Positions 1 to 64,000 of a DNA stretch of 64,000 nt are shown here, piece after piece. Within the stretch, counting starts at the first letter, position 1. Each line of letters begins with the position of its first letter. The position numbers and the translations under genes are program-made. The stretch spans positions 1 through 64,000 of the forward strand of contig DXBP01000064.1 of the NCBI GenBank assembly GCA_019116445.1, written 5' to 3'. A model generated the notes under the pieces. It ran no database searches, had not been told where the DNA came from, and was given only the letters and a program-made list of their open reading frames with translations. The stretch is from Candidatus Gemmiger excrementigallinarum. Lineage in GTDB: Bacteria > Bacillota > Clostridia > Oscillospirales > Ruminococcaceae.

Positions 1-1003
1 GCACAACTTCACCTCCATCCGGAAGTTCAACCTGATGCTCAAGACCCAGATCGGCGTCACCGAGGACACCTCCTCCACCTGCTACCTCCGTCCCGAGACC
101 GCTCAGGGCATTTTCGTGAACTTCGCCAACATTCAGCGCACCACCCGCAAGAAGCTGCCCTTCGGCGTCTGCCAGGTGGGCAAGGCTTTCCGCAACGAGA
201 TCACCCCGGGCAACTTCACTTTCCGCACCCGGGAATTTGAGCAGATGGAATGCGAGTTCTTCTGCCAGCCCGGCACCGACCTGGAGTGGTTCGCCTACTG
301 GAAGGACTTCTGCAAGAACTGGCTGCTGAGCCTGGGCATCAAGGAAGAGTCCCTGCGGCTGCGGGATCATGAGCCGGCGGAGCTGGCCTTCTACTCCCGG
401 GCTACCACCGACATCGAGTACCAGTTCCCCTTCGGCGGCGGCTGGGGCGAGCTGTGGGGCATCGCCGACCGGACCAACTACGACCTGGGCCGTCACCAGG
501 AAGCCAGCGGCAAGAGCCTGGAGTACTACGACCAGGAGAAGAACGAGCACTACATTCCCTACGTCATCGAGCCCTCCCTGGGCTGCGACCGGGTGGCCCT
601 GGCCTTCCTGTGCGAAGCCTACGACCAGGAAGTGGTGGGCGTGGACAAGAAGGGCAACGAAGACGTGCGCACCGTGCTGCGGCTGCATCCGGCTCTGGCT
701 CCCTTCAAGGCCGCTGTCCTGCCCCTGAGCAAGAAGCTCAGCCCCAAGGCCGAAGAGATCTACCGGGAGCTGCGCAAGGACTTCATGGTGGACTTCGACG
801 ACGCCGGCTCCATCGGCAAGCGCTACCGCCGGGAAGATGAAATCGGCACCCCCCTGTGCATCACCGTGGACTTCCAGACCGTGGGCGACGACAACAGCCC
901 CGCGGACAACTGCGTCACCGTCCGGGACCGGGACACCATGGAGCAGGTCCGCATTCCCATCAGCGAGCTGAAGGCCTACATCGCCAAGAAGTGTGAATTC
1001 TAA
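1..1003 (+). CDS. glyQS: glycyl-tRNA synthetase, C-terminal part (5' cut by window edge)
   Basis: Charges tRNA-Gly with glycine in the cytoplasm. The frame is open from base 2, so the start lies outside the window; about 333 codons are visible. Class II synthetase signatures are clear: ETAQGIF, motif 2 in the stretch [19 protein letters not shown], motif 3 around [13 protein letters not shown], and a C-terminal anticodon-binding domain with [17 protein letters not shown]. It is the single-chain homodimeric type of Gram-positives and eukaryotes, not the alpha2/beta2 type. The stop is followed 24 bases later by a CBS-domain gene on the same strand. Family assignment is secure; only the missing N-terminus is unknown. 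Confidence 0.97.
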
Positions 1004-1027
1004 GCGTTTCCCCCACAGTACAGAGAA

Positions 1028-1441
1028 ATGCCTATGAACATTGCCATGCTGATGATCCCCAAGGTCATGACCGTGACCCTCCACGAGAACAACACCATCC
1101 GCCAGGGCCTGGAGGTCCTGGGCCGGTGCCGCTACACCGCCCTGCCGGTGCTGGACGAACTGGAGCGGTATGTGGGGAGCGTCTCTGAAGGGGACTTTCT
1201 CCAGCACATTCTTCGCACCGGCTCCACGGACTTAAAGCAGCAGGAGCGCTTCTACATCCGGGATATTCTCCGCCGGGATTTCTGCCCCGCTCTGGGCATC
1301 GACGCGGACCTTTCCGTGGTGATTCAGGCTGCCCTGCGGCAGAACTTCGTGCCGGTGGTGGATGACCGGAACGCCCTGTGCGGCATCGTCACCCGGCAGA
1401 AGCTGATCGCCGCCATGGCCCAACAGCTGGAATCCGAATAA
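1028..1441 (+). CDS. small CBS-pair protein
   Basis: A 137-residue protein made almost entirely of two CBS motifs (residues about 10-60 and 75-135), the fold that binds adenine nucleotides or related ligands in regulatory modules. Typical pattern pieces are seen in TALPVLDELERYVGSVSEGDF and FVPVVDDRNALCGIVTRQKL. There is no attached catalytic or membrane domain, so the partner is unknown. The start is ATG at 1028 or the in-frame ATG at 1034; neither has a strong ribosome site. It follows glyQS by 24 bases, probably in one transcript, and a strong terminator follows at once. Function beyond ligand sensing cannot be read from the sequence. Confidence 0.85.
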   Translation: MPMNIAMLMIPKVMTVTLHENNTIRQGLEVLGRCRYTALPVLDELERYVGSVSEGDFLQHILRTGSTDLKQQERFYIRDILRRDFCPALGIDADLSVVIQAALRQNFVPVVDDRNALCGIVTRQKLIAAMAQQLESE

Positions 1442-1446
1442 ACAGC

Positions 1447-1482
1447 AATCTCCCCTGTGCGAAAGGCACAGGGGAGATTTTT
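1447..1482 (+). terminator. intrinsic terminator after the CBS gene
   Basis: A perfect 14-bp stem (1447-1460 with 1466-1479) with a five-base loop is followed by a run of T residues. It ends the glyQS-CBS transcript. Confidence 0.92.
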
Positions 1483-1493
1483 GACAAGCTGAT

Positions 1494-1530
1494 AAAGCCG
1501 CCCCGGGTTTCCGGGGCGGCTTTGGTTTTT
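1494..1530. terminator. second, bidirectional terminator hairpin between CBS gene and mgtE
   Basis: A 13-bp perfect stem (AAAGCCGCCCCGG with its complement, 1494-1506/1511-1523) lies between two convergent genes. The T-tract TTTGGTTTTT serves the plus strand; on the minus strand it ends mgtE with only a short T run. Confidence 0.85.
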
Positions 1531-1535
1531 ACGGC

Positions 1536-2915
1536 TTATACGCCCAGCAGGGTCTTGGCAAACAGGAAATACACCAGCAGGCTCAGGGCATCCACAATGG
1601 TGGTGATGAAGGGGCTGGCCATCACCGCCGGGTCAAAGCCCAGGCGCTTGGCAAGCAGCGGCAATGTGCAGCCCACGAATTTGGCAATGATAACAGTGAC
1701 GCACAGTGTCAGGCACACGGCGCTGTTGACCAGCAAACTGATGCTGCTGTTGCCCATAAGCATCCGGTCTACCAGCAAAATTTTCACAAAGCATACTACA
1801 GACAAGGCAATGCCGCACAGAATGGCGGTGCGAAATTCCTTCCACATGACCTTGAAAATATCTCCCAGCTTCAGCTCGTCCAGGCTCAGGGCACGGATGA
1901 CAGTGACGGAAGACTGGGAGCCGCAGTTACCGCCGGTGTCCATCAGCATGGGGATGAAGGCAGTCAGGGCGGGCAGCAGACTCAGGGCGTCCTCAAAAGA
2001 GGTAATGATCATGCCTGTAAAGGTAGCCGACACCATCAGCAGCATCAGCCAGGGAATCCGGTGCTTGAACAGATCCAGCGGGGAGCTCTTCAAGTAGCTC
2101 TTCTCCGAAGGGGTCATAGCGGCCATGATTTCCATGTCCTCGGTGGCCTCTTCTTCCATAACGTCCATGGCGTCGTCGAAGGTGACGATGCCCACCATCC
2201 GGTTTTCCCCGTCCACCACCGGCAGGGCCAGGAAGTTATACTTGTTGAACATGATGGCCACTTCTTCCTGATCGGTCTGGGTGGTGACATAGATCAGGTT
2301 GGTCTGCATGATGTCCTCAATGGGGGTTTCGTCGTCCTCCGCCAGCAGCAGATCCTTCACCGTCACCAGTCCAATCAGGGTCCGGTCCTTTTCCGTAACG
2401 TAGCAGGTATAGATGGTCTCCTTGTCCACACCCTGGCGGCGAATCCGCAGGATGGCCTCTCCCACCGTCATATGGGGACGCAGGGAGACATATTCCGTGG
2501 TCATGATGGAGCCTGCGGAGTTTTCCGGATAGCGCAGAATCTGATTGATGGAACTGCGCATCTCCGGGTCGGCATGCTTCAGAATCCGCTTGACCACGTT
2601 GGCGGGCATCTCCTCCACCAGGTCGGCGGCGTCGTCCACATACAGCTCGTCCAGCACTTCCTTCAGCTCGTTGTCCGAGAACCCCCGGATCAGCAGCTCC
2701 TGGGCCTCCGGCTCCATTTCCACAAAGGTTTCCGCCGCCAGTTCCTTGGGCAGCAGACGGAACAGCAGCGGGATCTGCCGCTCCTCCAACCCGTCGAAAA
2801 TTCCGGCGATGTCAATGGGATTCATGGTCACCAGAATGTCCCGCAGGGTTGCATACTTTTTCTCCTCCAGCATTGCCAGGAGGGCTTTTTCTACAATTTC
2901 AAACCGTTCTGCCAT
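1536..2915 (-). CDS. mgtE: magnesium transporter MgtE
   Basis: Mg2+-gated Mg2+ channel/transporter of the cytoplasmic membrane. The 459-residue length is usual. Order of domains: N-terminal MgtE_N helical domain (1-125), CBS pair (about 130-255, containing GLVTVKDLLL and GIVTFDDAMD), a linking helix, then five membrane helices from about 285. The pore signature PMLMDTGGNCGSQSS (about 320-335) and the conserved acidic stretch DPAVMASPFITTIVD near the C-terminus are intact. The ATG is preceded by AAAGGAGGATTATC. Its transcript begins at a strong sigma-70-type promoter and carries a 23-codon leader ORF with a hairpin (listed separately), so expression may be controlled in the leader. Confidence 0.96.
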   Translation of the reverse strand: MAERFEIVEKALLAMLEEKKYATLRDILVTMNPIDIAGIFDGLEERQIPLLFRLLPKELAAETFVEMEPEAQELLIRGFSDNELKEVLDELYVDDAADLVEEMPANVVKRILKHADPEMRSSINQILRYPENSAGSIMTTEYVSLRPHMTVGEAILRIRRQGVDKETIYTCYVTEKDRTLIGLVTVKDLLLAEDDETPIEDIMQTNLIYVTTQTDQEEVAIMFNKYNFLALPVVDGENRMVGIVTFDDAMDVMEEEATEDMEIMAAMTPSEKSYLKSSPLDLFKHRIPWLMLLMVSATFTGMIITSFEDALSLLPALTAFIPMLMDTGGNCGSQSSVTVIRALSLDELKLGDIFKVMWKEFRTAILCGIALSVVCFVKILLVDRMLMGNSSISLLVNSAVCLTLCVTVIIAKFVGCTLPLLAKRLGFDPAVMASPFITTIVDALSLLVYFLFAKTLLGV

Positions 2916-2967
2916 GATAATCCTCCTTTATTTTCAGTCAAAAAGAGGCAATCACACGGGGCAAAAG

Positions 2968-3039
2968 TCAAACAAAGGCCCACCGGGTGGGCGTATGTCT
3001 ACTTCGGCCTGGTATGTTGCCGCTACCGCCAGCATCCAT
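2968..3039 (-). CDS. putative 23-residue leader peptide upstream of mgtE
   Basis: ATG at 3039 is preceded by AAAAGGAGGTACCACC, an ideal ribosome site, and opens a 23-codon frame ending in TGA at 2968. It reads roughly MDAGGSGNIPGRSRHTPTRW followed by AFV. It starts about 30 bases after the predicted mgtE transcription start and ends 52 bases before mgtE. Codons 16-22 lie in a perfect 7-bp inverted repeat (GCCCACC-C-GGTGGGC), followed by CTTTGTTT. Short leader ORFs that sense ion or translation state precede Mg2+ transporters in other bacteria (mgtL, mgtP in Salmonella), but no sequence similarity to those is claimed. Coding is inferred from the ribosome site and position only. Confidence 0.5.
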   Translation of the reverse strand: MDAGGSGNIPGRSRHTPTRWAFV

Positions 3040-3076
3040 GGTGGTACCTCCTTTTCTATGTAGTCTGACCTGTGTT

Positions 3077-3105
3077 ATTTTACCCAAAATTTCCATGGTT
3101 GTCAA
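3077..3105 (-). promoter_or_regulatory. sigma-70-type promoter of mgtE
   Basis: Read on the minus strand: TTGACA (3105-3100), 17-base spacer, TAAAAT (3082-3077). Predicted start near 3070, giving a leader of about 155 bases. Confidence 0.8.
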
Positions 3106-3107
3106 CC

Positions 3108-3136
3108 TTGACGCAGGGGGTTTTCCGGCGTAAAAT
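3108..3136 (+). promoter_or_regulatory. sigma-70-type promoter of the GNAT gene
   Basis: TTGACG (3108-3113), 17-base spacer, TAAAAT (3131-3136). Its -35 box lies only two bases from the -35 box of the divergent mgtE promoter, forming GTCAA-CC-TTGAC. Confidence 0.75.
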
Positions 3137-3187
3137 TGAAGAAAGATTCGTGTAAAGTATTTCCATATTTTTCCAGGAGGTATTGCC

Positions 3188-3769
3188 ATGCTGCGTTTTG
3201 CCGAACCCGCCGATCTGGGGCGGATTCTGGAGATTTATGCTCCTTATGTAACGGACACCACGGTGTCTTTTGAATACACGGTTCCCACTCCGGAGGCCTT
3301 TTTCCAGCGCTTTGAATCCATCACCGCCCAGTTCCCCTGGCTGGTGTGGGAACAGGAGGGCCGAATCCTGGGATACGCCTACGCCAGCGCTCCCTTCGAG
3401 CGGGCGGCGTACCGCTGGTGCGCAGAACCCTCCATCTACCTGTGCCCAGAGGCGGCCGGCACGGGAATTGCGCAAAAACTTTACCAGGCCTTGGAATGGA
3501 TTTTACAGGAGCAGGGATATCAGGTGCTCTACTCCCTGATTACCAGCGAAAATGGCCGGTCCCTTCGCTTCCACGAAAAAATGGGGTATCACTTCCGGGC
3601 GGAGCTGCCGGAATGCGGCTATAAATTTGACCGATGGTTGGGAGTAATTTGGATGGAAAAGCGTCTGAAAATTGTGCAATCCCCCAGCCGCCCCCCGATT
3701 CCCTGGAAAACTGTTGTGCAAAATGCAAAAAACTTTTTCCATATTTTAGACAATTTGTCCCTTCCCTAA
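3188..3769 (+). CDS. GNAT family N-acetyltransferase (phosphinothricin acetyltransferase-like)
   Basis: Transfers acetyl from acetyl-CoA to an amine, substrate unknown. The first 155 residues follow the PAT/Bar subfamily: RFAEPADLGRILEIYAPYV, TTVSFE, GRILGYAYASAPF, the acetyl-CoA loop region PEAAGTGIAQKLYQAL and the C-terminal SLRFHEKMGYHF. A tail of about 35 residues after KRLKIV is rich in Pro and Asn and lacks obvious structure. ATG at 3188 follows CCAGGAGGTATTGCC. It has its own promoter divergent from mgtE. Many enzymes of this subfamily act on amino acid derivatives such as methionine sulfoximine; resistance should not be assumed. Confidence 0.88.
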   Translation: MLRFAEPADLGRILEIYAPYVTDTTVSFEYTVPTPEAFFQRFESITAQFPWLVWEQEGRILGYAYASAPFERAAYRWCAEPSIYLCPEAAGTGIAQKLYQALEWILQEQGYQVLYSLITSENGRSLRFHEKMGYHFRAELPECGYKFDRWLGVIWMEKRLKIVQSPSRPPIPWKTVVQNAKNFFHILDNLSLP

Positions 3770-3875
3770 TGGTTAAAAATATGATATGTTATCACTGTGG
3801 GAAAATGTACCTATAGGGTGATCATTTGTCCTTTGATTTATAGCATCCAGATTATTCGGAAGAGGAGCTGTGACC

Positions 3876-5066
3876 ATGTATTTTCAGAAAAAACGTGTAA
3901 TCGCCATGCTGCTGGCCGGCGGCCAGGGCAGCCGTCTGAAGGTCCTGACGGAGAAAACCGCCAAGCCCGCCGTCCCCTTCGGCGGAAAATATCGCATTAT
4001 CGACTTCCCTCTGAGCAACTGCGTCAACTCCGGCATCGATACCGTGGGCATTCTGACCCAGTATCAGCCCCTGGAACTCAACGAGTACATCGGCAACGGC
4101 CAGCCCTGGGGCCTGAACAAGACCCACAGCTGCGCCCAGGTTCTGCCCCCCTACGAGCGCCACGACAAGAAGTCCGGCTGGTACAAGGGCACTGCCAACG
4201 CCATCTACCAGAACATCGACTTCGTGGATCGCTTTGATCCGGACTATGTGGTGATCCTCTCCGGCGACCACATCTATAAGATGGACTATGCCGCCATGGT
4301 GGAATACCACGAAAAGCACCAGGCCTCCTGCACCATCGCCGTGCGCAACGTTCCCCTGGAAGAGGCCAGCCGCTTCGGCATCCTGAATACCAACCCGGAC
4401 AACTCCATCTATGAATTTGAGGAAAAGCCCCCGGTTCCCAAGTCCACCAACGCCTCCATGGGCATCTACTGCTTCAACTGGAAGGTTCTGCGGGACGCCC
4501 TGATCGCCGACGAAGATGACCCCAACTCCTCCAACGACTTCGGCAAAAACATCATTCCCATGCTGCTGAATCAGGGGCACAAGATGATGGCCTATCCCTT
4601 TGACGGCTACTGGAAGGACGTGGGCACCATCGCTTCCCTGTGGGAGGCAAATATGGAGCTGCTGGGCAAGGAACCCGCCTTCGATCTGCGTGGTGACGAG
4701 CGGTACAAGATCTACGCCCGGAACTCGGCGCTGCCCTCCTCCTACATCGACGAAAAGGCCAAGATTGTCAACGCTTTCGTGGCGGAAGGCTCTGAGGTCT
4801 ACGGCACCGTGAAGCATTCCATCATTTCCATCGGCTGCACCGTGGGCGAAGGCTCTCTGGTGGAGGACTCGGTGGTCATGCCCGGCGTGGTCATTGAGGC
4901 CGGCGCCATTGTCCGCAACGCCATCCTGGGCGAAAATTCCAAAGTCTGCAAGAACGCCGTGGTGGGCGGTGCCTTCGGCCCCGACGATAAGAGGAGCATC
5001 AGCGTTACCTCCAAGGGCGCTGTCGTAGAAGCCAACACCGTGCTCAAACCCGGTGACATGCTGTAA
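3876..5066 (+). CDS. glgC: glucose-1-phosphate adenylyltransferase, catalytic subunit
   Basis: Makes ADP-glucose from ATP and glucose 1-phosphate, the first committed step of glycogen synthesis. The N-terminal nucleotidyltransferase domain carries [20 protein letters not shown] (about 15-34) and [26 protein letters not shown]-type catalytic region is seen as [11 protein letters not shown]; a left-handed beta-helix follows from about 285. The 396-residue length fits Firmicute GlgC. I choose ATG at 3876, seven bases after AGAGGAGC; a GTG two codons earlier is possible. It is followed by glgD after 15 bases and glgA, a standard glgC-glgD-glgA operon. Confidence 0.96.
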
Positions 5067-5081
5067 GAGGAGGATTCCGCA

Positions 5082-6191
5082 ATGAACGTAATGGGTATTA
5101 TTTTTACCAATGACGCAAGCCTGGGTGAGCTGACCAATAAGCGCACCATGGCTTCTCTGCCCTTTGGCGGCCGCTATCGCCAGGTGGACTTTGCCCTGTC
5201 CAACCTGAGCTGCGCCGGTGTGCGCCATGTGGGCATTATCTCCCGGCACAACTACCAGTCCCTGATGAACCACATCGGCGACGGTGAAGAGTGGGGTCTG
5301 GAGCTGGAAGAGGGCGGCCTGGAATTTCTGACCCCCTACGCCATGTCCTCCACCCATACTTACCGGGGCAAGCTGGAGTCCCTGGCCCACGCCATGGATT
5401 TCCTGGAGTACGGTGCCGATGACGAGCTGGTGGTGATGATCGACTCCGCCATCCTGTCCAACATCGACCTGAACAAGGTTCTCTCTGCCCATGTTGCCAG
5501 CGGCAAGGATATCACCGTGGTTACCAAGGCCGGCATCTGCAATGGGCAGAAGATCATCGACCTGGCCCTGAAGATGGAAAACGGCGAGGTTTCTGACATG
5601 GTGGTTGACTACGCCGCCGATTCCGACTATCTGGCTTCCATGGATATGTTCGTGCTGAACAAGAAGTGGCTGATGCAGCAGGTCAAGGAAATGATCGCCC
5701 GGGATAAGTTCCACATGGACCGGGACCTGGTGCTGGGCGGCTGGCAGCGGGGCAAGGTCTCCGTCAATGTCTATCAGCATGAAGGCGTGGCCATGTTCAA
5801 CGAGTCCGTAGAGGAGTATTACTACAACTCCCTGTCTCTGATCGACAAGGACATCCGTCACGATATGTTCCACGGCTACCATCCCGTGTACACCAAGGTC
5901 CGTGACCGGGTTCCCACCTACTACGGCGACGAGTGCGACATCAACGACTGCCTGGTGGCCGACGGCTGCATGCTGGAAGGCGCCGTGGACAAGTCCATTC
6001 TGTTCCGTCAGGTTACCGTGTCCAAGGGCGCCGATGTGGAGATGTGCGTGATCATGAACGACTCCGTGATCGGTGAGGGCTGCGAGCTGAAGTACGTGAT
6101 TCTGGATAAGAACGTCACCGTGACCCCCGGCGCCAAGCTCATCGGCACCAAGGAGAATCCCATCATTGTCAAGCGGGGGGAGACCGTATGA
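5082..6191 (+). CDS. glgD: glucose-1-phosphate adenylyltransferase, GlgD subunit
   Basis: Paralogue of GlgC that forms a heterotetramer with it and raises its activity; by itself usually weak or inactive. The N-terminus MNVMGIIFTNDASLGELTNK lacks the GGxGxRL glycine/arginine loop of GlgC, which is the hallmark of GlgD, while SLPFGGRYRQVDFALSNLS and the C-terminal hexapeptide-repeat helix are kept. At 369 residues it is of normal length. AGAGGAGGATTCCGC precedes the ATG. It overlaps glgA by four bases (ATGA), implying coupled translation. Confidence 0.95.
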   Translation: MNVMGIIFTNDASLGELTNKRTMASLPFGGRYRQVDFALSNLSCAGVRHVGIISRHNYQSLMNHIGDGEEWGLELEEGGLEFLTPYAMSSTHTYRGKLESLAHAMDFLEYGADDELVVMIDSAILSNIDLNKVLSAHVASGKDITVVTKAGICNGQKIIDLALKMENGEVSDMVVDYAADSDYLASMDMFVLNKKWLMQQVKEMIARDKFHMDRDLVLGGWQRGKVSVNVYQHEGVAMFNESVEEYYYNSLSLIDKDIRHDMFHGYHPVYTKVRDRVPTYYGDECDINDCLVADGCMLEGAVDKSILFRQVTVSKGADVEMCVIMNDSVIGEGCELKYVILDKNVTVTPGAKLIGTKENPIIVKRGETV

Positions 6192-7633
6192 AAATTGCCG
6201 TCTGCGCCTCGGAAGGCGCTCCCTACGCCAAATCCGGCGGTCTGGGCGATGTAATGGAGGCTCTGCCTGCCGCGTTGGCCCGGATTGAAGGAAATGAAGT
6301 GGCCTTGTTCCTGCCCTACTACAGCAAGATCAAGACCAACGCCGCCTACCCCACAGAGAAGCTGGCAGAGTTCCGGGTCTCCCTGGGCTGGCGGAAGCAG
6401 TACTGCGCCGTGATGAAGCTTTTGAACCGCACCGATGGGGTGCAGGTCTACTTCCTGGACAGCGAGTATTACTTCGGCGCCCGGACCGGCGCCATCTACG
6501 GGGACATGGATGACGGCGAACGTTTCGCCTTCTTCTCCCGGGGCTGTCTGGACGCCATGGTAGCCCTGGACTTCATCCCCGATGTGATTCAGTGCAACGA
6601 CTGGCAGACTGCCCTGATTCCCACCTATCTGAAGGCGGTGTATTTCGAGCAGTTCCCCAAGACCCGGTGCATGTACACCATTCACAACATTGAATACCAG
6701 GGCTGGGCCAACGCCAACTTCTTCGACGATATGCTGGGCCTTCCCTGGGAGTACCGGCCTGTGCTGGACATGAACAACTCCGTCAACGTGATGAAGGGCG
6801 CCATTGAAACCGCCGATCTGGTGACCACCGTCTCCGAGACCTACGCCCGGGAACTGATGTACCCCTACTATGCTCACGGTCTGGACGGCATCCTGGCCAA
6901 CAACGCCTGGAAGCTCACCGGCATCACCAACGGCATTGATGTGAACACCTTCAACCCCGAAACCGACAAGGCGCTGCCCGCCCACTATAATTCCAAGACC
7001 TTCGTGGAAGGAAAGGCCAAGTGTAAGGCCGCCCTCCAGGAGGAAGTGGGTCTGCCGGTGGATCCGGATGTGCCCCTGATGGCCATGGTTACCCGTCTGG
7101 CCGGGCACAAGGGCCTGGATCTGCTGTGCTACATCGCCCGGCGGCTGATGTGGGAGGAGGATACCCAGCTGCTGATTCTGGGTACCGGCGAAGCCCAGTA
7201 CGAAGGCTTCTTCCGGGATCTGGAGCGGCAGTTCCCCAAACAGGTATCCGCCAAGATCACCTTCAACCTGGGGCTGGCTGCCCGGATCTATGCCGGTGCG
7301 GACATCTACCTGATGCCCTCCAAGTCTGAACCCTGCGGGCTGAGCCAGATGAACGCCATGCGTTACGGCACCGTTCCTGTGGTACACGCCACCGGCGGCC
7401 TGAAGGACACCGTGCCTCCTGTGGATGAGAACGGCGAAGGCGGCCTGGGCTTCACCTTCCAGAGCTACAACGCCGACGACTTCTATGCCGCGCTGAAGCG
7501 CTGCCTGAACCTGTACCGCAAGAAGCCCGAATCCTTCCACGCTCTGCAGAAGAAGGGCATGGAAATGGACTTCAGCTGGGACGTCCCGGCTCAGAAGTAC
7601 ATGGAGCTGTTCCAGAAGATGCTGTCCTGGTAA
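6188..7633 (+). CDS. glgA: glycogen synthase (ADP-glucose type, GT5)
   Basis: Extends alpha-1,4-glucan from ADP-glucose. 481 residues, usual for bacterial GlgA. The ADP-glucose loop KSGGLGDV sits at residues 16-23, IQCNDWQTAL and TIHNIEYQG follow, and the C-terminal GT-B domain has the catalytic-site stretch MPSKSEPCGLSQMNAMRYGT. The start overlaps the glgD stop by four bases. A strong terminator follows, so the operon ends here; no branching enzyme, phosphorylase or debranching gene is in this window. Confidence 0.97.
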   Translation: MKIAVCASEGAPYAKSGGLGDVMEALPAALARIEGNEVALFLPYYSKIKTNAAYPTEKLAEFRVSLGWRKQYCAVMKLLNRTDGVQVYFLDSEYYFGARTGAIYGDMDDGERFAFFSRGCLDAMVALDFIPDVIQCNDWQTALIPTYLKAVYFEQFPKTRCMYTIHNIEYQGWANANFFDDMLGLPWEYRPVLDMNNSVNVMKGAIETADLVTTVSETYARELMYPYYAHGLDGILANNAWKLTGITNGIDVNTFNPETDKALPAHYNSKTFVEGKAKCKAALQEEVGLPVDPDVPLMAMVTRLAGHKGLDLLCYIARRLMWEEDTQLLILGTGEAQYEGFFRDLERQFPKQVSAKITFNLGLAARIYAGADIYLMPSKSEPCGLSQMNAMRYGTVPVVHATGGLKDTVPPVDENGEGGLGFTFQSYNADDFYAALKRCLNLYRKKPESFHALQKKGMEMDFSWDVPAQKYMELFQKMLSW

Positions 7634-7648
7634 TCTTACAACAGATTA

Positions 7649-7681
7649 TGCCCGCCCGGAATGCCCGGGCGGGCAGTTTTT
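7649..7681 (+). terminator. terminator of the glgCDA operon
   Basis: An 11-bp perfect GC-rich stem (TGCCCGCCCGG with its complement) and a five-base loop, then GTTTTT. Confidence 0.93.
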
Positions 7682-7920
7682 GCAAAAAAATCCCTCCGCC
7701 AAATGGCGGAGGGATATGAGCGTGTCAAAAAAGTCTTACAGAGTTTGCCGTCTGTGGCAGCAAATAAAGTCAAAAAAGTTTTCTGCCGGGGCGTGTACCT
7801 GGCAGAAAACACTTCTCAGGCTGCAAGTGTGGAATTTGTCCCCCAGAGGGGACAAATTATGCGCGCGGCAGACTGCAAAAACCTGTCGGAAAGCCCCGAA
7901 GGGGGTTTTCGACATTTTAA

Positions 7921-7948
7921 AATCCCTCCGCCATTCGTCGGAGGGATT
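7921..7948 (-). terminator. terminator of the oad operon
   Basis: Ten-bp stem AATCCCTCCG/CGGAGGGATT; read on the minus strand it is followed by TTTTAAAA, 12 bases after the oadB stop. Confidence 0.75.
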
Positions 7949-7959
7949 TCCGGTTTCTC

Positions 7960-9171
7960 TTAGCCGAAGACGCTGAGCAGGAAGCCAGCGGCAATGGCGG
8001 AGCCGATAACGCCGGCCACGTTGGGGCCCATGGCGTGCATCAGCAGGAAGTTGGAGGGGTTGTTCTTCTGGCCTTCCACGTTGGAAACACGGGCAGCCAT
8101 GGGAACGGCGGACACGCCGGCAGAACCGATCAGAGGATTGACCTTGCCGCCGGTGAGCTTGCACATCACGTTGCCGCCCAGCAGGCCGCCGGCGGTGGAG
8201 ATGCCGAAGGCGATGACACCCAGCAGTACGATCTTCAGGGTGCTGGCGGTCAGGAAGGTGGAGCCCACCATGGTGGCGCCCACGGAGGTGGACAGCAGGA
8301 TGGTGACGATGTTCATCAGAGCATTCTGAGCGGTGTCGCTGAGCCGGTCGGTAACGCCGGTCTCCTTGAACAGGTTGCCCAGCATCAGGCAGCCGATCAG
8401 AGGAGCGGTGTCAGGCAGCAGCAGAGCCACAAAGATGACAACCAGGATGGGGAAGATGATCTTCTCGGTCTTGGAAACCACACGGGTCTGAACCATCTTG
8501 ATCTTGCGGTCCTTGGCGCTGGTCAGCAGGTTCATAATGGGAGGCTGAATCAGGGGGATCAGAGCCATGTAGGAGTAAGCGGCCACGGCGATGGCGCCCA
8601 GCAGGTGGGGAGCCAGGCGGGTAGTCAGGAAGATGGCGGTGGGGCCATCGGCGCCGCCGATGATGCCGATGGAGGCAGCCTCAGGGCCGGTGAAGCCCAG
8701 AGGAATGGCGAAGAAGAAGGCCATAAACACGCCCAGCTGGGCAGCAGCGCCCAGCAGCAGGCTCTTGGGGTTACTAAGCAGAGGGCCAAAGTCAGTCATG
8801 GCGCCCACGCCCATGAAGATCAGGCAGGGGTACACGCTGGTCTTGACGCCGATGTAGAAGATATCCAGCAGGCCGCCTTCCCGCATCACTTCACCGAAGC
8901 TGTGATAGGCGGGGTTGGAGGGGTCCATGAAGGCATCCCACAGCTCCTGGTGGTACAGGCCGCCCAGGGGCAGGTTGGACAGCAGACAGCCGAAGGCGAT
9001 GCCCACCAGCAGCAGGGGCTCGAACTTCTTCACAATGCCCAGGTACAGCAGCACACAGGCGATGACCAGCATCACCAGGTTCTGCCAGCCGCCGCCGGTG
9101 AAGTTAGCAAAGATGGCGTTGAAGCCGGAGCTTTGCCACAGGTTCAACAGTATTTCACCAATATCAATCAT
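7960..9171 (-). CDS. oadB: sodium-translocating decarboxylase, beta subunit
   Basis: Integral membrane subunit that decarboxylates carboxybiotin and couples this to Na+ export. 403 residues with about nine to eleven hydrophobic helices. Diagnostic segments are [34 protein letters not shown] and [20 protein letters not shown] with [15 protein letters not shown] at 9171 follows AAGGAGGATTCCCC. It is last in oadA-oadG-BCCP-oadB. OadB, GcdB and MmdB are close relatives; the alpha subunit in this operon is of the oxaloacetate type, so that substrate is preferred. Confidence 0.94.
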
Positions 9172-9183
9172 GGGGAATCCTCC

Positions 9184-9927
9184 TTAGCCGAGGACGACCA
9201 TGGTAGCACCGGTATCCACGGTGGAGCCCTTGGTTACCAGGACCTGGGCAACGGTACCGGCCTTGGGCGCCATAATCTCATTTTCCATCTTCATGGCTTC
9301 CAGAACCAGCAGGACGTCGCCTTCCTTCACGGTCTGGCCCACGGTGACGTTCACCTTCAGGATGTTGCCGGGCATGGGAGCGGTGACAGCCTCACCGGCC
9401 ACGGGAGCGGCAGGAGCGGGGGCGGGAGCCGGAGCGGGGGCAGCCACAGGGGCAGGGGCAGCCGCAGGAGCGGGAGCCGGGGCAGGAGCAGCCACGGGAG
9501 CGGGAGCAGCAGCCACAGCCGTGCCGCCGATGACCACCATGGCAGCGCCGGTGTCCACGGTGGAGCCCTTGGTCACAGGCACAGCGGTAACGGTGCCGGC
9601 GCAGGGGGCATAGATCTCATTTTCCATCTTCATGGCTTCCAAAACCACCAGCAGGTCGCCTTCCTTCACGGTCTGGCCCACGGTGACGTTCACCTTCAGG
9701 ATGTTGCCGGGCATGGGAGCGGCAACGGTAGTGCCGCCGGTAACAGCGGGGGCAGCGGCGGGAGCTGCTGCAGGAGCGGCAGCGGGAGCAGCCACGGGGG
9801 CAGCAACGGGAGCCGCCGCAGGAGCGGCAGCGGGGGCAACAGCAGCATACTCATCCAGCAGCATTGCCTTGCCGGCTTCGACCTCCACCTCGTAGGTGCG
9901 GCCGTTCAGGGTCACTTTGTATTTCAT
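9184..9927 (-). CDS. biotin carboxyl carrier protein with two biotinyl domains
   Basis: Carries carboxybiotin between the carboxyltransferase and the membrane subunit. 247 residues: N-terminal strand MKYKVTLNGRTYEVEV, an Ala/Pro linker (29-61), biotinyl domain 1 (about 68-135), a second Ala/Pro linker (138-178), biotinyl domain 2 (about 181-247). Each domain has the biotin site EAMKMENEI, with target lysines K100 and K213. The two domains are nearly identical over the stretch GNILKVNVTVGQTVKEGD, also in DNA, pointing to a recent internal duplication. Most decarboxylase carriers have one such domain. Start ATG follows AAGGAGGTCAAGTAAACC, three bases after the oadG stop. Confidence 0.94.
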   Translation of the reverse strand: MKYKVTLNGRTYEVEVEAGKAMLLDEYAAVAPAAAPAAAPVAAPVAAPAAAPAAAPAAAPAVTGGTTVAAPMPGNILKVNVTVGQTVKEGDLLVVLEAMKMENEIYAPCAGTVTAVPVTKGSTVDTGAAMVVIGGTAVAAAPAPVAAPAPAPAPAAAPAPVAAPAPAPAPAPAAPVAGEAVTAPMPGNILKVNVTVGQTVKEGDVLLVLEAMKMENEIMAPKAGTVAQVLVTKGSTVDTGATMVVLG

Positions 9928-9930
9928 GGT

Positions 9931-10305
9931 TTACTTGACCTCCTTGATGGAAATGAAGCGCAGCTCGTTCAGGGGTTTGCCCATCTTGTCAGCTACGATG
10001 GCCATAATCATGGCAGCAGTCTTGGGATTGGTGTCATACAGCTTCAGCTGACCGGCAGTACCGGGAGCCAGAGGCGCCTGGACAGGGGCAGCAGGAGCGG
10101 CCGGCGCTGCGGGGGCAGCGGGAGCGGCGGGCTTTTCAGCCGCCTTGGGCTGGGGGTTCTTGCTCCGGGCAATGAAGAACTTGCCCAGCAGCACCACCAC
10201 CGCCATCAGCAGGATCAGGCCGAAGAACACCACGACGTAGCCCAGAATCGCCACGATGCCGGCGTCCAGGATGCCGATATTCTCCAAAGTGGAAGTTAAC
10301 AGCAT
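9931..10305 (-). CDS. oadG: oxaloacetate decarboxylase, gamma-type small membrane subunit
   Basis: Small subunit that anchors and assembles the complex. 124 residues: one transmembrane helix (about 19-45, rich in Val/Leu), basic residues, an Ala/Pro linker (55-80) and a C-terminal domain TAAMIMAIVADKMG-KPLNELRFISIKEV, resembling the OadG/GcdD C-terminus. Linker composition is like that of the neighbouring biotin carrier. GCTAAGGAGGTAACACC precedes the ATG; the stop lies three bases from the carrier gene. Gamma versus delta naming differs between systems. Confidence 0.85.
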   Translation of the reverse strand: MLLTSTLENIGILDAGIVAILGYVVVFFGLILLMAVVVLLGKFFIARSKNPQPKAAEKPAAPAAPAAPAAPAAPVQAPLAPGTAGQLKLYDTNPKTAAMIMAIVADKMGKPLNELRFISIKEVK

Positions 10306-10317
10306 GGTGTTACCTCC

Positions 10318-11703
10318 TTAGCACTCCACGATGGAGTAGGTAGCCACGTTCTCTTCCTTGGCCTTGCGCTCGGTGAGGAACTTTTCAGCCAGGTTGGGGA
10401 AGGCGATGTAGCTGAGCACATCCTCGTCGGTCTTGGCCAGGTCGCCCAGCTTCTCCCGGGTCTTCTCCACAACGGGCTCCAGGGTATCGGCATAGCGGCC
10501 GGTGAGGGGCTTCTCGTCGCCCAGAATCATCTTCTGAATCTCGGGGTCAATGGGAGCAGGAGTACGGCCGTACTCGCCCCGGCAGTAAGCCTTGATTTCC
10601 TTGGAAACGGACTTGTAGCGCTTGCCGTCCAGCACGTTGCGCACCGCCTGCACGCCCACCATCTGGGAAGTGGGGGTAACCAGAGGAGGATAGCCCATAT
10701 CTTTCCGGACCTTGGGGGTCTCGATCAGAGCCTCGTCGAACCGATCCAGGGCGTTCATCTGCTTCAGCTGGCTGAGCAGGTTGGACAGCATGCCGCCGGG
10801 AATCTGGTAGGTCAGGCACTGGGTGTCGGTGGCCATGGACTTGGGCATCATGGTGCCGTCGGCAATAAAGCCGTCACGGACGGTCTTGAAGTAGTCAGCC
10901 ATCTTCTTGGTCTGGGTATCGTCCAGATCAACCTCATAGCCCAGCTGGCGCAGAGCGTAAGCCAGGGTCTCGGTGGCGGGCTGAGAGGTGCCGCCGGAGA
11001 AGGGGGAGATGGCGGTATCGATGATATCCACGCCGGCTTCCACAGCCTTCAGGTAGGTCATGAAGGCCAGACCGGTGGTGGAGTGGGTGTGCAGGTCGAT
11101 GGGCATGCCGGGAACGGCGTCCTTGATGGCGGAAACCAGGTCATAGGCTTCCTTGGGGCCCATGATGCCGGCCATGTCCTTGATGCAGATGGTGGCAGCG
11201 CCCATTTCCTTCAGTTCCTTCACCATTTCCACATACTTCTTGTGGGTGTGGACGGGGGAGGTGGTGTAGGAGATGGTGCCGGAAGCGATGGCGCCGGCGT
11301 TGACGGTGGCTTCCATGGCAACCTTCAGGTTGTCGGTGTCGTTCAGAGCGTCGAAAATCCGGATAATGTCGATGCCGTTTTCCACAGCCTTCTTCACGAA
11401 CAGCTTGACGAAATCATCGGGATAGTGGGAATAGCCCAGCACGTTCTGACCCCGCAGCAGCATCTGCAGCTTGGTGTTGGGAACCTTGGCGCGGATCTTG
11501 CGCAGCCGCTCCCAGGGATCTTCGTTCAGATAGCGCAGGCAGACGTCAAAGGTGGCGCCGCCCCAGCACTCGATGGCGTAGTAGCCCACCTTGTCGATGG
11601 TCTCCAGCATGGGCTCGAACTTATCATAGGGCAGTCGGGTTGCAATCAGAGACTGGTTTGCGTCACGCAGCACAGTCTCCACAAACTGAACTTTTTGAGC
11701 CAT
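10318..11703 (-). CDS. oadA: oxaloacetate decarboxylase alpha subunit (carboxyltransferase)
   Basis: Transfers the C4 carboxyl of oxaloacetate to biotin, giving pyruvate. 461 residues comprising the TIM-barrel carboxyltransferase (VETVLRDANQSL at 8-19, metal ligands in DLHTHSTTG, the lysine in CIKDMAGIMG) and a conserved C-terminal helical domain. Unlike Klebsiella OadA there is no fused biotin domain; the separate two-domain carrier provides it. No biotin carboxylase gene is nearby, which argues for decarboxylase rather than pyruvate carboxylase. GGAGGTACCTACAAA precedes the ATG. It lies 95 bases after pckA on the same strand, so the two may be cotranscribed. Confidence 0.93.
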   Translation of the reverse strand: MAQKVQFVETVLRDANQSLIATRLPYDKFEPMLETIDKVGYYAIECWGGATFDVCLRYLNEDPWERLRKIRAKVPNTKLQMLLRGQNVLGYSHYPDDFVKLFVKKAVENGIDIIRIFDALNDTDNLKVAMEATVNAGAIASGTISYTTSPVHTHKKYVEMVKELKEMGAATICIKDMAGIMGPKEAYDLVSAIKDAVPGMPIDLHTHSTTGLAFMTYLKAVEAGVDIIDTAISPFSGGTSQPATETLAYALRQLGYEVDLDDTQTKKMADYFKTVRDGFIADGTMMPKSMATDTQCLTYQIPGGMLSNLLSQLKQMNALDRFDEALIETPKVRKDMGYPPLVTPTSQMVGVQAVRNVLDGKRYKSVSKEIKAYCRGEYGRTPAPIDPEIQKMILGDEKPLTGRYADTLEPVVEKTREKLGDLAKTDEDVLSYIAFPNLAEKFLTERKAKEENVATYSIVEC

Positions 11704-11798
11704 TTTGTAGGTACCTCCGTAGATTGAAAAATGTGTATGTCATTTTGCGCCAATAGCCGGAGGTTTCCCCCCGGCTTATGGAATAAAATGGTTAAGTT

Positions 11799-13403
11799 TT
11801 ACACCTTGGGGCCGGCGGCGACCAGAGCCTTGCCAGCGTCGTTGCCGGTGTACTTGACGAAGTTCTTCACGAACCGGGCAGCCAGGTCCTTGGCCTTGGC
11901 GTCCCATTCAGCGGGATCAGCGTAAGTATTCCGGGGATCCAGGATATTGGTGTCCACGCCGGGCAGTTCGGTGGGAACAGCCAGGTTGAAGTAGGGGATG
12001 GTCTTGGTCTCGGCCTTCAGGATGGAGCCGTCCAGGATGGCGTCGATGATGCCGCGGGTATCCTTGATGGAGATCCGCTTGCCGGTGCCGTTCCAGCCGG
12101 TGTTGACCAGGTAAGCCTTGGCGCCGGACTTCTGCATCTTCTTCACCAGCTCCTCACCGTACTTGGTGGGGTGCAGCTCCAGGAAGGCCTGGCCGAAGCA
12201 GGCGGAGAAGGTGGGAGTGGGCTCGGTGATGCCCCGCTCGGTGCCGGCCAGCTTGGAAGTGAAGCCGGACAGGAAGTAGTACTGGGTCTGCTCCGGGGTC
12301 AGGATGGACACGGGAGGCAGCACGCCGAAAGCGTCGGCGGACAGGAAGATCACGTTCTTGGCGTCGGGACCGGCGGACACAGGACGGACGATCTTCTCGA
12401 TGTGGTTGATGGGGTAGGACACACGGGTGTTCTCGGTAACGGAGCTGTCATTGAAGTCGCACACGCCGTTGGCGTCCACGGTGACGTTCTCCAGCAGAGC
12501 GTTGCGCTTGATGGCGTTGTAGATGTCGGGCTCGGACTCCTTGTCCAGGTTGATGACCTTGGCGTAGCAGCCGCCTTCGAAGTTGAACACGCCGTTGTCG
12601 TCCCAGCCGTGCTCGTCGTCGCCGATCAGCAGGCGCTTGGGGTCGGTGGACAGGGTGGTCTTGCCGGTGCCGGACAGGCCGAAGAACAGGGCGGTGTTCT
12701 CGCCGTTCATGTCGGTGTTGGCGGAGCAGTGCATGGAAGCAATGCCCTTCAGCGGCAGGTAGTAGTTCATCATGGAGAACATACCCTTCTTCATCTCGCC
12801 GCCGTACCAGGTGTTCAGGATGACCTGCTCACGGCTGGTGATGTTGAAGACAACGGCCGTTTCAGAGTTCAGGCCCAGTTCCTTGTAGTTCTCGACCTTG
12901 GCCTTGGAAGCGTTGTAAACCACGAAGTCAGGCTCGAAGTTCTCCAGCTCCTCGGCGGTGGGCTTGATGAACATATTGGTGACGAAGTGTGCCTGCCAGG
13001 CCACTTCCATGATGAAGCGGATGGCCATACGGGTATCCTTGTTGGCACCGCAGAAGGCATCGACAACGAACAGACGCTTGTTGGACAGCTCCTTGATGGC
13101 CAGGTCCTTGCAGGCGTCCCAGGCTTCCTTGGAAGCGGGCTTGTTGTCGTTCTTGTACTCGTCGGAGGTCCACCACACGGTGTCCTTGGAGTTCTCGTCC
13201 ATGACGATGAACTTATCCTTGGGGGAACGGCCGGTGTAGATGCCGGTCATGACGTTGACCGCACCCAGTTCGCTGACCTGGCCTTTTTCGTAGCCTTCCA
13301 GACCGGGCTTGGTCTCTTCGGCGAAGAGTTCGTCATAAGAGGGGTTGTACACGATTTCGGTCGTGCCGCTGATGCCATACTTGGTAAGATCCAGCTTTGC
13401 CAT
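11799..13403 (-). CDS. pckA: phosphoenolpyruvate carboxykinase (ATP)
   Basis: Interconverts PEP + CO2 + ADP and oxaloacetate + ATP; in fermenters often run towards oxaloacetate. I start at ATG 13403 ([10 protein letters not shown]), preceded by GAAAGAGGTATATGTAAC, giving 534 residues as in the ATP-dependent family; longer upstream frames lie before the promoter. Signatures include the P-loop GLSGTGKTT (242-250), [20 protein letters not shown] and the substrate loop [11 protein letters not shown]. Its product oxaloacetate is the substrate of the decarboxylase encoded just downstream. Confidence 0.96.
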
Positions 13404-13514
13404 GTTACATATACCTCTTTCTCTATACATTTGGCCGGGACGATCCGGCGGCCGGCAGGGCCGCCGACCGTATGCGATGGAGAACATCCGGCCCTTGTCC
13501 CCCATAGTACTTTT

Positions 13515-13542
13515 ATTATACATGATTCCCTGCCAAAAGCAA
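13515..13542 (-). promoter_or_regulatory. promoter of pckA
   Basis: Minus strand: TTGCTT (13542-13537), 16-base spacer, TATAAT (13520-13515). Predicted start near 13508, leader about 105 bases. The same TTGCTT-16-TATAAT form occurs before argG. Confidence 0.75.
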
Positions 13543-13620
13543 GAATAAAAACCTTTAAAAAATTGTGACTTTTCCACTTTTTTGCCCCGTCCGGCGGGGT
13601 GTTTTTCCCGGGGGGACAAA

Positions 13621-13653
13621 TCAAAACCCCGCACCCGGTTTCGGGGTGCGGGG
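13621..13653 (-). terminator. terminator of araD
   Basis: Minus strand: stem CCCCGCACCC with its complement (arms 13653-13644 and 13636-13627), then TTTTGAT, seven bases after the araD stop. Confidence 0.85.
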
Positions 13654-13659
13654 CGGGGG

Positions 13660-14355
13660 TCACAGCTGGCCGTAGTAGGCGCCGGGCCCGTGTTTGCGAT
13701 GATAATGCTTATCCAGCAGATACTGGGGTGCCGGCACGGCGGCGGGGTCTACCTGCCGGGTCAGCAGGGCCATGCGGGCGACTTCCTCCAGGATGACGGC
13801 GTTTTCCACCGCTTTGGCGGCGTCCCCGCCCCAGGTGAAGGGGCCATGGCAGGCGCACAGCACACCGGGTACCGCCGCGGCATCGATGCCCCGTTCCCGG
13901 AAGGTTTCCACAATAACGGTGCCGGTGTGCTTTTCATAATCGGTCTGCACCTCCGCCGGGGTCAGCTGCCGGGTGCAGGGCACAGACCCGTAAAAGGTAT
14001 CGGCGTGGGTGGTGCCGTAGCAGGGCAGGTCCCGCCGGGCCTGGGCCCAGGCCGTGGCGTGGGTGCTGTGGGTGTGCACGATGCCCCCCACCGCCGGGAA
14101 GGCCTTGTACAGTTCCAGGTGGGTGGCCGTATCGCTGGAAGGGCGCAGCGTTCCTTCCACCACATGGCCGTCCAGGTCCACCACCACCAGATTTTCCGGC
14201 GTAAGCTCGTCATACTCCACCCCGGATGGCTTGATGACCACCAGGCCCGAAGCCCGGTCGATGCCCGACACATTGCCCCAGGTCAGCGTTACAAGACCGC
14301 GGCGGGGCAGGTCCCGGTTGGCCGCCCAGACCTGGCGGCGCAATTCTTCCAGCAT
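13660..14355 (-). CDS. araD: L-ribulose-5-phosphate 4-epimerase
   Basis: Converts L-ribulose 5-phosphate to D-xylulose 5-phosphate, feeding pentose pathways. Starting at ATG 14355 ([10 protein letters not shown], after AAAGGAGAACCATTT) it has 231 residues, the same length as E. coli AraD. Class II aldolase features: [21 protein letters not shown], zinc-binding [12 protein letters not shown], and [23 protein letters not shown] supplies another conserved His. No araA, araB or regulator is near. It is the second gene after the C39-like gene with a 26-base gap. An UlaF/SgbE-type ascorbate or xylulose role cannot be excluded, as these are homologous. Confidence 0.92.
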
Positions 14356-14381
14356 AAATGGTTCTCCTTTATCAGGGACGG

Positions 14382-15695
14382 TCACAGCGTCGCATCGCCC
14401 ACGAGCATACTGCCCGCCGTGTCGATGGCGTAGACCGTATATTTGCGGTGTTCTCCCTCCGAGCCAAGCCGCAGGCCGCCCTGCTCCGGTTCCACAAAAT
14501 GGAAGGTCCGGTGGGCGGTGGTAGCATGGGGCCGTTCGTCCGGCGTGCTCCAGGCCAGCACCCCGCCGTTGGAACAAAAATCATCCCCCAGCAGATGCAG
14601 TTCGCCGTTGCTGTACAGCCGGCAGGTACCGGGGGCCACCGCCCCCGCCGGGCGCACCCATACACTGCCCCGGGCGGGGCCGGTGCGCACATCCTTGTTG
14701 CTGCGCTGGCGCATCAGCAGCGCCACGTTATCCCACGCCACCAGAAAATCATCCAGCGGCATCTCGGTTTCGGCGTCGAAATCTTCCTCACCGGCCCAGG
14801 GGTCGCACAGCATCACACTGGAGGTTCCCCCGGCCATCCGGAAGCCCCGCACCGCCACATAGCGACGCTCGGGCCAGCCGTCGGCGATCTGGGCCGGGGT
14901 GGATTCCAGCGCCACCACCGAGCCGAAGCCCTGGCGGACCTCCTCCCGCAGGATTCCCAGGCCGCACCAGCAGACCCAGGTGGGGAACCCCCAGCAGCCC
15001 GCCGCCGCAGCGGCAAAGCCGAGGTTGCGCACATCCTGGGCATCGGGCGCGCGCCAGTCCCGCAGGACCTGGGCGAATTCCTCCGGCAGCAGGTCGGCGC
15101 CCCAACGGTTGGTCAGACTGGCCAGGCTGATGGCCAGGTCCATCCAGGGGCGTAGCGCCGCCGCCCGGCGGCCCATGACATAGGGCATCAGGTGCAGCGT
15201 GCGGTTTACCGGGCGGCCCCGGGCCGGGATGACCCCTACCGCCCGCACACTGGCCCCCAGCAGATGCACCGCCGGGGTAACTTTTTCCTGTTTGGTGTAC
15301 AGATAGATCCGCAGCTGGGCTTGGGTGGCACGCTTGCTGTCCAGGCGCAGCATATCGGACCCCATGCGCAGCGGGCCGCGCTCCTGCTCGGGCACGCCCT
15401 CCCGCCGCAGATAGGGGCTCCATTTGCCGAAAGCCACCCAGGCCGTCCAGTTACCGTCCACCAGTACCCGGGCCTGGGCCTCCACCGCGGTGCCGGGGGG
15501 CGAGGTGGCGTTCCAGCTGACCCACAGCGCGTCGAACAGCGGCATGGGGATGGCGGCGCTGGTATAACAGCCGTAGGGCACATAACTGCCCTGCACCAGG
15601 TCCAGCACGATGCTGCCCCCGGCAACCGTCACATTGTCCAGCTCGCCGCGCATGAACGCTTCGGTATCGCGCAGCAGCAGGGTGTTTTTCTCCAT
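14382..15695 (-). CDS. C39-like peptidase-fold protein, probably inactive
   Basis: A 437-residue protein of unknown role. Residues about 1-150 form a beta-rich domain (repeated Trp/Val strands, [20 protein letters not shown]). Residues about 170-350 resemble the Peptidase_C39_2 fold: alternating pattern ending in YVAVRGF-14-VMLCDPWAG and [12 protein letters not shown]. By memory-based alignment, the usual catalytic Cys of the WCSPT motif is replaced here (RPWMDLAIS) and the usual GHLLVVRGF histidine is replaced by Arg (RRYVAVRGF). No signal peptide is visible. I choose ATG 15695; GTG at 15734 is possible but nearly at the predicted transcript start. It is followed by araD. Confidence 0.6.
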
Positions 15696-15749
15696 ACAGG
15701 CACCATCCTCTCCCCTCCCCGAACGCCGCGGCACGGGGATCTTTCTTAC

Positions 15750-15778
15750 ATGATACCGATTTTGCTGCCAGTTTGCAA
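15750..15778 (-). promoter_or_regulatory. promoter of the C39-like gene and araD
   Basis: Minus strand: TTGCAA (15778-15773), 17-base spacer, TATCAT (15755-15750). Confidence 0.65.
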
Positions 15779-15819
15779 GGCTGGTGTTAAAAATAGTTTA
15801 CAATTGCCGGCTCGATTTG

Positions 15820-15828
15820 TGGTAGAAT
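15820..15828 (+). promoter_or_regulatory. extended -10 promoter of the 247-residue membrane protein
   Basis: TGGTAGAAT matches an extended -10 (TGN plus TAGAAT); there is no good -35 at 17 bases. Same TGG-TATAAT style occurs at 33.5 kb and 63.18 kb. Confidence 0.5.
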
Positions 15829-15864
15829 AGGAAGAACGTGAAATAAAAAGGAGTTGCTTTTCCT

Positions 15865-16608
15865 ATGGCATGGGTCACCAAGAGCAGTGAGGAACAATAC
15901 ACCCCCGAACCGGCACCCCGGGAATACACCAAACAGGAAAAAGCCCGGAACTGGTGGCACTACCACTGGGTCATGGTGCTGGTGGCAGTGATCGTGGCGG
16001 TGATTCTGGGCTGGCTGATTCACGATATGTTTTTCCGGGTACAGCCCGACGTGGAGATCGGCTACGTGGGGTCCCAACGGCTGCCGGAGGCCACCGTGCA
16101 GTCGCTGCAGGAGACACTGGCCCCCTATTGCAGCGACCTGAACGGCGACGGCCAGGTGGTGGTACAGATCAGTGAATTCACCCTGGATTTTGCCACCAGC
16201 GAGAGCGCCGACCCCTACTCCCAGCTGGCGGGCACCACCCAGCTGAGCGCCGCCCTGACGCCGGGCAGCGACACCCACCTGTTCCTGATTGCCGACCCGG
16301 CGAACTTCCAGGCGCAGACCCAGTCGCTGCAGTACACCGACGGCACTCTGCCCGACGACGTCCATATCAACGACTGGCAGAAGATGGTTTACCGCTGGAG
16401 CGACTGTCCGCTGCTGGCAGGGCTGGACCTGGGCGACTACAGCAACTACATAGCCAGCGCCGAAACTGCGGGTTCCAGCCAGGACCTGCTCAGCGGGCTG
16501 TACATCGGGCTCCGCGGCGACTGGGAGGGCAAAGCCTCTGCGTCCTACACCGCCAGTGCCGACCTGTGGACCGCACTGACTGCCGGGGCCGTGCCGCTGG
16601 AGGAGTAA
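15865..16608 (+). CDS. single-pass membrane-anchored protein, unknown function
   Basis: Not recognised. 247 residues: a polar, charged N-terminus (1-29), one membrane helix (about 34-53, HWVMVLVAVIVAVILGWLI), and an acidic extracytoplasmic domain of about 190 residues rich in Ser, Thr, Asp and Ala with pattern VEIGYVGSQRLPEATVQSLQ. Lack of a cleavage site suggests a type II membrane anchor. AAAAAGGAGTTGCTTTTCCT precedes the ATG. A 56-codon gene follows with a three-base gap, probably cotranscribed. Similar short anchored proteins occur in many Ruminococcaceae without assigned function. Confidence 0.8.
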   Translation: MAWVTKSSEEQYTPEPAPREYTKQEKARNWWHYHWVMVLVAVIVAVILGWLIHDMFFRVQPDVEIGYVGSQRLPEATVQSLQETLAPYCSDLNGDGQVVVQISEFTLDFATSESADPYSQLAGTTQLSAALTPGSDTHLFLIADPANFQAQTQSLQYTDGTLPDDVHINDWQKMVYRWSDCPLLAGLDLGDYSNYIASAETAGSSQDLLSGLYIGLRGDWEGKASASYTASADLWTALTAGAVPLEE

Positions 16609-16611
16609 ACC

Positions 16612-16782
16612 ATGCGCACCACCCCCAAACTGCGGGCCTACCTGCGGCGGCTGCGCCGAAAAGCCCCGCCCCCGCCGCCCAAAACACCGCTGCCCGACAA
16701 TCCCTACCACCGCTGTTTTACCGCCAACCGCAGCTTTGAAGAGCTGGCCCGGGCGCGGAAGAATCCCCCCGCCGGGCGGTGA
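16612..16782 (+). CDS. small basic, proline-rich protein (56 residues)
   Basis: Not recognised. ATG at 16612 lies three bases after the preceding stop, with GGAGGAG of that gene's end acting as ribosome site. The product starts MRTTPKLRAYLRRLRRKAPP, continues with five prolines, and ends in an Arg/Ala-rich helix (SFEELARARKNP). It is strongly basic (predicted nucleic-acid or membrane-surface binder, inference only). A terminator hairpin begins 22 bases after the stop, consistent with the end of a two-gene operon. Confidence 0.55.
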   Translation: MRTTPKLRAYLRRLRRKAPPPPPKTPLPDNPYHRCFTANRSFEELARARKNPPAGR

Positions 16783-16803
16783 ATCACCGGATCACATCCA
16801 CGC

Positions 16804-16847
16804 AAGCCGTCCGCCCTGTTTCGGCAGTTTTGGCGGGCGGCTTTTTG
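16804..16847 (+). terminator. terminator after the small basic ORF
   Basis: Eleven-bp stem AGCCGTCCGCC with GGCGGGCGGCT (one G-U pair), loop of about 16 bases, then TTTTT. Confidence 0.85.
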
Positions 16848-16895
16848 TACAATGAGTCCCGTATTCATTTTTTACTTACGGAAGGGACCTTTTGT

Positions 16896-17552
16896 ATGCT
16901 GCAAACTTTGGAACGAACCGCCACCACCTTTGAAACCCGGATGCTGCTGCCGGCGGACCGGGAAGCGCTGCAGGCACTGTGCGGCCCTGCCGGGCTGCCC
17001 CAACTGCCCCGGGATGCCCTGACCGCCGCCCTGGGCAGCGGCCAGATCCTGGGCGATTTTGCCGGCGGGGCGGACTTGCAGGCCGCCGCGGCGCTGCTGC
17101 CGCTGTACTCCGACGCGATGCTGCCCGCCAGCCTGCGGGCCGCCGGGTACGGGGCCGACGGCCAGGGCGCCGTACTCACCGAGCCGCTGGTGGCCGAACA
17201 TTACACCCAGCTGCGGCAGTTTTTGCGCACGGCGCTGCGGCTGGCTACTGCCCGGTATGCCAGCTACCATGTGTGGGCGGTACAGCCGCTGGACCCCGAG
17301 AACCTGCCGGTGTGCGAGGACCTGTGTGCCCAGTATCTTTCGGCAGGGCTGACGCTGCGGGCCGTGCGGCCCATGGCTGGGGCCAACATGATGGTGTTTT
17401 CGGCCCGGGGGCTGCCCCACTGGCGGGAGGCGTACCGCCGCCTGCACCTGAACGACCCCGCCCTGCCCCGGATGCTGGAGCGCGGCTATGCCGTGGGGGA
17501 TTTCGGCTGGGGGCCGGGGGGCATGGAGCTGGTGCTGCGTTCAGCCGGATAA
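16896..17552 (+). CDS. GNAT-fold-like protein, unknown function
   Basis: 218 residues from ATG 16896, preceded by GGAAGGGACCTTTTGT; in-frame codons further upstream sit in the previous terminator. The pattern resembles a divergent acetyltransferase: MLLPADREALQALCGPAG, ILGDFAGGADLQAAAALLPL as strands, LTEPLVAEHYTQLRQFLRTA in place of the CoA loop and helix, and CEDLCAQYLSAGLTLRAVRP near the C-terminus. The Q/RxxGxG/A loop is not clear, so catalysis is doubtful. It converges on a lysR gene and both end at one bidirectional terminator. Confidence 0.6.
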   Translation: MLQTLERTATTFETRMLLPADREALQALCGPAGLPQLPRDALTAALGSGQILGDFAGGADLQAAAALLPLYSDAMLPASLRAAGYGADGQGAVLTEPLVAEHYTQLRQFLRTALRLATARYASYHVWAVQPLDPENLPVCEDLCAQYLSAGLTLRAVRPMAGANMMVFSARGLPHWREAYRRLHLNDPALPRMLERGYAVGDFGWGPGGMELVLRSAG

Positions 17553-17561
17553 CGAACCCGA

Positions 17562-17602
17562 ACGGGGGGCGTACCTTTTCAGGTACGCCCCCCGTTTTGT
17601 TA
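17562..17602. terminator. bidirectional terminator
   Basis: Perfect 15-bp stem (17562-17576 with 17581-17595), tetraloop TTTC, T-rich flank TTTTGTTA on the plus strand. It lies between convergent genes. Confidence 0.9.
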
Positions 17603-18484
17603 TCTCTGTGTGGGGAACTCCGCCAGGAATTCCTTTACATACTGGTCCTTGCCCTGTTTGCGGCAGGCTACGCCGAAGGTCAGCGCCCCCATATCCGGCT
17701 CAAAGGGGCGGCGCACCAGTGTATCGGGCAGATCCTGGGTGTAAAACTCCGGGAAAAGCGCCACCCCGTACCCGCATTCCGCCAGCAGAATACCGGAACG
17801 GTCGCTTTCGCAGTGGATGTCCATGTGGTTGAGCCCATGGTCGATGATCCAGTCCCGCAGCCGGCTGGAGGACTCGAAGGGCACCTGTTTGGGATGCAGC
17901 GTCAGAAGGCGCTGGTCCTGCAGGTCGGCAAAGTGCAGGGTGGGTTTGTTTGCCAGCGGGGAATCCGCCGCCACCACCGCATACAGCCCCGCTTCGGCCA
18001 CCGGGTGAAATTCGCAGTTGTGCAGTTTGTGGATCATATCACGGGTGCAGAGCATGATGTCCAGCTGTTCGGCTTCAAACATCTTTTTCAGGCTGAAATA
18101 ATCCTGCATGTGCACGATGGGGTTGAATCCCGGGTGCTGCCGTTCCAGAGCCCGCAGCGGCGGCTTGAGGTACTGCAGCTCGGTGCTGCTGGTGCAGCCG
18201 ATGTGGAACAGCCGCACGGCGGTGTGGGCGGCATCGTGCATCTTTTTCTGGGCGATCTCAATTTTGGCCAGAATTTCCCGGGCATCGTTGTAAAAGCCGC
18301 GGCCTGCTTCGGTCAGGCGCACCATTTTGGAGTTGCGGATCAGCAGCGGTGTGCCCAGTTCCGCTTCCAGCGTCTGGATATGATGGGTCACCGTGGGCGG
18401 CGAGAGGAACAGTTCCTCCGCCGCTTTGGTAAAGTTCAGCCGGTCTGCCACGCAGACAAAGCACATAAGCTGCTGGGTATTCAT
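17600..18484 (-). CDS. LysR-family transcriptional regulator
   Basis: 294 residues from ATG 18484, preceded by GGGAGGAAAAACGCT. N-terminal winged helix-turn-helix (MNTQQLMCFVCVADRLNFTK through PPTVTHHIQTLE, LIRNSKMVRLTEAG) and a periplasmic-binding-like effector domain from about residue 92. Effector unknown. It diverges from a pair of ABC exporter genes 176 bases away, the usual arrangement for a LysR protein controlling its neighbour and itself; a suitable AATAT-N8-ATATT palindrome overlaps its own -35 box. Confidence 0.93.
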   Translation of the reverse strand: MNTQQLMCFVCVADRLNFTKAAEELFLSPPTVTHHIQTLEAELGTPLLIRNSKMVRLTEAGRGFYNDAREILAKIEIAQKKMHDAAHTAVRLFHIGCTSSTELQYLKPPLRALERQHPGFNPIVHMQDYFSLKKMFEAEQLDIMLCTRDMIHKLHNCEFHPVAEAGLYAVVAADSPLANKPTLHFADLQDQRLLTLHPKQVPFESSSRLRDWIIDHGLNHMDIHCESDRSGILLAECGYGVALFPEFYTQDLPDTLVRRPFEPDMGALTFGVACRKQGKDQYVKEFLAEFPTQR

Positions 18485-18517
18485 AGCGTTTTTCCTCCCG
18501 GGGATGATGTCGGGTCC

Positions 18518-18546
18518 AGTATACGCCACCTTTTTATATTTTGCAA
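18518..18546 (-). promoter_or_regulatory. promoter of the lysR gene
   Basis: Minus strand: TTGCAA (18546-18541), 17-base spacer, TATACT (18523-18518). Confidence 0.75.
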
Positions 18547-18565
18547 TATTTCATTCGATATTTGC
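18543..18565. promoter_or_regulatory. candidate LysR-binding palindrome
   Basis: GCAATAT-N8-ATATTTGC is an interrupted palindrome in the divergent lysR/ABC spacer (perfect core AATAT-N8-ATATT). It overlaps the lysR -35 box and lies about 25 bases upstream of the -35 region of the ABC promoter, as expected for autoregulation plus activation. Confidence 0.5.
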
Positions 18566-18588
18566 TAATGTCGAACAAGGTTTTGAAA

Positions 18589-18617
18589 TTCTCAATCTTC
18601 ACCGGAGATGCTATAAT
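18589..18617 (+). promoter_or_regulatory. promoter of the ABC exporter operon
   Basis: Weak -35 TTCTCA (18589-18594), 17-base spacer ending in TGC, and TATAAT (18612-18617), i.e. an extended -10. The weak -35 fits an activator-dependent promoter. Confidence 0.65.
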
Positions 18618-18660
18618 CCTTTACCGAAGAGAAAACAGTCCCTGTGAAGGAGTGAAGAAA

Positions 18661-20400
18661 GTGAAGACTGTACTGCATCAACTCAAACAATACAAGCGCG
18701 ACGCCTGGTGCTGCATCGGGTTCACCGCACTGGAGGTCGTGATGGAGATATTACTGCCCTTCGTCACGGCCCGCATCATCGATGAAGGCCTGCAGGCCGC
18801 CAACCTTGGCGTCGTATACCGCTACGGCGCCGTGATGGTGGTCATGGCGCTGGTGAGCCTGGGCTGCGGTGCCCTGGCCGGCAAATGCGCGGCTTCGGCC
18901 TCCTCCGGCCTGGCCGCCAACCTGCGGGAGAGCATCTACGCCCAGATCCAGACCTTTTCCTTTTCCAACATCGACAAGTTCAGTGTGCCCGGCCTGGTCA
19001 CCCGTATGACCACCGACATCACCAACGTCCAGAACGCCTTCATGATGGTCATTCGTGTGGCGGTACGCAGCCCCCTGACCCTGGTGTTCAGCTACGCCAT
19101 GTGCCTGTACATCAGCCCCCGGCTCAGCGCCATGTTCTTTATCGCGGTGGTGTTCCTGGTGGCGGTCATCGGCAGCATTATGGTGGTGACCCTGCGCATC
19201 TTCAACGAAGTGTTCCAGAAATACGACGACCTGAACGCCAGCGTGCAGGAGAATATCTCCGCCATCCGGGTGGTGAAGGCCTTCGTGCGGGAAAAGTACG
19301 AGGACGACAAATTCAGCAAGGCTTCCCGCAATCTGTACCGCCTTTTCGTCAAAGCCGAAGGATTGCTGGCTTTCAACAACCCGGCCATGATGGTGGCGGT
19401 TTACTTCTGCATCATCTCGGTTTCCTGGCTGGGTGCCCAGTACATTGTGGGCGGCAGCATGACCACCGGTGACCTGACCAGCCTGTTCAGCTACATCATG
19501 GCCCTGCTCATGAGCCTGATGATGCTGTCCATGGTGGTAGTCATGATCAGTATGTCCCTGGCCAGCATCCGCCGTATCAGCGAGGTGCTTACCGAAACCC
19601 CCGACCTGGCCAATCCCGCCGACCCCGTCACCCATGTGGCCGACGGCAGCATCGACTTTGACCATGTGAATTTCTCCTACAAACACGGCAGCGGCAAAAA
19701 TGCCCTCACCGACATTGATCTGCACATCCGTTCCGGCGAGACCATCGGCGTCATCGGCGGCACCGGTTCCGGCAAATCCAGCCTGGTGAACCTGATCTGC
19801 CGCCTGTATGACGTGGACGAGGGCACCGTGAAGGTGGGCGGCGTGGACGTGCGCCGCTACGACATGGAGGTGCTGCGCAACCAGGTGTCTGTGGTTTTGC
19901 AGAAGAACACCCTGTTCTCGGGCACGATCCTCGACAACCTGCGCTGGGGCAAACCCGACGCCACCGACGAAGAGTGCATCGCCGCCTGCAAGGCCGCCTG
20001 TGCCGATGAGTTCATCGACCGGATGCCCGACGGCTACCAGACCCGCATTGAACGGGGCGGCGCCAACGTATCCGGCGGTCAGAAGCAGCGGCTGTGCATT
20101 GCCCGTGCCCTGCTGAAACGCCCCAAAGTGCTGATTCTGGACGACTCCACCAGCGCCGTGGACACCGCCACCGATGCCAAGATCCGGGCTGCCTTTGAAA
20201 AGACCATTCCCGGCACCACCAAGATCATCATTGCCCAGCGGATTTCCAGCGTGCAGAATGCCGACCGCATCCTGGTGCTGGACGGCGGACGCATCGACGC
20301 CTTCGACACCCACGAAAACCTGCTCAAGACCAACGCCATCTACCAGGAGATCTACGAGTCCCAGGTCAAGGGCGGCGGCGACTTCGACCAGCCCGCCTGA
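18661..20400 (+). CDS. ABC exporter half-transporter, degenerate-site subunit
   Basis: Membrane domain of six helices plus ATPase domain, 579 residues from GTG 18661 (after GAAGGAGTGAAGAAA); an in-frame ATG further up precedes the promoter. Walker A is GGTGSGKSS (about 368), signature VSGGQKQR, Walker B VLILDDST with Asp where the catalytic Glu should be, and the switch His is replaced by Gln (IIAQRISS). These are hallmarks of the non-catalytic site half of heterodimeric exporters such as LmrC/LmrD, BmrC/BmrD and TM287/288. The partner follows 14 bases downstream. Substrate unknown; drugs, lipids or peptides are possible. Confidence 0.93.
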   Translation: MKTVLHQLKQYKRDAWCCIGFTALEVVMEILLPFVTARIIDEGLQAANLGVVYRYGAVMVVMALVSLGCGALAGKCAASASSGLAANLRESIYAQIQTFSFSNIDKFSVPGLVTRMTTDITNVQNAFMMVIRVAVRSPLTLVFSYAMCLYISPRLSAMFFIAVVFLVAVIGSIMVVTLRIFNEVFQKYDDLNASVQENISAIRVVKAFVREKYEDDKFSKASRNLYRLFVKAEGLLAFNNPAMMVAVYFCIISVSWLGAQYIVGGSMTTGDLTSLFSYIMALLMSLMMLSMVVVMISMSLASIRRISEVLTETPDLANPADPVTHVADGSIDFDHVNFSYKHGSGKNALTDIDLHIRSGETIGVIGGTGSGKSSLVNLICRLYDVDEGTVKVGGVDVRRYDMEVLRNQVSVVLQKNTLFSGTILDNLRWGKPDATDEECIAACKAACADEFIDRMPDGYQTRIERGGANVSGGQKQRLCIARALLKRPKVLILDDSTSAVDTATDAKIRAAFEKTIPGTTKIIIAQRISSVQNADRILVLDGGRIDAFDTHENLLKTNAIYQEIYESQVKGGGDFDQPA

Positions 20401-20414
20401 AAGGAGGAAGCCCC

Positions 20415-22304
20415 ATGAAACAACCCAATCAAGCCCGCACGGCACCCCTGAAGGTGCTGAACCGGGTGCTGCGCTATATGCTGCATCACTACGCCCTCCC
20501 CTTTGCGCTGGTCATCCTCTGCATCCTGGTCACGGCGGTGGCCACCGTCATCGGCGCCACCTTTCCCCAGACGCTGGTGGATGACTACATCCTGCCCATG
20601 CTGAACAGCGGCTCCACGGATTTTTCCGGTCTGGCCGCCAGCCTTGTGCAGCTGGCCTGCATTCTTGTTGTTGGTGTGGTAACGGCCTTCGGCTACAACC
20701 GCATCATGGTCACCGTCAGCCAGGGCACCATGCGCCGCCTGCGGGACGACCTGTTCCACCGCATGGAATCCCTGCCCATCTCCTACTTTGACACCCACGC
20801 CCACGGCGACATCATGTCGGTGTACACCAACGACATCGACACCCTGCGCCAGCTGCTGAGTCAGAGTATCCCCCAGATCATCAACACCAGTGTGACGATG
20901 CTCGCCACCCTCATCACGATGATCCTGCTCAACCCCGCCCTGACCGTCATCTCGCTGCTGACGGCCTGCGTCATGCTCATCGTGACGACCAACTTTTCCA
21001 AGCTGTCGGGCAAATACTACGTGCGCCAGCAGCGGGATCTGGGTCTGGTGGACGGCTTTATCGAAGAGATGCTGGACGGCCAGAAAGTGGTGAAGGTATT
21101 CTGCCACGAGGACGCCGCCCTGCGGGATTTCCGCGCTGTCAAAAACCAGCTGCGGGACAGTGCCGACAAAGCCAACCGCTACGCCAACCTGCTCATGCCC
21201 ATCAACGCCAACATCGGCTGGATCAGCTATGTGCTGGTGGCCATTGTGGGCGCGGTGCTGGGCATCAACGGCCTGGCGGGGGTCACCCTGGGCACCGTCG
21301 TCAGCTTTCTGAGCCTGAACAAGAGCTTTACCAACCCCATCACCCAGATCAGCCAGCAGGTGAACTTTGTGGTCACGGCAGCGGCCGGTGCCCAGCGTGT
21401 GTTTGACCTGATGGATCAGACCCCCGAAGCCGACGAAGGCTATGTGGAGCTGGTCAACGCCCAGGAGGACGCCGACGGCACGGTGCGCCCGGTGGACCAC
21501 CGCACCAACGTCTGGGCCTGGAAGCATCCCCACAAGGCGGACGGCACCGTGACCTACACCAAGCTGGAAGGCAACGTGGTACTGGACGATGTGGACTTTG
21601 GCTACACGCCGGAAAAACTGGTACTGCACAACATCAGCCTGCGGGCCAAACCGGGCCAGAAGATCGCCTTTGTGGGCGCCACCGGCGCGGGCAAGACCAC
21701 CATCACCAACCTGATCAACCGGTTCTACGACATCGCCGACGGCAAGATCCGCTATGACGGCATCAACATCAACAAGATCAAGAAAGCCGATCTGCGGCGG
21801 AGCCTGGGCATCGTATTGCAGGACACCCACCTGTTTACCGGCACCGTGATGGATAACATCCGCTACGGCAACCTGGAAGCCACCGACGAGGAGTGCATCG
21901 CTGCGGCAAAACTGGCCAACGCCGACAGTTTCATCCGCCGCCTGCCCGACGGCTACGACACCATGCTCACCGGCGACGGTGCCAACCTGAGCCAGGGACA
22001 GCGGCAGCTGCTGGCCATTGCCCGGGCAGCGGTGGCCGACCCGCCGGCCTTGATCCTGGACGAGGCCACTTCCTCCATCGACACCCGCACCGAAAAACTG
22101 GTGCAGGACGGCATGGACGCCCTGATGACTGGCCGCACCACCTTTGTGATCGCCCACCGGCTTTCCACCGTGCGCAACGCCGACTGCATCATGGTCATGG
22201 AGCAGGGCCGCATCATCGAGCGGGGCACCCACGATGAACTCATCGCCAAGCGCGGCAAATACTACCAGCTGTACACCGGCAACTTTGCCGAGGAACCGGC
22301 GTAA
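20415..22304 (+). CDS. ABC exporter half-transporter, catalytic-site subunit
   Basis: 629 residues. Six-helix membrane domain, then an extra acidic linker of about 40 residues before the ATPase domain (EADEGYVELVNAQEDADGTV, then TNVWAWKHPH), a feature of the LmrD-like half. Walker A is GATGAGKTT, signature LSQGQRQL, Walker B LILDEATSS with intact Glu, and switch His in FVIAHRLSTV. It therefore complements the degenerate upstream partner. AAAGGAGGAAGCCCC precedes the ATG. The two-gene operon ends at a strong hairpin. Confidence 0.95.
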   Translation: MKQPNQARTAPLKVLNRVLRYMLHHYALPFALVILCILVTAVATVIGATFPQTLVDDYILPMLNSGSTDFSGLAASLVQLACILVVGVVTAFGYNRIMVTVSQGTMRRLRDDLFHRMESLPISYFDTHAHGDIMSVYTNDIDTLRQLLSQSIPQIINTSVTMLATLITMILLNPALTVISLLTACVMLIVTTNFSKLSGKYYVRQQRDLGLVDGFIEEMLDGQKVVKVFCHEDAALRDFRAVKNQLRDSADKANRYANLLMPINANIGWISYVLVAIVGAVLGINGLAGVTLGTVVSFLSLNKSFTNPITQISQQVNFVVTAAAGAQRVFDLMDQTPEADEGYVELVNAQEDADGTVRPVDHRTNVWAWKHPHKADGTVTYTKLEGNVVLDDVDFGYTPEKLVLHNISLRAKPGQKIAFVGATGAGKTTITNLINRFYDIADGKIRYDGININKIKKADLRRSLGIVLQDTHLFTGTVMDNIRYGNLEATDEECIAAAKLANADSFIRRLPDGYDTMLTGDGANLSQGQRQLLAIARAAVADPPALILDEATSSIDTRTEKLVQDGMDALMTGRTTFVIAHRLSTVRNADCIMVMEQGRIIERGTHDELIAKRGKYYQLYTGNFAEEPA

Positions 22305-22329
22305 CCTTCTCTCTCACCTCATACTATAA

Positions 22330-22373
22330 AAGCCCCCGGCCCCGGCGGAATTTCCGTCGGGGCCGGGGGGCTT
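22330..22373. terminator. bidirectional terminator between ABC genes and aldo/keto reductase
   Basis: Long GC-rich stem (about 18-20 bp) starting AAGCCCCCGGCCCCGGCGGA; the minus-strand exit runs into TTTTATAG, serving the reductase gene. Confidence 0.85.
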
Positions 22374-22381
22374 TGCAGGGG

Positions 22382-23377
22382 TCATTCGCCCGCACAGATG
22401 CGGTCGATTTCTTCCAGTTCGTCGGGGGTGAAGGTGGTGTTTTCCACCGCCTTGATGTTATCCAGGATCTGTTCCGGCCGGGAGGCGCCGATGAGCACGC
22501 TGGTGACTACCGGCTGGGCCAGCAGCCAGGCCAGGGCCAGTTCCGCCAGGGTCTGTCCCCGGCGGGCGGCCACCTCGTTCAGGGCCTTGATTTTGGCAAG
22601 GACCTCGGGGGTAATGTCCTTTTCTTTCAGGTAGCGGCCGTCGGTACGGATGCGGCTGTCTGCCGGGATGCCGTGGAGGTACCGGTCGGTGAGCCGGCCC
22701 TGGGCCAGGGGGCTGAAGGTAATAAGCCCACGGCTGACCTTGCCCACGCTGTTTTTCAGGCCGTTTTCCTCGATTTTACGGTCAAACAGTGAGTAGCGGT
22801 TCTGGCAGATGACAAAGGGGCAATGCAGTTCATCCAGAATGGCTGTAGCTTTTTCCAGCGTGGGGCCGTCGTAGTTGGAAAGCCCCACATACAGCGCCTT
22901 GCCGCTGCGCACGGCCTGGGCCAGGGCTTCCATGGTTTCTTCCAGCGGGGTGGCGGGGTCCATGCGGTGGTGGTAGAAGATATCCACATAGTCCAGGCCC
23001 ATCCGCTGCAGGCTTTGGTCCAGCCCGGCCAGCAGGTGTTTGCGGCTGCCCCAGTCCCCGTAGGGGCCGTCCCACATCAGGTACCCGGCCTTGGTGGAGA
23101 TGATGAGTTCGTCCCGATAAGGGCGAAAATCCTCCCGCAAAATGCGGCCGAAGTTGCGCTCCGCCGCACCGGGTGCGGGGCCGTAGTTGTCGGCCAGGTC
23201 AAAGTGGGTGATGCCGTGGTCGAAGGCGGTGCGGCACATGGCACGCATGTTCTCGTAGGGAGCAGTGTCCCCGAAATTGTGCCAAAGGCCCAGGGATACC
23301 GCGGGCAGGCGCAGACCGCTGCGCCCGCAGCGGCGGTAGGGCATGGTATCGTAACGTTGGGGGGATGCCTGGTACAT
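22382..23377 (-). CDS. aldo/keto reductase (YghZ/Gpr type)
   Basis: NADPH-dependent carbonyl reductase, 331 residues, TIM barrel. Catalytic tetrad candidates: Asp/Tyr in FDLADNYGP, Lys in ISTKAGYLMWDGPYG, His in DIFYHHRMD. The closest recognised type is the L-glyceraldehyde 3-phosphate/methylglyoxal reductase group (MPYRRCGRSGLRLPAVSLGL, NPLAQGRLT-like FSPLAQGRLTDRYL, and SVLIGASRPEQILDN for the nucleotide). GACAGGAGGTACCCACC precedes the ATG. It stands alone between a terminator and a repeat-rich spacer. Confidence 0.92.
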   Translation of the reverse strand: MYQASPQRYDTMPYRRCGRSGLRLPAVSLGLWHNFGDTAPYENMRAMCRTAFDHGITHFDLADNYGPAPGAAERNFGRILREDFRPYRDELIISTKAGYLMWDGPYGDWGSRKHLLAGLDQSLQRMGLDYVDIFYHHRMDPATPLEETMEALAQAVRSGKALYVGLSNYDGPTLEKATAILDELHCPFVICQNRYSLFDRKIEENGLKNSVGKVSRGLITFSPLAQGRLTDRYLHGIPADSRIRTDGRYLKEKDITPEVLAKIKALNEVAARRGQTLAELALAWLLAQPVVTSVLIGASRPEQILDNIKAVENTTFTPDELEEIDRICAGE

Positions 23378-23447
23378 GGTGGGTACCTCCTGTCGTGTTT
23401 TCCCCCATTGTACCCCCTGCCGTGCGGGCGGTCAAGCGGCGGTGTGT

Positions 23448-23471
23448 GTTCTTTTCTTGCAAGAAAAGAAC
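23448..23471. repeat. 24-bp perfect palindrome, copy 1
   Basis: GTTCTTTTCTTG followed directly by its complement. A closely related palindrome lies 73 bases further on, with a terminator between them. Confidence 0.85.
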
Positions 23472-23487
23472 CAAAAGAACTCTAATT

Positions 23488-23527
23488 AAAAATCTCCTGC
23501 GGGGACGATGCCCCGCAGGAGATTTTT
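23488..23527. terminator. terminator of the arginine operon
   Basis: Perfect 17-bp stem (AAAAATCTCCTGCGGGG with its complement) and six-base loop. Symmetric A/T flanks give a T-run in both directions; on the minus strand it ends the arg operon after argF. Confidence 0.88.
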
Positions 23528-23543
23528 GTTTGGAATTTCTTCG

Positions 23544-23567
23544 GTTCCTTCTTTGCAAAGAAGGAAC
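23544..23567. repeat. 24-bp perfect palindrome, copy 2
   Basis: GTTCCTTCTTTG followed directly by its complement. It differs from copy 1 by compensating changes, so the palindrome is kept. Confidence 0.85.
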
Positions 23568-23577
23568 AAACCACCCG

Positions 23578-24489
23578 TCACTTACCGGCCAGCAGGATGG
23601 CAAGGACGGCTTTTTCCACATGGAGGCGGTTTTCCGCCTCCTCAAAGATTTCATCGGCGTGCTGTTCAAACACATCGGTGGCGATCTCCTCGCCCCGGTG
23701 CGCGGGCAGCGGATGCTGCACCATACAATCGGGCTTGGCCAGCGCCATGCGGGCGGCGTCCAGGGTATACCCGGTAAAATCCCGCTGCCGGCGCTCGGTT
23801 TCCCGCTCCATGCCCATGCTCACCCACACATCGGTGAAAAGCACGTCCGCATCCCGGGCCGCTTCGTCGGGGTCATGGACCAGCTGGAAAGCGTCGCCGT
23901 AGGCTTTGGCCTGCATCAGCACATCCGCCGCCGGGCGGTAGCCTTTGGGGCAGGCCGCCGTGACCTGCATCCCCACGGCCAGGCACCCCACAATCAGGCT
24001 GTTGGCCATGTTGTAGCCATCGCCGATAAACCCGACTTTCAGTCCTTCCAGCTTGCCCTTGTACTCCCGCACCGTCATCAGGTCGGTGAGCACCTGCAAG
24101 GGATGGGCATAGTCCGTCATGCCGGACACCACCGGCACCCCGCTGTACTGGGCCAGGGCATCCAGATCGGTCTGCTTGTAGGTGCGGCAGACAATGGCGT
24201 CATAATACCGCCCCAGCACCCGGGCGGTATCCTGAATAGGCTCGCCCCGGGCGGTCTGCAGATCGTTGGCGCTCAGGTAAGTGCCTAAGCCCCCCATCTG
24301 GTAAATGCCCACTTCCAGGCTGGTGCGGGTTCGGGTGGAGTGCTTGGCAAACATCAGGGCAATGGCCTTGCCCTGCAGATCCTTTGGATCGGTGCCCAGT
24401 TTGTGCAGGCGCTTGTATTCATCGGCCACATCCAGAATGTGCAGGATCTCCTGCCGGGACAGGCCGCCCAGTTTCAACAGATGTTTCAT
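23578..24489 (-). CDS. argF: ornithine carbamoyltransferase
   Basis: Joins ornithine and carbamoyl phosphate to citrulline. 303 residues from ATG 24489, which overlaps the argD stop by one base (TGATG). The carbamoyl-phosphate loop STRTRTS (51-57), the SMG loop in TDVWVSMGMERE and the cofactor-site HPLQVLTDL are normal for this family. Odd point: the ornithine-binding HCLP motif reads HPLPAHRGEE (259-268), Cys replaced by Pro at 260, a form seen in aspartate carbamoyltransferases. Operon position still favours ornithine as substrate. It is last in argGHCJBDF and is followed by a terminator. Confidence 0.92.
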   Translation of the reverse strand: MKHLLKLGGLSRQEILHILDVADEYKRLHKLGTDPKDLQGKAIALMFAKHSTRTRTSLEVGIYQMGGLGTYLSANDLQTARGEPIQDTARVLGRYYDAIVCRTYKQTDLDALAQYSGVPVVSGMTDYAHPLQVLTDLMTVREYKGKLEGLKVGFIGDGYNMANSLIVGCLAVGMQVTAACPKGYRPAADVLMQAKAYGDAFQLVHDPDEAARDADVLFTDVWVSMGMERETERRQRDFTGYTLDAARMALAKPDCMVQHPLPAHRGEEIATDVFEQHADEIFEEAENRLHVEKAVLAILLAGK

Positions 24490-25667
24490 CACAGTTTCTC
24501 CAACACGGTGCGCAGAATGGCGAGGGCCTTGTCCACGTCCCCCTGCGTCAGGATCAGCGGCGGCAGCAGCCGGATACGGGTCTTGGCCGTAAGCACCAGC
24601 AGGCCCGCCTGCTCACAGGCGGTGCGTACCGCAGCGGCGGCAATGCCCTCTTCCAGAGCGATGCCCACCATCAGGCCCAGGCCGCTCACTTCCGTTACAT
24701 GGGGCAGGGTTTTGAGGCCCGCCCGCAGGGTTTCGGCCAGGGCACGGTCCTTTGCCAGCAGGTCGTCGGTGAGTTCCTGCATTACCGCCAGCGCCCCCGC
24801 ACAGGCCACCGGGTTGCCCCCAAAGGTGGAACCATGGCTGCCGGGGCCCATGTGATCGGCCACCTTCCGGTTCATGACCACCGCGCCGATGGGCAGACCG
24901 CCGCCCAGGCCCTTGGCCAGGGTGACGATATCCGGGTGCAGGTCAAACTGCTCGCAGGCCAGGAAGGTGCCGGTACGGCCCACGCCGGTCTGCACCTCGT
25001 CCACCACCAGCAGAATGTCGTGTTCCTTGCAGAAAGCGGCAACTTTTGTGACATAGTCCTTGTCCAGGGCCACCACGCCGCCTTCGCCCTGGACCAGTTC
25101 CAGCATCAGGGCACAGGTGTCGCCGTCGGCGGCGGCTTCCAGGGCGGCAAAGTCCCCGGCAGGCACATACCCGAACCGTTCCGGGAAAGGTCCGAAATCG
25201 TGGTGGAACACGTCCTGGCCGGTAGCGGTGAGGGTGGCCAGGGTACGGCCATGGAAGGAGTTGACCAGCGTCAGCACCTTGTTGCGGTTGGGGCCGTAGG
25301 TATCCACGCTGTATTTGCGGGCCATCTTGATGGCACCCTCGTTGGCTTCGGCGCCGGAGTTGCCGAAAAAGACGGCGTCCAGGCCGGTGCGGCGGCAGAT
25401 TTCTTCTGCCAGGGTGCCGCAGGGTTCGGTGTAATAGAGGTTGGAGGTATGCTGCAGGGTAGCAGCCTGGGCGCTGACCGCCGTCACCCAGGCCGGGTGG
25501 CAGAAGCCCAGGGCGTTGACCCCGATGCCCGAGGTAAAGTCCAGATACTGCTTGCCCTCGGCGTCGGTGGCGACCATACCCTTGCCGCTGACCAGCGCCA
25601 CCGGGCTGCGGCCGTAGGTGTGCAGCACATGGGCGTCGTCCCGCTGCATAATGGACCGGGTATCCAT
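24489..25667 (-). CDS. argD: acetylornithine aminotransferase
   Basis: PLP-dependent class III aminotransferase making N-acetylornithine from N-acetylglutamate semialdehyde. 392 residues. FGNSGAEANEGAIKMARKYS binds the cofactor phosphate, LLVVDEVQTGVGRTG holds the PLP aspartate, and TLAKGLGGGLPIGAV contains the Schiff-base lysine. GAAAGGAGGCTTTGCC precedes the ATG. It sits 14 bases after argB and overlaps argF. Confidence 0.96.
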   Translation of the reverse strand: MDTRSIMQRDDAHVLHTYGRSPVALVSGKGMVATDAEGKQYLDFTSGIGVNALGFCHPAWVTAVSAQAATLQHTSNLYYTEPCGTLAEEICRRTGLDAVFFGNSGAEANEGAIKMARKYSVDTYGPNRNKVLTLVNSFHGRTLATLTATGQDVFHHDFGPFPERFGYVPAGDFAALEAAADGDTCALMLELVQGEGGVVALDKDYVTKVAAFCKEHDILLVVDEVQTGVGRTGTFLACEQFDLHPDIVTLAKGLGGGLPIGAVVMNRKVADHMGPGSHGSTFGGNPVACAGALAVMQELTDDLLAKDRALAETLRAGLKTLPHVTEVSGLGLMVGIALEEGIAAAAVRTACEQAGLLVLTAKTRIRLLPPLILTQGDVDKALAILRTVLEKL

Positions 25668-25681
25668 GGCAAAGCCTCCTT

Positions 25682-26536
25682 TCAGCGATTGCCGCGGCGG
25701 TAGAACATGGTGCCCGCGCCGCGGTCAGAGAACATTTCCAGCAAGATGGAGTGGGGCACCCGGCCGTCGATGATGACGGCTTCGTGTACGCCCTTGTAGA
25801 TGGCTTCGGCCATGCCTTCGATCTTGGGCAGCATGCCCCCGGCAATGACCCCCGCCTGTTTGTAGCCCTCGATCTCGGAAACTTCCACCTCCGGGATCAG
25901 GGTGGATTCGTCGTCCTTGTCGTAGAGCAGGCCCACGATATCGGTCATACTCACCAGCTTTTCGGCGTGGAGGGCAATGGCGATTTCCGCGGCGGCGGTA
26001 TCGGCGTTGATGTTGTAGGGTACGCCGTTGCCGTCCATGCCCACGGTGGCGATCACCGGGATGAAGCTGTCCGCCAGCAGGTGATCGATCAAAGTGGTGT
26101 CCACCCGCTCGATCTCGCCCACATAACCCAGGTCCACATCCGCTTTGCGGGAGCAGGTGATCATGTGGCCGTCCATGCCGCAAAGGCCGACGCCGCGGCC
26201 CTTGAGCAGCGCCACCAGGTCCTTGTTCACCTGGCCCGCCAGCACCTGCTGGACGATGCCCATGGTTTCTTCATCGGTGTAGCGCAGGCCGCCCACAAAC
26301 TTGGACTCCTTGCCCACCTTTTTGAGCATCTGGTTGATGGCAGGGCCGCCCCCGTGGACCAGCACCACCCGCACGCCCAGCAGCGTGAGGGTGACCAGGT
26401 CGTTCATGACGGCCAGTTTCAGCTTGTCGTTGACCATGGCGTTGCCGCCGTACTTGATGACCAGCGTTTTGCCGTGGTATTTCTGGATATAAGGCGTTGC
26501 TTCGCTGAAAAGCAGCGCCATCTGTTCGTTTTTCAT
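25682..26536 (-). CDS. argB: acetylglutamate kinase
   Basis: Phosphorylates N-acetylglutamate. 284 residues. Amino acid kinase motifs: TLVIKYGGNAMVND, VRVVLVHGGGPAINQML, NINADTAAAEIA. The KFVGGLRYTDEETMGIVQQV segment is typical. The N-terminal helix before the first strand (MALLFSEATPYIQKY) resembles that of arginine-inhibited hexameric enzymes, so feedback inhibition by arginine is likely but inferred. Start ATG follows AAAGGGGACAGGTTC. Confidence 0.96.
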   Translation of the reverse strand: MKNEQMALLFSEATPYIQKYHGKTLVIKYGGNAMVNDKLKLAVMNDLVTLTLLGVRVVLVHGGGPAINQMLKKVGKESKFVGGLRYTDEETMGIVQQVLAGQVNKDLVALLKGRGVGLCGMDGHMITCSRKADVDLGYVGEIERVDTTLIDHLLADSFIPVIATVGMDGNGVPYNINADTAAAEIAIALHAEKLVSMTDIVGLLYDKDDESTLIPEVEVSEIEGYKQAGVIAGGMLPKIEGMAEAIYKGVHEAVIIDGRVPHSILLEMFSDRGAGTMFYRRGNR

Positions 26537-26556
26537 GAACCTGTCCCCTTTGCGTA

Positions 26557-27783
26557 TCAGGTGCGGTAGTCGCCGTTGATCTTCACATAGTCATAGGTCA
26601 GATCACAGCCCCAGGCCTTGGCCGTGGCATCGCCGCTGCCCAGGTCCACCAGAATCTCGATCTCGTCCTCCTGCAGGACCTTGGCGGCTTCCTCCTCGCT
26701 GTAGGGGTGGTGGGCGGCGTTCTCGCACACAAAGACCTCCCCCGCCCGGCTCTTCAGGCGCACGGCGGTTTTGGAAATATCAAAGTCCCCCGGCGTGTAG
26801 CCGATGGCGCAGAGCACCCGGCCCCAGTTGGCGTCGGCGCCGAACATGGCGGCCTTGAACAGGGTGGAGTGGATAACGCTCTTGGAAACGGCACGGGCGG
26901 TTTCCAGGTCCGGCGCACCGGTGACGGTGCATTCCAGCAGCTTGGTGGCGCCTTCGCCGTCCGCCGCCAGTTCCCGGCACAGATGCTCCGCCACGGCGGT
27001 GAGCGCCGCCACAAAGGTATCGTAGTCGGCGGTATCGGGCAGCACTTCGGCCCCGGCCAGGCCGGAAGCCAGCAGCAGCACCGTATCGTTGGTGGAGGTA
27101 TCGCCGTCCACCGAGATTTGGTTGAAGGTGGCCGGCACCACGGTGGACAGTGCCTTCTGCAGCAGGGCGGGTTCCACCTTGGCGTCGGTGGTCATGAACA
27201 GCAGCATGGTGGCCATGTTGGGGTGGATCATGCCGGAACCCTTGGCCATGGCGCCGATGTGGCAGGTCTTACCGCCGATGGTGAAGGCCACAGCGTACTC
27301 TTTGGAATGGGTGTCGGTGGTCATGATGGCGGTGGCCGCGTCGTGGCTGCCCTCCGGGGTGGCGGCCAGCTTGGCGGCGGCTTCGGGGATGCCCTTTTCA
27401 AAGGGAGCCAGTTCCATAGCCTGACCGATGACACCGGTGGAGGAAGGCAGCACGTCTTTGGCGTCGATGCCCAGGGCCTTGGCCACCAGGTCACAGGTAT
27501 CCTTGGCCAGCTGGATGCCATTGGGGGCGCAGGTGTTGGCGTTGCCGCTGTTCACAAGAATGGCCTGGGCGTAGCCGTCCTGCAGGTGTTCCCGGTCCAC
27601 CGTGATGGGGGCACCGTAGACTTTATTGGTGGTGTAGCAGCCAGCGCCCGCACAGCGCACGTCCGCTTTGATCAGCGCAAGGTCCAGCTTGGAATGGTTG
27701 CGCCGGATGCCGCAGTGCACACCCGCGGCCGAAAAACCTTTGGCGGCACAGACGCCGCCCGCAACAGGCTGAAAAGTTTCCAT
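26557..27783 (-). CDS. argJ: bifunctional glutamate/ornithine N-acetyltransferase
   Basis: Recycles the acetyl group from N-acetylornithine to glutamate and may also use acetyl-CoA. 408 residues. The precursor cleaves itself before the nucleophile Thr192 in HPNMATMLLFMTTDA; LVNSGNANTC and GVIGQAM are also conserved. With argJ present and no argA or argE here, the cyclic pathway is expected. GAGAGAGGGAAACGAAG precedes the ATG. The argB gene follows after 20 bases. Confidence 0.96.
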   Translation of the reverse strand: METFQPVAGGVCAAKGFSAAGVHCGIRRNHSKLDLALIKADVRCAGAGCYTTNKVYGAPITVDREHLQDGYAQAILVNSGNANTCAPNGIQLAKDTCDLVAKALGIDAKDVLPSSTGVIGQAMELAPFEKGIPEAAAKLAATPEGSHDAATAIMTTDTHSKEYAVAFTIGGKTCHIGAMAKGSGMIHPNMATMLLFMTTDAKVEPALLQKALSTVVPATFNQISVDGDTSTNDTVLLLASGLAGAEVLPDTADYDTFVAALTAVAEHLCRELAADGEGATKLLECTVTGAPDLETARAVSKSVIHSTLFKAAMFGADANWGRVLCAIGYTPGDFDISKTAVRLKSRAGEVFVCENAAHHPYSEEEAAKVLQEDEIEILVDLGSGDATAKAWGCDLTYDYVKINGDYRT

Positions 27784-27820
27784 CTTCGTTTCCCTCTCTC
27801 ACTTTCCACGATCTATTCGT

Positions 27821-28762
27821 TTACAGGGCCAGACCCGCACATTCGTCCAGTCCCAGCATCAGGTTCATGCACTGCACCGCCGCGCCCGAGGAACCTTTGC
27901 CCAGATTGTCAAACAGGCTGATGAGCTGCATCTGGGTGCCTTCGGGGTTGGTCAGGCAGAAAATTTCCAGCCGGTCGGACCCGGCCAGTTTGTTGGCGGC
28001 CAAAAATCCGCCGTCGGTCCCCTCGCACAAGGGGTGTACCGAGATCATGTTGGCCCCGGCGTAGTAGGCGGCCAGGGTATTGGCCACCTGCTGTGCCGTC
28101 AGGCCCAGGGCTTCCAGGTCCAGGGGGATCATGGTTTCCATACCGGCGTAATAATCGGCCACAATGGGCACGAAGTTGGGCGCACATTCCAACCCCGTGA
28201 TGGCTTTCATTTCCGGCAGGTGCTTGTGGTGCAAGGCCAGCCCGTAGGGGCGCGGGGCGTTCAGGGCCACGTTCTCCCGGGGAGTCTCATACTCGGCGAT
28301 CATCTTTTTGCCGCCGCCGGAATACCCGGTCAGGCTGTAGCAGTTCAGATGCAGATTTTTGGGCAACAGGCCCTTTTCCACCAGGGGGGCCACCGGGGCA
28401 ATAAACCCGGTAGCATGGCAGCCCGGCACCGCCACGCGGGTGGCGGCGGGCAGCTTGGCCCGGGTATCGCCCAGTTCCGGCAGGCCGTAGAGCCAGTCGG
28501 GATTGGTACGGTGGGCGGTGGAGGTATCCAGCACCCGCACATCGGGCCGCAGCAGCGGCACCACCTCCCGGGCGGCATCGTCCGGCAGGCAGAGGAAGGA
28601 GAGGTCACTCTCGTTGATGACGGCGGCCCGGGCGTGCACGTCCTTGCGGTCGGCCTCGGAAATCGTTAAAATTTCAAATTCCGGGCGGGCGGCCAGCCGG
28701 TCGGCAATGCGCAGGCCGGTGGTTCCGGCGGAACCATCCACAAAAATCTTATACTTTGCCAC
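27821..28762 (-). CDS. argC: N-acetyl-gamma-glutamyl-phosphate reductase (short type)
   Basis: Reduces acetylglutamyl phosphate to the semialdehyde with NADPH. 313 residues, i.e. the shorter AGPR type 2 rather than the roughly 345-residue type common in Bacillus. The nucleotide loop is GSAGTTGLRIADRL and the catalytic cysteine is C115 in VPGCHATGF. Translation starts at GTG 28762 (no in-frame ATG nearby), with a weak AGGTG ribosome site. Confidence 0.95.
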   Translation of the reverse strand: MAKYKIFVDGSAGTTGLRIADRLAARPEFEILTISEADRKDVHARAAVINESDLSFLCLPDDAAREVVPLLRPDVRVLDTSTAHRTNPDWLYGLPELGDTRAKLPAATRVAVPGCHATGFIAPVAPLVEKGLLPKNLHLNCYSLTGYSGGGKKMIAEYETPRENVALNAPRPYGLALHHKHLPEMKAITGLECAPNFVPIVADYYAGMETMIPLDLEALGLTAQQVANTLAAYYAGANMISVHPLCEGTDGGFLAANKLAGSDRLEIFCLTNPEGTQMQLISLFDNLGKGSSGAAVQCMNLMLGLDECAGLAL

Positions 28763-28781
28763 AAAAACACCTGTTTCTTTG

Positions 28782-30161
<1,380 letters not shown>

Positions 30162-30196
30162 AAGTATTCTCCTTCGGGGTGGTGTAATAACAAAAT

Positions 30197-30227
30197 CCGC
30201 CGTGGGCATACAGCCCGCCCACGGCGG
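30197..30227 (-). terminator. intercistronic hairpin between argG and argH
   Basis: Perfect 11-bp stem (CCGCCGTGGGC with its complement), nine-base loop; on the minus strand it is followed by ATTTTGTTATT. It may partly terminate or protect the argG message. Confidence 0.55.
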
Positions 30228-30252
30228 TACGGAATGGGGTCACAAATTCAGA

Positions 30253-31491
30253 TCAGTCCTGGGTGGGCCAGTTCTTGGCCAGCTTGGCGCGCTCGGCGAT
30301 GGGCAGGCCGAACAGGTTGATGAAGCCGCTGGCGTCGGCCTGGTTGTAGTCCTCGTCCTCGCCGAAGGAAGCGGTCTGCTCATCGTAGAGGGTGTAGGGG
30401 CTGGTAACGCCGGCGTTGATCATGTTGCCCTTGTACAGCTTGAGGGTCACATCACCGGTAACGGTCTTCTGCAGATCGTCGGTGAAGGCGGAGATAGCCT
30501 CCCGCAGGGGGGTGAACCACTGGCCGTTGTAGACAAGGTCACCCATCTTCTGGGCGATGATCTCCTTGAAATGAAAGGATTCCTTGTCCAGGGTGATGGT
30601 TTCCAGCACATTGTGGGCCTTGTACAGGATGGCACCGCCGGGGGTCTCGTAGACGCCGCGGCTCTTCATGCCCACCAGCCGGTTTTCCACAATGTCCAGC
30701 AGGCCGATGCCGTTTTCGCCGCCCACCTTGTTCAGGTATTCAATGAGGGCCACACCGTCCATCTCCTGATCGTTGACGGCGGTGGGGATGCCCTTTTCGA
30801 AGTGGATCTTCACATAGGTGGGGGTGTCGGGAGCCTGTTCGGGGCTGACGCCCAGCTCCAGGAAGCCCTCTTTGTTGTACTGGGGTTCCAGAGAAGGCTG
30901 CTCCAGGTCCAGGCCCTCGTGGCTCAGGTGCCAGAGGTTCTTATCCTTGGAGTAGTTGGTTTCCCGGTTGATCTTCAGGGGGATGTTGTGGGCCTCGGCG
31001 TAGTCGATTTCCTCGTCACGGCTCTTGATGTTCCACTCCCGCCAGGGGGCGATGATGGTCATATCGGGGGCTATGGCCTTGAGGGTCAGCTCAAAACGGA
31101 CCTGGTCGTTGCCCTTGCCGGTGCAGCCGTGGCAGATGGCGTCGGCGCCCTCCTGCTTGGCGATGTCGGCCAGCGCCTTGGCGATGCAGGGACGGGCGTG
31201 GGAGGTGCCCAGCAGGTAATCCTCGTACTTGGCATCCGCCTTCAGGCAGGGCCAGATGTAGTTTTCCACATAGTCCTTTTTCAGGTCCAGCACGTACAGC
31301 TTGGAAGCGCCGGTCTTGATGGCCTTTTCTTCCAGGCCGTCCAGCTCGGTGCCCTGGCCCACGTCGCCGGAAACGGCGATGACTTCGCAGTTGTTGTAGT
31401 TTTCCTTCAGCCAGGGGATGATGATGGAGGTATCCAGGCCGCCGGAGTAAGCCAGTACCACTTTCTTGATGTCCGCTTTGTTCTTTTTCAT
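30253..31491 (-). CDS. argG: argininosuccinate synthase
   Basis: Joins citrulline and aspartate with ATP. 412 residues. N-type ATP pyrophosphatase loop [18 protein letters not shown] is at residues 12-29, followed by [13 protein letters not shown] and the citrulline-site [10 protein letters not shown]-like [13 protein letters not shown]. It is first in the arg operon, behind a strong promoter whose start region carries an ARG-box palindrome. CAGGAGAGGGAACATC precedes the ATG. Confidence 0.97.
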
Positions 31492-31544
31492 GATGTTCCC
31501 TCTCCTGTTATGCCAGCGCCGGGGACTTGGTTGCTTGCCGTCGC

Positions 31545-31558
31545 TGAATATTTATTCA
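31545..31558. promoter_or_regulatory. ARG box (ArgR/AhrC operator)
   Basis: TGAATATTTATTCA, a perfect TGAATA-TT-TATTCA palindrome matching the known bacterial ARG box (TGAAT-4 A/T-ATTCA). It lies 13-27 bases downstream of the argG -10 hexamer, over or just after the transcription start, so a bound arginine repressor would block initiation. Confidence 0.82.
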
Positions 31559-31571
31559 TTCGATACTGCAT

Positions 31572-31599
31572 ATTATACAACTTTTCATACAAAAAGCAA
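31572..31599 (-). promoter_or_regulatory. promoter of the argGHCJBDF operon
   Basis: Minus strand: TTGCTT (31599-31594), 16-base spacer, TATAAT (31577-31572). Predicted start near 31565, leader about 75 bases. Confidence 0.82.
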
Positions 31600-31749
31600 G
31601 TGGAAAACCGCACAAAGGATTTTCCACGGAGCACTTGTTTTTAGGCAGAGTGCACAGCATTTTTCTTCCTCTATGCGGTCCAATGTATGAATATACAGTT
31701 TTTCTTGCAAAATCCCCACGGGTCAGCGTGGTTTTTTCTCTTTGTGGGT

Positions 31750-32649
31750 TTATGCACCATTCACCTGCTGCAAAACCTCGTCCACTTCCGCCCGGTCCAG
31801 CTGCAGCCGCACCGGGGCAGGCGGGTCGGCGGGGGGATTGAGCGCATACGCCCAGTAGCCCAGGTCCAGCCAGCGGCCGAACTTGTAGCCGCTGTTTTTT
31901 TCTACGCCATAGCGGGTGAAACCCAACTGTTTATGGAAGGCATCACTCTGGGGGTTGGGCCGGGTGACGAGGGCAAAGGCGTTGTGGTAGCCCTGGCGGC
32001 GCAGCAGGTCCAGCAGCGCCGTGTACAGCTTGCGGCCGGTCCCCTGGCCCAGTACCTGGGGGGCACAGTAGACGGTGGTTTCCACATCCCAGGCGAAGGC
32101 CCGCCGGGTATGCCAGGGGTGGGCGCAGGCGTAGCCCGCCAGCCGCCCGTCCGCCGTATAGGCTACCAAAAAGGGCGCTTTTTCCAGCACGTCGGCAATA
32201 TTCTGCCGGTACTCTTCCACCGTGGAAAGCTCATATTGAAACGTCTGGGTGCCGTGGGTGACGTACCAATTATAAAGGGCAACCACATCGGCGGCATCCT
32301 CGGGGGTGGCCATCCGCACCGTCAGACGGCTGCGGACGGCCCAGTCCGCGGCCAGGGCTTCTTTGTCGGCCTTGGGCAGTTTTTTCAGGGCCGCTTCCCG
32401 TTTCAGGGCCGCGGATTTATCGGCGCAGCGCTCGGCGTAGGCCAGCTGCACCGCGGCTTTACCGTGGCTTTTGGTGTATTTGGCGCCGCCCGCCCCCGTG
32501 CGGTGGGCACGGAGCCGACGGGCCAGGTCGTTGGTCCAGCCCGCGTACAGGCTGCCGTCGGCACAGCGCAGCAGATAGACCCAGGCCGGGGTATCGGGCA
32601 GCCGGTCCGCCGCCAGGCTGGGTGCAGGACCGAATCCGGCGGTGCTCAT
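31750..32649 (-). CDS. GIY-YIG nuclease domain fused to a GNAT acetyltransferase
   Basis: 299 residues with two unlike domains. Residues 20-102 are a GIY-YIG endonuclease module of the YhbQ/UPF0213 type: VYLLRCADGSLYAGWTN (Y25, Y35), catalytic-type Arg in ARRLRAHR and Glu85 in LKREAALKKL. Residues 108-270 are a PAT-like GNAT domain: VRMATPEDAADVVALYNWYV, GRLAGYACAHPW, and CoA loop VLGQGTGRKLYTALL. A Pro/Ala-rich tail ends in helix LDRAEVDEVLQQV. The start overlaps the MYG1-like stop (ATGA), so the two are translated together. Function unknown; both domain calls are firm. Confidence 0.88.
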   Translation of the reverse strand: MSTAGFGPAPSLAADRLPDTPAWVYLLRCADGSLYAGWTNDLARRLRAHRTGAGGAKYTKSHGKAAVQLAYAERCADKSAALKREAALKKLPKADKEALAADWAVRSRLTVRMATPEDAADVVALYNWYVTHGTQTFQYELSTVEEYRQNIADVLEKAPFLVAYTADGRLAGYACAHPWHTRRAFAWDVETTVYCAPQVLGQGTGRKLYTALLDLLRRQGYHNAFALVTRPNPQSDAFHKQLGFTRYGVEKNSGYKFGRWLDLGYWAYALNPPADPPAPVRLQLDRAEVDEVLQQVNGA

Positions 32650-33479
32650 TCGCTCACCGGGCGGCCCGCAGCCCGCAGGGTACGGCGGCAGGCTTCGATG
32701 GCGGTGGCCTTGTCGTCAGCGGTGATCAGGAACCGGCTGGGGTGGCAGAACCGCAGCCCCAGGCCGCTGATCTGGCGCAGCTGCTCCTCCGGCTTGCCCG
32801 CCCAGGCCGGCGGGAAAGGCAGTTTGCTGCGCTTGGTGCGGTGGTCGTTGACGCACTGGGCGCTGTAGCCGCCCCGCTGGCTGGGGTACACCACAAAGAT
32901 GGCGTCGGTCTTGTACAGGCCGTTTTTCCAGGGCATATAGGCGGGCAGCACCACAATGCCGTCCCGCATGTTGGCGTAAGCCCGGCGCACCGTTTCGTCG
33001 GCGCGGTTCACGGCGTTGGCGGCGGCAATCTCATTTTCCAGAATGGTCTTGGCCACCGGCACCGCCCGCCAGAAGCACTCGTCGGGGTCGTCCTTGGAAT
33101 CCCACAGGGGGTTGAAGCTGCCGATGGCGTCCGCCAGGGAATTCTGCTCCCCGGTGTTGTCGTTCAGGTCCAGGGGCTGGATGAAGTTTTCGTCCAGCAG
33201 GCGGGCCTGGTGTTCCCCCACCAGCTGGGCGCCCAGCACCCGCCACAAAAGGCCCAGGGCCGCGTAAGGAACGCCGTTGGGGCGGGTCTCCCGGGGTTCG
33301 GAATGGTGGTCGAACATACCGCCGCCCACATCATAGACAATGCCCTCGAAGTCATCGGGCACCGTAAAACCACGGATGATCTTGATATCGGGGCGCACGA
33401 TCTGCAAAAGCGCCGTGGAAAACACATCGTCGGCATGGAACTTGCCGCCGTGGGTAAAACCGTTTGCGGGTATTTTCAT
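32646..33479 (-). CDS. MYG1 family protein (DHH-like phosphoesterase/exonuclease)
   Basis: 277 residues from ATG 33479, ten bases after AGGAG; an ATG three codons earlier is too close to that site. Family pattern: NGFTHGGKFHADDVFSTALL, VYDVGGGMFDHHSEP with the metal-binding DHH, and LADAIGSFNPLWD. Eukaryotic MYG1 is a 3'-5' RNA exonuclease of nucleus and mitochondria; bacterial members are uncharacterised. It is first of a two-gene unit with the GIY-YIG/GNAT fusion. Confidence 0.9.
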   Translation of the reverse strand: MKIPANGFTHGGKFHADDVFSTALLQIVRPDIKIIRGFTVPDDFEGIVYDVGGGMFDHHSEPRETRPNGVPYAALGLLWRVLGAQLVGEHQARLLDENFIQPLDLNDNTGEQNSLADAIGSFNPLWDSKDDPDECFWRAVPVAKTILENEIAAANAVNRADETVRRAYANMRDGIVVLPAYMPWKNGLYKTDAIFVVYPSQRGGYSAQCVNDHRTKRSKLPFPPAWAGKPEEQLRQISGLGLRFCHPSRFLITADDKATAIEACRRTLRAAGRPVSE

Positions 33480-33519
33480 AACTGTCATTCTCCTGATGAT
33501 GGTAGATTGTGTATTTGCC

Positions 33520-33528
33520 ATTATACCA
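33520..33528 (-). promoter_or_regulatory. extended -10 promoter of the MYG1-like gene
   Basis: Minus strand TGGTATAAT, an extended -10 with perfect TATAAT (33525-33520); no clear -35. Confidence 0.6.
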
Positions 33529-33623
33529 CATCCGGTCCGGCACTGCACACCACAGACGCAAAAAAACGGCAGACCGCACCAACTCTCCCCGTGCAGTCCA
33601 CCGTCCGGCGGCAAAATCGTGAT

Positions 33624-33827
33624 TCAATGCCCCATCTGCGGGCCTATGTATCCGCCCGCCTGCCAGTAACTGTGCAGCATCTGGCGGCAGGCTTCGTTGG
33701 CGCGGCGCAGGTATTCCTTTTTGCGCTGCTGTTCCTCGTGCTGGCGCTGCTGCAAAACGCGCCATTGGGCGCAGGTCTTATGGCAGCCTTGGCAGTAGTG
33801 GGGGCAGTTGGTTTGACAGGGCAGCAT
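33624..33827 (-). CDS. small Cys-rich protein (67 residues)
   Basis: Starts at ATG 33827 after AGGGAGGAACCGCCC. The first 20 residues, MLPCQTNCPHYCQGCHKTCA, hold five Cys and two His spaced as a likely zinc-binding knuckle; the rest is a charged helix (QRQHEEQQRKKEYLRRANEA). I recall similar short NCPHYC-GCHKTC proteins as common unnamed genes in Ruminococcaceae, sometimes in mobile regions, but this rests on memory. No partner gene is obvious. Confidence 0.7.
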   Translation of the reverse strand: MLPCQTNCPHYCQGCHKTCAQWRVLQQRQHEEQQRKKEYLRRANEACRQMLHSYWQAGGYIGPQMGH

Positions 33828-33922
33828 GGGCGGTTCCTCCCTTATCCGGTCTTTACCCCCAGTATAGCGCAGCCAAACCGCGAAATCTATCGTATTCCGG
33901 TCATTTTTGCGTAAAGAATCCG

Positions 33923-34633
33923 TCAACAGGCCCCCACGAAGGCCGCGAAGATCTTGCGGCTGTCCTCGTTGACTTTATAGGAGAATTCCGGGTGCCACTG
34001 CACGGCCCACACAAACCGCTTGCCCGGCTCGTACACGGCTTCGATGATGCCGTCGGGCGCGGCGGCCATGGCCGCAAGGCCCGGCGCCAGGGTGTGGATG
34101 GCCTGGTGGTGGTAGCTGTTCACCGGCAGGGTATCCTTGCCCAGCAGGTCGGCCAGCGGGGTGCCGGGCAGCAGCCGTACCGTATGGATGGGGGCTTCGT
34201 AGGCGCCGGTCTGGTGGTGGTTGACTTCCGAGGGATATTCCACCGGCAGGTCCTGCCACAGGGTGCCCCCCAGGGCGGCGTTCAAAAACTGGATGCCCCG
34301 GCAGATGCCCAACACCGGTTTATCCTGGGCCCGGGCCAGCGCCAGCAGTTTTTGCTCCATGGCGTCCCGCGGGGGGCAGGTTTCCCCGCACAGAGAGGTC
34401 TGCGCCGCACCATACACCGACGGGGCCACGTCCTGCCCGCCGGTGAGCAGGAATCCGTCACAGGTATCGGCCAATCGTGCCAGGGCCTGCGCATCATCGG
34501 TAAGGGGCAGCATCACCGGCACACCCCCGGCCTGCTGAATCCCCTCCATGTATCCGGGCAGCATCCAGTAGCTGGCTTTCTGGTAGTCCATCAGCGGCAC
34601 AAGCCCGATCAGCGGGCGCTTTGTGTTTTCCAT
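33923..34633 (-). CDS. class I glutamine amidotransferase-like hydrolase (peptidase C26, PuuD-like)
   Basis: Likely hydrolyses gamma-glutamyl amides such as gamma-glutamyl-GABA. 236 residues from ATG 34633 (after AGGGGAGGAAAGAACGA). Nucleophile Cys111 in VLGICRGIQ, catalytic His/Glu in WAVQWHPEFSY, and FLLTGGQDVAPSVYG are canonical. No puu polyamine genes are near, so the true substrate is open. Upstream lies the terminator of the preceding unit. Confidence 0.9.
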   Translation of the reverse strand: MENTKRPLIGLVPLMDYQKASYWMLPGYMEGIQQAGGVPVMLPLTDDAQALARLADTCDGFLLTGGQDVAPSVYGAAQTSLCGETCPPRDAMEQKLLALARAQDKPVLGICRGIQFLNAALGGTLWQDLPVEYPSEVNHHQTGAYEAPIHTVRLLPGTPLADLLGKDTLPVNSYHHQAIHTLAPGLAAMAAAPDGIIEAVYEPGKRFVWAVQWHPEFSYKVNEDSRKIFAAFVGAC

Positions 34634-34656
34634 TCGTTCTTTCCTCCCCTGAAAAA

Positions 34657-34690
34657 AAGGCGAAGATGTCCGGGTGGGCATCTTCGCCTT
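34657..34690 (-). terminator. terminator after the HAD hydrolase, end of glycan locus
   Basis: Minus strand: 12-bp perfect stem AAGGCGAAGATG with its complement, ten-base loop, then TTTTTTT. It probably ends the long minus-strand glycan transcript. Confidence 0.92.
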
Positions 34691-34736
34691 GTGTCTTTGT
34701 CATTGTAGCGCGCCGGGGCGCGTTCGTCAAGAGGGT

Positions 34737-35294
34737 TCAGAATACCTCCACTTTGAACACCGCCGCACCGCTGGCTTTCGCCGCCGCCAGGCCCGGGCCG
34801 GAATCCTCAAAGATCATGGTTTCCGCCGGGGTGACGCCGAAGTGTTCCATGGCTTTCAGGTACCCTTCGGGGTCCGGCTTGCTCTTCTCCACATCCTCGC
34901 TGGTGAGGATCAGGTCGAACCAGCACACGCAGCCGAAATGGCTCAGCACCTCGGTGGCGTTGCGGCGGCTGCCGGTGGTCACGCAGGCCAGCCGGTGCCC
35001 GGCAGCCCGCAGATTCTGCAGCAGTTCAAACAGCGCCCGGTTGGGGCGCACCGTATCGAGGAAGTCGCCATACAGTTCCTTTTTGCGGTCGTGGACCCGC
35101 TCCACATCGGCGGCATCGGGGTCACCGCCCATCAGGGGACGGAGGAATTCCTTATAATAGCCGCCGTTGCAGTGGTCGGCGTAGTATTCGTCGCTGACGG
35201 TAAAGCCCAGCTCTTCCAGAGCCGCCCGGTAGGAAGCCGCGTTGGCGGGCACGGTGTCCAGCAGGGTGCCGTCCAGATCGACACAGATCAACAT
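34737..35294 (-). CDS. HAD superfamily hydrolase (phosphatase)
   Basis: 185 residues from ATG 35294 (after GAAAGGAGTTTTCCC). Motif I is CVDLDGTLLDT (D5 and D7), motif II ACVTTGS, motif III Lys in EKSKPDPEGYL and motif IV IFEDSGPGL. The subclass I cap lies between. The substrate is probably a sugar phosphate, since it is followed upstream by kinase-like, nucleotidyltransferase and epimerase genes in the same operon; phosphoglycolate or beta-phosphoglucomutase activities are alternatives. Confidence 0.9.
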   Translation of the reverse strand: MLICVDLDGTLLDTVPANAASYRAALEELGFTVSDEYYADHCNGGYYKEFLRPLMGGDPDAADVERVHDRKKELYGDFLDTVRPNRALFELLQNLRAAGHRLACVTTGSRRNATEVLSHFGCVCWFDLILTSEDVEKSKPDPEGYLKAMEHFGVTPAETMIFEDSGPGLAAAKASGAAVFKVEVF

Positions 35295-35307
35295 GGGAAA
35301 ACTCCTT

Positions 35308-37230
35308 TCAGCGGCGGGCATGGTCGGCGGCATCGTTGGCCACCATCACCAGCCCGGCGTAGAACATGGCCGCCCGTTTGCGGTCCTTGGAAAGTTTGTA
35401 GGGCATCAGCCGCAGCCAGTGGATGACCTCGTGCATGAGGATGCTGTCCAGCTGGCGGGGATAGCGCCGGCCCAGGTCCGCCATCAGGTCGGCGAACAGG
35501 GCATCGTAGGCCGCCGAGCGGGTCAGGGCAAAGTCGATGTGGTTCTGCTGCACCGTGACCCGGGGGGTCATCATCATAAACTCGTACCCGCCGTGCAAAC
35601 TTTGCAGCAGCTTGCCGTAGTCCAGGAAGGGGCTTTCGTGCAGGTTGCCGGTGTTGGGGTCGATGAGATACCAGCCCTTGTCGTCGGTGCGGCAGATGAT
35701 GTTTTCAATGGTCAGATCGCCGTGGATGGTCGCCACCGGGTCCTCGGCAAAGAGAGCCTGCAGCCGTTCGTGGGCAAACAGCCAGTCCAGCTGGCTCAGG
35801 TTTTTGTACTCCCTGCCGTTGATCCACACGGTGGGGTATTCCATCAGATCGTGCAGCGTTCGGGCTTCGCGCAGTTTCTGCAGGTTGCCGTCCACCTTTT
35901 TGCCGATGTACTGTTCGATCTTGGCCGCATCAGCCGCCGTCGCCGTGGGGTGGTAGAGCTTTTCTTCCAGGGTGTCCAGCACTTCGTGCAGCACGGCGGC
36001 GCTTTTTTCCACCGGGTTGGAGTGCAGGTACCGGAACATCCCCACGGCCTGGGGATCATAGGTCATATCGTACCAGCAGCAGTCGGCATCCTCCCCGGCG
36101 CGTAGGATCTCGCACAGGGGCAGGCGGTCCTTCTGGGCCCGCAGCCAGTGCAGCTGCTCGGCCAATTTCTGGCCGTCGGCACCAAAGGCGTATTTGCGGT
36201 AGAAAGTACGGGTCTTGTCCATGCAGAGCATGGTGGTGGCGTTGGACCCGGCAGAAAAATCCTGTAAAATCGTGATGTCCTGATTCATTTGCAGGAACCG
36301 GTCCACCCAGGCCTTGTTCTGCAGCCCGAAATACTGGCTCAAAAACACCGCCCGGTCCTGGGGGTCAGCCTGGGGCAGCAGGTTCAGGTAGCTTTCCCCT
36401 GCCGGGGCCGCCGCCGTAGCCTGATTCACCGCGCCGCGCACCTTCTCCGGCAGCAGCGTAGCCAGCCACATGAGAACCAGCGGCACCAGATACCAGGCGA
36501 TCATACCGGCGCAGGCTGCCGCCGGGGCGCCGTCCAGCACACCGCCGGGCAGCACCACACGCAAATCTCCTGCCGACTGACCGAACAACGCGCCGAACAC
36601 ATCCACCAGACGCATGGGCTGCCCGGCCGCGGTCAAAGCCGCCGCCAGCGCCGTGTAGGAGCCCAGATACGCTGCCCACATGACCACGGTATTCACCGCC
36701 AGCCGCAGCAGATTGACCCGGCGCAGGTCCTTGAAGGTATTGATAAGGCTCCAGCAAAAGACCATGCCGTCCAGCTTGAGGGTATCGTTGAAGATGCCGC
36801 ACACCGCCAGGCAGATGCGCTTGATGCCGTCCCGCAGCACGACCACCACCACAAGGGCGACGGCCAGCAGTACGGCGAACAGCAGATAATACCGCGCCGC
36901 CCCACGGGCGCTTTCGCCCCCCTGGCCCAGCAGCGCAAAGACGCCGAAGCCCACCGCCACGAACCACACATCCAAAAAGCGGTCCATAATGACGGTGGCC
37001 AGGGCAAAGCCGACACCGGATTTCATCCTTCGGCCCACAAAGACCGCCCGGAACACATCACCCAGGTGCAGCGGCAGGATGGTATTGATGGCATACCCAC
37101 CCGCCATGCCCCGCAGCATGGCACCCCGCCGGGGCCGTTCATAGATGCGCACAAACTGTTCCCACCGCAGCAGGCGGAAGGCGTGACCGGCCAGGAGCAG
37201 CAATATGGAAAGAATCAGATAGACAGCCAT
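35308..37230 (-). CDS. flippase-like membrane domain fused to an aminoglycoside-phosphotransferase-type kinase domain
   Basis: 640 residues in two parts. Residues 1-285 are a multi-helix membrane domain of the LPG-synthase/YbhN/AglD2 group, with its conserved LRWEQFVRI and GGYAINTILPLHLGDVFRAV. Residues about 300-640 are soluble and kinase-like: HGDLTIENI catalytic loop at 503-511 and metal-binding IDPNTG at 523-528, with YRKYAF as a candidate ATP-lysine strand. The kinase may phosphorylate a sugar or alcohol that the neighbouring nucleotidyltransferase activates. Start overlaps the preceding stop by one base (TAATG). I know no characterised protein with this order. Confidence 0.8.
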   Translation of the reverse strand: MAVYLILSILLLLAGHAFRLLRWEQFVRIYERPRRGAMLRGMAGGYAINTILPLHLGDVFRAVFVGRRMKSGVGFALATVIMDRFLDVWFVAVGFGVFALLGQGGESARGAARYYLLFAVLLAVALVVVVVLRDGIKRICLAVCGIFNDTLKLDGMVFCWSLINTFKDLRRVNLLRLAVNTVVMWAAYLGSYTALAAALTAAGQPMRLVDVFGALFGQSAGDLRVVLPGGVLDGAPAAACAGMIAWYLVPLVLMWLATLLPEKVRGAVNQATAAAPAGESYLNLLPQADPQDRAVFLSQYFGLQNKAWVDRFLQMNQDITILQDFSAGSNATTMLCMDKTRTFYRKYAFGADGQKLAEQLHWLRAQKDRLPLCEILRAGEDADCCWYDMTYDPQAVGMFRYLHSNPVEKSAAVLHEVLDTLEEKLYHPTATAADAAKIEQYIGKKVDGNLQKLREARTLHDLMEYPTVWINGREYKNLSQLDWLFAHERLQALFAEDPVATIHGDLTIENIICRTDDKGWYLIDPNTGNLHESPFLDYGKLLQSLHGGYEFMMMTPRVTVQQNHIDFALTRSAAYDALFADLMADLGRRYPRQLDSILMHEVIHWLRLMPYKLSKDRKRAAMFYAGLVMVANDAADHARR

Positions 37231-37982
37231 TATTCCAACGCCTCAAATCCCGCGTTGTTTTCCGGTTTTTCGGCGGTGCGGTACTCATCCGGCGTGCCGA
37301 AGGGCAGGTGCAGATCGGTGGCAAAGCCGCGCACCGCCGCGCCGTGCTCCGCCAGCACGTTGTAAATGCCCGAAACAAAGAATTCCTTGTATTCGCAGGC
37401 GTGCAGATATTCGGCACAGGCATCGGCGTAGGTCTTTTTATCCTTGAAGTAGTAGGCGCCGCAGATGGCATCGTGGCTGACCACCTGCTTTTCCACCGTG
37501 TGGCAGACATTGCCGTCCGCCCCGTACTGCAGGTAGCTGTAGGCCGGGGAATCGCTCTCAAAGGTGAGCAGCGCCCCCGCCGGGCCTTCGGCAAAGTTGC
37601 CCTGGGCACAGAATTCGTTGAAGGACCGGCACAGGAACAGATGGTCGCAGTCGTTGAAGAGCAGCGGTTCCCCGTCGGGCAGGCCTTCGGTGCCTTTCAG
37701 CGCCGTGATGGCCGCCCCGGCGGTGACTTCCGGCAGGGCCACGATGCGGGCGTCCGGCCAATAGGCACGGATTTTGGTATCAATGGCAAAGTCCCGGATA
37801 TGTTCTTCCAGCACCACAAAGGTGAGGTCGGCACAGTCCACGAATTTTTCCACGCTGCGGGTCGCCCAGTAAAAGAAGGGCTTGCCGTGAATTTCGATGA
37901 GGGGTTTGGGGCAGACGAAGCCGTTTTCAAAAAAGCGGCTGCCCCGGCCCGCCATGGGCAGGATCAGATGCAGTTTGGGCAT
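37230..37982 (-). CDS. sugar (or polyol) phosphate nucleotidyltransferase
   Basis: 250 residues, GT-A-like nucleotidyltransferase. N-terminus LILPMAGRGSRFFENGFVCP-KPLIEI has the NTP loop and the pyrophosphate-binding Lys; LLFNDCDHLFL supplies an acidic metal site. No beta-helix follows. The nucleotide and sugar cannot be told. CAAGGAGGGAAGCCTT precedes the ATG. Coupling with the kinase fusion downstream suggests a salvage-type route: phosphorylate, then activate. Confidence 0.88.
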   Translation of the reverse strand: MPKLHLILPMAGRGSRFFENGFVCPKPLIEIHGKPFFYWATRSVEKFVDCADLTFVVLEEHIRDFAIDTKIRAYWPDARIVALPEVTAGAAITALKGTEGLPDGEPLLFNDCDHLFLCRSFNEFCAQGNFAEGPAGALLTFESDSPAYSYLQYGADGNVCHTVEKQVVSHDAICGAYYFKDKKTYADACAEYLHACEYKEFFVSGIYNVLAEHGAAVRGFATDLHLPFGTPDEYRTAEKPENNAGFEALE

Positions 37983-38006
37983 AAGGCTTCCCTCCTTGGG
38001 CGGCGT

Positions 38007-39035
38007 TCAGGCGTTGTCCCGGGCGGCCAGCATTTTGCATTCTTCGGCGATCACCCGGGAAAGTCCGGTTTCCATATCCACCTGGGGCACCCAGCCGTAG
38101 GCTTCTTTGGCGTGGGCGTTATCGCAAAGGCTGAACTTGTTCACCTCGTGGTCCAGGATCTCCTCCTTGATGCCGTAGGCGCCGCCGTACAGTTCGGGGT
38201 ACTTGGACCAGTAATGGCTGGAGGGGCAGTACTTGGCCTCGATCTCCTTGCCCATCAGGCGGCAGGCGGTGGCGTAGAGTTCCCGCACCGAGTAGCTCTG
38301 GTTGCTGGAAACATTCACCGCGTCAAAGCCGGACTGGGGCCGTTCCACCACCCGCAGCGCCAGGGCGATGAGGTCATCCACATAGATATAATCCCGGCGC
38401 TGGTTGCCGTCGGAGTGGAATTCCGGCGTGCGGTCATAGTACAGTTCCCGGATCATATACCCCACAAAGGGCGGCTGCTTGCGCAGGCAGTCGATGTGGG
38501 GGCCGTAGACGTTGGCAAAGCGCAGGCAGGTCACCGTCATGCCGTAGGTATCGGCAAAGCTCTGGCAGAACCGCTCGCCGCAGTACTTGGTGTTGGGATA
38601 GATGAGCGTGGGCGGGTTGAAGGAAGTTTCCACCGTGGGGAATTCCGTTTCGTTCTCATACATGGCGTTGGTGGAAGCCTGTACCAGCTGCCTGACGCCG
38701 GTGCGGCGGGCACATTCCAGCAGATGCACCAGGCCCAGGGTGTTCACTTCCACCGCCTGCACAGGGTCGCTCTGGCAGTCGGGCAGCGGGGCGATGCCCG
38801 CAATATTGTACACCACGTCGAACTTTTCCGCCTCAAACAAGGCCGGGATGGCCTCCCGGTCCCGGATGTCCATGCGGCGCACCTCGGGGCCGAAATCGTG
38901 GTCCTCAAACTTCAGGTTGTCCAGGTTGCCGTAGGAGAAGTTGTCAATACCCACGACCTCATCGCCGCGCTTCCACAGCGCGTGCCACAGCTGGCCGCCG
39001 ATAAACCCGGCGGCGCCCGTTACCAGAACTTTCAT
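38007..39035 (-). CDS. NAD-dependent epimerase/dehydratase (extended SDR)
   Basis: 342 residues. NAD loop VTGAAGFIGGQLWHAL at the N-terminus; Ser in ASTNAMYEN and YPNTKYCGE give the Ser-Tyr-Lys catalytic set (YxxxK). Substrate-domain piece QRRDYIYVDDLIALAL is typical of UDP-glucose 4-epimerases and related enzymes. In this locus it could provide UDP-Gal/GalNAc or another epimer; the specificity is not readable. TAAGGAGGTCTTTGT precedes the ATG. Confidence 0.9.
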   Translation of the reverse strand: MKVLVTGAAGFIGGQLWHALWKRGDEVVGIDNFSYGNLDNLKFEDHDFGPEVRRMDIRDREAIPALFEAEKFDVVYNIAGIAPLPDCQSDPVQAVEVNTLGLVHLLECARRTGVRQLVQASTNAMYENETEFPTVETSFNPPTLIYPNTKYCGERFCQSFADTYGMTVTCLRFANVYGPHIDCLRKQPPFVGYMIRELYYDRTPEFHSDGNQRRDYIYVDDLIALALRVVERPQSGFDAVNVSSNQSYSVRELYATACRLMGKEIEAKYCPSSHYWSKYPELYGGAYGIKEEILDHEVNKFSLCDNAHAKEAYGWVPQVDMETGLSRVIAEECKMLAARDNA

Positions 39036-39047
39036 ACAAAGACCTCC

Positions 39048-39842
39048 TTACTGCTGCACCGGGATCTCGGTGTAGGTGTATGCGTCAATGATCTTGCTGC
39101 GCCATTCCCGGGCCACAAAAGCCTTGGGCCCGCGCAGATACCGCCCGCAAAGTTTCAGCAGGCTGATGCCAAAACTGGTGAGCTTATTGTTGCTGACCTG
39201 ATCCTCTTCCCGCCAGCTGATGGGGAAAAACAGCACCTTCTGCTTCAGCTGGCACAGGGCCAGGATCATGCAGTCGTTGAAATACAGCGTATCGGGGAAT
39301 TTTTTGTAGTATTCGTTTTTCAGGGGCGCCACGGCGTAGAGGTTCAGCCCGCTGCCCAGGTCGGTGATGCGCTTGCGGGCCACCAGGGTGAACAGGGCGT
39401 TGAACCCGTGGTTGCCCACCACACGCAGGGTGCTGTAGCCCTGGATGCGGCTGCCTTTCATGAAGCGGGAACCCAGGCAGCAATCGTACTTTTTATAGGT
39501 GCCGTCCTGCAGAATGGGCAAAAGGTCCGCGATGGCCCCCTGGTCGTCGCCGTGGAGCACCACCAGGTGCTCATACCCGTGGGCGGCGGCGTAACCGAAA
39601 GCCACCTTGTGGCTGCCGCCCAGGCCGTAGTTTTCATCGTTGCGCAAAAGGCGCACCGGAGCGTCCGGGTGGCGGCGGCGCCAGTCCTGGACGGCTTCTT
39701 CGGTACCGTCGGTGGAGCGGTTGTTCACCACGATGCACTCCCCCACCCAGGGAGCAACGCGGGGGTCCAGCAGCTGGGACAGCACCCGGGGGACCTGTTT
39801 TTCGCAATTATAGGCAGGGATAAATACCAGCAGTTTTTCCAT
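39048..39842 (-). CDS. GT2 glycosyltransferase (DPM1/DolP-like)
   Basis: 264 residues, GT-A fold. LLVFIPAYNCEKQVPRVLSQ starts the nucleotide-binding strand; VVLHGDDQGAIADLL contains the metal-binding acidic motif; GSRFMKGSRIQGYSTLRVVG is typical of polyprenyl-phosphate sugar transferases. No membrane helix is evident. It may make a lipid-linked sugar donor for the GT-C-like membrane protein upstream in the operon. AAAGGAGCCTGACTG precedes the ATG. Confidence 0.9.
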   Translation of the reverse strand: MEKLLVFIPAYNCEKQVPRVLSQLLDPRVAPWVGECIVVNNRSTDGTEEAVQDWRRRHPDAPVRLLRNDENYGLGGSHKVAFGYAAAHGYEHLVVLHGDDQGAIADLLPILQDGTYKKYDCCLGSRFMKGSRIQGYSTLRVVGNHGFNALFTLVARKRITDLGSGLNLYAVAPLKNEYYKKFPDTLYFNDCMILALCQLKQKVLFFPISWREEDQVSNNKLTSFGISLLKLCGRYLRGPKAFVAREWRSKIIDAYTYTEIPVQQ

Positions 39843-39895
39843 CAGTCAGGCTCCTTTAAAAAATCCGCAGAATTTTGTTTTCAGCATAGCACAAA

Positions 39896-39919
39896 ACGCG
39901 CCGCCCCGCAACGGGCCGC
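39896..39919 (-). terminator. possible terminator after the GT-C-like gene
   Basis: Bulged GC-rich hairpin (CGCG arms, CCCG/CGGG core) followed on the minus strand by TTTTGT. The 81-base gap here is the largest inside the glycan locus, so a partial stop and restart is possible. Confidence 0.45.
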
Positions 39920-39923
39920 GCAG

Positions 39924-41645
39924 TTATTGGGCCCAGCCATCCACCACCAGCACCTGCAAACTGGCGGTGCCGTGGGTGACGGTATACCGGTCGGTAATGG
40001 CGAAGTTTTCCTCCAGCCAGGCGTGGAACTGGGCCATATCCCGCACTTCGGCGTCATCGTAGAGGATGACATCAGGCAGTTTATCCGGCACCAGCGTATA
40101 GTAGTCCTCAAACCGGGGGTCGCTGTCGGTACCCGAAATTACCGAGGCCTGGGCCACCGTCAGGGTGCCGTCGGCCATCAGGAAGCCAAGGCCGTTCTGT
40201 TCTCCGATGGCCTGCAGCACCGCCTGGCCCGCAAAGGGTTCCAGCGCCTCGTACAGACATTCCTGCATATCGGCAGCCTTTTCATCGGCCCGGATGCCCT
40301 TGGCGGGACCGGTTTCAATGGGTACCAGCGGTGTATCGGTAATGTTGGCAGGCTTCCAGCCGGTAGTCTGCACACACCACAGACGGCAGACCGTCAGAAA
40401 TACCAGCATAGCCCCCAGGCAGGCCATTGCCACCCGGCGCAGGGCCAAAGTGTCCCAGCGGAGAAGCACCAGCAAACCGCACAAGGCGGGCCATGTCAGA
40501 TACAAAAAGGTGGCAGGCAGCCCCAGAACCGAGGAACGCACGATCAAAACATAGGCAGCCAGCCCCGGCAGGTAACCCAGCCAAAACAATGCCGCCGTGC
40601 CGGGCTTGCGCCGGGCGCGCCAGAAAACCCAGGCCCCGGCCAGCACCGCCACCGGCACAAACTGCCGTTCGTCCAGGCTGCTGTCTTTTACCGCCCGCAG
40701 GGTGCACTGCAGGGTGGCCAGTATGGTCCATACCCCCAGCAGCAACGCCATGCGGTCCCGCGCAAAGGCCTTGCGGCGGTACAGGTACGCACAAAGCAGC
40801 AGCGCCGCGGCCAGCGACCAGCGCCAGCCCTGAAGCACCGAGAGCGCCTGCTGCCCCAACTGGACCAGACGTTCGGCGGCGGTAAAGCCGTACTGGGGAT
40901 CATCCAGAATCAGTTTGACCCTTGCCAGGAAAGCCCCCACATCAAACCCAAAGCCCTGCAGCGCCCAGAGCAAAAACGCTCCGCCGCAGACCGCACAGGT
41001 TGCCAGCAGCACCCAGGCGCCCCGGGGCACCCCGGCCAGGCGGCGTTCGCCGCCCCGGCGTCCCATCAGAAAGAGTCCCAGCCACAGGAACGGAAACGCC
41101 GCCACACTTTGGGGGTAAGCCAGAAAGCTGAAACAGGCACACACCGCGCCCACCGCCACCAGCCAGGGGCGGCGGAAACCGCGGGTCACATAGTGGTGGA
41201 AGCACAGGAAAGCCGCCACCGTAAAATAGAACTGCTGGCCGATATAATCCGGCCCCACAAACCATTTGGGCGCATAGAGGAAGAGCACCAGCGCAGCCAG
41301 ACCCGCGCCGCCGCGCCCCAGATCCCGGCGGAATTCCCGGTAAAACACCCAGCACATAGCCGCCTTGCAGGCCAGCGTGACCACCCGGACAAACACCAGC
41401 AGCCCGGTGGTGGTACCGGTAACCGCCCGGTACAGCCACACCAGCAGGGCAGGCGGCAGGGCGCAGAGCTGGTGGGGTTCCCACATCTGGGCAAAAAGGC
41501 GATCCCCCTGCACCAGCCGGAATCCCAGGGAGAGGGCGTAGACTTCGTCGATCTCCAGCCCCACAAAAACCTGCCGTACCATCACCAGCACACAGGCGGC
41601 CACCAGCACGCCCCAGGCGATGCGCACCCCACGTTTCGGCATCAT
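39924..41645 (-). CDS. polytopic membrane protein, GT-C (GT39/ArnT-like) glycosyltransferase
   Basis: 573 residues from ATG 41645, which overlaps the GT6 stop (ATGA). About 11-12 hydrophobic helices, then a soluble C-terminal domain of about 130 residues. The first outer loop has the acidic pair in VGLEIDEVYALSLGFRLVQG, the place of the catalytic Asp/Glu in GT-C enzymes, followed by MWEPHQ. Such enzymes move sugar from a polyprenyl-phosphate carrier outside the membrane. Family membership is by topology and loop motif, so moderately certain. Confidence 0.75.
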   Translation of the reverse strand: MMPKRGVRIAWGVLVAACVLVMVRQVFVGLEIDEVYALSLGFRLVQGDRLFAQMWEPHQLCALPPALLVWLYRAVTGTTTGLLVFVRVVTLACKAAMCWVFYREFRRDLGRGGAGLAALVLFLYAPKWFVGPDYIGQQFYFTVAAFLCFHHYVTRGFRRPWLVAVGAVCACFSFLAYPQSVAAFPFLWLGLFLMGRRGGERRLAGVPRGAWVLLATCAVCGGAFLLWALQGFGFDVGAFLARVKLILDDPQYGFTAAERLVQLGQQALSVLQGWRWSLAAALLLCAYLYRRKAFARDRMALLLGVWTILATLQCTLRAVKDSSLDERQFVPVAVLAGAWVFWRARRKPGTAALFWLGYLPGLAAYVLIVRSSVLGLPATFLYLTWPALCGLLVLLRWDTLALRRVAMACLGAMLVFLTVCRLWCVQTTGWKPANITDTPLVPIETGPAKGIRADEKAADMQECLYEALEPFAGQAVLQAIGEQNGLGFLMADGTLTVAQASVISGTDSDPRFEDYYTLVPDKLPDVILYDDAEVRDMAQFHAWLEENFAITDRYTVTHGTASLQVLVVDGWAQ

Positions 41646-42493
41646 GGACGATCCCCTTTCAGCCGTTTGTGCAGCAGCGCATCCCGGGCGTACCACAGAT
41701 AGGGCAGATAATTTTCCCCGAAGGCTTCCCACTTGCGGGCCAGCCAGCTGCGGGGGCGGCCGTCCTTGTGCTTGACCGCCGCCACATCAAAAAAGCGGGC
41801 TTTATCCAGAACCACGATCTTGGGTTCAAAGGGCAGGTCCCAGCCTTCGGGGTACCAGTAGGCCGGGGTCAGCAGACGGTAGTCGCTGCGCTCGGCGGCA
41901 TAGCGGTTGAGCTGGCTTTCGTCGTGCCACAGGGCAATGACGCCGTGGGCCAGGTCCTCCTCGGTGCGGCGTTCCAGCTCATGGCACAGAGCCAGAAAGG
42001 CCGCCTCCGTGCCGCCGTTGAGCCCGCCGGAAACGTAATCCCGCCCGCAGTTGTAAGGGATATAGGCGGTGCTTCTGGGGTTGCGGTCGTAGGAATAGAA
42101 CATCGGCTTTTTGTTCCAGAAGCCCGGCTGCTGCACCAGCAACAGGTTTTCCCCTTTTTCGGGCCGGGGCAGGAATTCCTCCGCCGTGACGGTCTTTTGG
42201 CAGACCAGGTTGGCGTTGAAGAAGAAGAGGAAATCACACCCGGCCAGGGCCGCCTCCTGGCTCAGGAAGATGGAAAACCGGCGCAGGGTGCTGTAGGGCC
42301 AGTCGTAGGCTTCCTGGGCGATGCGGCGGACATTAGGGGCATCCTCAAATTCGATGTGCGGGGCATCGGTAAAGACGAAGTATTCCTTTTGGCAGCCGGG
42401 CAGGAAATTCTGCTCAAAGCTGCGGTAAAATTCCGGCCAGAACACGGTATACTTGCCGGTGCAAAGGTAGAGCATTCCGATTTTTGGCATCAT
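41642..42493 (-). CDS. GT6 family glycosyltransferase (ABO blood-group transferase homologue)
   Basis: 283 residues, ATG 42493 overlapping the flippase stop. Strongly resembles bacterial GT6 enzymes: MLYLCTGKYTVFWPEFYRSF, YVFTDAP-type FVFTDAP, FLFFFNANLVC, GRDYVSGGLNGG, LWHDESQLNRY and YWYPEGWDLPFEPKI. The metal site is NAN (93-95), the NXN form of bacterial GT6 members, not the DXD of mammalian ABO enzymes. The family adds Gal or GalNAc in alpha-1,3 linkage, often to a fucosylated galactose. A GT11 fucosyltransferase three genes upstream could make that acceptor. No membrane anchor. Confidence 0.93.
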   Translation of the reverse strand: MMPKIGMLYLCTGKYTVFWPEFYRSFEQNFLPGCQKEYFVFTDAPHIEFEDAPNVRRIAQEAYDWPYSTLRRFSIFLSQEAALAGCDFLFFFNANLVCQKTVTAEEFLPRPEKGENLLLVQQPGFWNKKPMFYSYDRNPRSTAYIPYNCGRDYVSGGLNGGTEAAFLALCHELERRTEEDLAHGVIALWHDESQLNRYAAERSDYRLLTPAYWYPEGWDLPFEPKIVVLDKARFFDVAAVKHKDGRPRSWLARKWEAFGENYLPYLWYARDALLHKRLKGDRP

Positions 42494-44022
42494 GCGCTCC
42501 TTTTGTGTCTGAGTTTTTGCCAGATTCCGGCGGCGTACTGCCGCAGATAGGCGGCATCGCTGCCCCAGCCGTAGACCACCAGGTTGAGGAGGTTGGGCAC
42601 GATGCAGACGATCACGGCCCGGGGCACCAGGCCCAGCCAGCCCTGGATGGGCACGGCTTCGCAGAGCATCCAGGTGCCGCCCAGGCAGGCGGCCAGGGTG
42701 ACAAGGTGCAGCAGCTGCATACGCAGATAATGGCCCATACTGCCCTGCATATACCGCCGGAACACCACCACCACGCGCCCCGCCCACATAATACAGTGGG
42801 CCACCACGGTGGCGATGAGGGCGCCGGTGATATCGAAGCGCGGGAACAGCGCAAAGCTGAGGGCCAGATTGACGGTGGCCGAAGCGACCATGAACCACTG
42901 ATCCTGTTCAAAGTGGCCCAGCACCGCCCGGTAGGAGCCCAGCATCCGGTGGTTCCAGCCCACATACTCGTTCAGGCAGAACACCAGCACAAAGCCCATG
43001 GGCAGCAGCCAGTCCTCACCCATCCAGGCCGCCATGAAGGACTGGAACAGGCAGAAGTAGGCGGTGGCCACAAAGCTGCCGAAGAGGTAGCTGAACAGGT
43101 CCATGCCCCAGAACACCTGTTTGTCGTGGTCATTGGCCGCGGCGGATTTATCGTAGACGATGTTGCCGATGGCCGCGGCAAAACTGTCCATGATTTTGTT
43201 GCCCAGGTCGGTAGCGCTGGTGGAGATGTTGGTATAGTTGCCCAGCAGCGTGGTCTGGACCGAGCCGCCCATGCGGGCGGTGACGATGGTATCGGAGGAG
43301 CCGTAGATGGTATTGGAGAGCCGGTGCACCAGATAGTACCGCAGATCGTGGAAGATGCCCAGGTCCTTGAAGTCCTGCAAACTCACCTTGACGTCGTGGA
43401 CGTAGGGGAAATCCTTGCGGAAGCGCCGGGCAATGACCAGGTTGGCGCAGACGTTGCAGACGATGGCCACGCTGAAGTAGAGCACATAGTTGGGGAACCA
43501 CAGGGACACAGCGATCTTGGCCAGGGAGGTAAGCACGTTGAAGCAGAAGTCGATGCGGGTGCACAGATACCCCTGCTGGGTGCAGGTGTACATAAGCCGC
43601 CGGGTGACAAGAAAATAGCTGCACAGCGTGGAAACCACGTTGAGCGCATAGACCGTGTAGCCGGTGGCCAGGGGCACATCGGGCATGATCCAGGGCAGGG
43701 CGGCAGCGCCCAGCAGGGCCAGCAGGGCGATGGCCAGGCCCACGGCCCGGTAGGCCCACTTGTACATGGACATGTACTTGCTGATCTTCTCGGCATTTTT
43801 GGCGGCGATCTGCTCATACAGGCGGTAGCTGATGACGCTGCCCACGCCGAATTCGGCGATGGAGAAGAAGTTGAACAGCTGGGTGACCACCTGGGAGGCG
43901 GTGCTGATCTGAGTGCCGAAGTTGTAGACCAGCAGTTTGCGGGTCACCAGGCCCAGCAGCAGCAACAGCAGGCTGGACCCCACCGCATAGGCCATATTGA
44001 TAAGGGTACGTCTGGTTCGCAA
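42490..44022 (-). CDS. Wzx-type polysaccharide flippase
   Basis: 510 residues with about 12-14 membrane helices, MOP superfamily. Features: N-terminal LINMAYAVGSSLLLLLLGLV, IAEFGVGSVISYRLYEQIA and DTIVTARMGG. It would move the lipid-linked repeat unit made by the surrounding glycosyltransferases across the cytoplasmic membrane. It overlaps the GT6 gene by four bases and starts seven bases after a GT2 gene. No wzy polymerase or ligase is certain in this window. Confidence 0.9.
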   Translation of the reverse strand: MRTRRTLINMAYAVGSSLLLLLLGLVTRKLLVYNFGTQISTASQVVTQLFNFFSIAEFGVGSVISYRLYEQIAAKNAEKISKYMSMYKWAYRAVGLAIALLALLGAAALPWIMPDVPLATGYTVYALNVVSTLCSYFLVTRRLMYTCTQQGYLCTRIDFCFNVLTSLAKIAVSLWFPNYVLYFSVAIVCNVCANLVIARRFRKDFPYVHDVKVSLQDFKDLGIFHDLRYYLVHRLSNTIYGSSDTIVTARMGGSVQTTLLGNYTNISTSATDLGNKIMDSFAAAIGNIVYDKSAAANDHDKQVFWGMDLFSYLFGSFVATAYFCLFQSFMAAWMGEDWLLPMGFVLVFCLNEYVGWNHRMLGSYRAVLGHFEQDQWFMVASATVNLALSFALFPRFDITGALIATVVAHCIMWAGRVVVVFRRYMQGSMGHYLRMQLLHLVTLAACLGGTWMLCEAVPIQGWLGLVPRAVIVCIVPNLLNLVVYGWGSDAAYLRQYAAGIWQKLRHKRSA

Positions 44023-44028
44023 AACGGG

Positions 44029-45036
44029 TTATCCTTTCTTGCAGCTTTGGCGGCGGGAGGCCAGCCACAGCGTAAAGCGGGGGCCGAACAGCCGCATCAG
44101 GGTGCGGAACATCCGCCAGTCCCGGCGGGTGTTGACCTCGGTGCCGTGGGCGTACAGCGGGCGCAGCTGTTTGAGGTATTTCAGGCAGGCCCGGCGCAGA
44201 GCGGCGTCGGGCACGGCGGCGGTGCGGGCCTGGGGCCAGAACACATCCGCCGCCGCATCCTGCATGACGGCGTAGGTCTTTGCATCCACATGGCCGGCGG
44301 CCGCCAGCGCCGCCAGCCGCCGCTGGGCGGCGGCCAGGGCCTTGAACCGCTTGGGAAGGTTTTTGGCGTCGGTGAGCAGGCTTCCCTGCCGGCCCACCCG
44401 GTAGTGGGTGAACACCACATCCAGGAAATAGAGCCGCTGGCATTTTGCCAGCAGCAGCAGGTCAAAGGGCCAGTCCTCGGCCCAGCGCACATCAGGCCAG
44501 AACCGCAGGTTGTTTTCCGCCAGCCAGGCCCGGCGCAGGCAGTATTTCCATACCGACCAGTGCCCCGCCGTATACAGGGCGTGGAGCCGCTCGCCATAGT
44601 CGGAACTGTCAAAGGGGCCGGGCAGCAGCCGCAGGCCCTGGTGTTCGGTCAGGGTGCCGTCGGGCAGCCATTCCAGGTGCTTGCCGATGTACCAGTCATA
44701 ACCGGGATGTTCCGCCAGTTCCCGGCGCAGCGCCGCCAGCAGCCCCGGGGCCATGGCGTCGTCACTGTCCAGGAAGAGAATCCAGGTTCCCGTGGAGGCT
44801 TTCAGCCCCGTGTTGCGGGCGGCGGCCAGGCCGCCGTTTTCCCGGTGGATGGCCTGCACGCCGGGGATCTCCGCCGCAAAGGCATCGCAGAGCTGGGGGC
44901 ACATATCGGTGGAACCGTCGTCCACCAGGATGCACTCCCAGTCCCGGGGGCCTTCCTGCTCGGCCACGCTCTTGATGCAGGCCGCCAGATAGTTCTGCAC
45001 GTTGTACACCGGTATGATGATGGAAAACAGCGGCAC
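44029..45036 (-). CDS. GT2 glycosyltransferase
   Basis: 335 residues. LFSIIIPVYNVQNYLAACIK, CILVDDGSTD and WILFLDSDDAM (DXD-type metal site) place it in GT2; the C-terminal half is helical with HYRVGRQGSLLTDAKN. Translation starts at GTG 45036, with AAAGGGGGCACCGCC in front. Transfers one sugar of the repeat unit, identity unknown. It follows the GT11 gene by 22 bases. Confidence 0.92.
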   Translation of the reverse strand: MPLFSIIIPVYNVQNYLAACIKSVAEQEGPRDWECILVDDGSTDMCPQLCDAFAAEIPGVQAIHRENGGLAAARNTGLKASTGTWILFLDSDDAMAPGLLAALRRELAEHPGYDWYIGKHLEWLPDGTLTEHQGLRLLPGPFDSSDYGERLHALYTAGHWSVWKYCLRRAWLAENNLRFWPDVRWAEDWPFDLLLLAKCQRLYFLDVVFTHYRVGRQGSLLTDAKNLPKRFKALAAAQRRLAALAAAGHVDAKTYAVMQDAAADVFWPQARTAAVPDAALRRACLKYLKQLRPLYAHGTEVNTRRDWRMFRTLMRLFGPRFTLWLASRRQSCKKG

Positions 45037-45058
45037 GGCGGTGCCCCCTTTCTTGGAA

Positions 45059-45976
45059 TTATCGGGTTTCGATCAGCTGCCAGTCGGGCTGGTACAAGGC
45101 CGTCTGCTTGGTGTGGGCATACCACCGGTCGGGAGCCCAGACCCGGCGGTCCTCCCCGGCCAGATACTGTGCCCACCAGCTGTAGGTGGAATTGCTGAGG
45201 ATGAAGCCCCGGCACAGGGCCATAAGGTTCATATCCCCCACGGCATCCCCCCGGGGCATAAAGACGGCGGGCAGGCCCGCGGTATCCAGGTTGGCTTTGG
45301 CCCAGTCGATGTCGTCGGAAAAAACGAACACCGTGGCCTCGGGGTGTTCTGCAGCCACCGCTGCGGCGGCCCGGGCGTAGTAGGCCGGGGTGCAGACCTG
45401 CAAAATCTCGTTTTCCGGTTTGCAGTAGTCCCCCCGGCGCAGATGCAGCGCCACCGGGTACCCGGCGGCACGGATTTTTTCCGTCCATGCCCCGGCCGGG
45501 GCCTGTCTGGCCTGCAGTTCCGCCCGGATGGTGGGGGCAAAATCGGCAAAGTAGGCTTCGCTCTGAAAATACCCCCAGGCCAAAAAATCCCGGGCCGGGC
45601 CGCGGTGCGCCGGCGTGTAGCCGTCGGTGGCAAAATGCAGCCCCAGCAGGTTCAGCACCGGGGCGCAGCGGCGCTCCCAGCTGTGCCAGTCCCGGGCCAT
45701 CAGCCCTTGGCGCTGCTCGTATTTGATCATCAGCGCCTTGGCGGCATTCTGCCGTTTGAGGTGCTCTTTGGCAAAGCCCGGCTGGGCCAGAATCCTGACT
45801 TCCGGGGCTAGGTTCAGCGCTTCCAGGGCGCAGACCGTGTGGGCGGGAGCGCCGTCCCGCCAGTCCTGCCGGTCCAGCAGGGTGACGCCTTCGCCGCAGC
45901 GCAGTCCCAGCGCCCGGGCAAAGGCGTAAATGAACATCTGGTTGCCCAGGCCACCGGCCAGTTCCGCGTAGATCAT
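45059..45976 (-). CDS. alpha-1,2-fucosyltransferase (GT11)
   Basis: 305 residues. ELAGGLGNQMFIYAFARAL (5-23) and the GDP-fucose site HLRRGDY (178-184) define the family; AIILSNSTYSWW-type motif is FILSNSTYSWWAQYL near 262-276. Such enzymes (FutC, WbnK, WbsJ) add L-fucose in alpha-1,2 linkage to galactose, giving the H-antigen core. GDP-fucose synthesis genes are not in the window. ATG overlaps the preceding GT4 stop (ATGA). Together with the GT6 gene it suggests a blood-group-like product. Confidence 0.95.
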   Translation of the reverse strand: MIYAELAGGLGNQMFIYAFARALGLRCGEGVTLLDRQDWRDGAPAHTVCALEALNLAPEVRILAQPGFAKEHLKRQNAAKALMIKYEQRQGLMARDWHSWERRCAPVLNLLGLHFATDGYTPAHRGPARDFLAWGYFQSEAYFADFAPTIRAELQARQAPAGAWTEKIRAAGYPVALHLRRGDYCKPENEILQVCTPAYYARAAAAVAAEHPEATVFVFSDDIDWAKANLDTAGLPAVFMPRGDAVGDMNLMALCRGFILSNSTYSWWAQYLAGEDRRVWAPDRWYAHTKQTALYQPDWQLIETR

Positions 45977-47079
45977 GCCCTGCCTCCCAGTTGGTCATAG
46001 AGTTGTTCCATCCGGGCAGCGGCGGTGTGCAGCTCGTACCCGGCGGCGGCCAGTTCCGCCCAGTGGTCGGCGTGGGGGCCATAGCCCGCGATCTCTTGGG
46101 CTGTGGCCACCCACTGGCTCAGCGGGGCATCCAGGGGCAGGAAATGCACCAGGTCGGTCACCGCGCCGTCATTGGGCACATTGGTGGAGGCCAGGCAGGG
46201 CACGCCGCAGCCCTGGGCTTCCACCAGCGTGACGGGGCTGCCCTCGAAGTTGCTGGGCAGCAAAAACAGGTCGAAAGCGTTCATATAGGCGGGCACATCG
46301 CTCTGCACCCCCGCAAAGATCACCCGGTCGGTGATGCCGTGACGGTCGATGGCCGCCCGCATCTCCTCTTCCATCTCGCCGCCGCCCACCAGCAGCAGCT
46401 TCCAGGCGGGATCGGCGGCCGCCAGCGCCGCGAAAATTTCCAGCAGGAACAGCGGGTTCTTCTGGTGGTTGAGCCGTCCCACAAAGCCTGCCAGGCGGTC
46501 GGTTTCGGTGATGCCGTACTTTGCCCGGGTGGCCGCCCGGGCCGCCGGGTCGGGGTAAAAGCGGCCCTGGTCCACGGCGTTGCAGGCCACGGCAAAATTG
46601 GGTTTGTGGTCGATGTGGTCCCCGAAGACGAACCGCCCCGCCGCCACGCCGCAGCCGAGGAAATAATCCGCCGCCAGCTGGTAGACGCCGTGAGCTGCCC
46701 GCCAGGTCAGCGTCAGCGGCGGGTAGACGATGTGGCTGTGGACGATGATCTTGGCCCGGGGGCACAGTGCACGCATCATCACACAGACCAGCGCGCCGAT
46801 CTTGCTGGCGGTGTGGTAGTGGATGATGTCGTAGTCCTTGTGGGTGCGCAGATGCTGCCGCAGCGCCCGGATGCGGTCCTTTTTATGGTCGGGCACCGGG
46901 AAGATGTGCACCCCGGCGGCTTCCAGCGCGGAGGCCGAGGAGGCCTGGTCCGGCGGGCACTGGCCCACAAAAAGGTCCACGTGGTAGCGGGTCAGGTCCA
47001 TGTGGAGCAGCAGGTTCTGCACATAGCGCTGCACGCCGCTCTGCACACCCAGGTGGTTGCCGATCATGAGAATCTTCAT
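45973..47079 (-). CDS. GT4 glycosyltransferase
   Basis: 368 residues, GT-B fold. GNHLGVQSGVQRYVQNLLLH at the N-terminus, the donor-domain start LAGFVGRLNHQKNPLFLLEI, and the EX7E region LLPSNFEGSPVTLVEAQGCG. Retaining enzyme using a nucleotide sugar, identity unknown; resembles capsule EpsF/GlcT-type members. AAATAAGGAAGACTT precedes the ATG. Nine bases separate it from the methyltransferase gene. Confidence 0.93.
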   Translation of the reverse strand: MKILMIGNHLGVQSGVQRYVQNLLLHMDLTRYHVDLFVGQCPPDQASSASALEAAGVHIFPVPDHKKDRIRALRQHLRTHKDYDIIHYHTASKIGALVCVMMRALCPRAKIIVHSHIVYPPLTLTWRAAHGVYQLAADYFLGCGVAAGRFVFGDHIDHKPNFAVACNAVDQGRFYPDPAARAATRAKYGITETDRLAGFVGRLNHQKNPLFLLEIFAALAAADPAWKLLLVGGGEMEEEMRAAIDRHGITDRVIFAGVQSDVPAYMNAFDLFLLPSNFEGSPVTLVEAQGCGVPCLASTNVPNDGAVTDLVHFLPLDAPLSQWVATAQEIAGYGPHADHWAELAAAGYELHTAAARMEQLYDQLGGRA

Positions 47080-47088
47080 AAGTCTTCC

Positions 47089-47766
47089 TTATTTAATGAG
47101 GTCCACCACGATGGACAGGGCACGGTAGGGGTCCTGCACCCGCTTGTCGTGGTCCGGTGTGCGGTCCACATACCCCAGGGTATAGTCGATGGGCCGGGTG
47201 ACCGAGTTCCCGTTTTCGTCGTAGTAGTGGTAGAATTCCACCTTGGCAAAGGGGCTTTGGTCGGTGAGGGCCTTGACGTTCTCCCACAGGGGGAACCACA
47301 GGTGCGCACCGCCCCCCAGTTTGCCGTCCCGGTACCAGCCGCCGCCATCCGGGTCAAAGACGATGTTGCCCGCGCTGTCCCGCTGGCAGCGGTTGGCATA
47401 GACATCGCACCGGTAGTCCGGCACCGAAATGCGCATCCGCGCCCCCGGTTTGAGGATGCGGTACACTTCGGCCAGCACGGCGGGCAGTGCCTCGTAGGGG
47501 ATGTGCTCCAGCACATCCTCCGCCTGGTAGAAGTCCACGCTGTTGTCCTTGAGGGGGTAGGGCCGGGTGATGTCGTGCTTGATGGTGTTCCAGTCCGCCT
47601 GCTTGATGGACAGGCCGATGAAGCCCTGATTTTCATACAGCGGCACCGCCGGGATGTCCCCCGCGTAGAGCCGCAGCACATTGAAGGTGGCGGCCTCGGC
47701 AAAGGTCATTTTGTGGAACAGGGTGTCCCCCAGCTTCCAAAGCCGTTTTCTCCAGGTAAGTTCCAT
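47089..47766 (-). CDS. class I SAM-dependent methyltransferase-like protein
   Basis: 225 residues from ATG 47766 (after AGAAGGAGCAAATC). YQAEDVLEHIPYEALPAVLAEVYRILKPG is the Methyltransf_11-type motif (shown here as one segment of the fold: DVLEHI then ILKPG). The glycine-rich SAM loop is poorly conserved (FIGLSIKQADWNTIKHDI), so activity is not certain. Predicate-methyltransferases of this group are common in O-antigen and capsule loci and could cap or modify a sugar. Confidence 0.82.
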   Translation of the reverse strand: MELTWRKRLWKLGDTLFHKMTFAEAATFNVLRLYAGDIPAVPLYENQGFIGLSIKQADWNTIKHDITRPYPLKDNSVDFYQAEDVLEHIPYEALPAVLAEVYRILKPGARMRISVPDYRCDVYANRCQRDSAGNIVFDPDGGGWYRDGKLGGGAHLWFPLWENVKALTDQSPFAKVEFYHYYDENGNSVTRPIDYTLGYVDRTPDHDKRVQDPYRALSIVVDLIK

Positions 47767-47798
47767 GATTTGCTCCTTCTTTCTCTTCCGCCGCCGGT

Positions 47799-48704
47799 TT
47801 ACCAGTAACTGCCGCCTTCCACGGCTTCCCGGTGGTCGATGCCCTCGTTTTCCGCCGGGCGCACCCAGGCGTCGTTGTACAGTCGGGAGAGCACGGGGTG
47901 GGTATCCCACCGCTTGCCCTTGATGCCGAACAAAAGCTGGGTGGCGCCGCTCATCTGGATGGCGGTGTGGCCGGTGTCCCGGGCGTGGGCCGCCAGGGGC
48001 AGGCTGTAGGCCCCCGCCCCCACAATGGCCACCTCATAGTCGGCGGCGTCCATCTGGCGCTCCATGGCGTCCAGGGCGTCGAACCAGCTGGCATAGCCGG
48101 TTTCCTGCCCGGCCAGGCCCTGCACCGCCCGGATGACCGTCAGGCTGCCCAGTTCCGGCAGCACCTCGGTACCGGGGAAAAGCTGCTCCCGCTTGGCGTA
48201 CTGGCGCAGGATGGTGTCCTTGAAGGGATGCACCACCAGCACCTTTTTGCCCGCCAGGGCGCTGCTCCAGGGCTTTTTGTGGTAGTAGGGTTCCAGCGCC
48301 CGGAGTTTGGCAAACACCGTGCCCTGGCATCCCCGGATGACCTCCCGCTCGGCGCCCACGTCCCACAGGGCCATCAGGTCGGCACTCTGGGCACAGGCCA
48401 CGTAATGCTCACAGAAGCGGCGGAGGGTTTCGTCGTCGGTGGGAAACACCCCGGACAGCGCCCGGATGTCCTGCCGGGTGCGGTCGGTAAAGTGTCCGTC
48501 GTGGGCCATCCAGTCGGCCACGGTGCGCATCTCGGTGGCACCGCAGCGGGCGAACAGGAAGGGCCCGCCCCGCAGAATGGCCGCCCGGGCCAGGTCGTTG
48601 CCGGCCTCCGCTTCCAGCACCGGCACGCCCCGGTACTTCCACCGGAACCGCCAGCCTTTGTACAGGTTGCGGGCTGCTTCCAGCAGCGCGTTATCGTTGT
48701 CCAT
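47799..48704 (-). CDS. GT-D-fold-like glycosyltransferase (DUF1792-type)
   Basis: 301 residues, cytoplasmic. GPFLFARCGATEMRTVADWM (about 47-66) matches in position and style the acidic DXE-type catalytic motif region (RIGDGE-like) of GT-D enzymes such as streptococcal GlyD/DUF1792. The C-terminal AIVGAGAYSLPLAAHARDTG and LLFGIKGKRWD form a conserved nucleotide-fold end often seen in capsule genes. Assignment is from pattern memory. It overlaps the GT4 gene upstream by 14 bases. Confidence 0.65.
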   Translation of the reverse strand: MDNDNALLEAARNLYKGWRFRWKYRGVPVLEAEAGNDLARAAILRGGPFLFARCGATEMRTVADWMAHDGHFTDRTRQDIRALSGVFPTDDETLRRFCEHYVACAQSADLMALWDVGAEREVIRGCQGTVFAKLRALEPYYHKKPWSSALAGKKVLVVHPFKDTILRQYAKREQLFPGTEVLPELGSLTVIRAVQGLAGQETGYASWFDALDAMERQMDAADYEVAIVGAGAYSLPLAAHARDTGHTAIQMSGATQLLFGIKGKRWDTHPVLSRLYNDAWVRPAENEGIDHREAVEGGSYW

Positions 48705-49812
48705 GGGCAGCCTCCCGCTTGTTGGGCAGCAGCGTCAGCGCCAGTTCGGCGCTGTTCTGCCACAGAAAATGTTCGTTGATACGCTTTTGTGCGGCGGCGC
48801 CCATCTCGTCATCCACCCGGTCCAGGGCCGCGGCCATCGCCGCCACCGAATCGCAGAGGATGCCGCTGACGCCATCCTCGATGATAAGATCAGGCCCCGG
48901 CGCATGGCGGGCCACCGGCGGGCAGCCTGCATACATGGCTTCCAGCAGGCTCATGCCGAAAATCTCCTGATCGTTGAGGTTCACAAAGGCGTTGCAGGCG
49001 TGGTAGTAGACGTGCACCGCCGTGTTGGCCAGCTGGGGGATCAGGCGGCATCGGCAGGAAAGCCCTGCTTCCTCCAGCGCCGCCCGCAGGGCATCGCCCT
49101 GGCTGCCCTGGCCGATGATGATTGCCAGCCAGTCCGGGGCGGCCTTGAGCAGCGGCACCAGGTCCAGCGGCCGCTTGTAGGGGTCCAGCCGTCCCACAAA
49201 GACGAGGATCTTGGCCTGGGGGTCCAGCCCCACGGCCCCCCGCAGCTTGGCCCGCTCGGCGGGAATATCGGGAATGATGGCGGTATCCAGGCCCACGGGC
49301 ATCAGCCCGGCACAGGGCACGCCCAGGCTTTCCAGTTCGGCGGCCACCGCCGGAGTTTTGGCGTAGGTAGGCGTTTTTTTATAAATAGCCAGGTTGCGGC
49401 GCAGCAAAAGGTCCATGACAAAGCGTACCGCCCTGTGGTTGGAGGCGCTTTTCAGCGCGCCCAGCTGGCTGTAGAACACAATGCCGTGGCGGCGGCAGAA
49501 CCGGTAGAGCGACGGCACCCCGGGGGAGTTATCCCCCATCACATGGACGGCATCCACCCGCTCGTCCAGCAGAATCTGCCAGCTTTTGTAAAAGGCCTGG
49601 GAGCCCAGGGTGCGCACCGGCAGATAGTAGACCCTGACATTGGGTTCCGGTTCCTCCACCGTGGGGGCGGCGGCGTCCGGCGCGGGATAGAGCACGATGC
49701 CCCGGGCGCCCAGCGCCGCAAAGGCACGGGCCAGGCCCACTTCCTGCCGGTTATACAGGCCCTTGCGGCCCGAAGGCCCGCAGTAAAACTGCGGGATAGC
49801 GATGGTTTTCAT
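48691..49812 (-). CDS. GT4 glycosyltransferase
   Basis: 373 residues, GT-B fold. Donor-site start KILVFVGRLDPYKRPLDLVP and EX7E region QEIFGMSLLEAMYAGCPPVA. The N-terminal acceptor domain begins TIAIPQFYCGPSGRKGLYNR. Sugar unknown. ATG 49812 overlaps the preceding stop (ATGA), with a weak ribosome site, so translation is probably coupled. Confidence 0.93.
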   Translation of the reverse strand: MKTIAIPQFYCGPSGRKGLYNRQEVGLARAFAALGARGIVLYPAPDAAAPTVEEPEPNVRVYYLPVRTLGSQAFYKSWQILLDERVDAVHVMGDNSPGVPSLYRFCRRHGIVFYSQLGALKSASNHRAVRFVMDLLLRRNLAIYKKTPTYAKTPAVAAELESLGVPCAGLMPVGLDTAIIPDIPAERAKLRGAVGLDPQAKILVFVGRLDPYKRPLDLVPLLKAAPDWLAIIIGQGSQGDALRAALEEAGLSCRCRLIPQLANTAVHVYYHACNAFVNLNDQEIFGMSLLEAMYAGCPPVARHAPGPDLIIEDGVSGILCDSVAAMAAALDRVDDEMGAAAQKRINEHFLWQNSAELALTLLPNKREAAHGQR

Positions 49813-50786
49813 GAATTTGTATTCACCTTTGTGAGATACCGCGCGTCGATGACTTCCAGGTGGTCATCGCGGCAGTAGGTATGGATGCCGATGATGTCTT
49901 TTGTATCCAGGCCCTGGATGCGCACCGACTGGGGCAGCGCGGCGCACAGTGGCACCTCGGAATTGCCCCGCCGGGCCGAAAACTGCAGGTAGACCCCATA
50001 ATCCACCGTGGTGCTGACCTGGGTGGGATGGATGACCTGCTCCCCCAGCACAAACAGCGGGCCGGCGTTGCGGCTGACCAGGTCAAATTCCCGGTTCTGC
50101 AGGTGGAAGGCTTCATCGGGCAGCAGTTCAAAGGGTTCGCCGGTGGGTTCCGGCGGCTCGGTGCCGGGCAGCGGTTCCGGCCGGGGACGGGTTTTGCACA
50201 GGGTGAACCGCCGCCAGCGCACATAGAGCTGGTTATCGGGTTTGGTTTCGCTGCACAGCAGGGTCAGGGCGTCGGCCTTGCGGTCCACCAGGATGGCGTC
50301 GCACAGTTCGGCGTCCACCGCAAACCGCTGCACCAGTTCCCACTGTGTGGGGAATTCCCGGCAGCGGTAAAGGCGCAGGCTGTGGTCGCTGCCGCTCTCG
50401 GGGATCATCCAGGTTTCGCCGTTCCAGTCAAACACCGTGGGGAAGGAAAGATGAAACTCCTCCTCCAGCGCCGTCTGCCATTCAGTGGCCGTGCCGTCGT
50501 CAAACAGCTGGCAGACCTCGATGCGGCCCTTGCCGGTGGCCAGGTCCATGGCCTCGGCAAACAGATACCGGGCCCCGCCGTGGCGGAACAGCAGCGGGTC
50601 GGCGAACCAGAAGCCCTCCCGCCCCGGCAATTGGATATAGGGCGCAGCGCCCAGGGCGGGCAGCGGTTCGGCGCCTTCCGCCGTGGGCACCGGCCGCACG
50701 GCGATGGTATAGATTTCCTTTTCGCCCGTCAGTTTGCGCAGCAGCCGTCCGGGCGGCATGTGCAGGGCGCGGTAGAGTTGATTCAT
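49809..50786 (-). CDS. beta-propeller glycan-locus protein (GIPC-transferase N-domain-like)
   Basis: 325 residues. Blades with WFADPLLFRHGGARYLFAEA, LSFPTVFDWNGETWMIPES and CDAILVDRKADALTLLC resemble the five-bladed propeller seen N-terminal to plant glucosamine inositolphosphorylceramide transferases and found alone in bacterial capsule loci. Members may bind or transfer sugars (some are classed as GT or GH43-like). The C-terminal part (HPTQVSTTVDYGVYLQFSAR) is conserved. Coupled by four-base overlap to genes on both sides. Role in this locus is not known. Confidence 0.68.
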   Translation of the reverse strand: MNQLYRALHMPPGRLLRKLTGEKEIYTIAVRPVPTAEGAEPLPALGAAPYIQLPGREGFWFADPLLFRHGGARYLFAEAMDLATGKGRIEVCQLFDDGTATEWQTALEEEFHLSFPTVFDWNGETWMIPESGSDHSLRLYRCREFPTQWELVQRFAVDAELCDAILVDRKADALTLLCSETKPDNQLYVRWRRFTLCKTRPRPEPLPGTEPPEPTGEPFELLPDEAFHLQNREFDLVSRNAGPLFVLGEQVIHPTQVSTTVDYGVYLQFSARRGNSEVPLCAALPQSVRIQGLDTKDIIGIHTYCRDDHLEVIDARYLTKVNTNS

Positions 50787-51946
50787 AGATCTTCCTTTGT
50801 ATATAAGCGCAGCAGAGCGCGGGTATTTTCTTCTTCACTGTAGATACGGCGGGCCGCGGCAGCGATGGCATTGCAGTCAAACTGCATGGCAGACAGCGCT
50901 TCCACCGCCCCCGCCAGGGCTTTGGCATTCCCGGGGGCAAAGCGCAGCCCGTCGATGCCGGGACGCACCGAGGCCCCCACGTTGCCCAGGTCGCTGGCCA
51001 GCACCGGCGTGCCCAGGCAGTGGGCTTCCGCCGGGACAAGGGCAAAACTCTCATAGCACAGGCTGGCTGCCACCACCGCCCGGCTTTCGGCCATGCAGCG
51101 GTGGAGTTCCGCCGGGGTCAGCTGCCCCAGGAACCGGACCTTCGGCCCGGCGTGTTCCCGTGCCCAGTCCCCCAGGGGGCCTTCCCCGGCCACCAGCAGT
51201 TCGGGGGCGTCCTCTCCCAGCAGCCGCCAGGCTTCCAGCACGGTGGGCAGGCCTTTCAGTTCCTCCAGCCGGCCGGCAAAGAGCATCTGGGCTTTGCGTT
51301 CGGACCAGGGCAGAATCTCCCGCGGCTCAACGCAGACGGGGTTGGGCTTGACCACCAGCCGGTCGGCGTCAAAAGTGGGGCGTTCCCGGTTGAATTCCAG
51401 CAGTTTGCGGCGGTCAAATTCGGTCAGCGCCACCATGGTGACGCCCCGCCAGGTGCCCAGCCGCCTGTGCAGGGCGTAGGCCGCTGCCACCACAAGGGTC
51501 TGCAGAAGGCTGCCACGGTAGCAGCGGTGCCGCACCGCGCAGGAAAGCCCGTGGTGGGGGCAGTCCTCACAGACCTTACCCTGCCGCAGCAGGATGCCGT
51601 TGGGGCAGAACAGCCGGAAATTGTGCAGCGACTGCACCACCGGCACGCCGCTTTGTTTGGCGGCCCGCACCACGGCGGGGCTGAGCAGCAAAAGGGTATT
51701 GTGGATGTGCACAGCATCGGGGTTTTCCCGTTGGATCAGCGCCCGCACCTGCCGGGCGGCACCGAAGTTCCACACAGCGCGAAAGGGCAGCAGCAGTTTG
51801 GCCAGGCCATGAGCGGCTTCCTCGTTGCTGCGCTCATAGACCACGACGGTATGGCCCTGCTGTTCCAGCAGCTTGCGCTCCGCCGCAAAGACGGCATCCT
51901 CGCCGCCCGGCAGACGGTAATGGCAGTGGATAAGCAGGATTTTCAC
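50783..51946 (-). CDS. GT4 glycosyltransferase, first gene of the glycan operon
   Basis: 387 residues. MKILLIHCHYRLPGGEDAVF start, donor domain MLFAGRLEELKGLPTVLEAW, and the EX7E region CYESFALVPAEAHCLGTPVL. The insertion CPNGILLRQGKVCEDC-PHHG with paired Cys is typical of a GT4 subgroup in O-antigen loci. Starts at GTG 51946 after AGGGAGGAAACGGC, 40 bases from the operon promoter. Sugar identity unknown. Confidence 0.93.
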   Translation of the reverse strand: MKILLIHCHYRLPGGEDAVFAAERKLLEQQGHTVVVYERSNEEAAHGLAKLLLPFRAVWNFGAARQVRALIQRENPDAVHIHNTLLLLSPAVVRAAKQSGVPVVQSLHNFRLFCPNGILLRQGKVCEDCPHHGLSCAVRHRCYRGSLLQTLVVAAAYALHRRLGTWRGVTMVALTEFDRRKLLEFNRERPTFDADRLVVKPNPVCVEPREILPWSERKAQMLFAGRLEELKGLPTVLEAWRLLGEDAPELLVAGEGPLGDWAREHAGPKVRFLGQLTPAELHRCMAESRAVVAASLCYESFALVPAEAHCLGTPVLASDLGNVGASVRPGIDGLRFAPGNAKALAGAVEALSAMQFDCNAIAAAARRIYSEEENTRALLRLYTKEDL

Positions 51947-51986
51947 GCCGTTTCCTCCCTTTATGCTATAGTTCGCCTATTTTGCT

Positions 51987-52015
51987 ATTATACCCTTTTT
52001 GACCGGTCTGCGCAA
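51987..52015 (-). promoter_or_regulatory. promoter of the glycan operon
   Basis: Minus strand: TTGCGC (52015-52010), 17-base spacer, TATAAT (51992-51987). Predicted start near 51980. It may drive 15-16 genes down to 34.7 kb. Confidence 0.75.
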
Positions 52016-52024
52016 GGATGGCAG

Positions 52025-52062
52025 ACAAAAAGCCGGGGCCCCGCCGCTGGCGGGGTCCCGGC
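52025..52062 (-). terminator. terminator after the YesL-like gene
   Basis: Minus strand: 14-bp stem (GCCGGGACCCCGCC with its complement, one mismatch pair), three-base loop, then TTTTTGTC. Confidence 0.9.
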
Positions 52063-52067
52063 CCGGA

Positions 52068-52859
52068 TCATTGGTCGTTGAGTTTTTGGTTCAGATCGTC
52101 TTCCCGCATCTTGTTGACGGTTTCCTCCACGTGGAAGCTCTTATCCAGCACGGGGTAAATGGCCATCAGGCTGAGCAGCGTGGGCAGCCAGCAGCCAGTG
52201 ATGACCAGCAGCACCGAGGTGAAGGGCCAGAACAGCACCACCACGCCCCAGTAAAGGAGCTGCCACATAATTCCCAGCATGGTGCGGGGCAGATAGCCCA
52301 GGAACATCAGCACGGCATTTTTGAGCACCAGGCCGAAGGGCAGTTCCAGCAGCACGATCTGGGCAAAGATATACTGGGCCAGCCCCGTGAGGAAGAGGAA
52401 GCCCATGAGCAGGGCCACCAGCACCATGGCGCTCTGGCTGGCGCTGATATGGTACAGGCAGAAGATCTGCATAGCCAGCAGCAGCCCGCCGATGGCACCG
52501 GGCAGCAGCGACGCCTTGGCGTTGCCCTTCCAGACACGGCGGTAGGTGGTCCACCAGAAGCCGGGCTCGTCCCGCAGGCTGCGCAGCATGACATCCTGCA
52601 TACCGCAGATCTGGGGCGCGGCGATCATGCCGCCCAGCACACCACCCAGCAAAGCGGGCAGCACCGCATGGCTGACGATGGAGAACCAGACCCCGAAGGC
52701 GAAGGGCACGGCGCTGAGCAGCGTCAGCAGGCCCGCCAGCCAGAAACTGTTCAGATCGCGGCCCACCACTTCCACAAAGCGGGCGGCACCTTTTTTGCGG
52801 GGGGTATCGGGGTTCACACCGGGACCCGGGCGGTCATAATGCATATTGAAAAGACCCAT
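52068..52859 (-). CDS. YesL-like membrane protein (DUF624 type)
   Basis: 263 residues with about five to six hydrophobic helices between a polar N-terminus (to residue 35) and a charged C-terminus. The segment DLNSFWLAGLLTLLSAVPFA followed by GGMIAAPQICGMQDVMLRSL fits the DUF624/YesL pattern. Role unknown; such proteins often sit beside sugar uptake genes but here it ends a nudix-methyltransferase operon. ATAAGGAGAACAAACAATC precedes the ATG. Confidence 0.7.
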   Translation of the reverse strand: MGLFNMHYDRPGPGVNPDTPRKKGAARFVEVVGRDLNSFWLAGLLTLLSAVPFAFGVWFSIVSHAVLPALLGGVLGGMIAAPQICGMQDVMLRSLRDEPGFWWTTYRRVWKGNAKASLLPGAIGGLLLAMQIFCLYHISASQSAMVLVALLMGFLFLTGLAQYIFAQIVLLELPFGLVLKNAVLMFLGYLPRTMLGIMWQLLYWGVVVLFWPFTSVLLVITGCWLPTLLSLMAIYPVLDKSFHVEETVNKMREDDLNQKLNDQ

Positions 52860-52880
52860 GATTGTTTGTTCTCCTTATGG

Positions 52881-53561
52881 TTATTTTCCGTACCGTGCCG
52901 CGCCCGCCTCGATCAGCAGATCGGGTTCCAGGCGCAGGCCGGGGTGTCGGCCTTTCTGAGCTTCCACCACAAAAAGCCAGGGGATGCTCCCCGGGCGCTG
53001 CCGCACAAAGGCCAGCCGCTTGGGTTCCAGCCGGGCAGCCCGCAGGGTGCACAGCACTTCCGCCAGCTGGTCGGGCCGGTGGCAGAGCACAAACCGCCCT
53101 CCGTCCCGCAGCGCCCGGGCGGCGGCGTTCACCGCATCGGCCAGGGTGCAGGTATCGGTGTGGCGGGCAGCGGCCCGCACCGGGTCAGGGCTGCGGGGAC
53201 CGGCGGCAAAATAGGGCGGGTTGCAGGCGGCAAAATCATACCGGCCCTGGTCCGCACCTGCACGGCAGAAGTCCCGCAGATCGGCACACAGCGGCGCAAT
53301 GTGGTCGGCTCCGTTATCCGCCGCAGCCGCCGCACACAGGGCGCTGGCGTCGGGGTCCAGTTCCAGCGCCGTGCAGGGGCCGCGGTGGCCCTCGTCATGC
53401 CAGAGCAGCGCCACAATGCCGCACCCGCTGCACAGGTCCAGGGCCCGTTCCTGCCGCCGGGGCCGGGCAAACCGTCCCAGCAGCAGGGCGTCGGTGCCGA
53501 AGGTCGCCCCCGGCGCCGTAAAGACCCGGGTGCCGTGGTCCAGTGTTTCGACGCGGTTCAC
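52881..53561 (-). CDS. tRNA1(Val) adenine-N6 methyltransferase-like protein
   Basis: 226 residues, class I methyltransferase. ALDLCSGCGIVALLWHDEG is the SAM loop and DFAACNPPYFAAG holds the NPPY motif for adenine-N6 targets. The family (TrmN6/YfiC) methylates A37 of tRNA1-Val in E. coli; other NPPY enzymes are possible. Starts at GTG 53561, overlapping the nudix stop (GTGA). Confidence 0.85.
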   Translation of the reverse strand: MNRVETLDHGTRVFTAPGATFGTDALLLGRFARPRRQERALDLCSGCGIVALLWHDEGHRGPCTALELDPDASALCAAAAADNGADHIAPLCADLRDFCRAGADQGRYDFAACNPPYFAAGPRSPDPVRAAARHTDTCTLADAVNAAARALRDGGRFVLCHRPDQLAEVLCTLRAARLEPKRLAFVRQRPGSIPWLFVVEAQKGRHPGLRLEPDLLIEAGAARYGK

Positions 53562-54097
53562 GCTTTTTTCCGCAGCAGGGCGTATTTCATCAGGCCCACC
53601 TGGGTCTTGGAGTCCCGGATGGTGCCGTCCAGCACCATGCCCAGAGCCTTCTCGAAAGGCATCTTTACCACGTCCAGGAACTCATCGGGGTCCAGGTGCT
53701 GGCCCACGGGGTGCAGCCCGGTGGCGGCCCAGACATAGATCTTCTCGCTGTCATAGCCCACGGTGGCGTACACCACGCCCAGGTCGGTGAAATGTTCGGC
53801 GGTCAGGCCGCACTCCTCGCCCAGTTCCCGCTTGGCCGCCTCGAAGGGGTCCTCCCCCGCTTCCAGTTTGCCGGCGGGCAGTTCCCAGATCTCCTCCCCC
53901 ATGGCGTAGCGGAACTGGCGGACCATGTAGACGTTGCCCTCCGCATCCACGGGCAGGATGCAGGCGCCGCCGTGATGATGCACGACTTCGCGGGTGCTGG
54001 TGTTGCCGTTTTCCAGCCGGACGGTGTCCAGCGTGACGCGGATGACCCGGCCGTTGAAGATTTCTTTGCTTTCCAGCATGGTTTCGGTATGAGCCAT
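53558..54097 (-). CDS. NUDIX hydrolase, ADP-ribose pyrophosphatase type
   Basis: 179 residues from ATG 54097 (after AAAGGAGCGCTGCATC). Nudix box GKLEAGEDPFEAAKRELGEE with CGL following is complete. N-terminus TMLESKEIFNGRVIRVTLDT and VVHHHGGACILPVD are typical of NudF/YqkG-type ADP-ribose pyrophosphatases, which hydrolyse ADP-ribose to AMP and ribose 5-phosphate. First of three overlapping or close genes. Confidence 0.93.
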   Translation of the reverse strand: MAHTETMLESKEIFNGRVIRVTLDTVRLENGNTSTREVVHHHGGACILPVDAEGNVYMVRQFRYAMGEEIWELPAGKLEAGEDPFEAAKRELGEECGLTAEHFTDLGVVYATVGYDSEKIYVWAATGLHPVGQHLDPDEFLDVVKMPFEKALGMVLDGTIRDSKTQVGLMKYALLRKKA

Positions 54098-54136
54098 GAT
54101 GCAGCGCTCCTTTGCGGTTGGTTTTGGCATGCCCCC

Positions 54137-54165
54137 ATTGTACCTCAACCGCGCGCGGGAATCAA
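54137..54165 (-). promoter_or_regulatory. promoter of the nudix-trmN6-yesL operon
   Basis: Minus strand: TTGATT (54165-54160), 17-base spacer, TACAAT (54142-54137). Confidence 0.72.
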
Positions 54166-54192
54166 CCCGGATTCTGTGTACATTTTGCCTTT

Positions 54193-54439
54193 GCCGTGCA
54201 GGCCTGTTTTAAATCCGTCTGCGCCGTCGGACATGTGCCGACGGCGCAGACACCGCCAGGGAAATTCGGCGGCAAATTGTGTGCGAGGAGTTCCGCGACG
54301 AGTGCGCGGTTTGCGGCCGAATTTTGTCGAGGGGGAATCCAAAGGGGGGAATAGGCCTGTCAGGCACCGCCGTGCAGGCCTGTTCCCCTCTTTGAGGTAT
54401 ATAATACCAAAGCGGGGCCCGCATGACGCGGTCCCCGCT
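54193..54439. repeat. structured intergenic element with direct and inverted repeats
   Basis: The 390 bases between nudix and phoU hold no convincing gene. Within them: a 16-bp direct repeat GCCGTGCAGGCCTGTT at 54193-54208 and 54369-54384; a perfect 14-bp stem GTCTGCGCCGTCGG (54217-54230/54238-54251); a 15-bp near-perfect inverted repeat AAATTCGGCGGCAAA (54262-54276/54310-54324); a 19-bp stem with two mismatches (54341-54359/54375-54393); and AGCGGGG...CCCCGCT (54411-54439), which may end the phoU transcript. Looks like a repeat element or structured RNA. Confidence 0.6.
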
Positions 54440-54487
54440 CTGGTTGGTATAGGAAAATAAGGGAATGGCAAATAAGCGGCGGCGCGC

Positions 54488-55174
54488 TTACACGATCTTG
54501 CGCGATTTGTGCACGCCGGTTTTGAGGAACTCCACCCACTCGGCCACGTTCACGGCGTGGTCGCCCAGGCGTTCCAGGTACTTGCTGATCATGAACAGGT
54601 CCAGCGCGGTTTCGGCATCCGAGGGATGGGCCGCAATGTACTGGGCGATCTCGCCGCTGATCTTGCGGAACATGGCGTCGCAGTCATCGTCCTTGGCGAT
54701 GACCTGGGCCGCCATGGACAGGTCCACCTGCACATAGGCACCAATGGCGTCCTTGACCATGCGCAGGGCGATGTCGCCCATCTTGTCCAGGTCCTCCATC
54801 ACGCCCACCGAGCGGGCCCCTTCGGGGTGCAGGTGCAGGGTGATTTCGGCAATATCGCTGGCCTGGTCGGCAATGCGTTCAATGTCGGTGACCATCTTCA
54901 GCGCCGTGGAAACCTTGCGCAGGTCCCCGGCCACCGGCTGCTGGCGCAAAAACAGCGTCAGGCAGCGGTGTTCGATCTCGTGTTCGGCGGCGTCGATCTC
55001 GCTGTCCCGGGCAATGACCCCCCGGGCCAGCTCCACATCGCCGGTGCGCAGGGCGGTCATGGCGCTTTCGATGGCGCCGCCCGCCGCGTGGCCCATACGG
55101 GCCAGCATGGTATCCAGCTGCATAAGCTCGGCATCGTAAACCTTGCGGCTGCTGTAGGGCATAGAAAATGACAT
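54488..55174 (-). CDS. phoU: phosphate transport regulator PhoU
   Basis: 228 residues, two PhoU three-helix repeats. DSEIDAAEHEIEHRCLTLFL and DDDCDAMFRKISGEIAQYIA carry the acidic E/DxxxD metal-binding motifs. It damps the PhoR/PhoP system and PstSCAB when phosphate is plentiful. GGAAGGAGAACAAT precedes the ATG; it is last in pstS-pstC-pstA-pstB-phoU, 15 bases after pstB. Confidence 0.96.
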   Translation of the reverse strand: MSFSMPYSSRKVYDAELMQLDTMLARMGHAAGGAIESAMTALRTGDVELARGVIARDSEIDAAEHEIEHRCLTLFLRQQPVAGDLRKVSTALKMVTDIERIADQASDIAEITLHLHPEGARSVGVMEDLDKMGDIALRMVKDAIGAYVQVDLSMAAQVIAKDDDCDAMFRKISGEIAQYIAAHPSDAETALDLFMISKYLERLGDHAVNVAEWVEFLKTGVHKSRKIV

Positions 55175-55189
55175 ATTGTTCTCCTTCCA

Positions 55190-55942
55190 TCAACCGAAAC
55201 GGCCGGAGATGTAATCTTCGGTGCGCTTGTCAACCGGCGTCGCAAAGACGCTCTCGGTGGGGCCCATCTCCACCAGTTCGCCCAGCAGGAAGAAGGCCGT
55301 CTTATCGGAAATACGGGCCGCCTGCTGCATATTGTGGGTGACCATGATGATGGTGTAGTTCTGTTTGAGTTCCATGGCCAGTTCCTCCACTTTGGAGGTG
55401 GAGATGGGGTCCAGGGCGGAGGTGGGTTCGTCCATGAGCAGCACTTCCGGCTCCACGGCCAGGGCGCGGGCAATGCAAAGACGCTGCTGCTGGCCACCGG
55501 ACATACCCAGGGCGCTCTTGTTCAGGCGGTCCTTCACTTCATCCCAGATGGCGGCGCCCCGCAGGGACCGCTCCACGATCTCGTCCAGCTGGGCCTTGTT
55601 GTGGATGCCGTGGGTGCGGGGACCGTAGGCGATGTTATCGTAGATGGACATGGGGAACGGGTTGGGTTTCTGGAACACCATGCCCACCCGCTTGCGCAGC
55701 ACGTTGACGTCCATCTTATCCTTATAAATGTCCACGCCGTCCAGCAGGATATCGCCGGAGATGCGGCAGCCTTCCACCAGGTCGTTCATCCGGTTCAGGC
55801 TTTTCAGAAAAGTGGACTTGCCGCAGCCAGAAGGGCCGATGAAAGCGGTGATCTCCTTTTCCGGGATGGAAATGTTGACGTTTTTCAGTGCATGGAAACT
55901 GCCGTAATACAGATCCATGTTTTTGACTTCAAATTTATTCAC
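55190..55942 (-). CDS. pstB: phosphate ABC transporter ATPase
   Basis: 250 residues from GTG 55942 (preceded by GAGGGGGACCTACC); an earlier TTG is less likely. Walker [10 protein letters not shown], signature [17 protein letters not shown], Walker [12 protein letters not shown], and switch His in IMVTHNMQQ. Hydrolyses ATP to drive Pi uptake with PstC/PstA/PstS. Confidence 0.97.
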
Positions 55943-55959
55943 GGTAGGTCCCCCTCGTT

Positions 55960-56874
55960 TCAATGTTTGGCCAGTTTGCGTGCGATGAAGCTGGACAGGC
56001 AGTTGATGGCAAGCACCAGCACCAGCAGCACCACGGCGGTGCCGTAGGTTTCGTTCACATGCAGACCCTCGCTGGAGAGCAGGTACATGTGCACAGCCAG
56101 CGTGCGGGTGGAGCTGAAGACGCTCTCGGGGATCTTGGCCACCGAGCTGGCGGTGTAGATCAGGGCAGCGGTCTCGCCCACGATACGGCCCGTGGCCAGG
56201 ATGATGCCGGACAAAATACCGGGCATGGCGCTGGGCAGCACGATGGTGAACACGGTACGCAGCTTGCCGGCGCCCAGGCCGAAGCTGCCTTCCCGGTAGG
56301 AGTCAGGCACGGCGATAAGGGCTTCCTCGGTGGTGCGCATGATGACGGGCAGCACCATGATGGCCAGGGTGAATGCACCGGCGATGAGGCTGTAGCCCCA
56401 GTTCAGCTGGGTGACGAAGAACAGCATACCGAACAGGCCGTAGACGATGGAGGGAATGCCCTGCAGAGTTTCGGTGGTGACGCGCACCACCCGCACCAAC
56501 TTGTTGCCGCGCTGGGCGTATTCCACCAGCCAGATGGCCGCGAAGATGCCCAGGGGGGTGGCAATGACCAGCGCAAAGGCGGTCATGAGCACCGTGTTGA
56601 TAAGGGAGGGCATGAGAGAAACGTTCTCGGAATTATATTCCCAGGCAAACAGGGAGGGTTTGAGGTTGGGAATCCCCATGACCAGGATGTAGCCGATGAG
56701 GAACAGCAGCACTGCGGCGGTAAGCAGGGCGGCAATGCGCACCAGCCACCGCAGCACACCCGCCTGCACCCGGGCGGAGGTGCGGTTGCGGTTGCCCGCG
56801 GGGAAAACCATGCGGGCCTTGATCCGGCCCATACCGGCAGATTTTTCGCTGCCGTTCACGGTGATCTCAGGCAT
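55960..56874 (-). CDS. pstA: phosphate ABC transporter permease
   Basis: 304 residues, six membrane helices after a basic N-terminal stretch of about 35 residues. [20 protein letters not shown] is the EAA-type loop that meets Pst[21 protein letters not shown] is a family hallmark. It overlaps pstC by eight bases. The basic, unusual N-terminus has a second possible start at MGRIKARM. Confidence 0.95.
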
Positions 56875-57769
56875 TTTTGCTGCCCCCTTTCACGATGCTG
56901 AAGCAGAGGTTGATGAGAAGAATGAAAACGAAGAGCACCACGCCGGTGGCGATGAGCGCCTCACGATGAAGGTCGGCGGCATAGCCCATCTCGATGACGA
57001 TGTTGGAGGTCATGGTGCGCAGACCCTGGAACAGGCCCTTGGGCATCCAGGTCTGGTTGCCGGCGACCATAACCACGGCCATGGTCTCGCCGATGGCGCG
57101 GCCGATGCCCAGGATCACGGCGGAGAGCACACCGCTCTTGGCGGCGGGCAGCACGGCAAAGAACACGCTGCGCTCATGGGTGGCGCCCAGGGCCAGGCTG
57201 CCCTCGTAGTAGCTGTTGGGCACGGCGTCCAGGCTGGCCTTGCTCACCGTAATGATGGTGGGCAGGATCATGATGCCCAGCAGCACCGCAGCGGTGAACA
57301 GGCTCATGCCCTTGCCGCTCTTGACGCCCAGCACGTCCTTGAAGAAGTCGCTCTTGACCATCGCCTGTACGGCGGGCACCATGACCACCATGCCGAAGAA
57401 GCCGTAGACCACCGACGGGATGCCGGCCAGCAGCTGCACGGCGGGCAGCATGACCTTATTGACGGCGGGGGAGGCAAACTTGGACATATAGACGGCGGTG
57501 AGCAGGCCGATGGGCACACCCACGATGATGGCGCCGGCGGTAACGTAGATGGAGCCCAGGATCATGGGCAGAATACCGTAGATATCGTTGCCGGGTTTCC
57601 AGGTGGTGCCCAGCAGGAAATCCAGGGGCCCGATCTTGAAGATGGTGGGCAGGCCGTTGGCGAACAGGAAGACGCAGATCAGCGCGACGGCCAGGATCGA
57701 GATGCAGGCGCAGGCGGTAAACACACCCTGCATGACCCGTTCCCGGGTCTTGGCGGTTTTCGTTTTCAT
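56867..57769 (-). CDS. pstC: phosphate ABC transporter permease
   Basis: 300 residues, six helices. LLAGIPSVVYGFFGMVVMVP and LGATHERSVFFAVLPAAKSG (EAA loop) identify it. Forms the channel with PstA. The ribosome site is weak (AGGAA); a terminator hairpin lies between pstS and this gene, so its level is probably below that of PstS. Confidence 0.95.
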   Translation of the reverse strand: MKTKTAKTRERVMQGVFTACACISILAVALICVFLFANGLPTIFKIGPLDFLLGTTWKPGNDIYGILPMILGSIYVTAGAIIVGVPIGLLTAVYMSKFASPAVNKVMLPAVQLLAGIPSVVYGFFGMVVMVPAVQAMVKSDFFKDVLGVKSGKGMSLFTAAVLLGIMILPTIITVSKASLDAVPNSYYEGSLALGATHERSVFFAVLPAAKSGVLSAVILGIGRAIGETMAVVMVAGNQTWMPKGLFQGLRTMTSNIVIEMGYAADLHREALIATGVVLFVFILLINLCFSIVKGGSKNA

Positions 57770-57823
57770 TTTTCCTATACACGCTCCTTGGGTTTGAAAA
57801 GGGGAAACCGATGGGTTTTACCA

Positions 57824-57862
57824 TAAAAAGCGGCTGTCACCGCCGGAGCTGCAACAGCCGTT
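57824..57862 (-). terminator. intra-operon terminator between pstS and pstC
   Basis: Minus strand: stem CGGCTGT/ACAGCCG with a 16-base loop, then TTTTTAT. It would let pstS be made in excess over the permease genes. Confidence 0.75.
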
Positions 57863-57879
57863 GGGGGAAACCGGAACCC

Positions 57880-58836
57880 TTACTGGACGTCAGCCCAGAC
57901 AGTGGTCTCGCCGGTGTAGATGCTCTTGATCTGGTCGACGCTCAGGTCAGCGGTGGTGTTGGCGGGGTTGACAACGACCGCGATGCCGTCCATGGCCAGC
58001 ACGGTGGCGGTGGCGCCTTCGGCAGTTTCGGTGTCTTTCAGTTCACGGCTGGCCATGCCGATGGTGTAGGTGCCGTCCAGGGCGCCGGTCACACCGGTGG
58101 TGGAGTCGGTGGTCAGCAGCTCGATGGTGGCGTTGGGGTTGACCTCAGCGTAGGCTTCGATGAGCTTTTCCATCAGCGGAGAAACGGAGGAAGAACCGCC
58201 CACGGTGATGCTGCCGCTGGGCTGGGTGGAGGTGAACTCGGTGCCTTCGCCGCCGATGTAGCCTTCCTCGGTAGCCAGGGCCTGGCCGTCGGGGCTCATG
58301 CAGTAAGCGATGAAGTCAACGGCCACAGCGTCGGTGGGTTCGCCGTTGGTGACGATGTTGAAGGGACGGGCCAGGGTGTAAGTACCGTTGGAAACATTCT
58401 CGGAAGTGGCTTCCACGCCGCCCACGGTGACGGCCTTGACGGTGTCGTTCAGAGAGCCCAGGCTGATGTAGCCGATGGCGGTCTCATCGTTGGCCACGGC
58501 GGTCATAACGCCGTTGGTGCTGCTCTGGATGGCGGCGGCCTCGGTGGTCATGTCCATCTTCTCGCCGGCATCGTTCTTCTCTTCCACGCCGGTCAGCTCG
58601 ATGAAAGCGCCGCGGGTGCCGGAACCATCTTCACGGGAGATGACCGTGATGTCCTGATCAGCATCGAAATCGCCGGTGGCTTCGGCTTCAGTGGACTCGG
58701 CAGCTTCGCTGGTGGAAGCGGCCGTGCTCTCGGAAGCGGAAGCAGACTCGCTGGTGGAAGCGGAACCGCCGCAGGCAGCCAGGCTCAGGGCCATGGTGGC
58801 GGCCAGAACGGAAGCGACAACAGAAGTACGTTTCAT
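57880..58836 (-). CDS. pstS: phosphate-binding lipoprotein PstS
   Basis: 318 residues. Lipoprotein signal with lipobox LSLAAC (Cys22), then a Ser/Glu/Ala-rich low-complexity linker (23-50). Phosphate-site pieces: SREDGSGTRGAF and GGSSSVSPLME. Binds Pi outside the membrane and hands it to PstCA. Domain order appears permuted relative to classical PstS: the SGTRGAF segment comes early and the GSSSVSP segment later, a form also seen in other Clostridia as two half-repeats. Promoter has PhoP-type repeats. Confidence 0.93.
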   Translation of the reverse strand: MKRTSVVASVLAATMALSLAACGGSASTSESASASESTAASTSEAAESTEAEATGDFDADQDITVISREDGSGTRGAFIELTGVEEKNDAGEKMDMTTEAAAIQSSTNGVMTAVANDETAIGYISLGSLNDTVKAVTVGGVEATSENVSNGTYTLARPFNIVTNGEPTDAVAVDFIAYCMSPDGQALATEEGYIGGEGTEFTSTQPSGSITVGGSSSVSPLMEKLIEAYAEVNPNATIELLTTDSTTGVTGALDGTYTIGMASRELKDTETAEGATATVLAMDGIAVVVNPANTTADLSVDQIKSIYTGETTVWADVQ

Positions 58837-58918
58837 AACTATTTCTTCTCCCTTTTTACCAAATCTCTATGTGTTCTTTTGGTGGTTTTGCTGCCCCCGT
58901 TTGTCCGGGAGCACGTTT

Positions 58919-58947
58919 ATTGTACCGCGAAGGGATTTTTGAATCGA
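58919..58947 (-). promoter_or_regulatory. core promoter of pstS
   Basis: Minus strand: weak TCGATT (58947-58942), 17-base spacer, good -10 TACAAT (58924-58919). Weak -35 fits PhoP activation. Confidence 0.6.
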
Positions 58948-58956
58948 CCATAGTGG

Positions 58957-59015
58957 CGTACAATCGGCGTAAAGAATGCGCAAAGTGTACAACTCTTATG
59001 TAAAGAAATTGTAAA
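58957..59015 (-). promoter_or_regulatory. PhoP-box array upstream of pstS
   Basis: Minus strand: TTTACA-N5-TTTACA (59015-58999) then TTTGCG-N5-TTTACG-N5-TGTACG (58984-58957), 11-base periodic repeats like the PhoP consensus TT(A/C/T)ACA-N5. The last repeat ends 32 bases before the -10 box. Confidence 0.75.
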
Positions 59016-59078
59016 ATACGTAAAAAACAGGCAAAACTCATCCCTTCCAAGGCCCAAAAACAACGCTTAACGGCCCAT

Positions 59079-59106
59079 TTTACACAGATTTTACAAAACC
59101 TTTACC
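59079..59106 (+). promoter_or_regulatory. PhoP-box array upstream of the Na+/Pi cotransporter
   Basis: TTTACA-N5-TTTACA-N5-TTTACC, three repeats with exact 11-base period; a weaker TTAACG lies just before. The last repeat ends 33 bases before the -10 box, mirroring the pstS side. Confidence 0.82.
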
Positions 59107-59139
59107 GTTCTCTGCTGGCGCCGCCCGTTTGCGATACAT

Positions 59140-59145
59140 TATAAT
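59140..59145 (+). promoter_or_regulatory. -10 box of the Na+/Pi cotransporter-phoPR promoter
   Basis: Perfect TATAAT with no -35 match at 17 bases, as expected for activator dependence. Start near 59152. Confidence 0.7.
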
Positions 59146-59159
59146 AGAGGACGGTATAG

Positions 59160-59186
59160 GGCGCGGCAGTGTGCCGCGCGGTTTTT
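59160..59186 (+). terminator. terminator-like hairpin in the 5' leader of the cotransporter gene
   Basis: GCGCGGCA-GTG-TGCCGCGC followed by GGTTTTT, starting about ten bases after the predicted start of transcription. It could be an attenuator or a message-protecting 5' hairpin. Confidence 0.6.
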
Positions 59187-59219
59187 ACAAAACCAAATAA
59201 GAGAATGGATGGTCCCTGT

Positions 59220-61025
59220 ATGAGTATTTTTAACATCTTCGTACTGCTGGGCGGCCTGGCCATGTTCCTGTATGGCATGGACGTCATGGGCAAAAGTCTG
59301 GAACAAACTGCCGGCGGCAAGCTGCAGGTCATTCTGAGCAAGATGACCTCCTCCCCGCTGCGCAGCCTGCTGCTGGGTCTGGCGGTCACCGCCGTGATCC
59401 AGTCCAGTTCCGCCACCACCGTTATGGTGGTAGGCTTCGTCAACTCCGGGCTGATGGATCTGTACCAGACGGTAGGCGTCATCATGGGCGCCAACATCGG
59501 CACCACCGTCACCTCCTGGCTGCTGAGCCTGACCGGCCTGCAGGGTGAGAGCTTCATTATTCAGATGCTCAGCCCCGACGCCTGGGCCCCGCTGCTGGGC
59601 TTTGCGGGCATCGTCATGTTCATGTTCGGCAAAGAGCGCCAGAAGGGCATCGGCCAGATCTTCCTGGGCTTTGCCATCCTGATGACCGGCATGGACCTGA
59701 TGAGCAGCGCCACCGCCCCCCTGGCGGACGCCCCCTGGTTCGGCGACCTCTTCCTGGCCTTCACCAACCCGGTGCTGGGCGTGCTGGTGGGTGCGCTGCT
59801 TACCGCCATCATCCAGTCCTCCTCCGCCTCGGTGGGTATTCTGCAGGCGCTGTCCATCTCCACGGGTGCGGTGTCCATCGCGGCGGCCATGCCCATCATC
59901 ATGGGCCAGAACATCGGCACCTGTGTCACGGCGCTGATCTCCTCGGCCGGTGCCAACAAGAACGCCCGCCGTACCGCCATGATCCACCTGTATTTCAACA
60001 TCATCGGCACCACGGTGTTCCTGTGCGGCTTCTATGCCCTCAATGCCGTGTTCCATTTCGGCTTCTACCATGATCAGGCCAATGCCTTCAACATTGCCAT
60101 CATCCACACGGTGTTCAACCTGGTGACCACCGCCATCCTGCTGCCTTTCAACAAGCTGCTGGTGAAGCTGGCCATCCTCACGGTGCCGGACGACAAGAAG
60201 CCCGAAGAAAACACCCTGCTGGACGAGCGTCTGCTCTCCACCCCCGCTGTGGCCATCAACCGCGCCATGCTGGTGGGCGGCGATATGGCCGAGGTCTGCC
60301 GTACTTCCCTTTTGCAGGCCATGTCCACCACCCGCAAGTGGGATGACGCCATCGCCGACGAAGTCCGCCGCAAGGAGGACGCCGTGGACCACTACGAGGA
60401 TGCCCTGGGCACCTACCTGGTCCAGCTCTCCGGCCGTACTCTGAGCAAAGAGGACAACCGTACCATCAACACCCTGCTGCACACCATCGGCGATTTTGAG
60501 CGTATCTCCGACCATTCGGTGAACCTGCTGGAAGCCGCCGAGGAGATCCGCGACAAGAACATCCGTTTCAGCGACGAAGCGCTGGAGGATCTGAGCGTGC
60601 TGGAAGCCGCCCTGCAGGACATTGTCAACCGCACGGTGGACGCTTTCCAGAAGCACGACTGCTATGCCGCCGGCAAGATCGAACCGCTGGAGGAAGTGGT
60701 GGACGGGCTGGTGCGCGAGGTCAAGACCCGGCACATCGCCCGCCTGCAGGCCGGCACCTGCACCATCGAGTACGGCTTTGTGCTGGATGACCTGCTGACC
60801 ACCTACGAGCGCATCGCCGACCACTGCTCCAACATTGCGGTGGCCATGATCGAGGTGGCCGACGACAAGTTCGACACCCACGAATACCTCAACCACATCA
60901 AAAACGGGGGCAGCGTAAAGTTCGAGCAGCGGTACGAGAAGTACCGCGACCGCTACACCTTCCCTGCGGAGGGCACCCCCGAATCTGCGCCCGTTCCGGC
61001 GACCGCCGAGGCCGGGCAGTCATAA
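59220..61025 (+). CDS. Na+/phosphate cotransporter with C-terminal PhoU domain
   Basis: 601 residues from ATG 59220 (MSIFNIFVLLGGLAMFLYGM); an ATG five codons earlier is possible, and both ribosome sites are weak. NptA/NaPi-II type: two inverted membrane repeats each with QSSS (VIQSSSATTVMVVGF and IIQSSSASVGILQAL), then a PhoU-like helical domain (about 345-570). Low-affinity Pi uptake or export, controlled by the PhoU tail. Cotranscribed with phoP and phoR, 17 bases downstream. Confidence 0.95.
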   Translation: MSIFNIFVLLGGLAMFLYGMDVMGKSLEQTAGGKLQVILSKMTSSPLRSLLLGLAVTAVIQSSSATTVMVVGFVNSGLMDLYQTVGVIMGANIGTTVTSWLLSLTGLQGESFIIQMLSPDAWAPLLGFAGIVMFMFGKERQKGIGQIFLGFAILMTGMDLMSSATAPLADAPWFGDLFLAFTNPVLGVLVGALLTAIIQSSSASVGILQALSISTGAVSIAAAMPIIMGQNIGTCVTALISSAGANKNARRTAMIHLYFNIIGTTVFLCGFYALNAVFHFGFYHDQANAFNIAIIHTVFNLVTTAILLPFNKLLVKLAILTVPDDKKPEENTLLDERLLSTPAVAINRAMLVGGDMAEVCRTSLLQAMSTTRKWDDAIADEVRRKEDAVDHYEDALGTYLVQLSGRTLSKEDNRTINTLLHTIGDFERISDHSVNLLEAAEEIRDKNIRFSDEALEDLSVLEAALQDIVNRTVDAFQKHDCYAAGKIEPLEEVVDGLVREVKTRHIARLQAGTCTIEYGFVLDDLLTTYERIADHCSNIAVAMIEVADDKFDTHEYLNHIKNGGSVKFEQRYEKYRDRYTFPAEGTPESAPVPATAEAGQS

Positions 61026-61042
61026 AGGAGTATTGATTTTTC

Positions 61043-61735
61043 ATGATCTATATCGTCGAAGATGACGCCAGCATCCGCGAGCTGGAGCAGTACGCCCTGC
61101 AGACCAACGGCTACGAGGCCACCGGCTGTGAGGACGGCGCCGGCTTTTGGGCCGCGCTGCGCAATGCAGCCCCCGATCTGGTGATCCTGGATGTCATGCT
61201 GCCCGACGAGGACGGCTACCAGATTCTGAACAAGCTGCGGGCCGACCCTGCCACCCGCGCCATCCCCGTCATCATGGTGACGGCCAAGACCAGCGAGATC
61301 GACGTCGTCAAGGGATTGGACCACGGCGCCGACGATTATCTGTGCAAGCCTTTCGGCATCATGGAGTTCATCTCCCGGGTAAAAGCCGTGCTGCGCCGCG
61401 CCGCAGCCGCTGCCCCCGCCCCGGCCCCCAAGACGCTGACCTTCGGCACCATTGTGCTGGACGATATGGCCCGCACCGTGCGGGTGGACGGCGCCCCGGT
61501 GGAACTTACCTTTAAAGAATATTCCCTGCTGCATCTGTTTCTGGAACATCCCGAGCAGGTGCTGGCCCGGGAACGCATCATGAAAGAAGTGTGGGACACC
61601 GACGATCTGCTGGAATCCCGCACCATTGATATGCACGTGCGGACGCTGCGCCAGAAGCTGGGCGCAGCGGGGGAAGCCATCCGCACCGTGCGCAAAGTGG
61701 GCTACAAGCTGAGCACGGAGGGCACCGATGAGTGA
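61043..61735 (+). CDS. phoP: phosphate-regulon response regulator (OmpR/PhoB family)
   Basis: 230 residues. Receiver domain with phospho-acceptor Asp50 (VILDVMLPDEDGY), acidic pocket D7/D8 and Lys in LCKPFG; an Ala/Pro linker (about 118-130); C-terminal winged helix with LTFKEYSLLHLFLEHPEQVL and TIDMHVRTLRQKLG. Named by context: next to a Na+/Pi carrier, phoR and the pst operon with PhoP boxes. AAAGGAGTATTGATTTTTC precedes the ATG. Confidence 0.93.
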   Translation: MIYIVEDDASIRELEQYALQTNGYEATGCEDGAGFWAALRNAAPDLVILDVMLPDEDGYQILNKLRADPATRAIPVIMVTAKTSEIDVVKGLDHGADDYLCKPFGIMEFISRVKAVLRRAAAAAPAPAPKTLTFGTIVLDDMARTVRVDGAPVELTFKEYSLLHLFLEHPEQVLARERIMKEVWDTDDLLESRTIDMHVRTLRQKLGAAGEAIRTVRKVGYKLSTEGTDE

Positions 61736-63128
61736 CGAGGAGCGCCGGCAGACCCGGCCCCGGAGCATGACCCGACGGTATCGCCGGGGATTGATCATGG
61801 TAGGGGTGCTCTGCGTGGTAGCCACCCTGATCGCGGCCACGCTGCTGTTCCAGCGCAGCTACACCGAGCGGGTGGACCGCTACCTGCGGGCGCTGTGCAC
61901 AACGATGGCCGACGGCTATCTGCTGCGCGGCACCGGCGATCCCCAGGACCTGGTGCAGCTGGCCGCCGACACCGGCGTGCGCTGCACGCTGATTGCCGAG
62001 GACGGCACCGTATTGTATGACAACGAAAGCGCCGCTGCCCTGCCCAGCCACGCCGACCGGCCGGAGTTCCGGCAGGCACTGGCGGAAGGCAGCGGCACCA
62101 GCACCCGGGAAAGCAAGACCATGGACCGGGAAACCCACTACTACGCCCTGCGGCTGGACACCCCTGCCGGGGTACAGGTGCTGCGCGTGGGCGAGGAAGT
62201 GGACAACATCTGGGGCCTGAGCGCCGATACCCTGCCTCTGCTGGTCTGCGCCCTGGTGGTAATTCTGCTGGGAGCGGGGCTGTTCTCGGCCTGGCTGACC
62301 CGCCTGCTGGTGCAGCCCATCAACCGCCTGGCGGAAAACCTGGATACCATCGAGGCCGACGTCCCCTACGAGGAACTGATCCCCCTGGCGCGCACGGTGC
62401 AGACCGACCGCAAACTGCGGGAGGACAACGAAACCATGCGCCGGGAGTTCACGGCCAATGTGAGCCACGAGCTGAAAACGCCGCTGACCAGCATTTCCGG
62501 CTACGCCGAACTCATCGAAACCGGCATGGCCAAAACCGCCGATGTGCCCACCTTTGCGGCACGTATCCACAAGGAAGCCCAGCGGATGATCGCCCTGGTG
62601 AGCGACATTCTGCAGCTGAGCGAGCTGGACAGCACCCAGGCCGCCCGGGGCCAGAGTGCCCCGCCGGACATGGTGCCGGTGGATCTGGCGGCGCTGGTGA
62701 AAGAGATTGCCCAGACCATGACGGTGAACGCCCGCAAGGCCTACGTCACGCTGCAGTACGATGCCCGGCCCGCCACGGTAAAGGGCTGCCGGGACCAGCT
62801 GGTGGAACTGACCACCAACCTGTGCGACAACGCCATCCGCTACAACCGCCCCGGCGGCCACGTGGAACTGCGCTGCGGCGTGGGGGCCGACGGCTGTCCC
62901 TATCTGGAAGTGGAGGACAACGGCATCGGCATCCCCCAGGACAGCCAGTCCCGGGTGTTCGAGCGGTTCTACCGGGTGGACAAGAGCCGTTCCAAGGCCA
63001 CCGGCGGCACCGGTCTGGGCCTGGCCATTGTCAAGCACATTGCCCTTTTGCACGACGCCCGTATCGACCTGCAAAGCCAGGTGGGCACCGGCACGACCAT
63101 CAAGGTCACTTTTCCCAAAAATTCATGA
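61728..63128 (+). CDS. phoR: phosphate-regulon sensor histidine kinase
   Basis: 466 residues. Two membrane helices (about 20-41 and 167-190) frame an extracytoplasmic sensor domain; then a linker, phospho-acceptor His247 in VSHELKTPLTSISGYAELIE, and ATPase boxes N (LCDNAIRYN), G1 (VEDNGIGIP) and G2 (GGTGLGLAI). Unlike classic PhoR no PAS domain is evident. It overlaps phoP by eight bases (ATGAGTGA). Confidence 0.93.
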   Translation: MSDEERRQTRPRSMTRRYRRGLIMVGVLCVVATLIAATLLFQRSYTERVDRYLRALCTTMADGYLLRGTGDPQDLVQLAADTGVRCTLIAEDGTVLYDNESAAALPSHADRPEFRQALAEGSGTSTRESKTMDRETHYYALRLDTPAGVQVLRVGEEVDNIWGLSADTLPLLVCALVVILLGAGLFSAWLTRLLVQPINRLAENLDTIEADVPYEELIPLARTVQTDRKLREDNETMRREFTANVSHELKTPLTSISGYAELIETGMAKTADVPTFAARIHKEAQRMIALVSDILQLSELDSTQAARGQSAPPDMVPVDLAALVKEIAQTMTVNARKAYVTLQYDARPATVKGCRDQLVELTTNLCDNAIRYNRPGGHVELRCGVGADGCPYLEVEDNGIGIPQDSQSRVFERFYRVDKSRSKATGGTGLGLAIVKHIALLHDARIDLQSQVGTGTTIKVTFPKNS

Positions 63129-63129
63129 A

Positions 63130-63164
63130 CAACGGGGGAACTTTAACGGTTCCTCCGTTGTTTT
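63130..63164 (+). terminator. terminator after phoR
   Basis: Stem CAACGGGGGA/TCCTCCGTTG (one G-U pair), 11-base loop, then TTTT; it overlaps the next promoter's -35. Confidence 0.75.
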
Positions 63165-63187
63165 ATGTCTGTTCCGCGTGGTATAAT
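63158..63187 (+). promoter_or_regulatory. promoter of the nitrite/sulfite reductase gene
   Basis: TTGTTT (63158-63163), 18-base spacer ending TGG, TATAAT (63182-63187), an extended -10. Confidence 0.72.
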
Positions 63188-63242
63188 ACCAATCAGGAAC
63201 CAGAGAACGTAGAAACAATCCGATTTAAAGGAGCAAATCTGT

Positions 63243-64000
63243 ATGAATGAACAATGGCTCAATCTCTACCGCACCGAGATCGAGGAATTCCATAAAAAGA
63301 CCCTGGCTTTTGCCTCCGGGGAACTGTCCCGCAAGGACTACAAAGGCGCTTCCGGCGGTTTCGGCAGCTATGCCCAGCGGGACGGCAGCAAGCACATGCT
63401 GCGTCTGCGCCTGCCCGGCGGCCGCCTGACCCTGCCCCGGCTGCAGTTTCTGGCCCGCATTGCCAACCAGTACAACATCGCCCCGCTGAAGCTCACCACC
63501 TGCGAAACCGTGCAGCTGCACAACCTGACCCCCGAGCTGCTGCCCGTGCTGATGGAACAGGCCGTGGACTGCGACATCATCACCCGGGGCGGCGGCGGCG
63601 ACAACCCCCGCAACGTCATGGCCAGCCCCCTCTCCGGCGTGCAGGCAGGCGAAGCCTTTGACGTAATGCCCTGGGTCGAGGCGGCCAGCAACTATCTGCT
63701 GTCCATCTGCCGGGACATTCACATGCCCCGCAAGCTGAAGATCGCTTTCTGCAACGGGGTGGATGACTGCGTCCACGCCACCTTCCGGGACATGGGCTTC
63801 GTCGCCCAGGCCGACGGCAGCTTCCGTCTGTACATTGCCGGCGGTCTTGGCAACAACCACCGCATGGGCGTGCTGGTGGCCGAGCATCTGCCCGCCTGCG
63901 ATGTGCTGTACGCCATCCGCGCCATGATCGACACCTTCTGCGCCCACGGCAACTACGAGAACCGCGCCAAGGCCCGCACCCGCTATATGCAGGAGACCCT
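63243..64000 (+). CDS. nitrite/sulfite reductase, N-terminal part (3' cut by window edge)
   Basis: About 252 residues are visible from ATG 63243 (after AAAGGAGCAAATCTGT). The ferredoxin-like half-domain (MLRLRLPGGRLTLPRLQFLA, LTTCETVQLHNL) and the siroheme-side R/K-rich region (IITRGGGGDNPRNVMASPLS) match the assimilatory sulfite/nitrite reductase family. The 4Fe-4S/siroheme cysteines would lie beyond the window. The second-domain start (LPACDVLYAIRAMIDTFCAH) is reached. Whether it reduces sulfite or nitrite cannot be told from this half. Confidence 0.92.
   Translation, partial: MNEQWLNLYRTEIEEFHKKTLAFASGELSRKDYKGASGGFGSYAQRDGSKHMLRLRLPGGRLTLPRLQFLARIANQYNIAPLKLTTCETVQLHNLTPELLPVLMEQAVDCDIITRGGGGDNPRNVMASPLSGVQAGEAFDVMPWVEAASNYLLSICRDIHMPRKLKIAFCNGVDDCVHATFRDMGFVAQADGSFRLYIAGGLGNNHRMGVLVAEHLPACDVLYAIRAMIDTFCAHGNYENRAKARTRYMQET

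Follow-up and report, generated by a model that had tools for sequence, protein, structure and literature searches.

The GT6 glycosyltransferase gene of Gemmiger (Bacillota) occupies a two-allele slot in a conserved glycan gene cluster, and its pairing with a GT11 fucosyltransferase gene is a trait of the genus. Pairing of the two families is known, and the two-allele slot is the new part; none of the literature matches listed reports such a GT6 slot in Gemmiger. The best explanation, to which we give a probability of roughly 0.6, is that the cluster adds a branched ABO-type cap to a lipid-linked oligosaccharide that is flipped outward, and that interchanging alleles fill the GT6 slot.

The gene cluster and its enzymes

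The analyzed window is a stretch of 64,000 nucleotides from an 83%-complete Gemmiger MAG (G000). The initial annotation had described a GT11 enzyme with the motifs GGLGNQMF and HLRRGDY, a GT6 enzyme with NANL, WHDES and YPEGW, and a Wzx flippase in one minus-strand operon of a gut Firmicute. All five motifs are present, and coordinates together with the fold of the flippase model bear out an operon-like cluster comprising GT11 (45059-45976), an NXN-type GT6 (41642-42493) and a MOP-fold flippase (42490-44022). Cluster genes are all encoded on the minus strand and, judged from coordinates, overlap or almost touch their neighbors. GT11 overlaps the adjacent GT4 gene by 4 bases and is separated by 22 bases from a GT2 gene, which lies 6 bases from the flippase gene; the flippase and GT6 genes overlap by 4 bases. 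The stretch 41642-45976, bounded by the stop codon of GT6 and the start codon of GT11, also encloses this GT2 gene (44029-45036; PF00535, 118.8 bits). The GT2 gene is absent from the position between GT11 and flippase in two congener loci (L089 and L098), and its product could possibly make the acceptor sugar.

The first gene of the cluster encodes a GT4 glycosyltransferase (50783-51946; PF00534, 82.2 bits), followed by a GINT1 N-terminal-like protein (49809-50786; PF24793, 85 bits), another GT4 glycosyltransferase (48691-49812; PF00534, 89.8 bits) and a weakly GT-D-fold-like protein (47799-48704; PF22882, 18.9 bits, under the cut-off of 27). A methyltransferase gene (47089-47763; PF08241, 33.1 bits) is found in the locus of only three of 29 congeners (L082, L089 and L097 of L081-L109), some of these loci being cut by contig ends. 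The GT4 gene adjoining GT11 (45973-47079; PF00534, 95.4 bits) is conserved in its order. Downstream of GT6 are genes for a weakly GT-C-like membrane glycosyltransferase (39924-41645), a further GT2 glycosyltransferase (39048-39842; PF00535, 51.3 bits) and a sugar-nucleotide epimerase/dehydratase of the SDR type (38007-39035; PF01370, 175.5 bits), for which the 25 best-scoring NCBIfam models all stay below their cut-offs. These are followed by genes for a nucleotidyltransferase-like protein (37230-37982; PF12804, 25.9 bits, slightly below the cut-off of 27) and for a fusion of an LPG-synthase/flippase-like membrane domain (PF03706, 59.8 bits) with an APH-type kinase-like domain (PF01636, 21.1 bits, sub-cut-off) at 35308-37230. 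The conserved cluster ends downstream with a HAD-family phosphatase gene (34737-35333; PF13419, 114.6 bits), which keeps its place in the order wherever a retrieved congener locus extends that far. Scanning the window for Rfam families and tRNAs returned nothing, and no invertible promoter is obvious by eye among the repeats of 33-54.5 kb.

The GT11 protein has 305 amino acids (PF01531, 100.7 bits against a cut-off of 23.9, E 1.2e-28) and is the sole GT11 found genome-wide in the MAG. We take HxRRGDY and GGLGNQM to be markers of the family. The latter is retained in all 29 congener GT11s, while the former region reads HLRRGDY in 18, HIRRGDY in four and HWRCGDY in seven. A PDB sequence search with GT11 gave no match. 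GT11 is predicted from its sequence to form alpha-1,2 linkages from GDP-fucose; alpha-1,3 links can also be made within the family, as by HhFT2 of Helicobacter hepaticus (PMC4202792).

The listed GT6 reading frame has 418 amino acids from a GTG start, and an ATG following AGGAG is the likelier start, yielding the 283 amino acids of 41642-42493. The protein scores 82.4 bits with PF03414 (cut-off 25) and 271.5 bits with NF041524 (cut-off 250). Its best solved relative is BoGT6a of Bacteroides ovatus (E 1.2e-58; 45% identity over 227 aligned columns). The alignment identifies N93-A94-N95 (NXN replacing DXD), E192 and K231 in the window GT6, a predicted alpha-1,3-GalNAc- or Gal-transferase of the NXN clade, presumably metal-independent. 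Family scores and conservation exclude a chance motif match.

The flippase has no Pfam or NCBIfam match. Foldseek matched its AlphaFold model (mean pLDDT 71) to the PDB structures of MurJ (E 4e-7) and WzxE (E 5e-5), which suggests a Wzx-type protein. Relatives with at least 61% identity occur in exactly the 30 Gemmiger genomes with GT11 and in none of the five without. The GT-C-like protein likewise belongs to no Pfam or NCBIfam family, and its low-confidence model (pLDDT 66) shows weak similarity to human OST chains (E 2e-5) and to ArnT (E 6e-4), with TM scores of at most about 0.4. Beyond this weakly GT-C-like neighbor of GT6, no Wzy polymerase was recognized in the cluster. Elsewhere in the window's genome, GalE is over its cut-off (C35) and a polyprenyl-glycosylphosphotransferase-like protein is under the cut-offs.

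GT11-GT6 pairing and the two-allele slot

The search of related genomes for co-occurrence, which the initial annotation had named as a check, recovered, in 28 of the 30 GT11-carrying Gemmiger genomes, a GT6 that lies 1,572-3,462 bases downstream of GT11 and has the same orientation. Both exceptions are contig ends, with the flippase of G023 split over two contigs, GT6 being on the second, and the contig of G012 stopping within the flippase. GT11, GT6 and the flippase are jointly missing in 5 of 35 Gemmiger genomes. The slot GT6 is no loose passenger, as it comes with the cluster and is missing where the cluster's flippase is missing. In a family sample of 396 genomes, both genes occur in seven, all of them Gemmiger; GT11 alone occurs in 14 others and GT6 alone in one. 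Outside Gemmiger, tblastn detected GT11 in the flanks (up to 10 kb) of 31 of 42 GT6 loci and did not see it at the other 11, where some flanks are short; HMMs combined with coordinates raise the number to 33 of 42. Near a GT6 are 45 of 56 GT11 copies, compared to 0.48 expected under random placement, an expectation ignoring the clustering of glycan genes. Genus-wide pairing and the presence of GT11 at most GT6 loci elsewhere thus make the tie between GT6 and a fucosylated acceptor well supported. A true A or B epitope as the product is not well supported. Conservation and the cross-phylum association of GT11 with GT6 support a shared product.

Among 12 close relatives, GT6 identity is 83% within an allele and 54% between alleles, while 12 of 13 other genes differ by less than 3 points between same-allele and different-allele pairs. 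The GT-C-like protein varies along with GT6 (72% identity in same-allele and 64% in different-allele pairs). The window GT6 is allele I by both residues and tree. Comparison with the flank tree shows that the slot alleles were exchanged repeatedly between species. Allele IIa has a single origin on that tree and none of 200 shuffles needed as few changes, hence exchange is repeated yet not free. Derivation of allele II from the C18-type paralogue was rejected, the slot GT6s forming one clade (100/100). As two deep GT6 classes swap while GT11 stays, the surface cap probably varies between Gemmiger species as a serotype does.

The glycan product and its rival readings

We infer as follows which sugars are joined, in what linkages and order, and how they are displayed. 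The cluster would assemble a lipid-linked oligosaccharide in the cytoplasm, on which GT11 may place L-fucose in a predicted alpha-1,2 linkage onto one hexose. GT6 might next attach GalNAc or Gal, with a predicted alpha-1,3 linkage, to the hexose fucosylated by GT11, creating an ABO-type branched cap. The Wzx-type flippase would then turn the unit outward to become part of the surface glycan. The acceptor hexose may be a sugar other than the galactose present in human H antigen, as the following substitution suggests. At the position of BoGT6a His122, for which we assume human His233 to be the counterpart, the window GT6 has Gln. In BoGT6a this His contacts the sugar bound at the acceptor site (PMC3961637). 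Gln122 is shared by 15 of the 29 slot GT6s of Gemmiger, as opposed to His in 29 of 31 GT11-linked GT6s outside the genus. This raises the possibility of an acceptor other than Fuc-alpha-1,2-Gal.

Such a substitution would also fit a locus in which GT11 and GT6 modify different sugars, the GT6 acceptor being unfucosylated or non-galactose and the product not blood-group-like. Allele IIb points in the same direction by lacking Trp before HDES (9 of 29 slot GT6s), though 6 of 31 GT11-linked GT6s elsewhere lack it as well. Gemmiger also has eight GT6 copies that belong to a second type (e.g., L001 in the window's own genome) and have no adjacent GT11, so GT6 need not act together with GT11. The further change of BoGT6a Thr134 to Ser carries little weight, because position 134 is variable among GT11-linked GT6s outside Gemmiger. 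We consider separate sugars unlikely: unless the two enzymes share an acceptor, the closeness of GT6 and GT11 in Gemmiger and at other loci is difficult to account for. Display of a genuine human-type A (or B) antigen on the cell would be a narrower form of the branched cap, with overlapping odds, and is unlikely on its own. BoGT6a, the closest solved relative, yields A-like products from 2'-fucosyllactose (PMC3961637), and bacteria are described that make B type through both families (E. coli O86) or A type through GT6 (Helicobacter mustelae) (PMC4202792). Gly124 and Gly157 of the window GT6 align with human positions 235 and 268, at which the human A-transferase has Gly (PMC4202792). Of the four human A/B donor positions, the comparison covered 235, 266 and 268, and 266 is Ser in the window GT6. 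Gly at two A-transferase positions suggests GalNAc as the likelier donor. Against a human-type antigen stand Gln122, the GDP-fucose genes not found in the MAG, and an identity to BoGT6a of 45%, from which the same acceptor and specificity need not follow. The blood-group-like glycan proposed in the initial annotation thus gains from the conserved pairing and loses from Gln122 and the fucose supply.

The supply of GDP-fucose was searched genome-wide with PF16363, which also detects E. coli Fcl (66.6 bits), and TIGR01472. The window's MAG contains no gmd over the cut-off, no Fcl and no PF07959 match indicating fucose salvage by Fkp. Its epimerases were considered as Gmd or Fcl but share 21-28% identity with the E. 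coli proteins and, where long stretches align, no more than 24% with the Fcl of a congener; among them, C38 is LegB-like, C35 is GalE and C7 looks by eye like RmlB/RmlD. Fcl and Fkp were searched in the window's genome only, and gmd across congeners. Gmd is over the cut-off in 26 of 30 Gemmiger genomes with GT11 and one of five without (Fisher p 0.006, ignoring kinship), and fcl adjoins gmd in seven of ten gmd loci examined, one fcl being clipped by a contig end. The case for fucose consequently depends on the congeners and on sequence that the MAG lacks. Loss of GDP-fucose synthesis in the window's species, with GT11 idle or otherwise fed, could also explain these absences, and G002 (93% complete) and G030 likewise have no gmd that exceeds the cut-off. 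Such a broken pathway is much the least probable reading. GT11 is intact, with 81-89% identity to the GT11s of its nearest relatives on the flank tree but 75-77% to those of G013 and G006. About 17% of G000 is missing, and three genomes without gmd plus one with fragments among 30 are, by estimate, about what incompleteness would produce.

Comparison with known systems

Natural antibodies to blood-group sugars are believed to be primed by gut bacteria, and Gemmiger is a common gut genus. A genus-wide A-like cap, if present, would make Gemmiger a new candidate stimulus of blood-group antibodies. A metagenome survey of the alpha-1,3-galactose epitope names Enterobacteriaceae, Pasteurellaceae and Lactobacillus in its abstract, and the word Gemmiger does not occur in its text (PMC6970434). 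The initial annotation knew of no GT11/GT6 pair in this bacterial group. None is reported among the top literature matches listed, though one Gram-positive GT6 was already known by 2014 (PMC3961637).

The E. coli O86 system likewise combines a GT11 (WbwK) and a GT6 (WbnI) in an H step followed by a B-type step (PMC4202792). WbnI, likened here by description, is a galactosyltransferase, whereas the Gemmiger GT6 has Gly at two A-type positions. O86 is also a Gram-negative O antigen, in contrast to a Gemmiger cluster that contains neither gmd nor fcl, has no recognized Wzy and carries a GT-C-like gene next to GT6. BoGT6a shares with the window GT6 the NXN type, catalytic Glu192, Lys231 and the WHDES region, but differs at positions 122 and 134 and comes from a host in the Bacteroidota. 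BgtA of Helicobacter mustelae is a GT6 making an A determinant reactive with anti-A (PMC4202792), and the likeness, again by description, is to an enzyme of a Gram-negative, unlike Gemmiger. Vertebrate GT6 enzymes are of the DXD, metal-dependent kind (PMC3961637). The human ABO locus resembles Gemmiger in having a single GT6 slot with alternative alleles and a constant H step, performed by GT11 in Gemmiger. We tentatively propose, as a somewhat unlikely extension, that Gemmiger is a bacterial parallel to ABO, in which a constant GT11 'H' step and recombining GT6 alleles that differ in their acceptor or donor sites would give related gut species differing blood-group-like caps, at least one of them an A-like epitope to which the human immune system is exposed. 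The Gemmiger alleles differ at about 46% of residues and are spread across the species compared, whereas human ABO alleles differ by a handful of substitutions.

The glycan cluster and its distribution in Gemmiger

The glycan cluster of the window occupies the minus strand from 51946 down to ~34737. In order of transcription, the upstream half encodes a GT4, a GINT1-like protein, a GT4, a weakly matching GT-D-like protein, a methyltransferase and another GT4. The core follows with GT11 (45059-45976), a GT2, a flippase (42490-44022) and GT6 (41642-42493). Downstream of GT6 are genes for a GT-C-like membrane protein, a GT2, an SDR, a nucleotidyltransferase-like protein, a flippase-like/kinase-like fusion and a HAD phosphatase. 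The grouping of GT11, GT6 and flippase in one minus-strand cluster, as read in the initial annotation, is borne out by profile scores for GT11 (PF01531, 100.7 bits) and GT6 (PF03414, 82.4 bits; NF041524, 271.5 bits). The flippase matched no family, and its predicted fold comes from a structure model, which matches MurJ and WzxE. Among solved structures, BoGT6a from Bacteroides ovatus comes closest to the GT6 (E 1.2e-58, 45% identity), and both enzymes carry NAN instead of DXD. The predicted GT-C resemblance of the gene 3' of GT6 is weak (best E 2e-5, TM ~0.4 or less, model pLDDT 66).

The fusion gene at 35308-37230 joins a membrane LPG-synthase/flippase-like domain to an APH-type kinase-like domain (kinase match below cut-off) and adjoins the nucleotidyltransferase-like and HAD phosphatase genes. 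We speculate that these genes could contribute to making an activated sugar of an unusual kind. A Class I amidotransferase gene (33923-34681) adjoins the cluster and has the same place in three further loci (L028, L029 and L103). Its best match is gamma-glutamyl-GABA hydrolase (below cut-off), with a weak match to gamma-glutamyl-CDP-amidate hydrolase. The methyltransferase gene (47089-47763) is present in the loci of 3 of 29 congeners (L082, L089, L097) and represents an insertion or loss inside the operon.

The GT11/GT6/flippase cluster is a trait of the genus Gemmiger. Among 35 genus genomes, GT6 was found in 29 and GT11 in 30. A search of related genomes for co-occurrence, proposed in the initial annotation, found that in 28 of these 30 GT6 shares the strand of GT11 and lies 1,572-3,462 bases downstream of it. 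Contig breaks account for the other two, inside the flippase in G012 and with the flippase split and GT6 on a second contig in G023. The flippase (61% or more) accompanies GT11 in all 30 genomes and is absent from the remaining five, one of which (G014) is 99% complete. Cluster gene order is kept as far as the fetched stretches reach, the methyltransferase and one GT2 being variable, and loci L081, L092 and L104-L109 deviate upstream or downstream of the core. Among named genomes, the GT6 loci closest to that of the window are from Gemmiger (82-91%), and the window's genome is assigned to this genus. In a family sample of 396 genomes from 126 genera, GT6 occurred in eight (7 of 8 Gemmiger and one other), and the single non-Gemmiger copy (G273) has two in-frame TGA codons. 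GT11 occurred in 21 (7 Gemmiger and 14 others, one of these under the cut-off), and only Gemmiger had both. Seven of 29 congeners carry HWRCGDY rather than HLRRGDY as the GT11 motif (L033, L034 and further loci among L081-L109).

Repeated exchange of the GT6 gene

The 29 GT6s found in this cluster fall into alleles I (15, including the window's), IIa (5) and IIb (9). Allele I carries Gln122, SGG and WHDES (BoGT6a numbering for 122 and 134). IIa and IIb share Pro134, His122 (13/14) and AGG (13) or EGG (1), and IIb is without the Trp before HDES. The cluster GT6 of L082 (G030) has an odd active site with Asp122, EGG and a His preceding HDES. All 38 Gemmiger GT6s included in the tree form one clade (100/99), within which the cluster GT6s and one orphan copy form another (100/100).

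Of 87 locus pairs whose GT11s and flippases share 75% identity or more, 35 had GT6 identities of 51-57% and 52 of 69-99%, and no pair fell in the gap. In a clade of 12 genomes (six per allele, 14 genes compared; G025 and G026 are near-copies), mean identities of same- versus different-allele pairs were 82.3 vs 81.6 for GT11, 88.2 vs 86.9 for the flippase, 81.2 vs 78.5 for GT2a and 91.6 vs 90.6 for GT2b, against 83.3 vs 53.8 for GT6 and 72.4 vs 63.6 for the GT-C-like protein. DNA identity drops close to the 3' terminus of the flippase gene, at ~42.6 kb, and rises again at the following GT2 (~39.9 kb). Mapped on a tree built from four proteins encoded upstream, alleles I and II require seven changes, and well-supported branches alone force five for I and four for IIb. 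Allele labels are clustered on this tree (none of 200 shuffles gave so low a count), and IIa arose once. Exchange of the GT6 gene has thus been recurrent, though not random. Genome G031 carries IIb in the cluster and an orphan allele I copy outside it (L118:5849-6685), which may be a donor in exchange or reflect a mixed assembly.

Predicted product and fucose supply

The pair had been read as possibly making a blood-group-A/B-like surface glycan. Four positions distinguish the human A from the B transferase (PMC4202792). At two of these, 235 and 268, the window's GT6 has Gly, as in the A enzyme, and it has Ser at 266. In BoGT6a, His122 and Thr134 contact a GalNAc moved into the acceptor site (PMC3961637); the window's GT6 has Gln and Ser. 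Position 134 is not diagnostic because it varies among 31 GT11-linked non-Gemmiger GT6s (P 14, T 12, D 3, N 2). His122 is kept in 29 of these 31, so Gln122 is a true departure. The acceptor may be other than H-type galactose. A second GT6 in the window's genome (G000:C18 63371-64213; L001:1471-2313), of a type found in eight copies in the genus, is 44% identical to the first and keeps His122 and Thr134. Contig C18 has no GT11; the neighbours read by eye as a long-tailed ABC-transporter ATPase and a tsaD-like gene.

The window's genome (2.38 Mb, 83% complete; window on contig C53) has no Gmd over the cut-off (best 84.8 vs 415 bits) and no Fkp. PF16363, which can also detect Fcl (66.6 bits for the E. 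coli protein), gave nine matches, none evidently Fcl or Gmd: they share 21-28% identity with the E. coli proteins and, over long stretches, no more than 24% with the Fcl of a congener. Across the genus, gmd passes the cut-off in 27/35 genomes, 26/30 with GT11 and 1/5 without (Fisher p 0.006, kinship ignored), and fcl adjoins gmd in 7 of 10 gmd loci examined, one fcl being cut by a contig end. Full gmd is lacking from four GT11-carrying genomes (G000, G002, G010 with fragments only, G030), for which missing sequence is the simplest reason, although the window's species may have lost GDP-fucose synthesis. Two genes in L010 (G000:C24) read by eye as FnlA/CapE-like and CapF-like, and the genome may encode UDP-L-FucNAc synthesis despite no GDP-L-fucose genes being seen.

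We suggest that GT11 would add fucose to a hexose in a lipid-linked unit, that GT6 would attach GalNAc (or Gal) to the same hexose, and that the flippase would export the unit. Swapping GT6 and the GT-C-like gene would alter the outermost chemistry, like serotype genes. The exchange would be compatible with phages, host antibodies or lectins as selective agents.

GT11 and GT6 in other bacteria

The search of named genomes found 54 GT6 loci, 42 of them (a few weak or partial) from Bacteroidota, candidate phyla, Campylobacterota and others outside Gemmiger; L031, titled Subdoligranulum, was counted with Gemmiger. GT11 lies within the retrieved flanking sequence (10 kb at most) in 31/42 by tblastn and near GT6 by coordinates in 33/42, and occurs anywhere in the genome in 35/42 (HMM). 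Overall, 45 of 56 GT11 copies are near GT6 versus 0.48 expected under random placement; this excess is real, its size being inexact because the null ignores glycan-gene clustering and nearness was judged by coordinates irrespective of contig. We regard this proximity as the strongest support for the view that GT6 and GT11 often act together in bacteria.

The initial annotation knew of no such pair in this bacterial group. Among the literature matches listed, whose coverage takes in few subscription papers, none deals with GT6 or GT11 of Gemmiger or with a blood-group-like glycan in this genus. The claim is tempered by the one exception to Gram-negative origin among bacterial GT6s known by 2014 (PMC3961637). 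GT6s with A- or B-like products occur in B. ovatus and H. mustelae, and E. coli O86 combines GT11 and GT6 with an A- or B-like product (PMC4202792, PMC3961637). The window's cluster resembles that of E. coli O86 in having both families.
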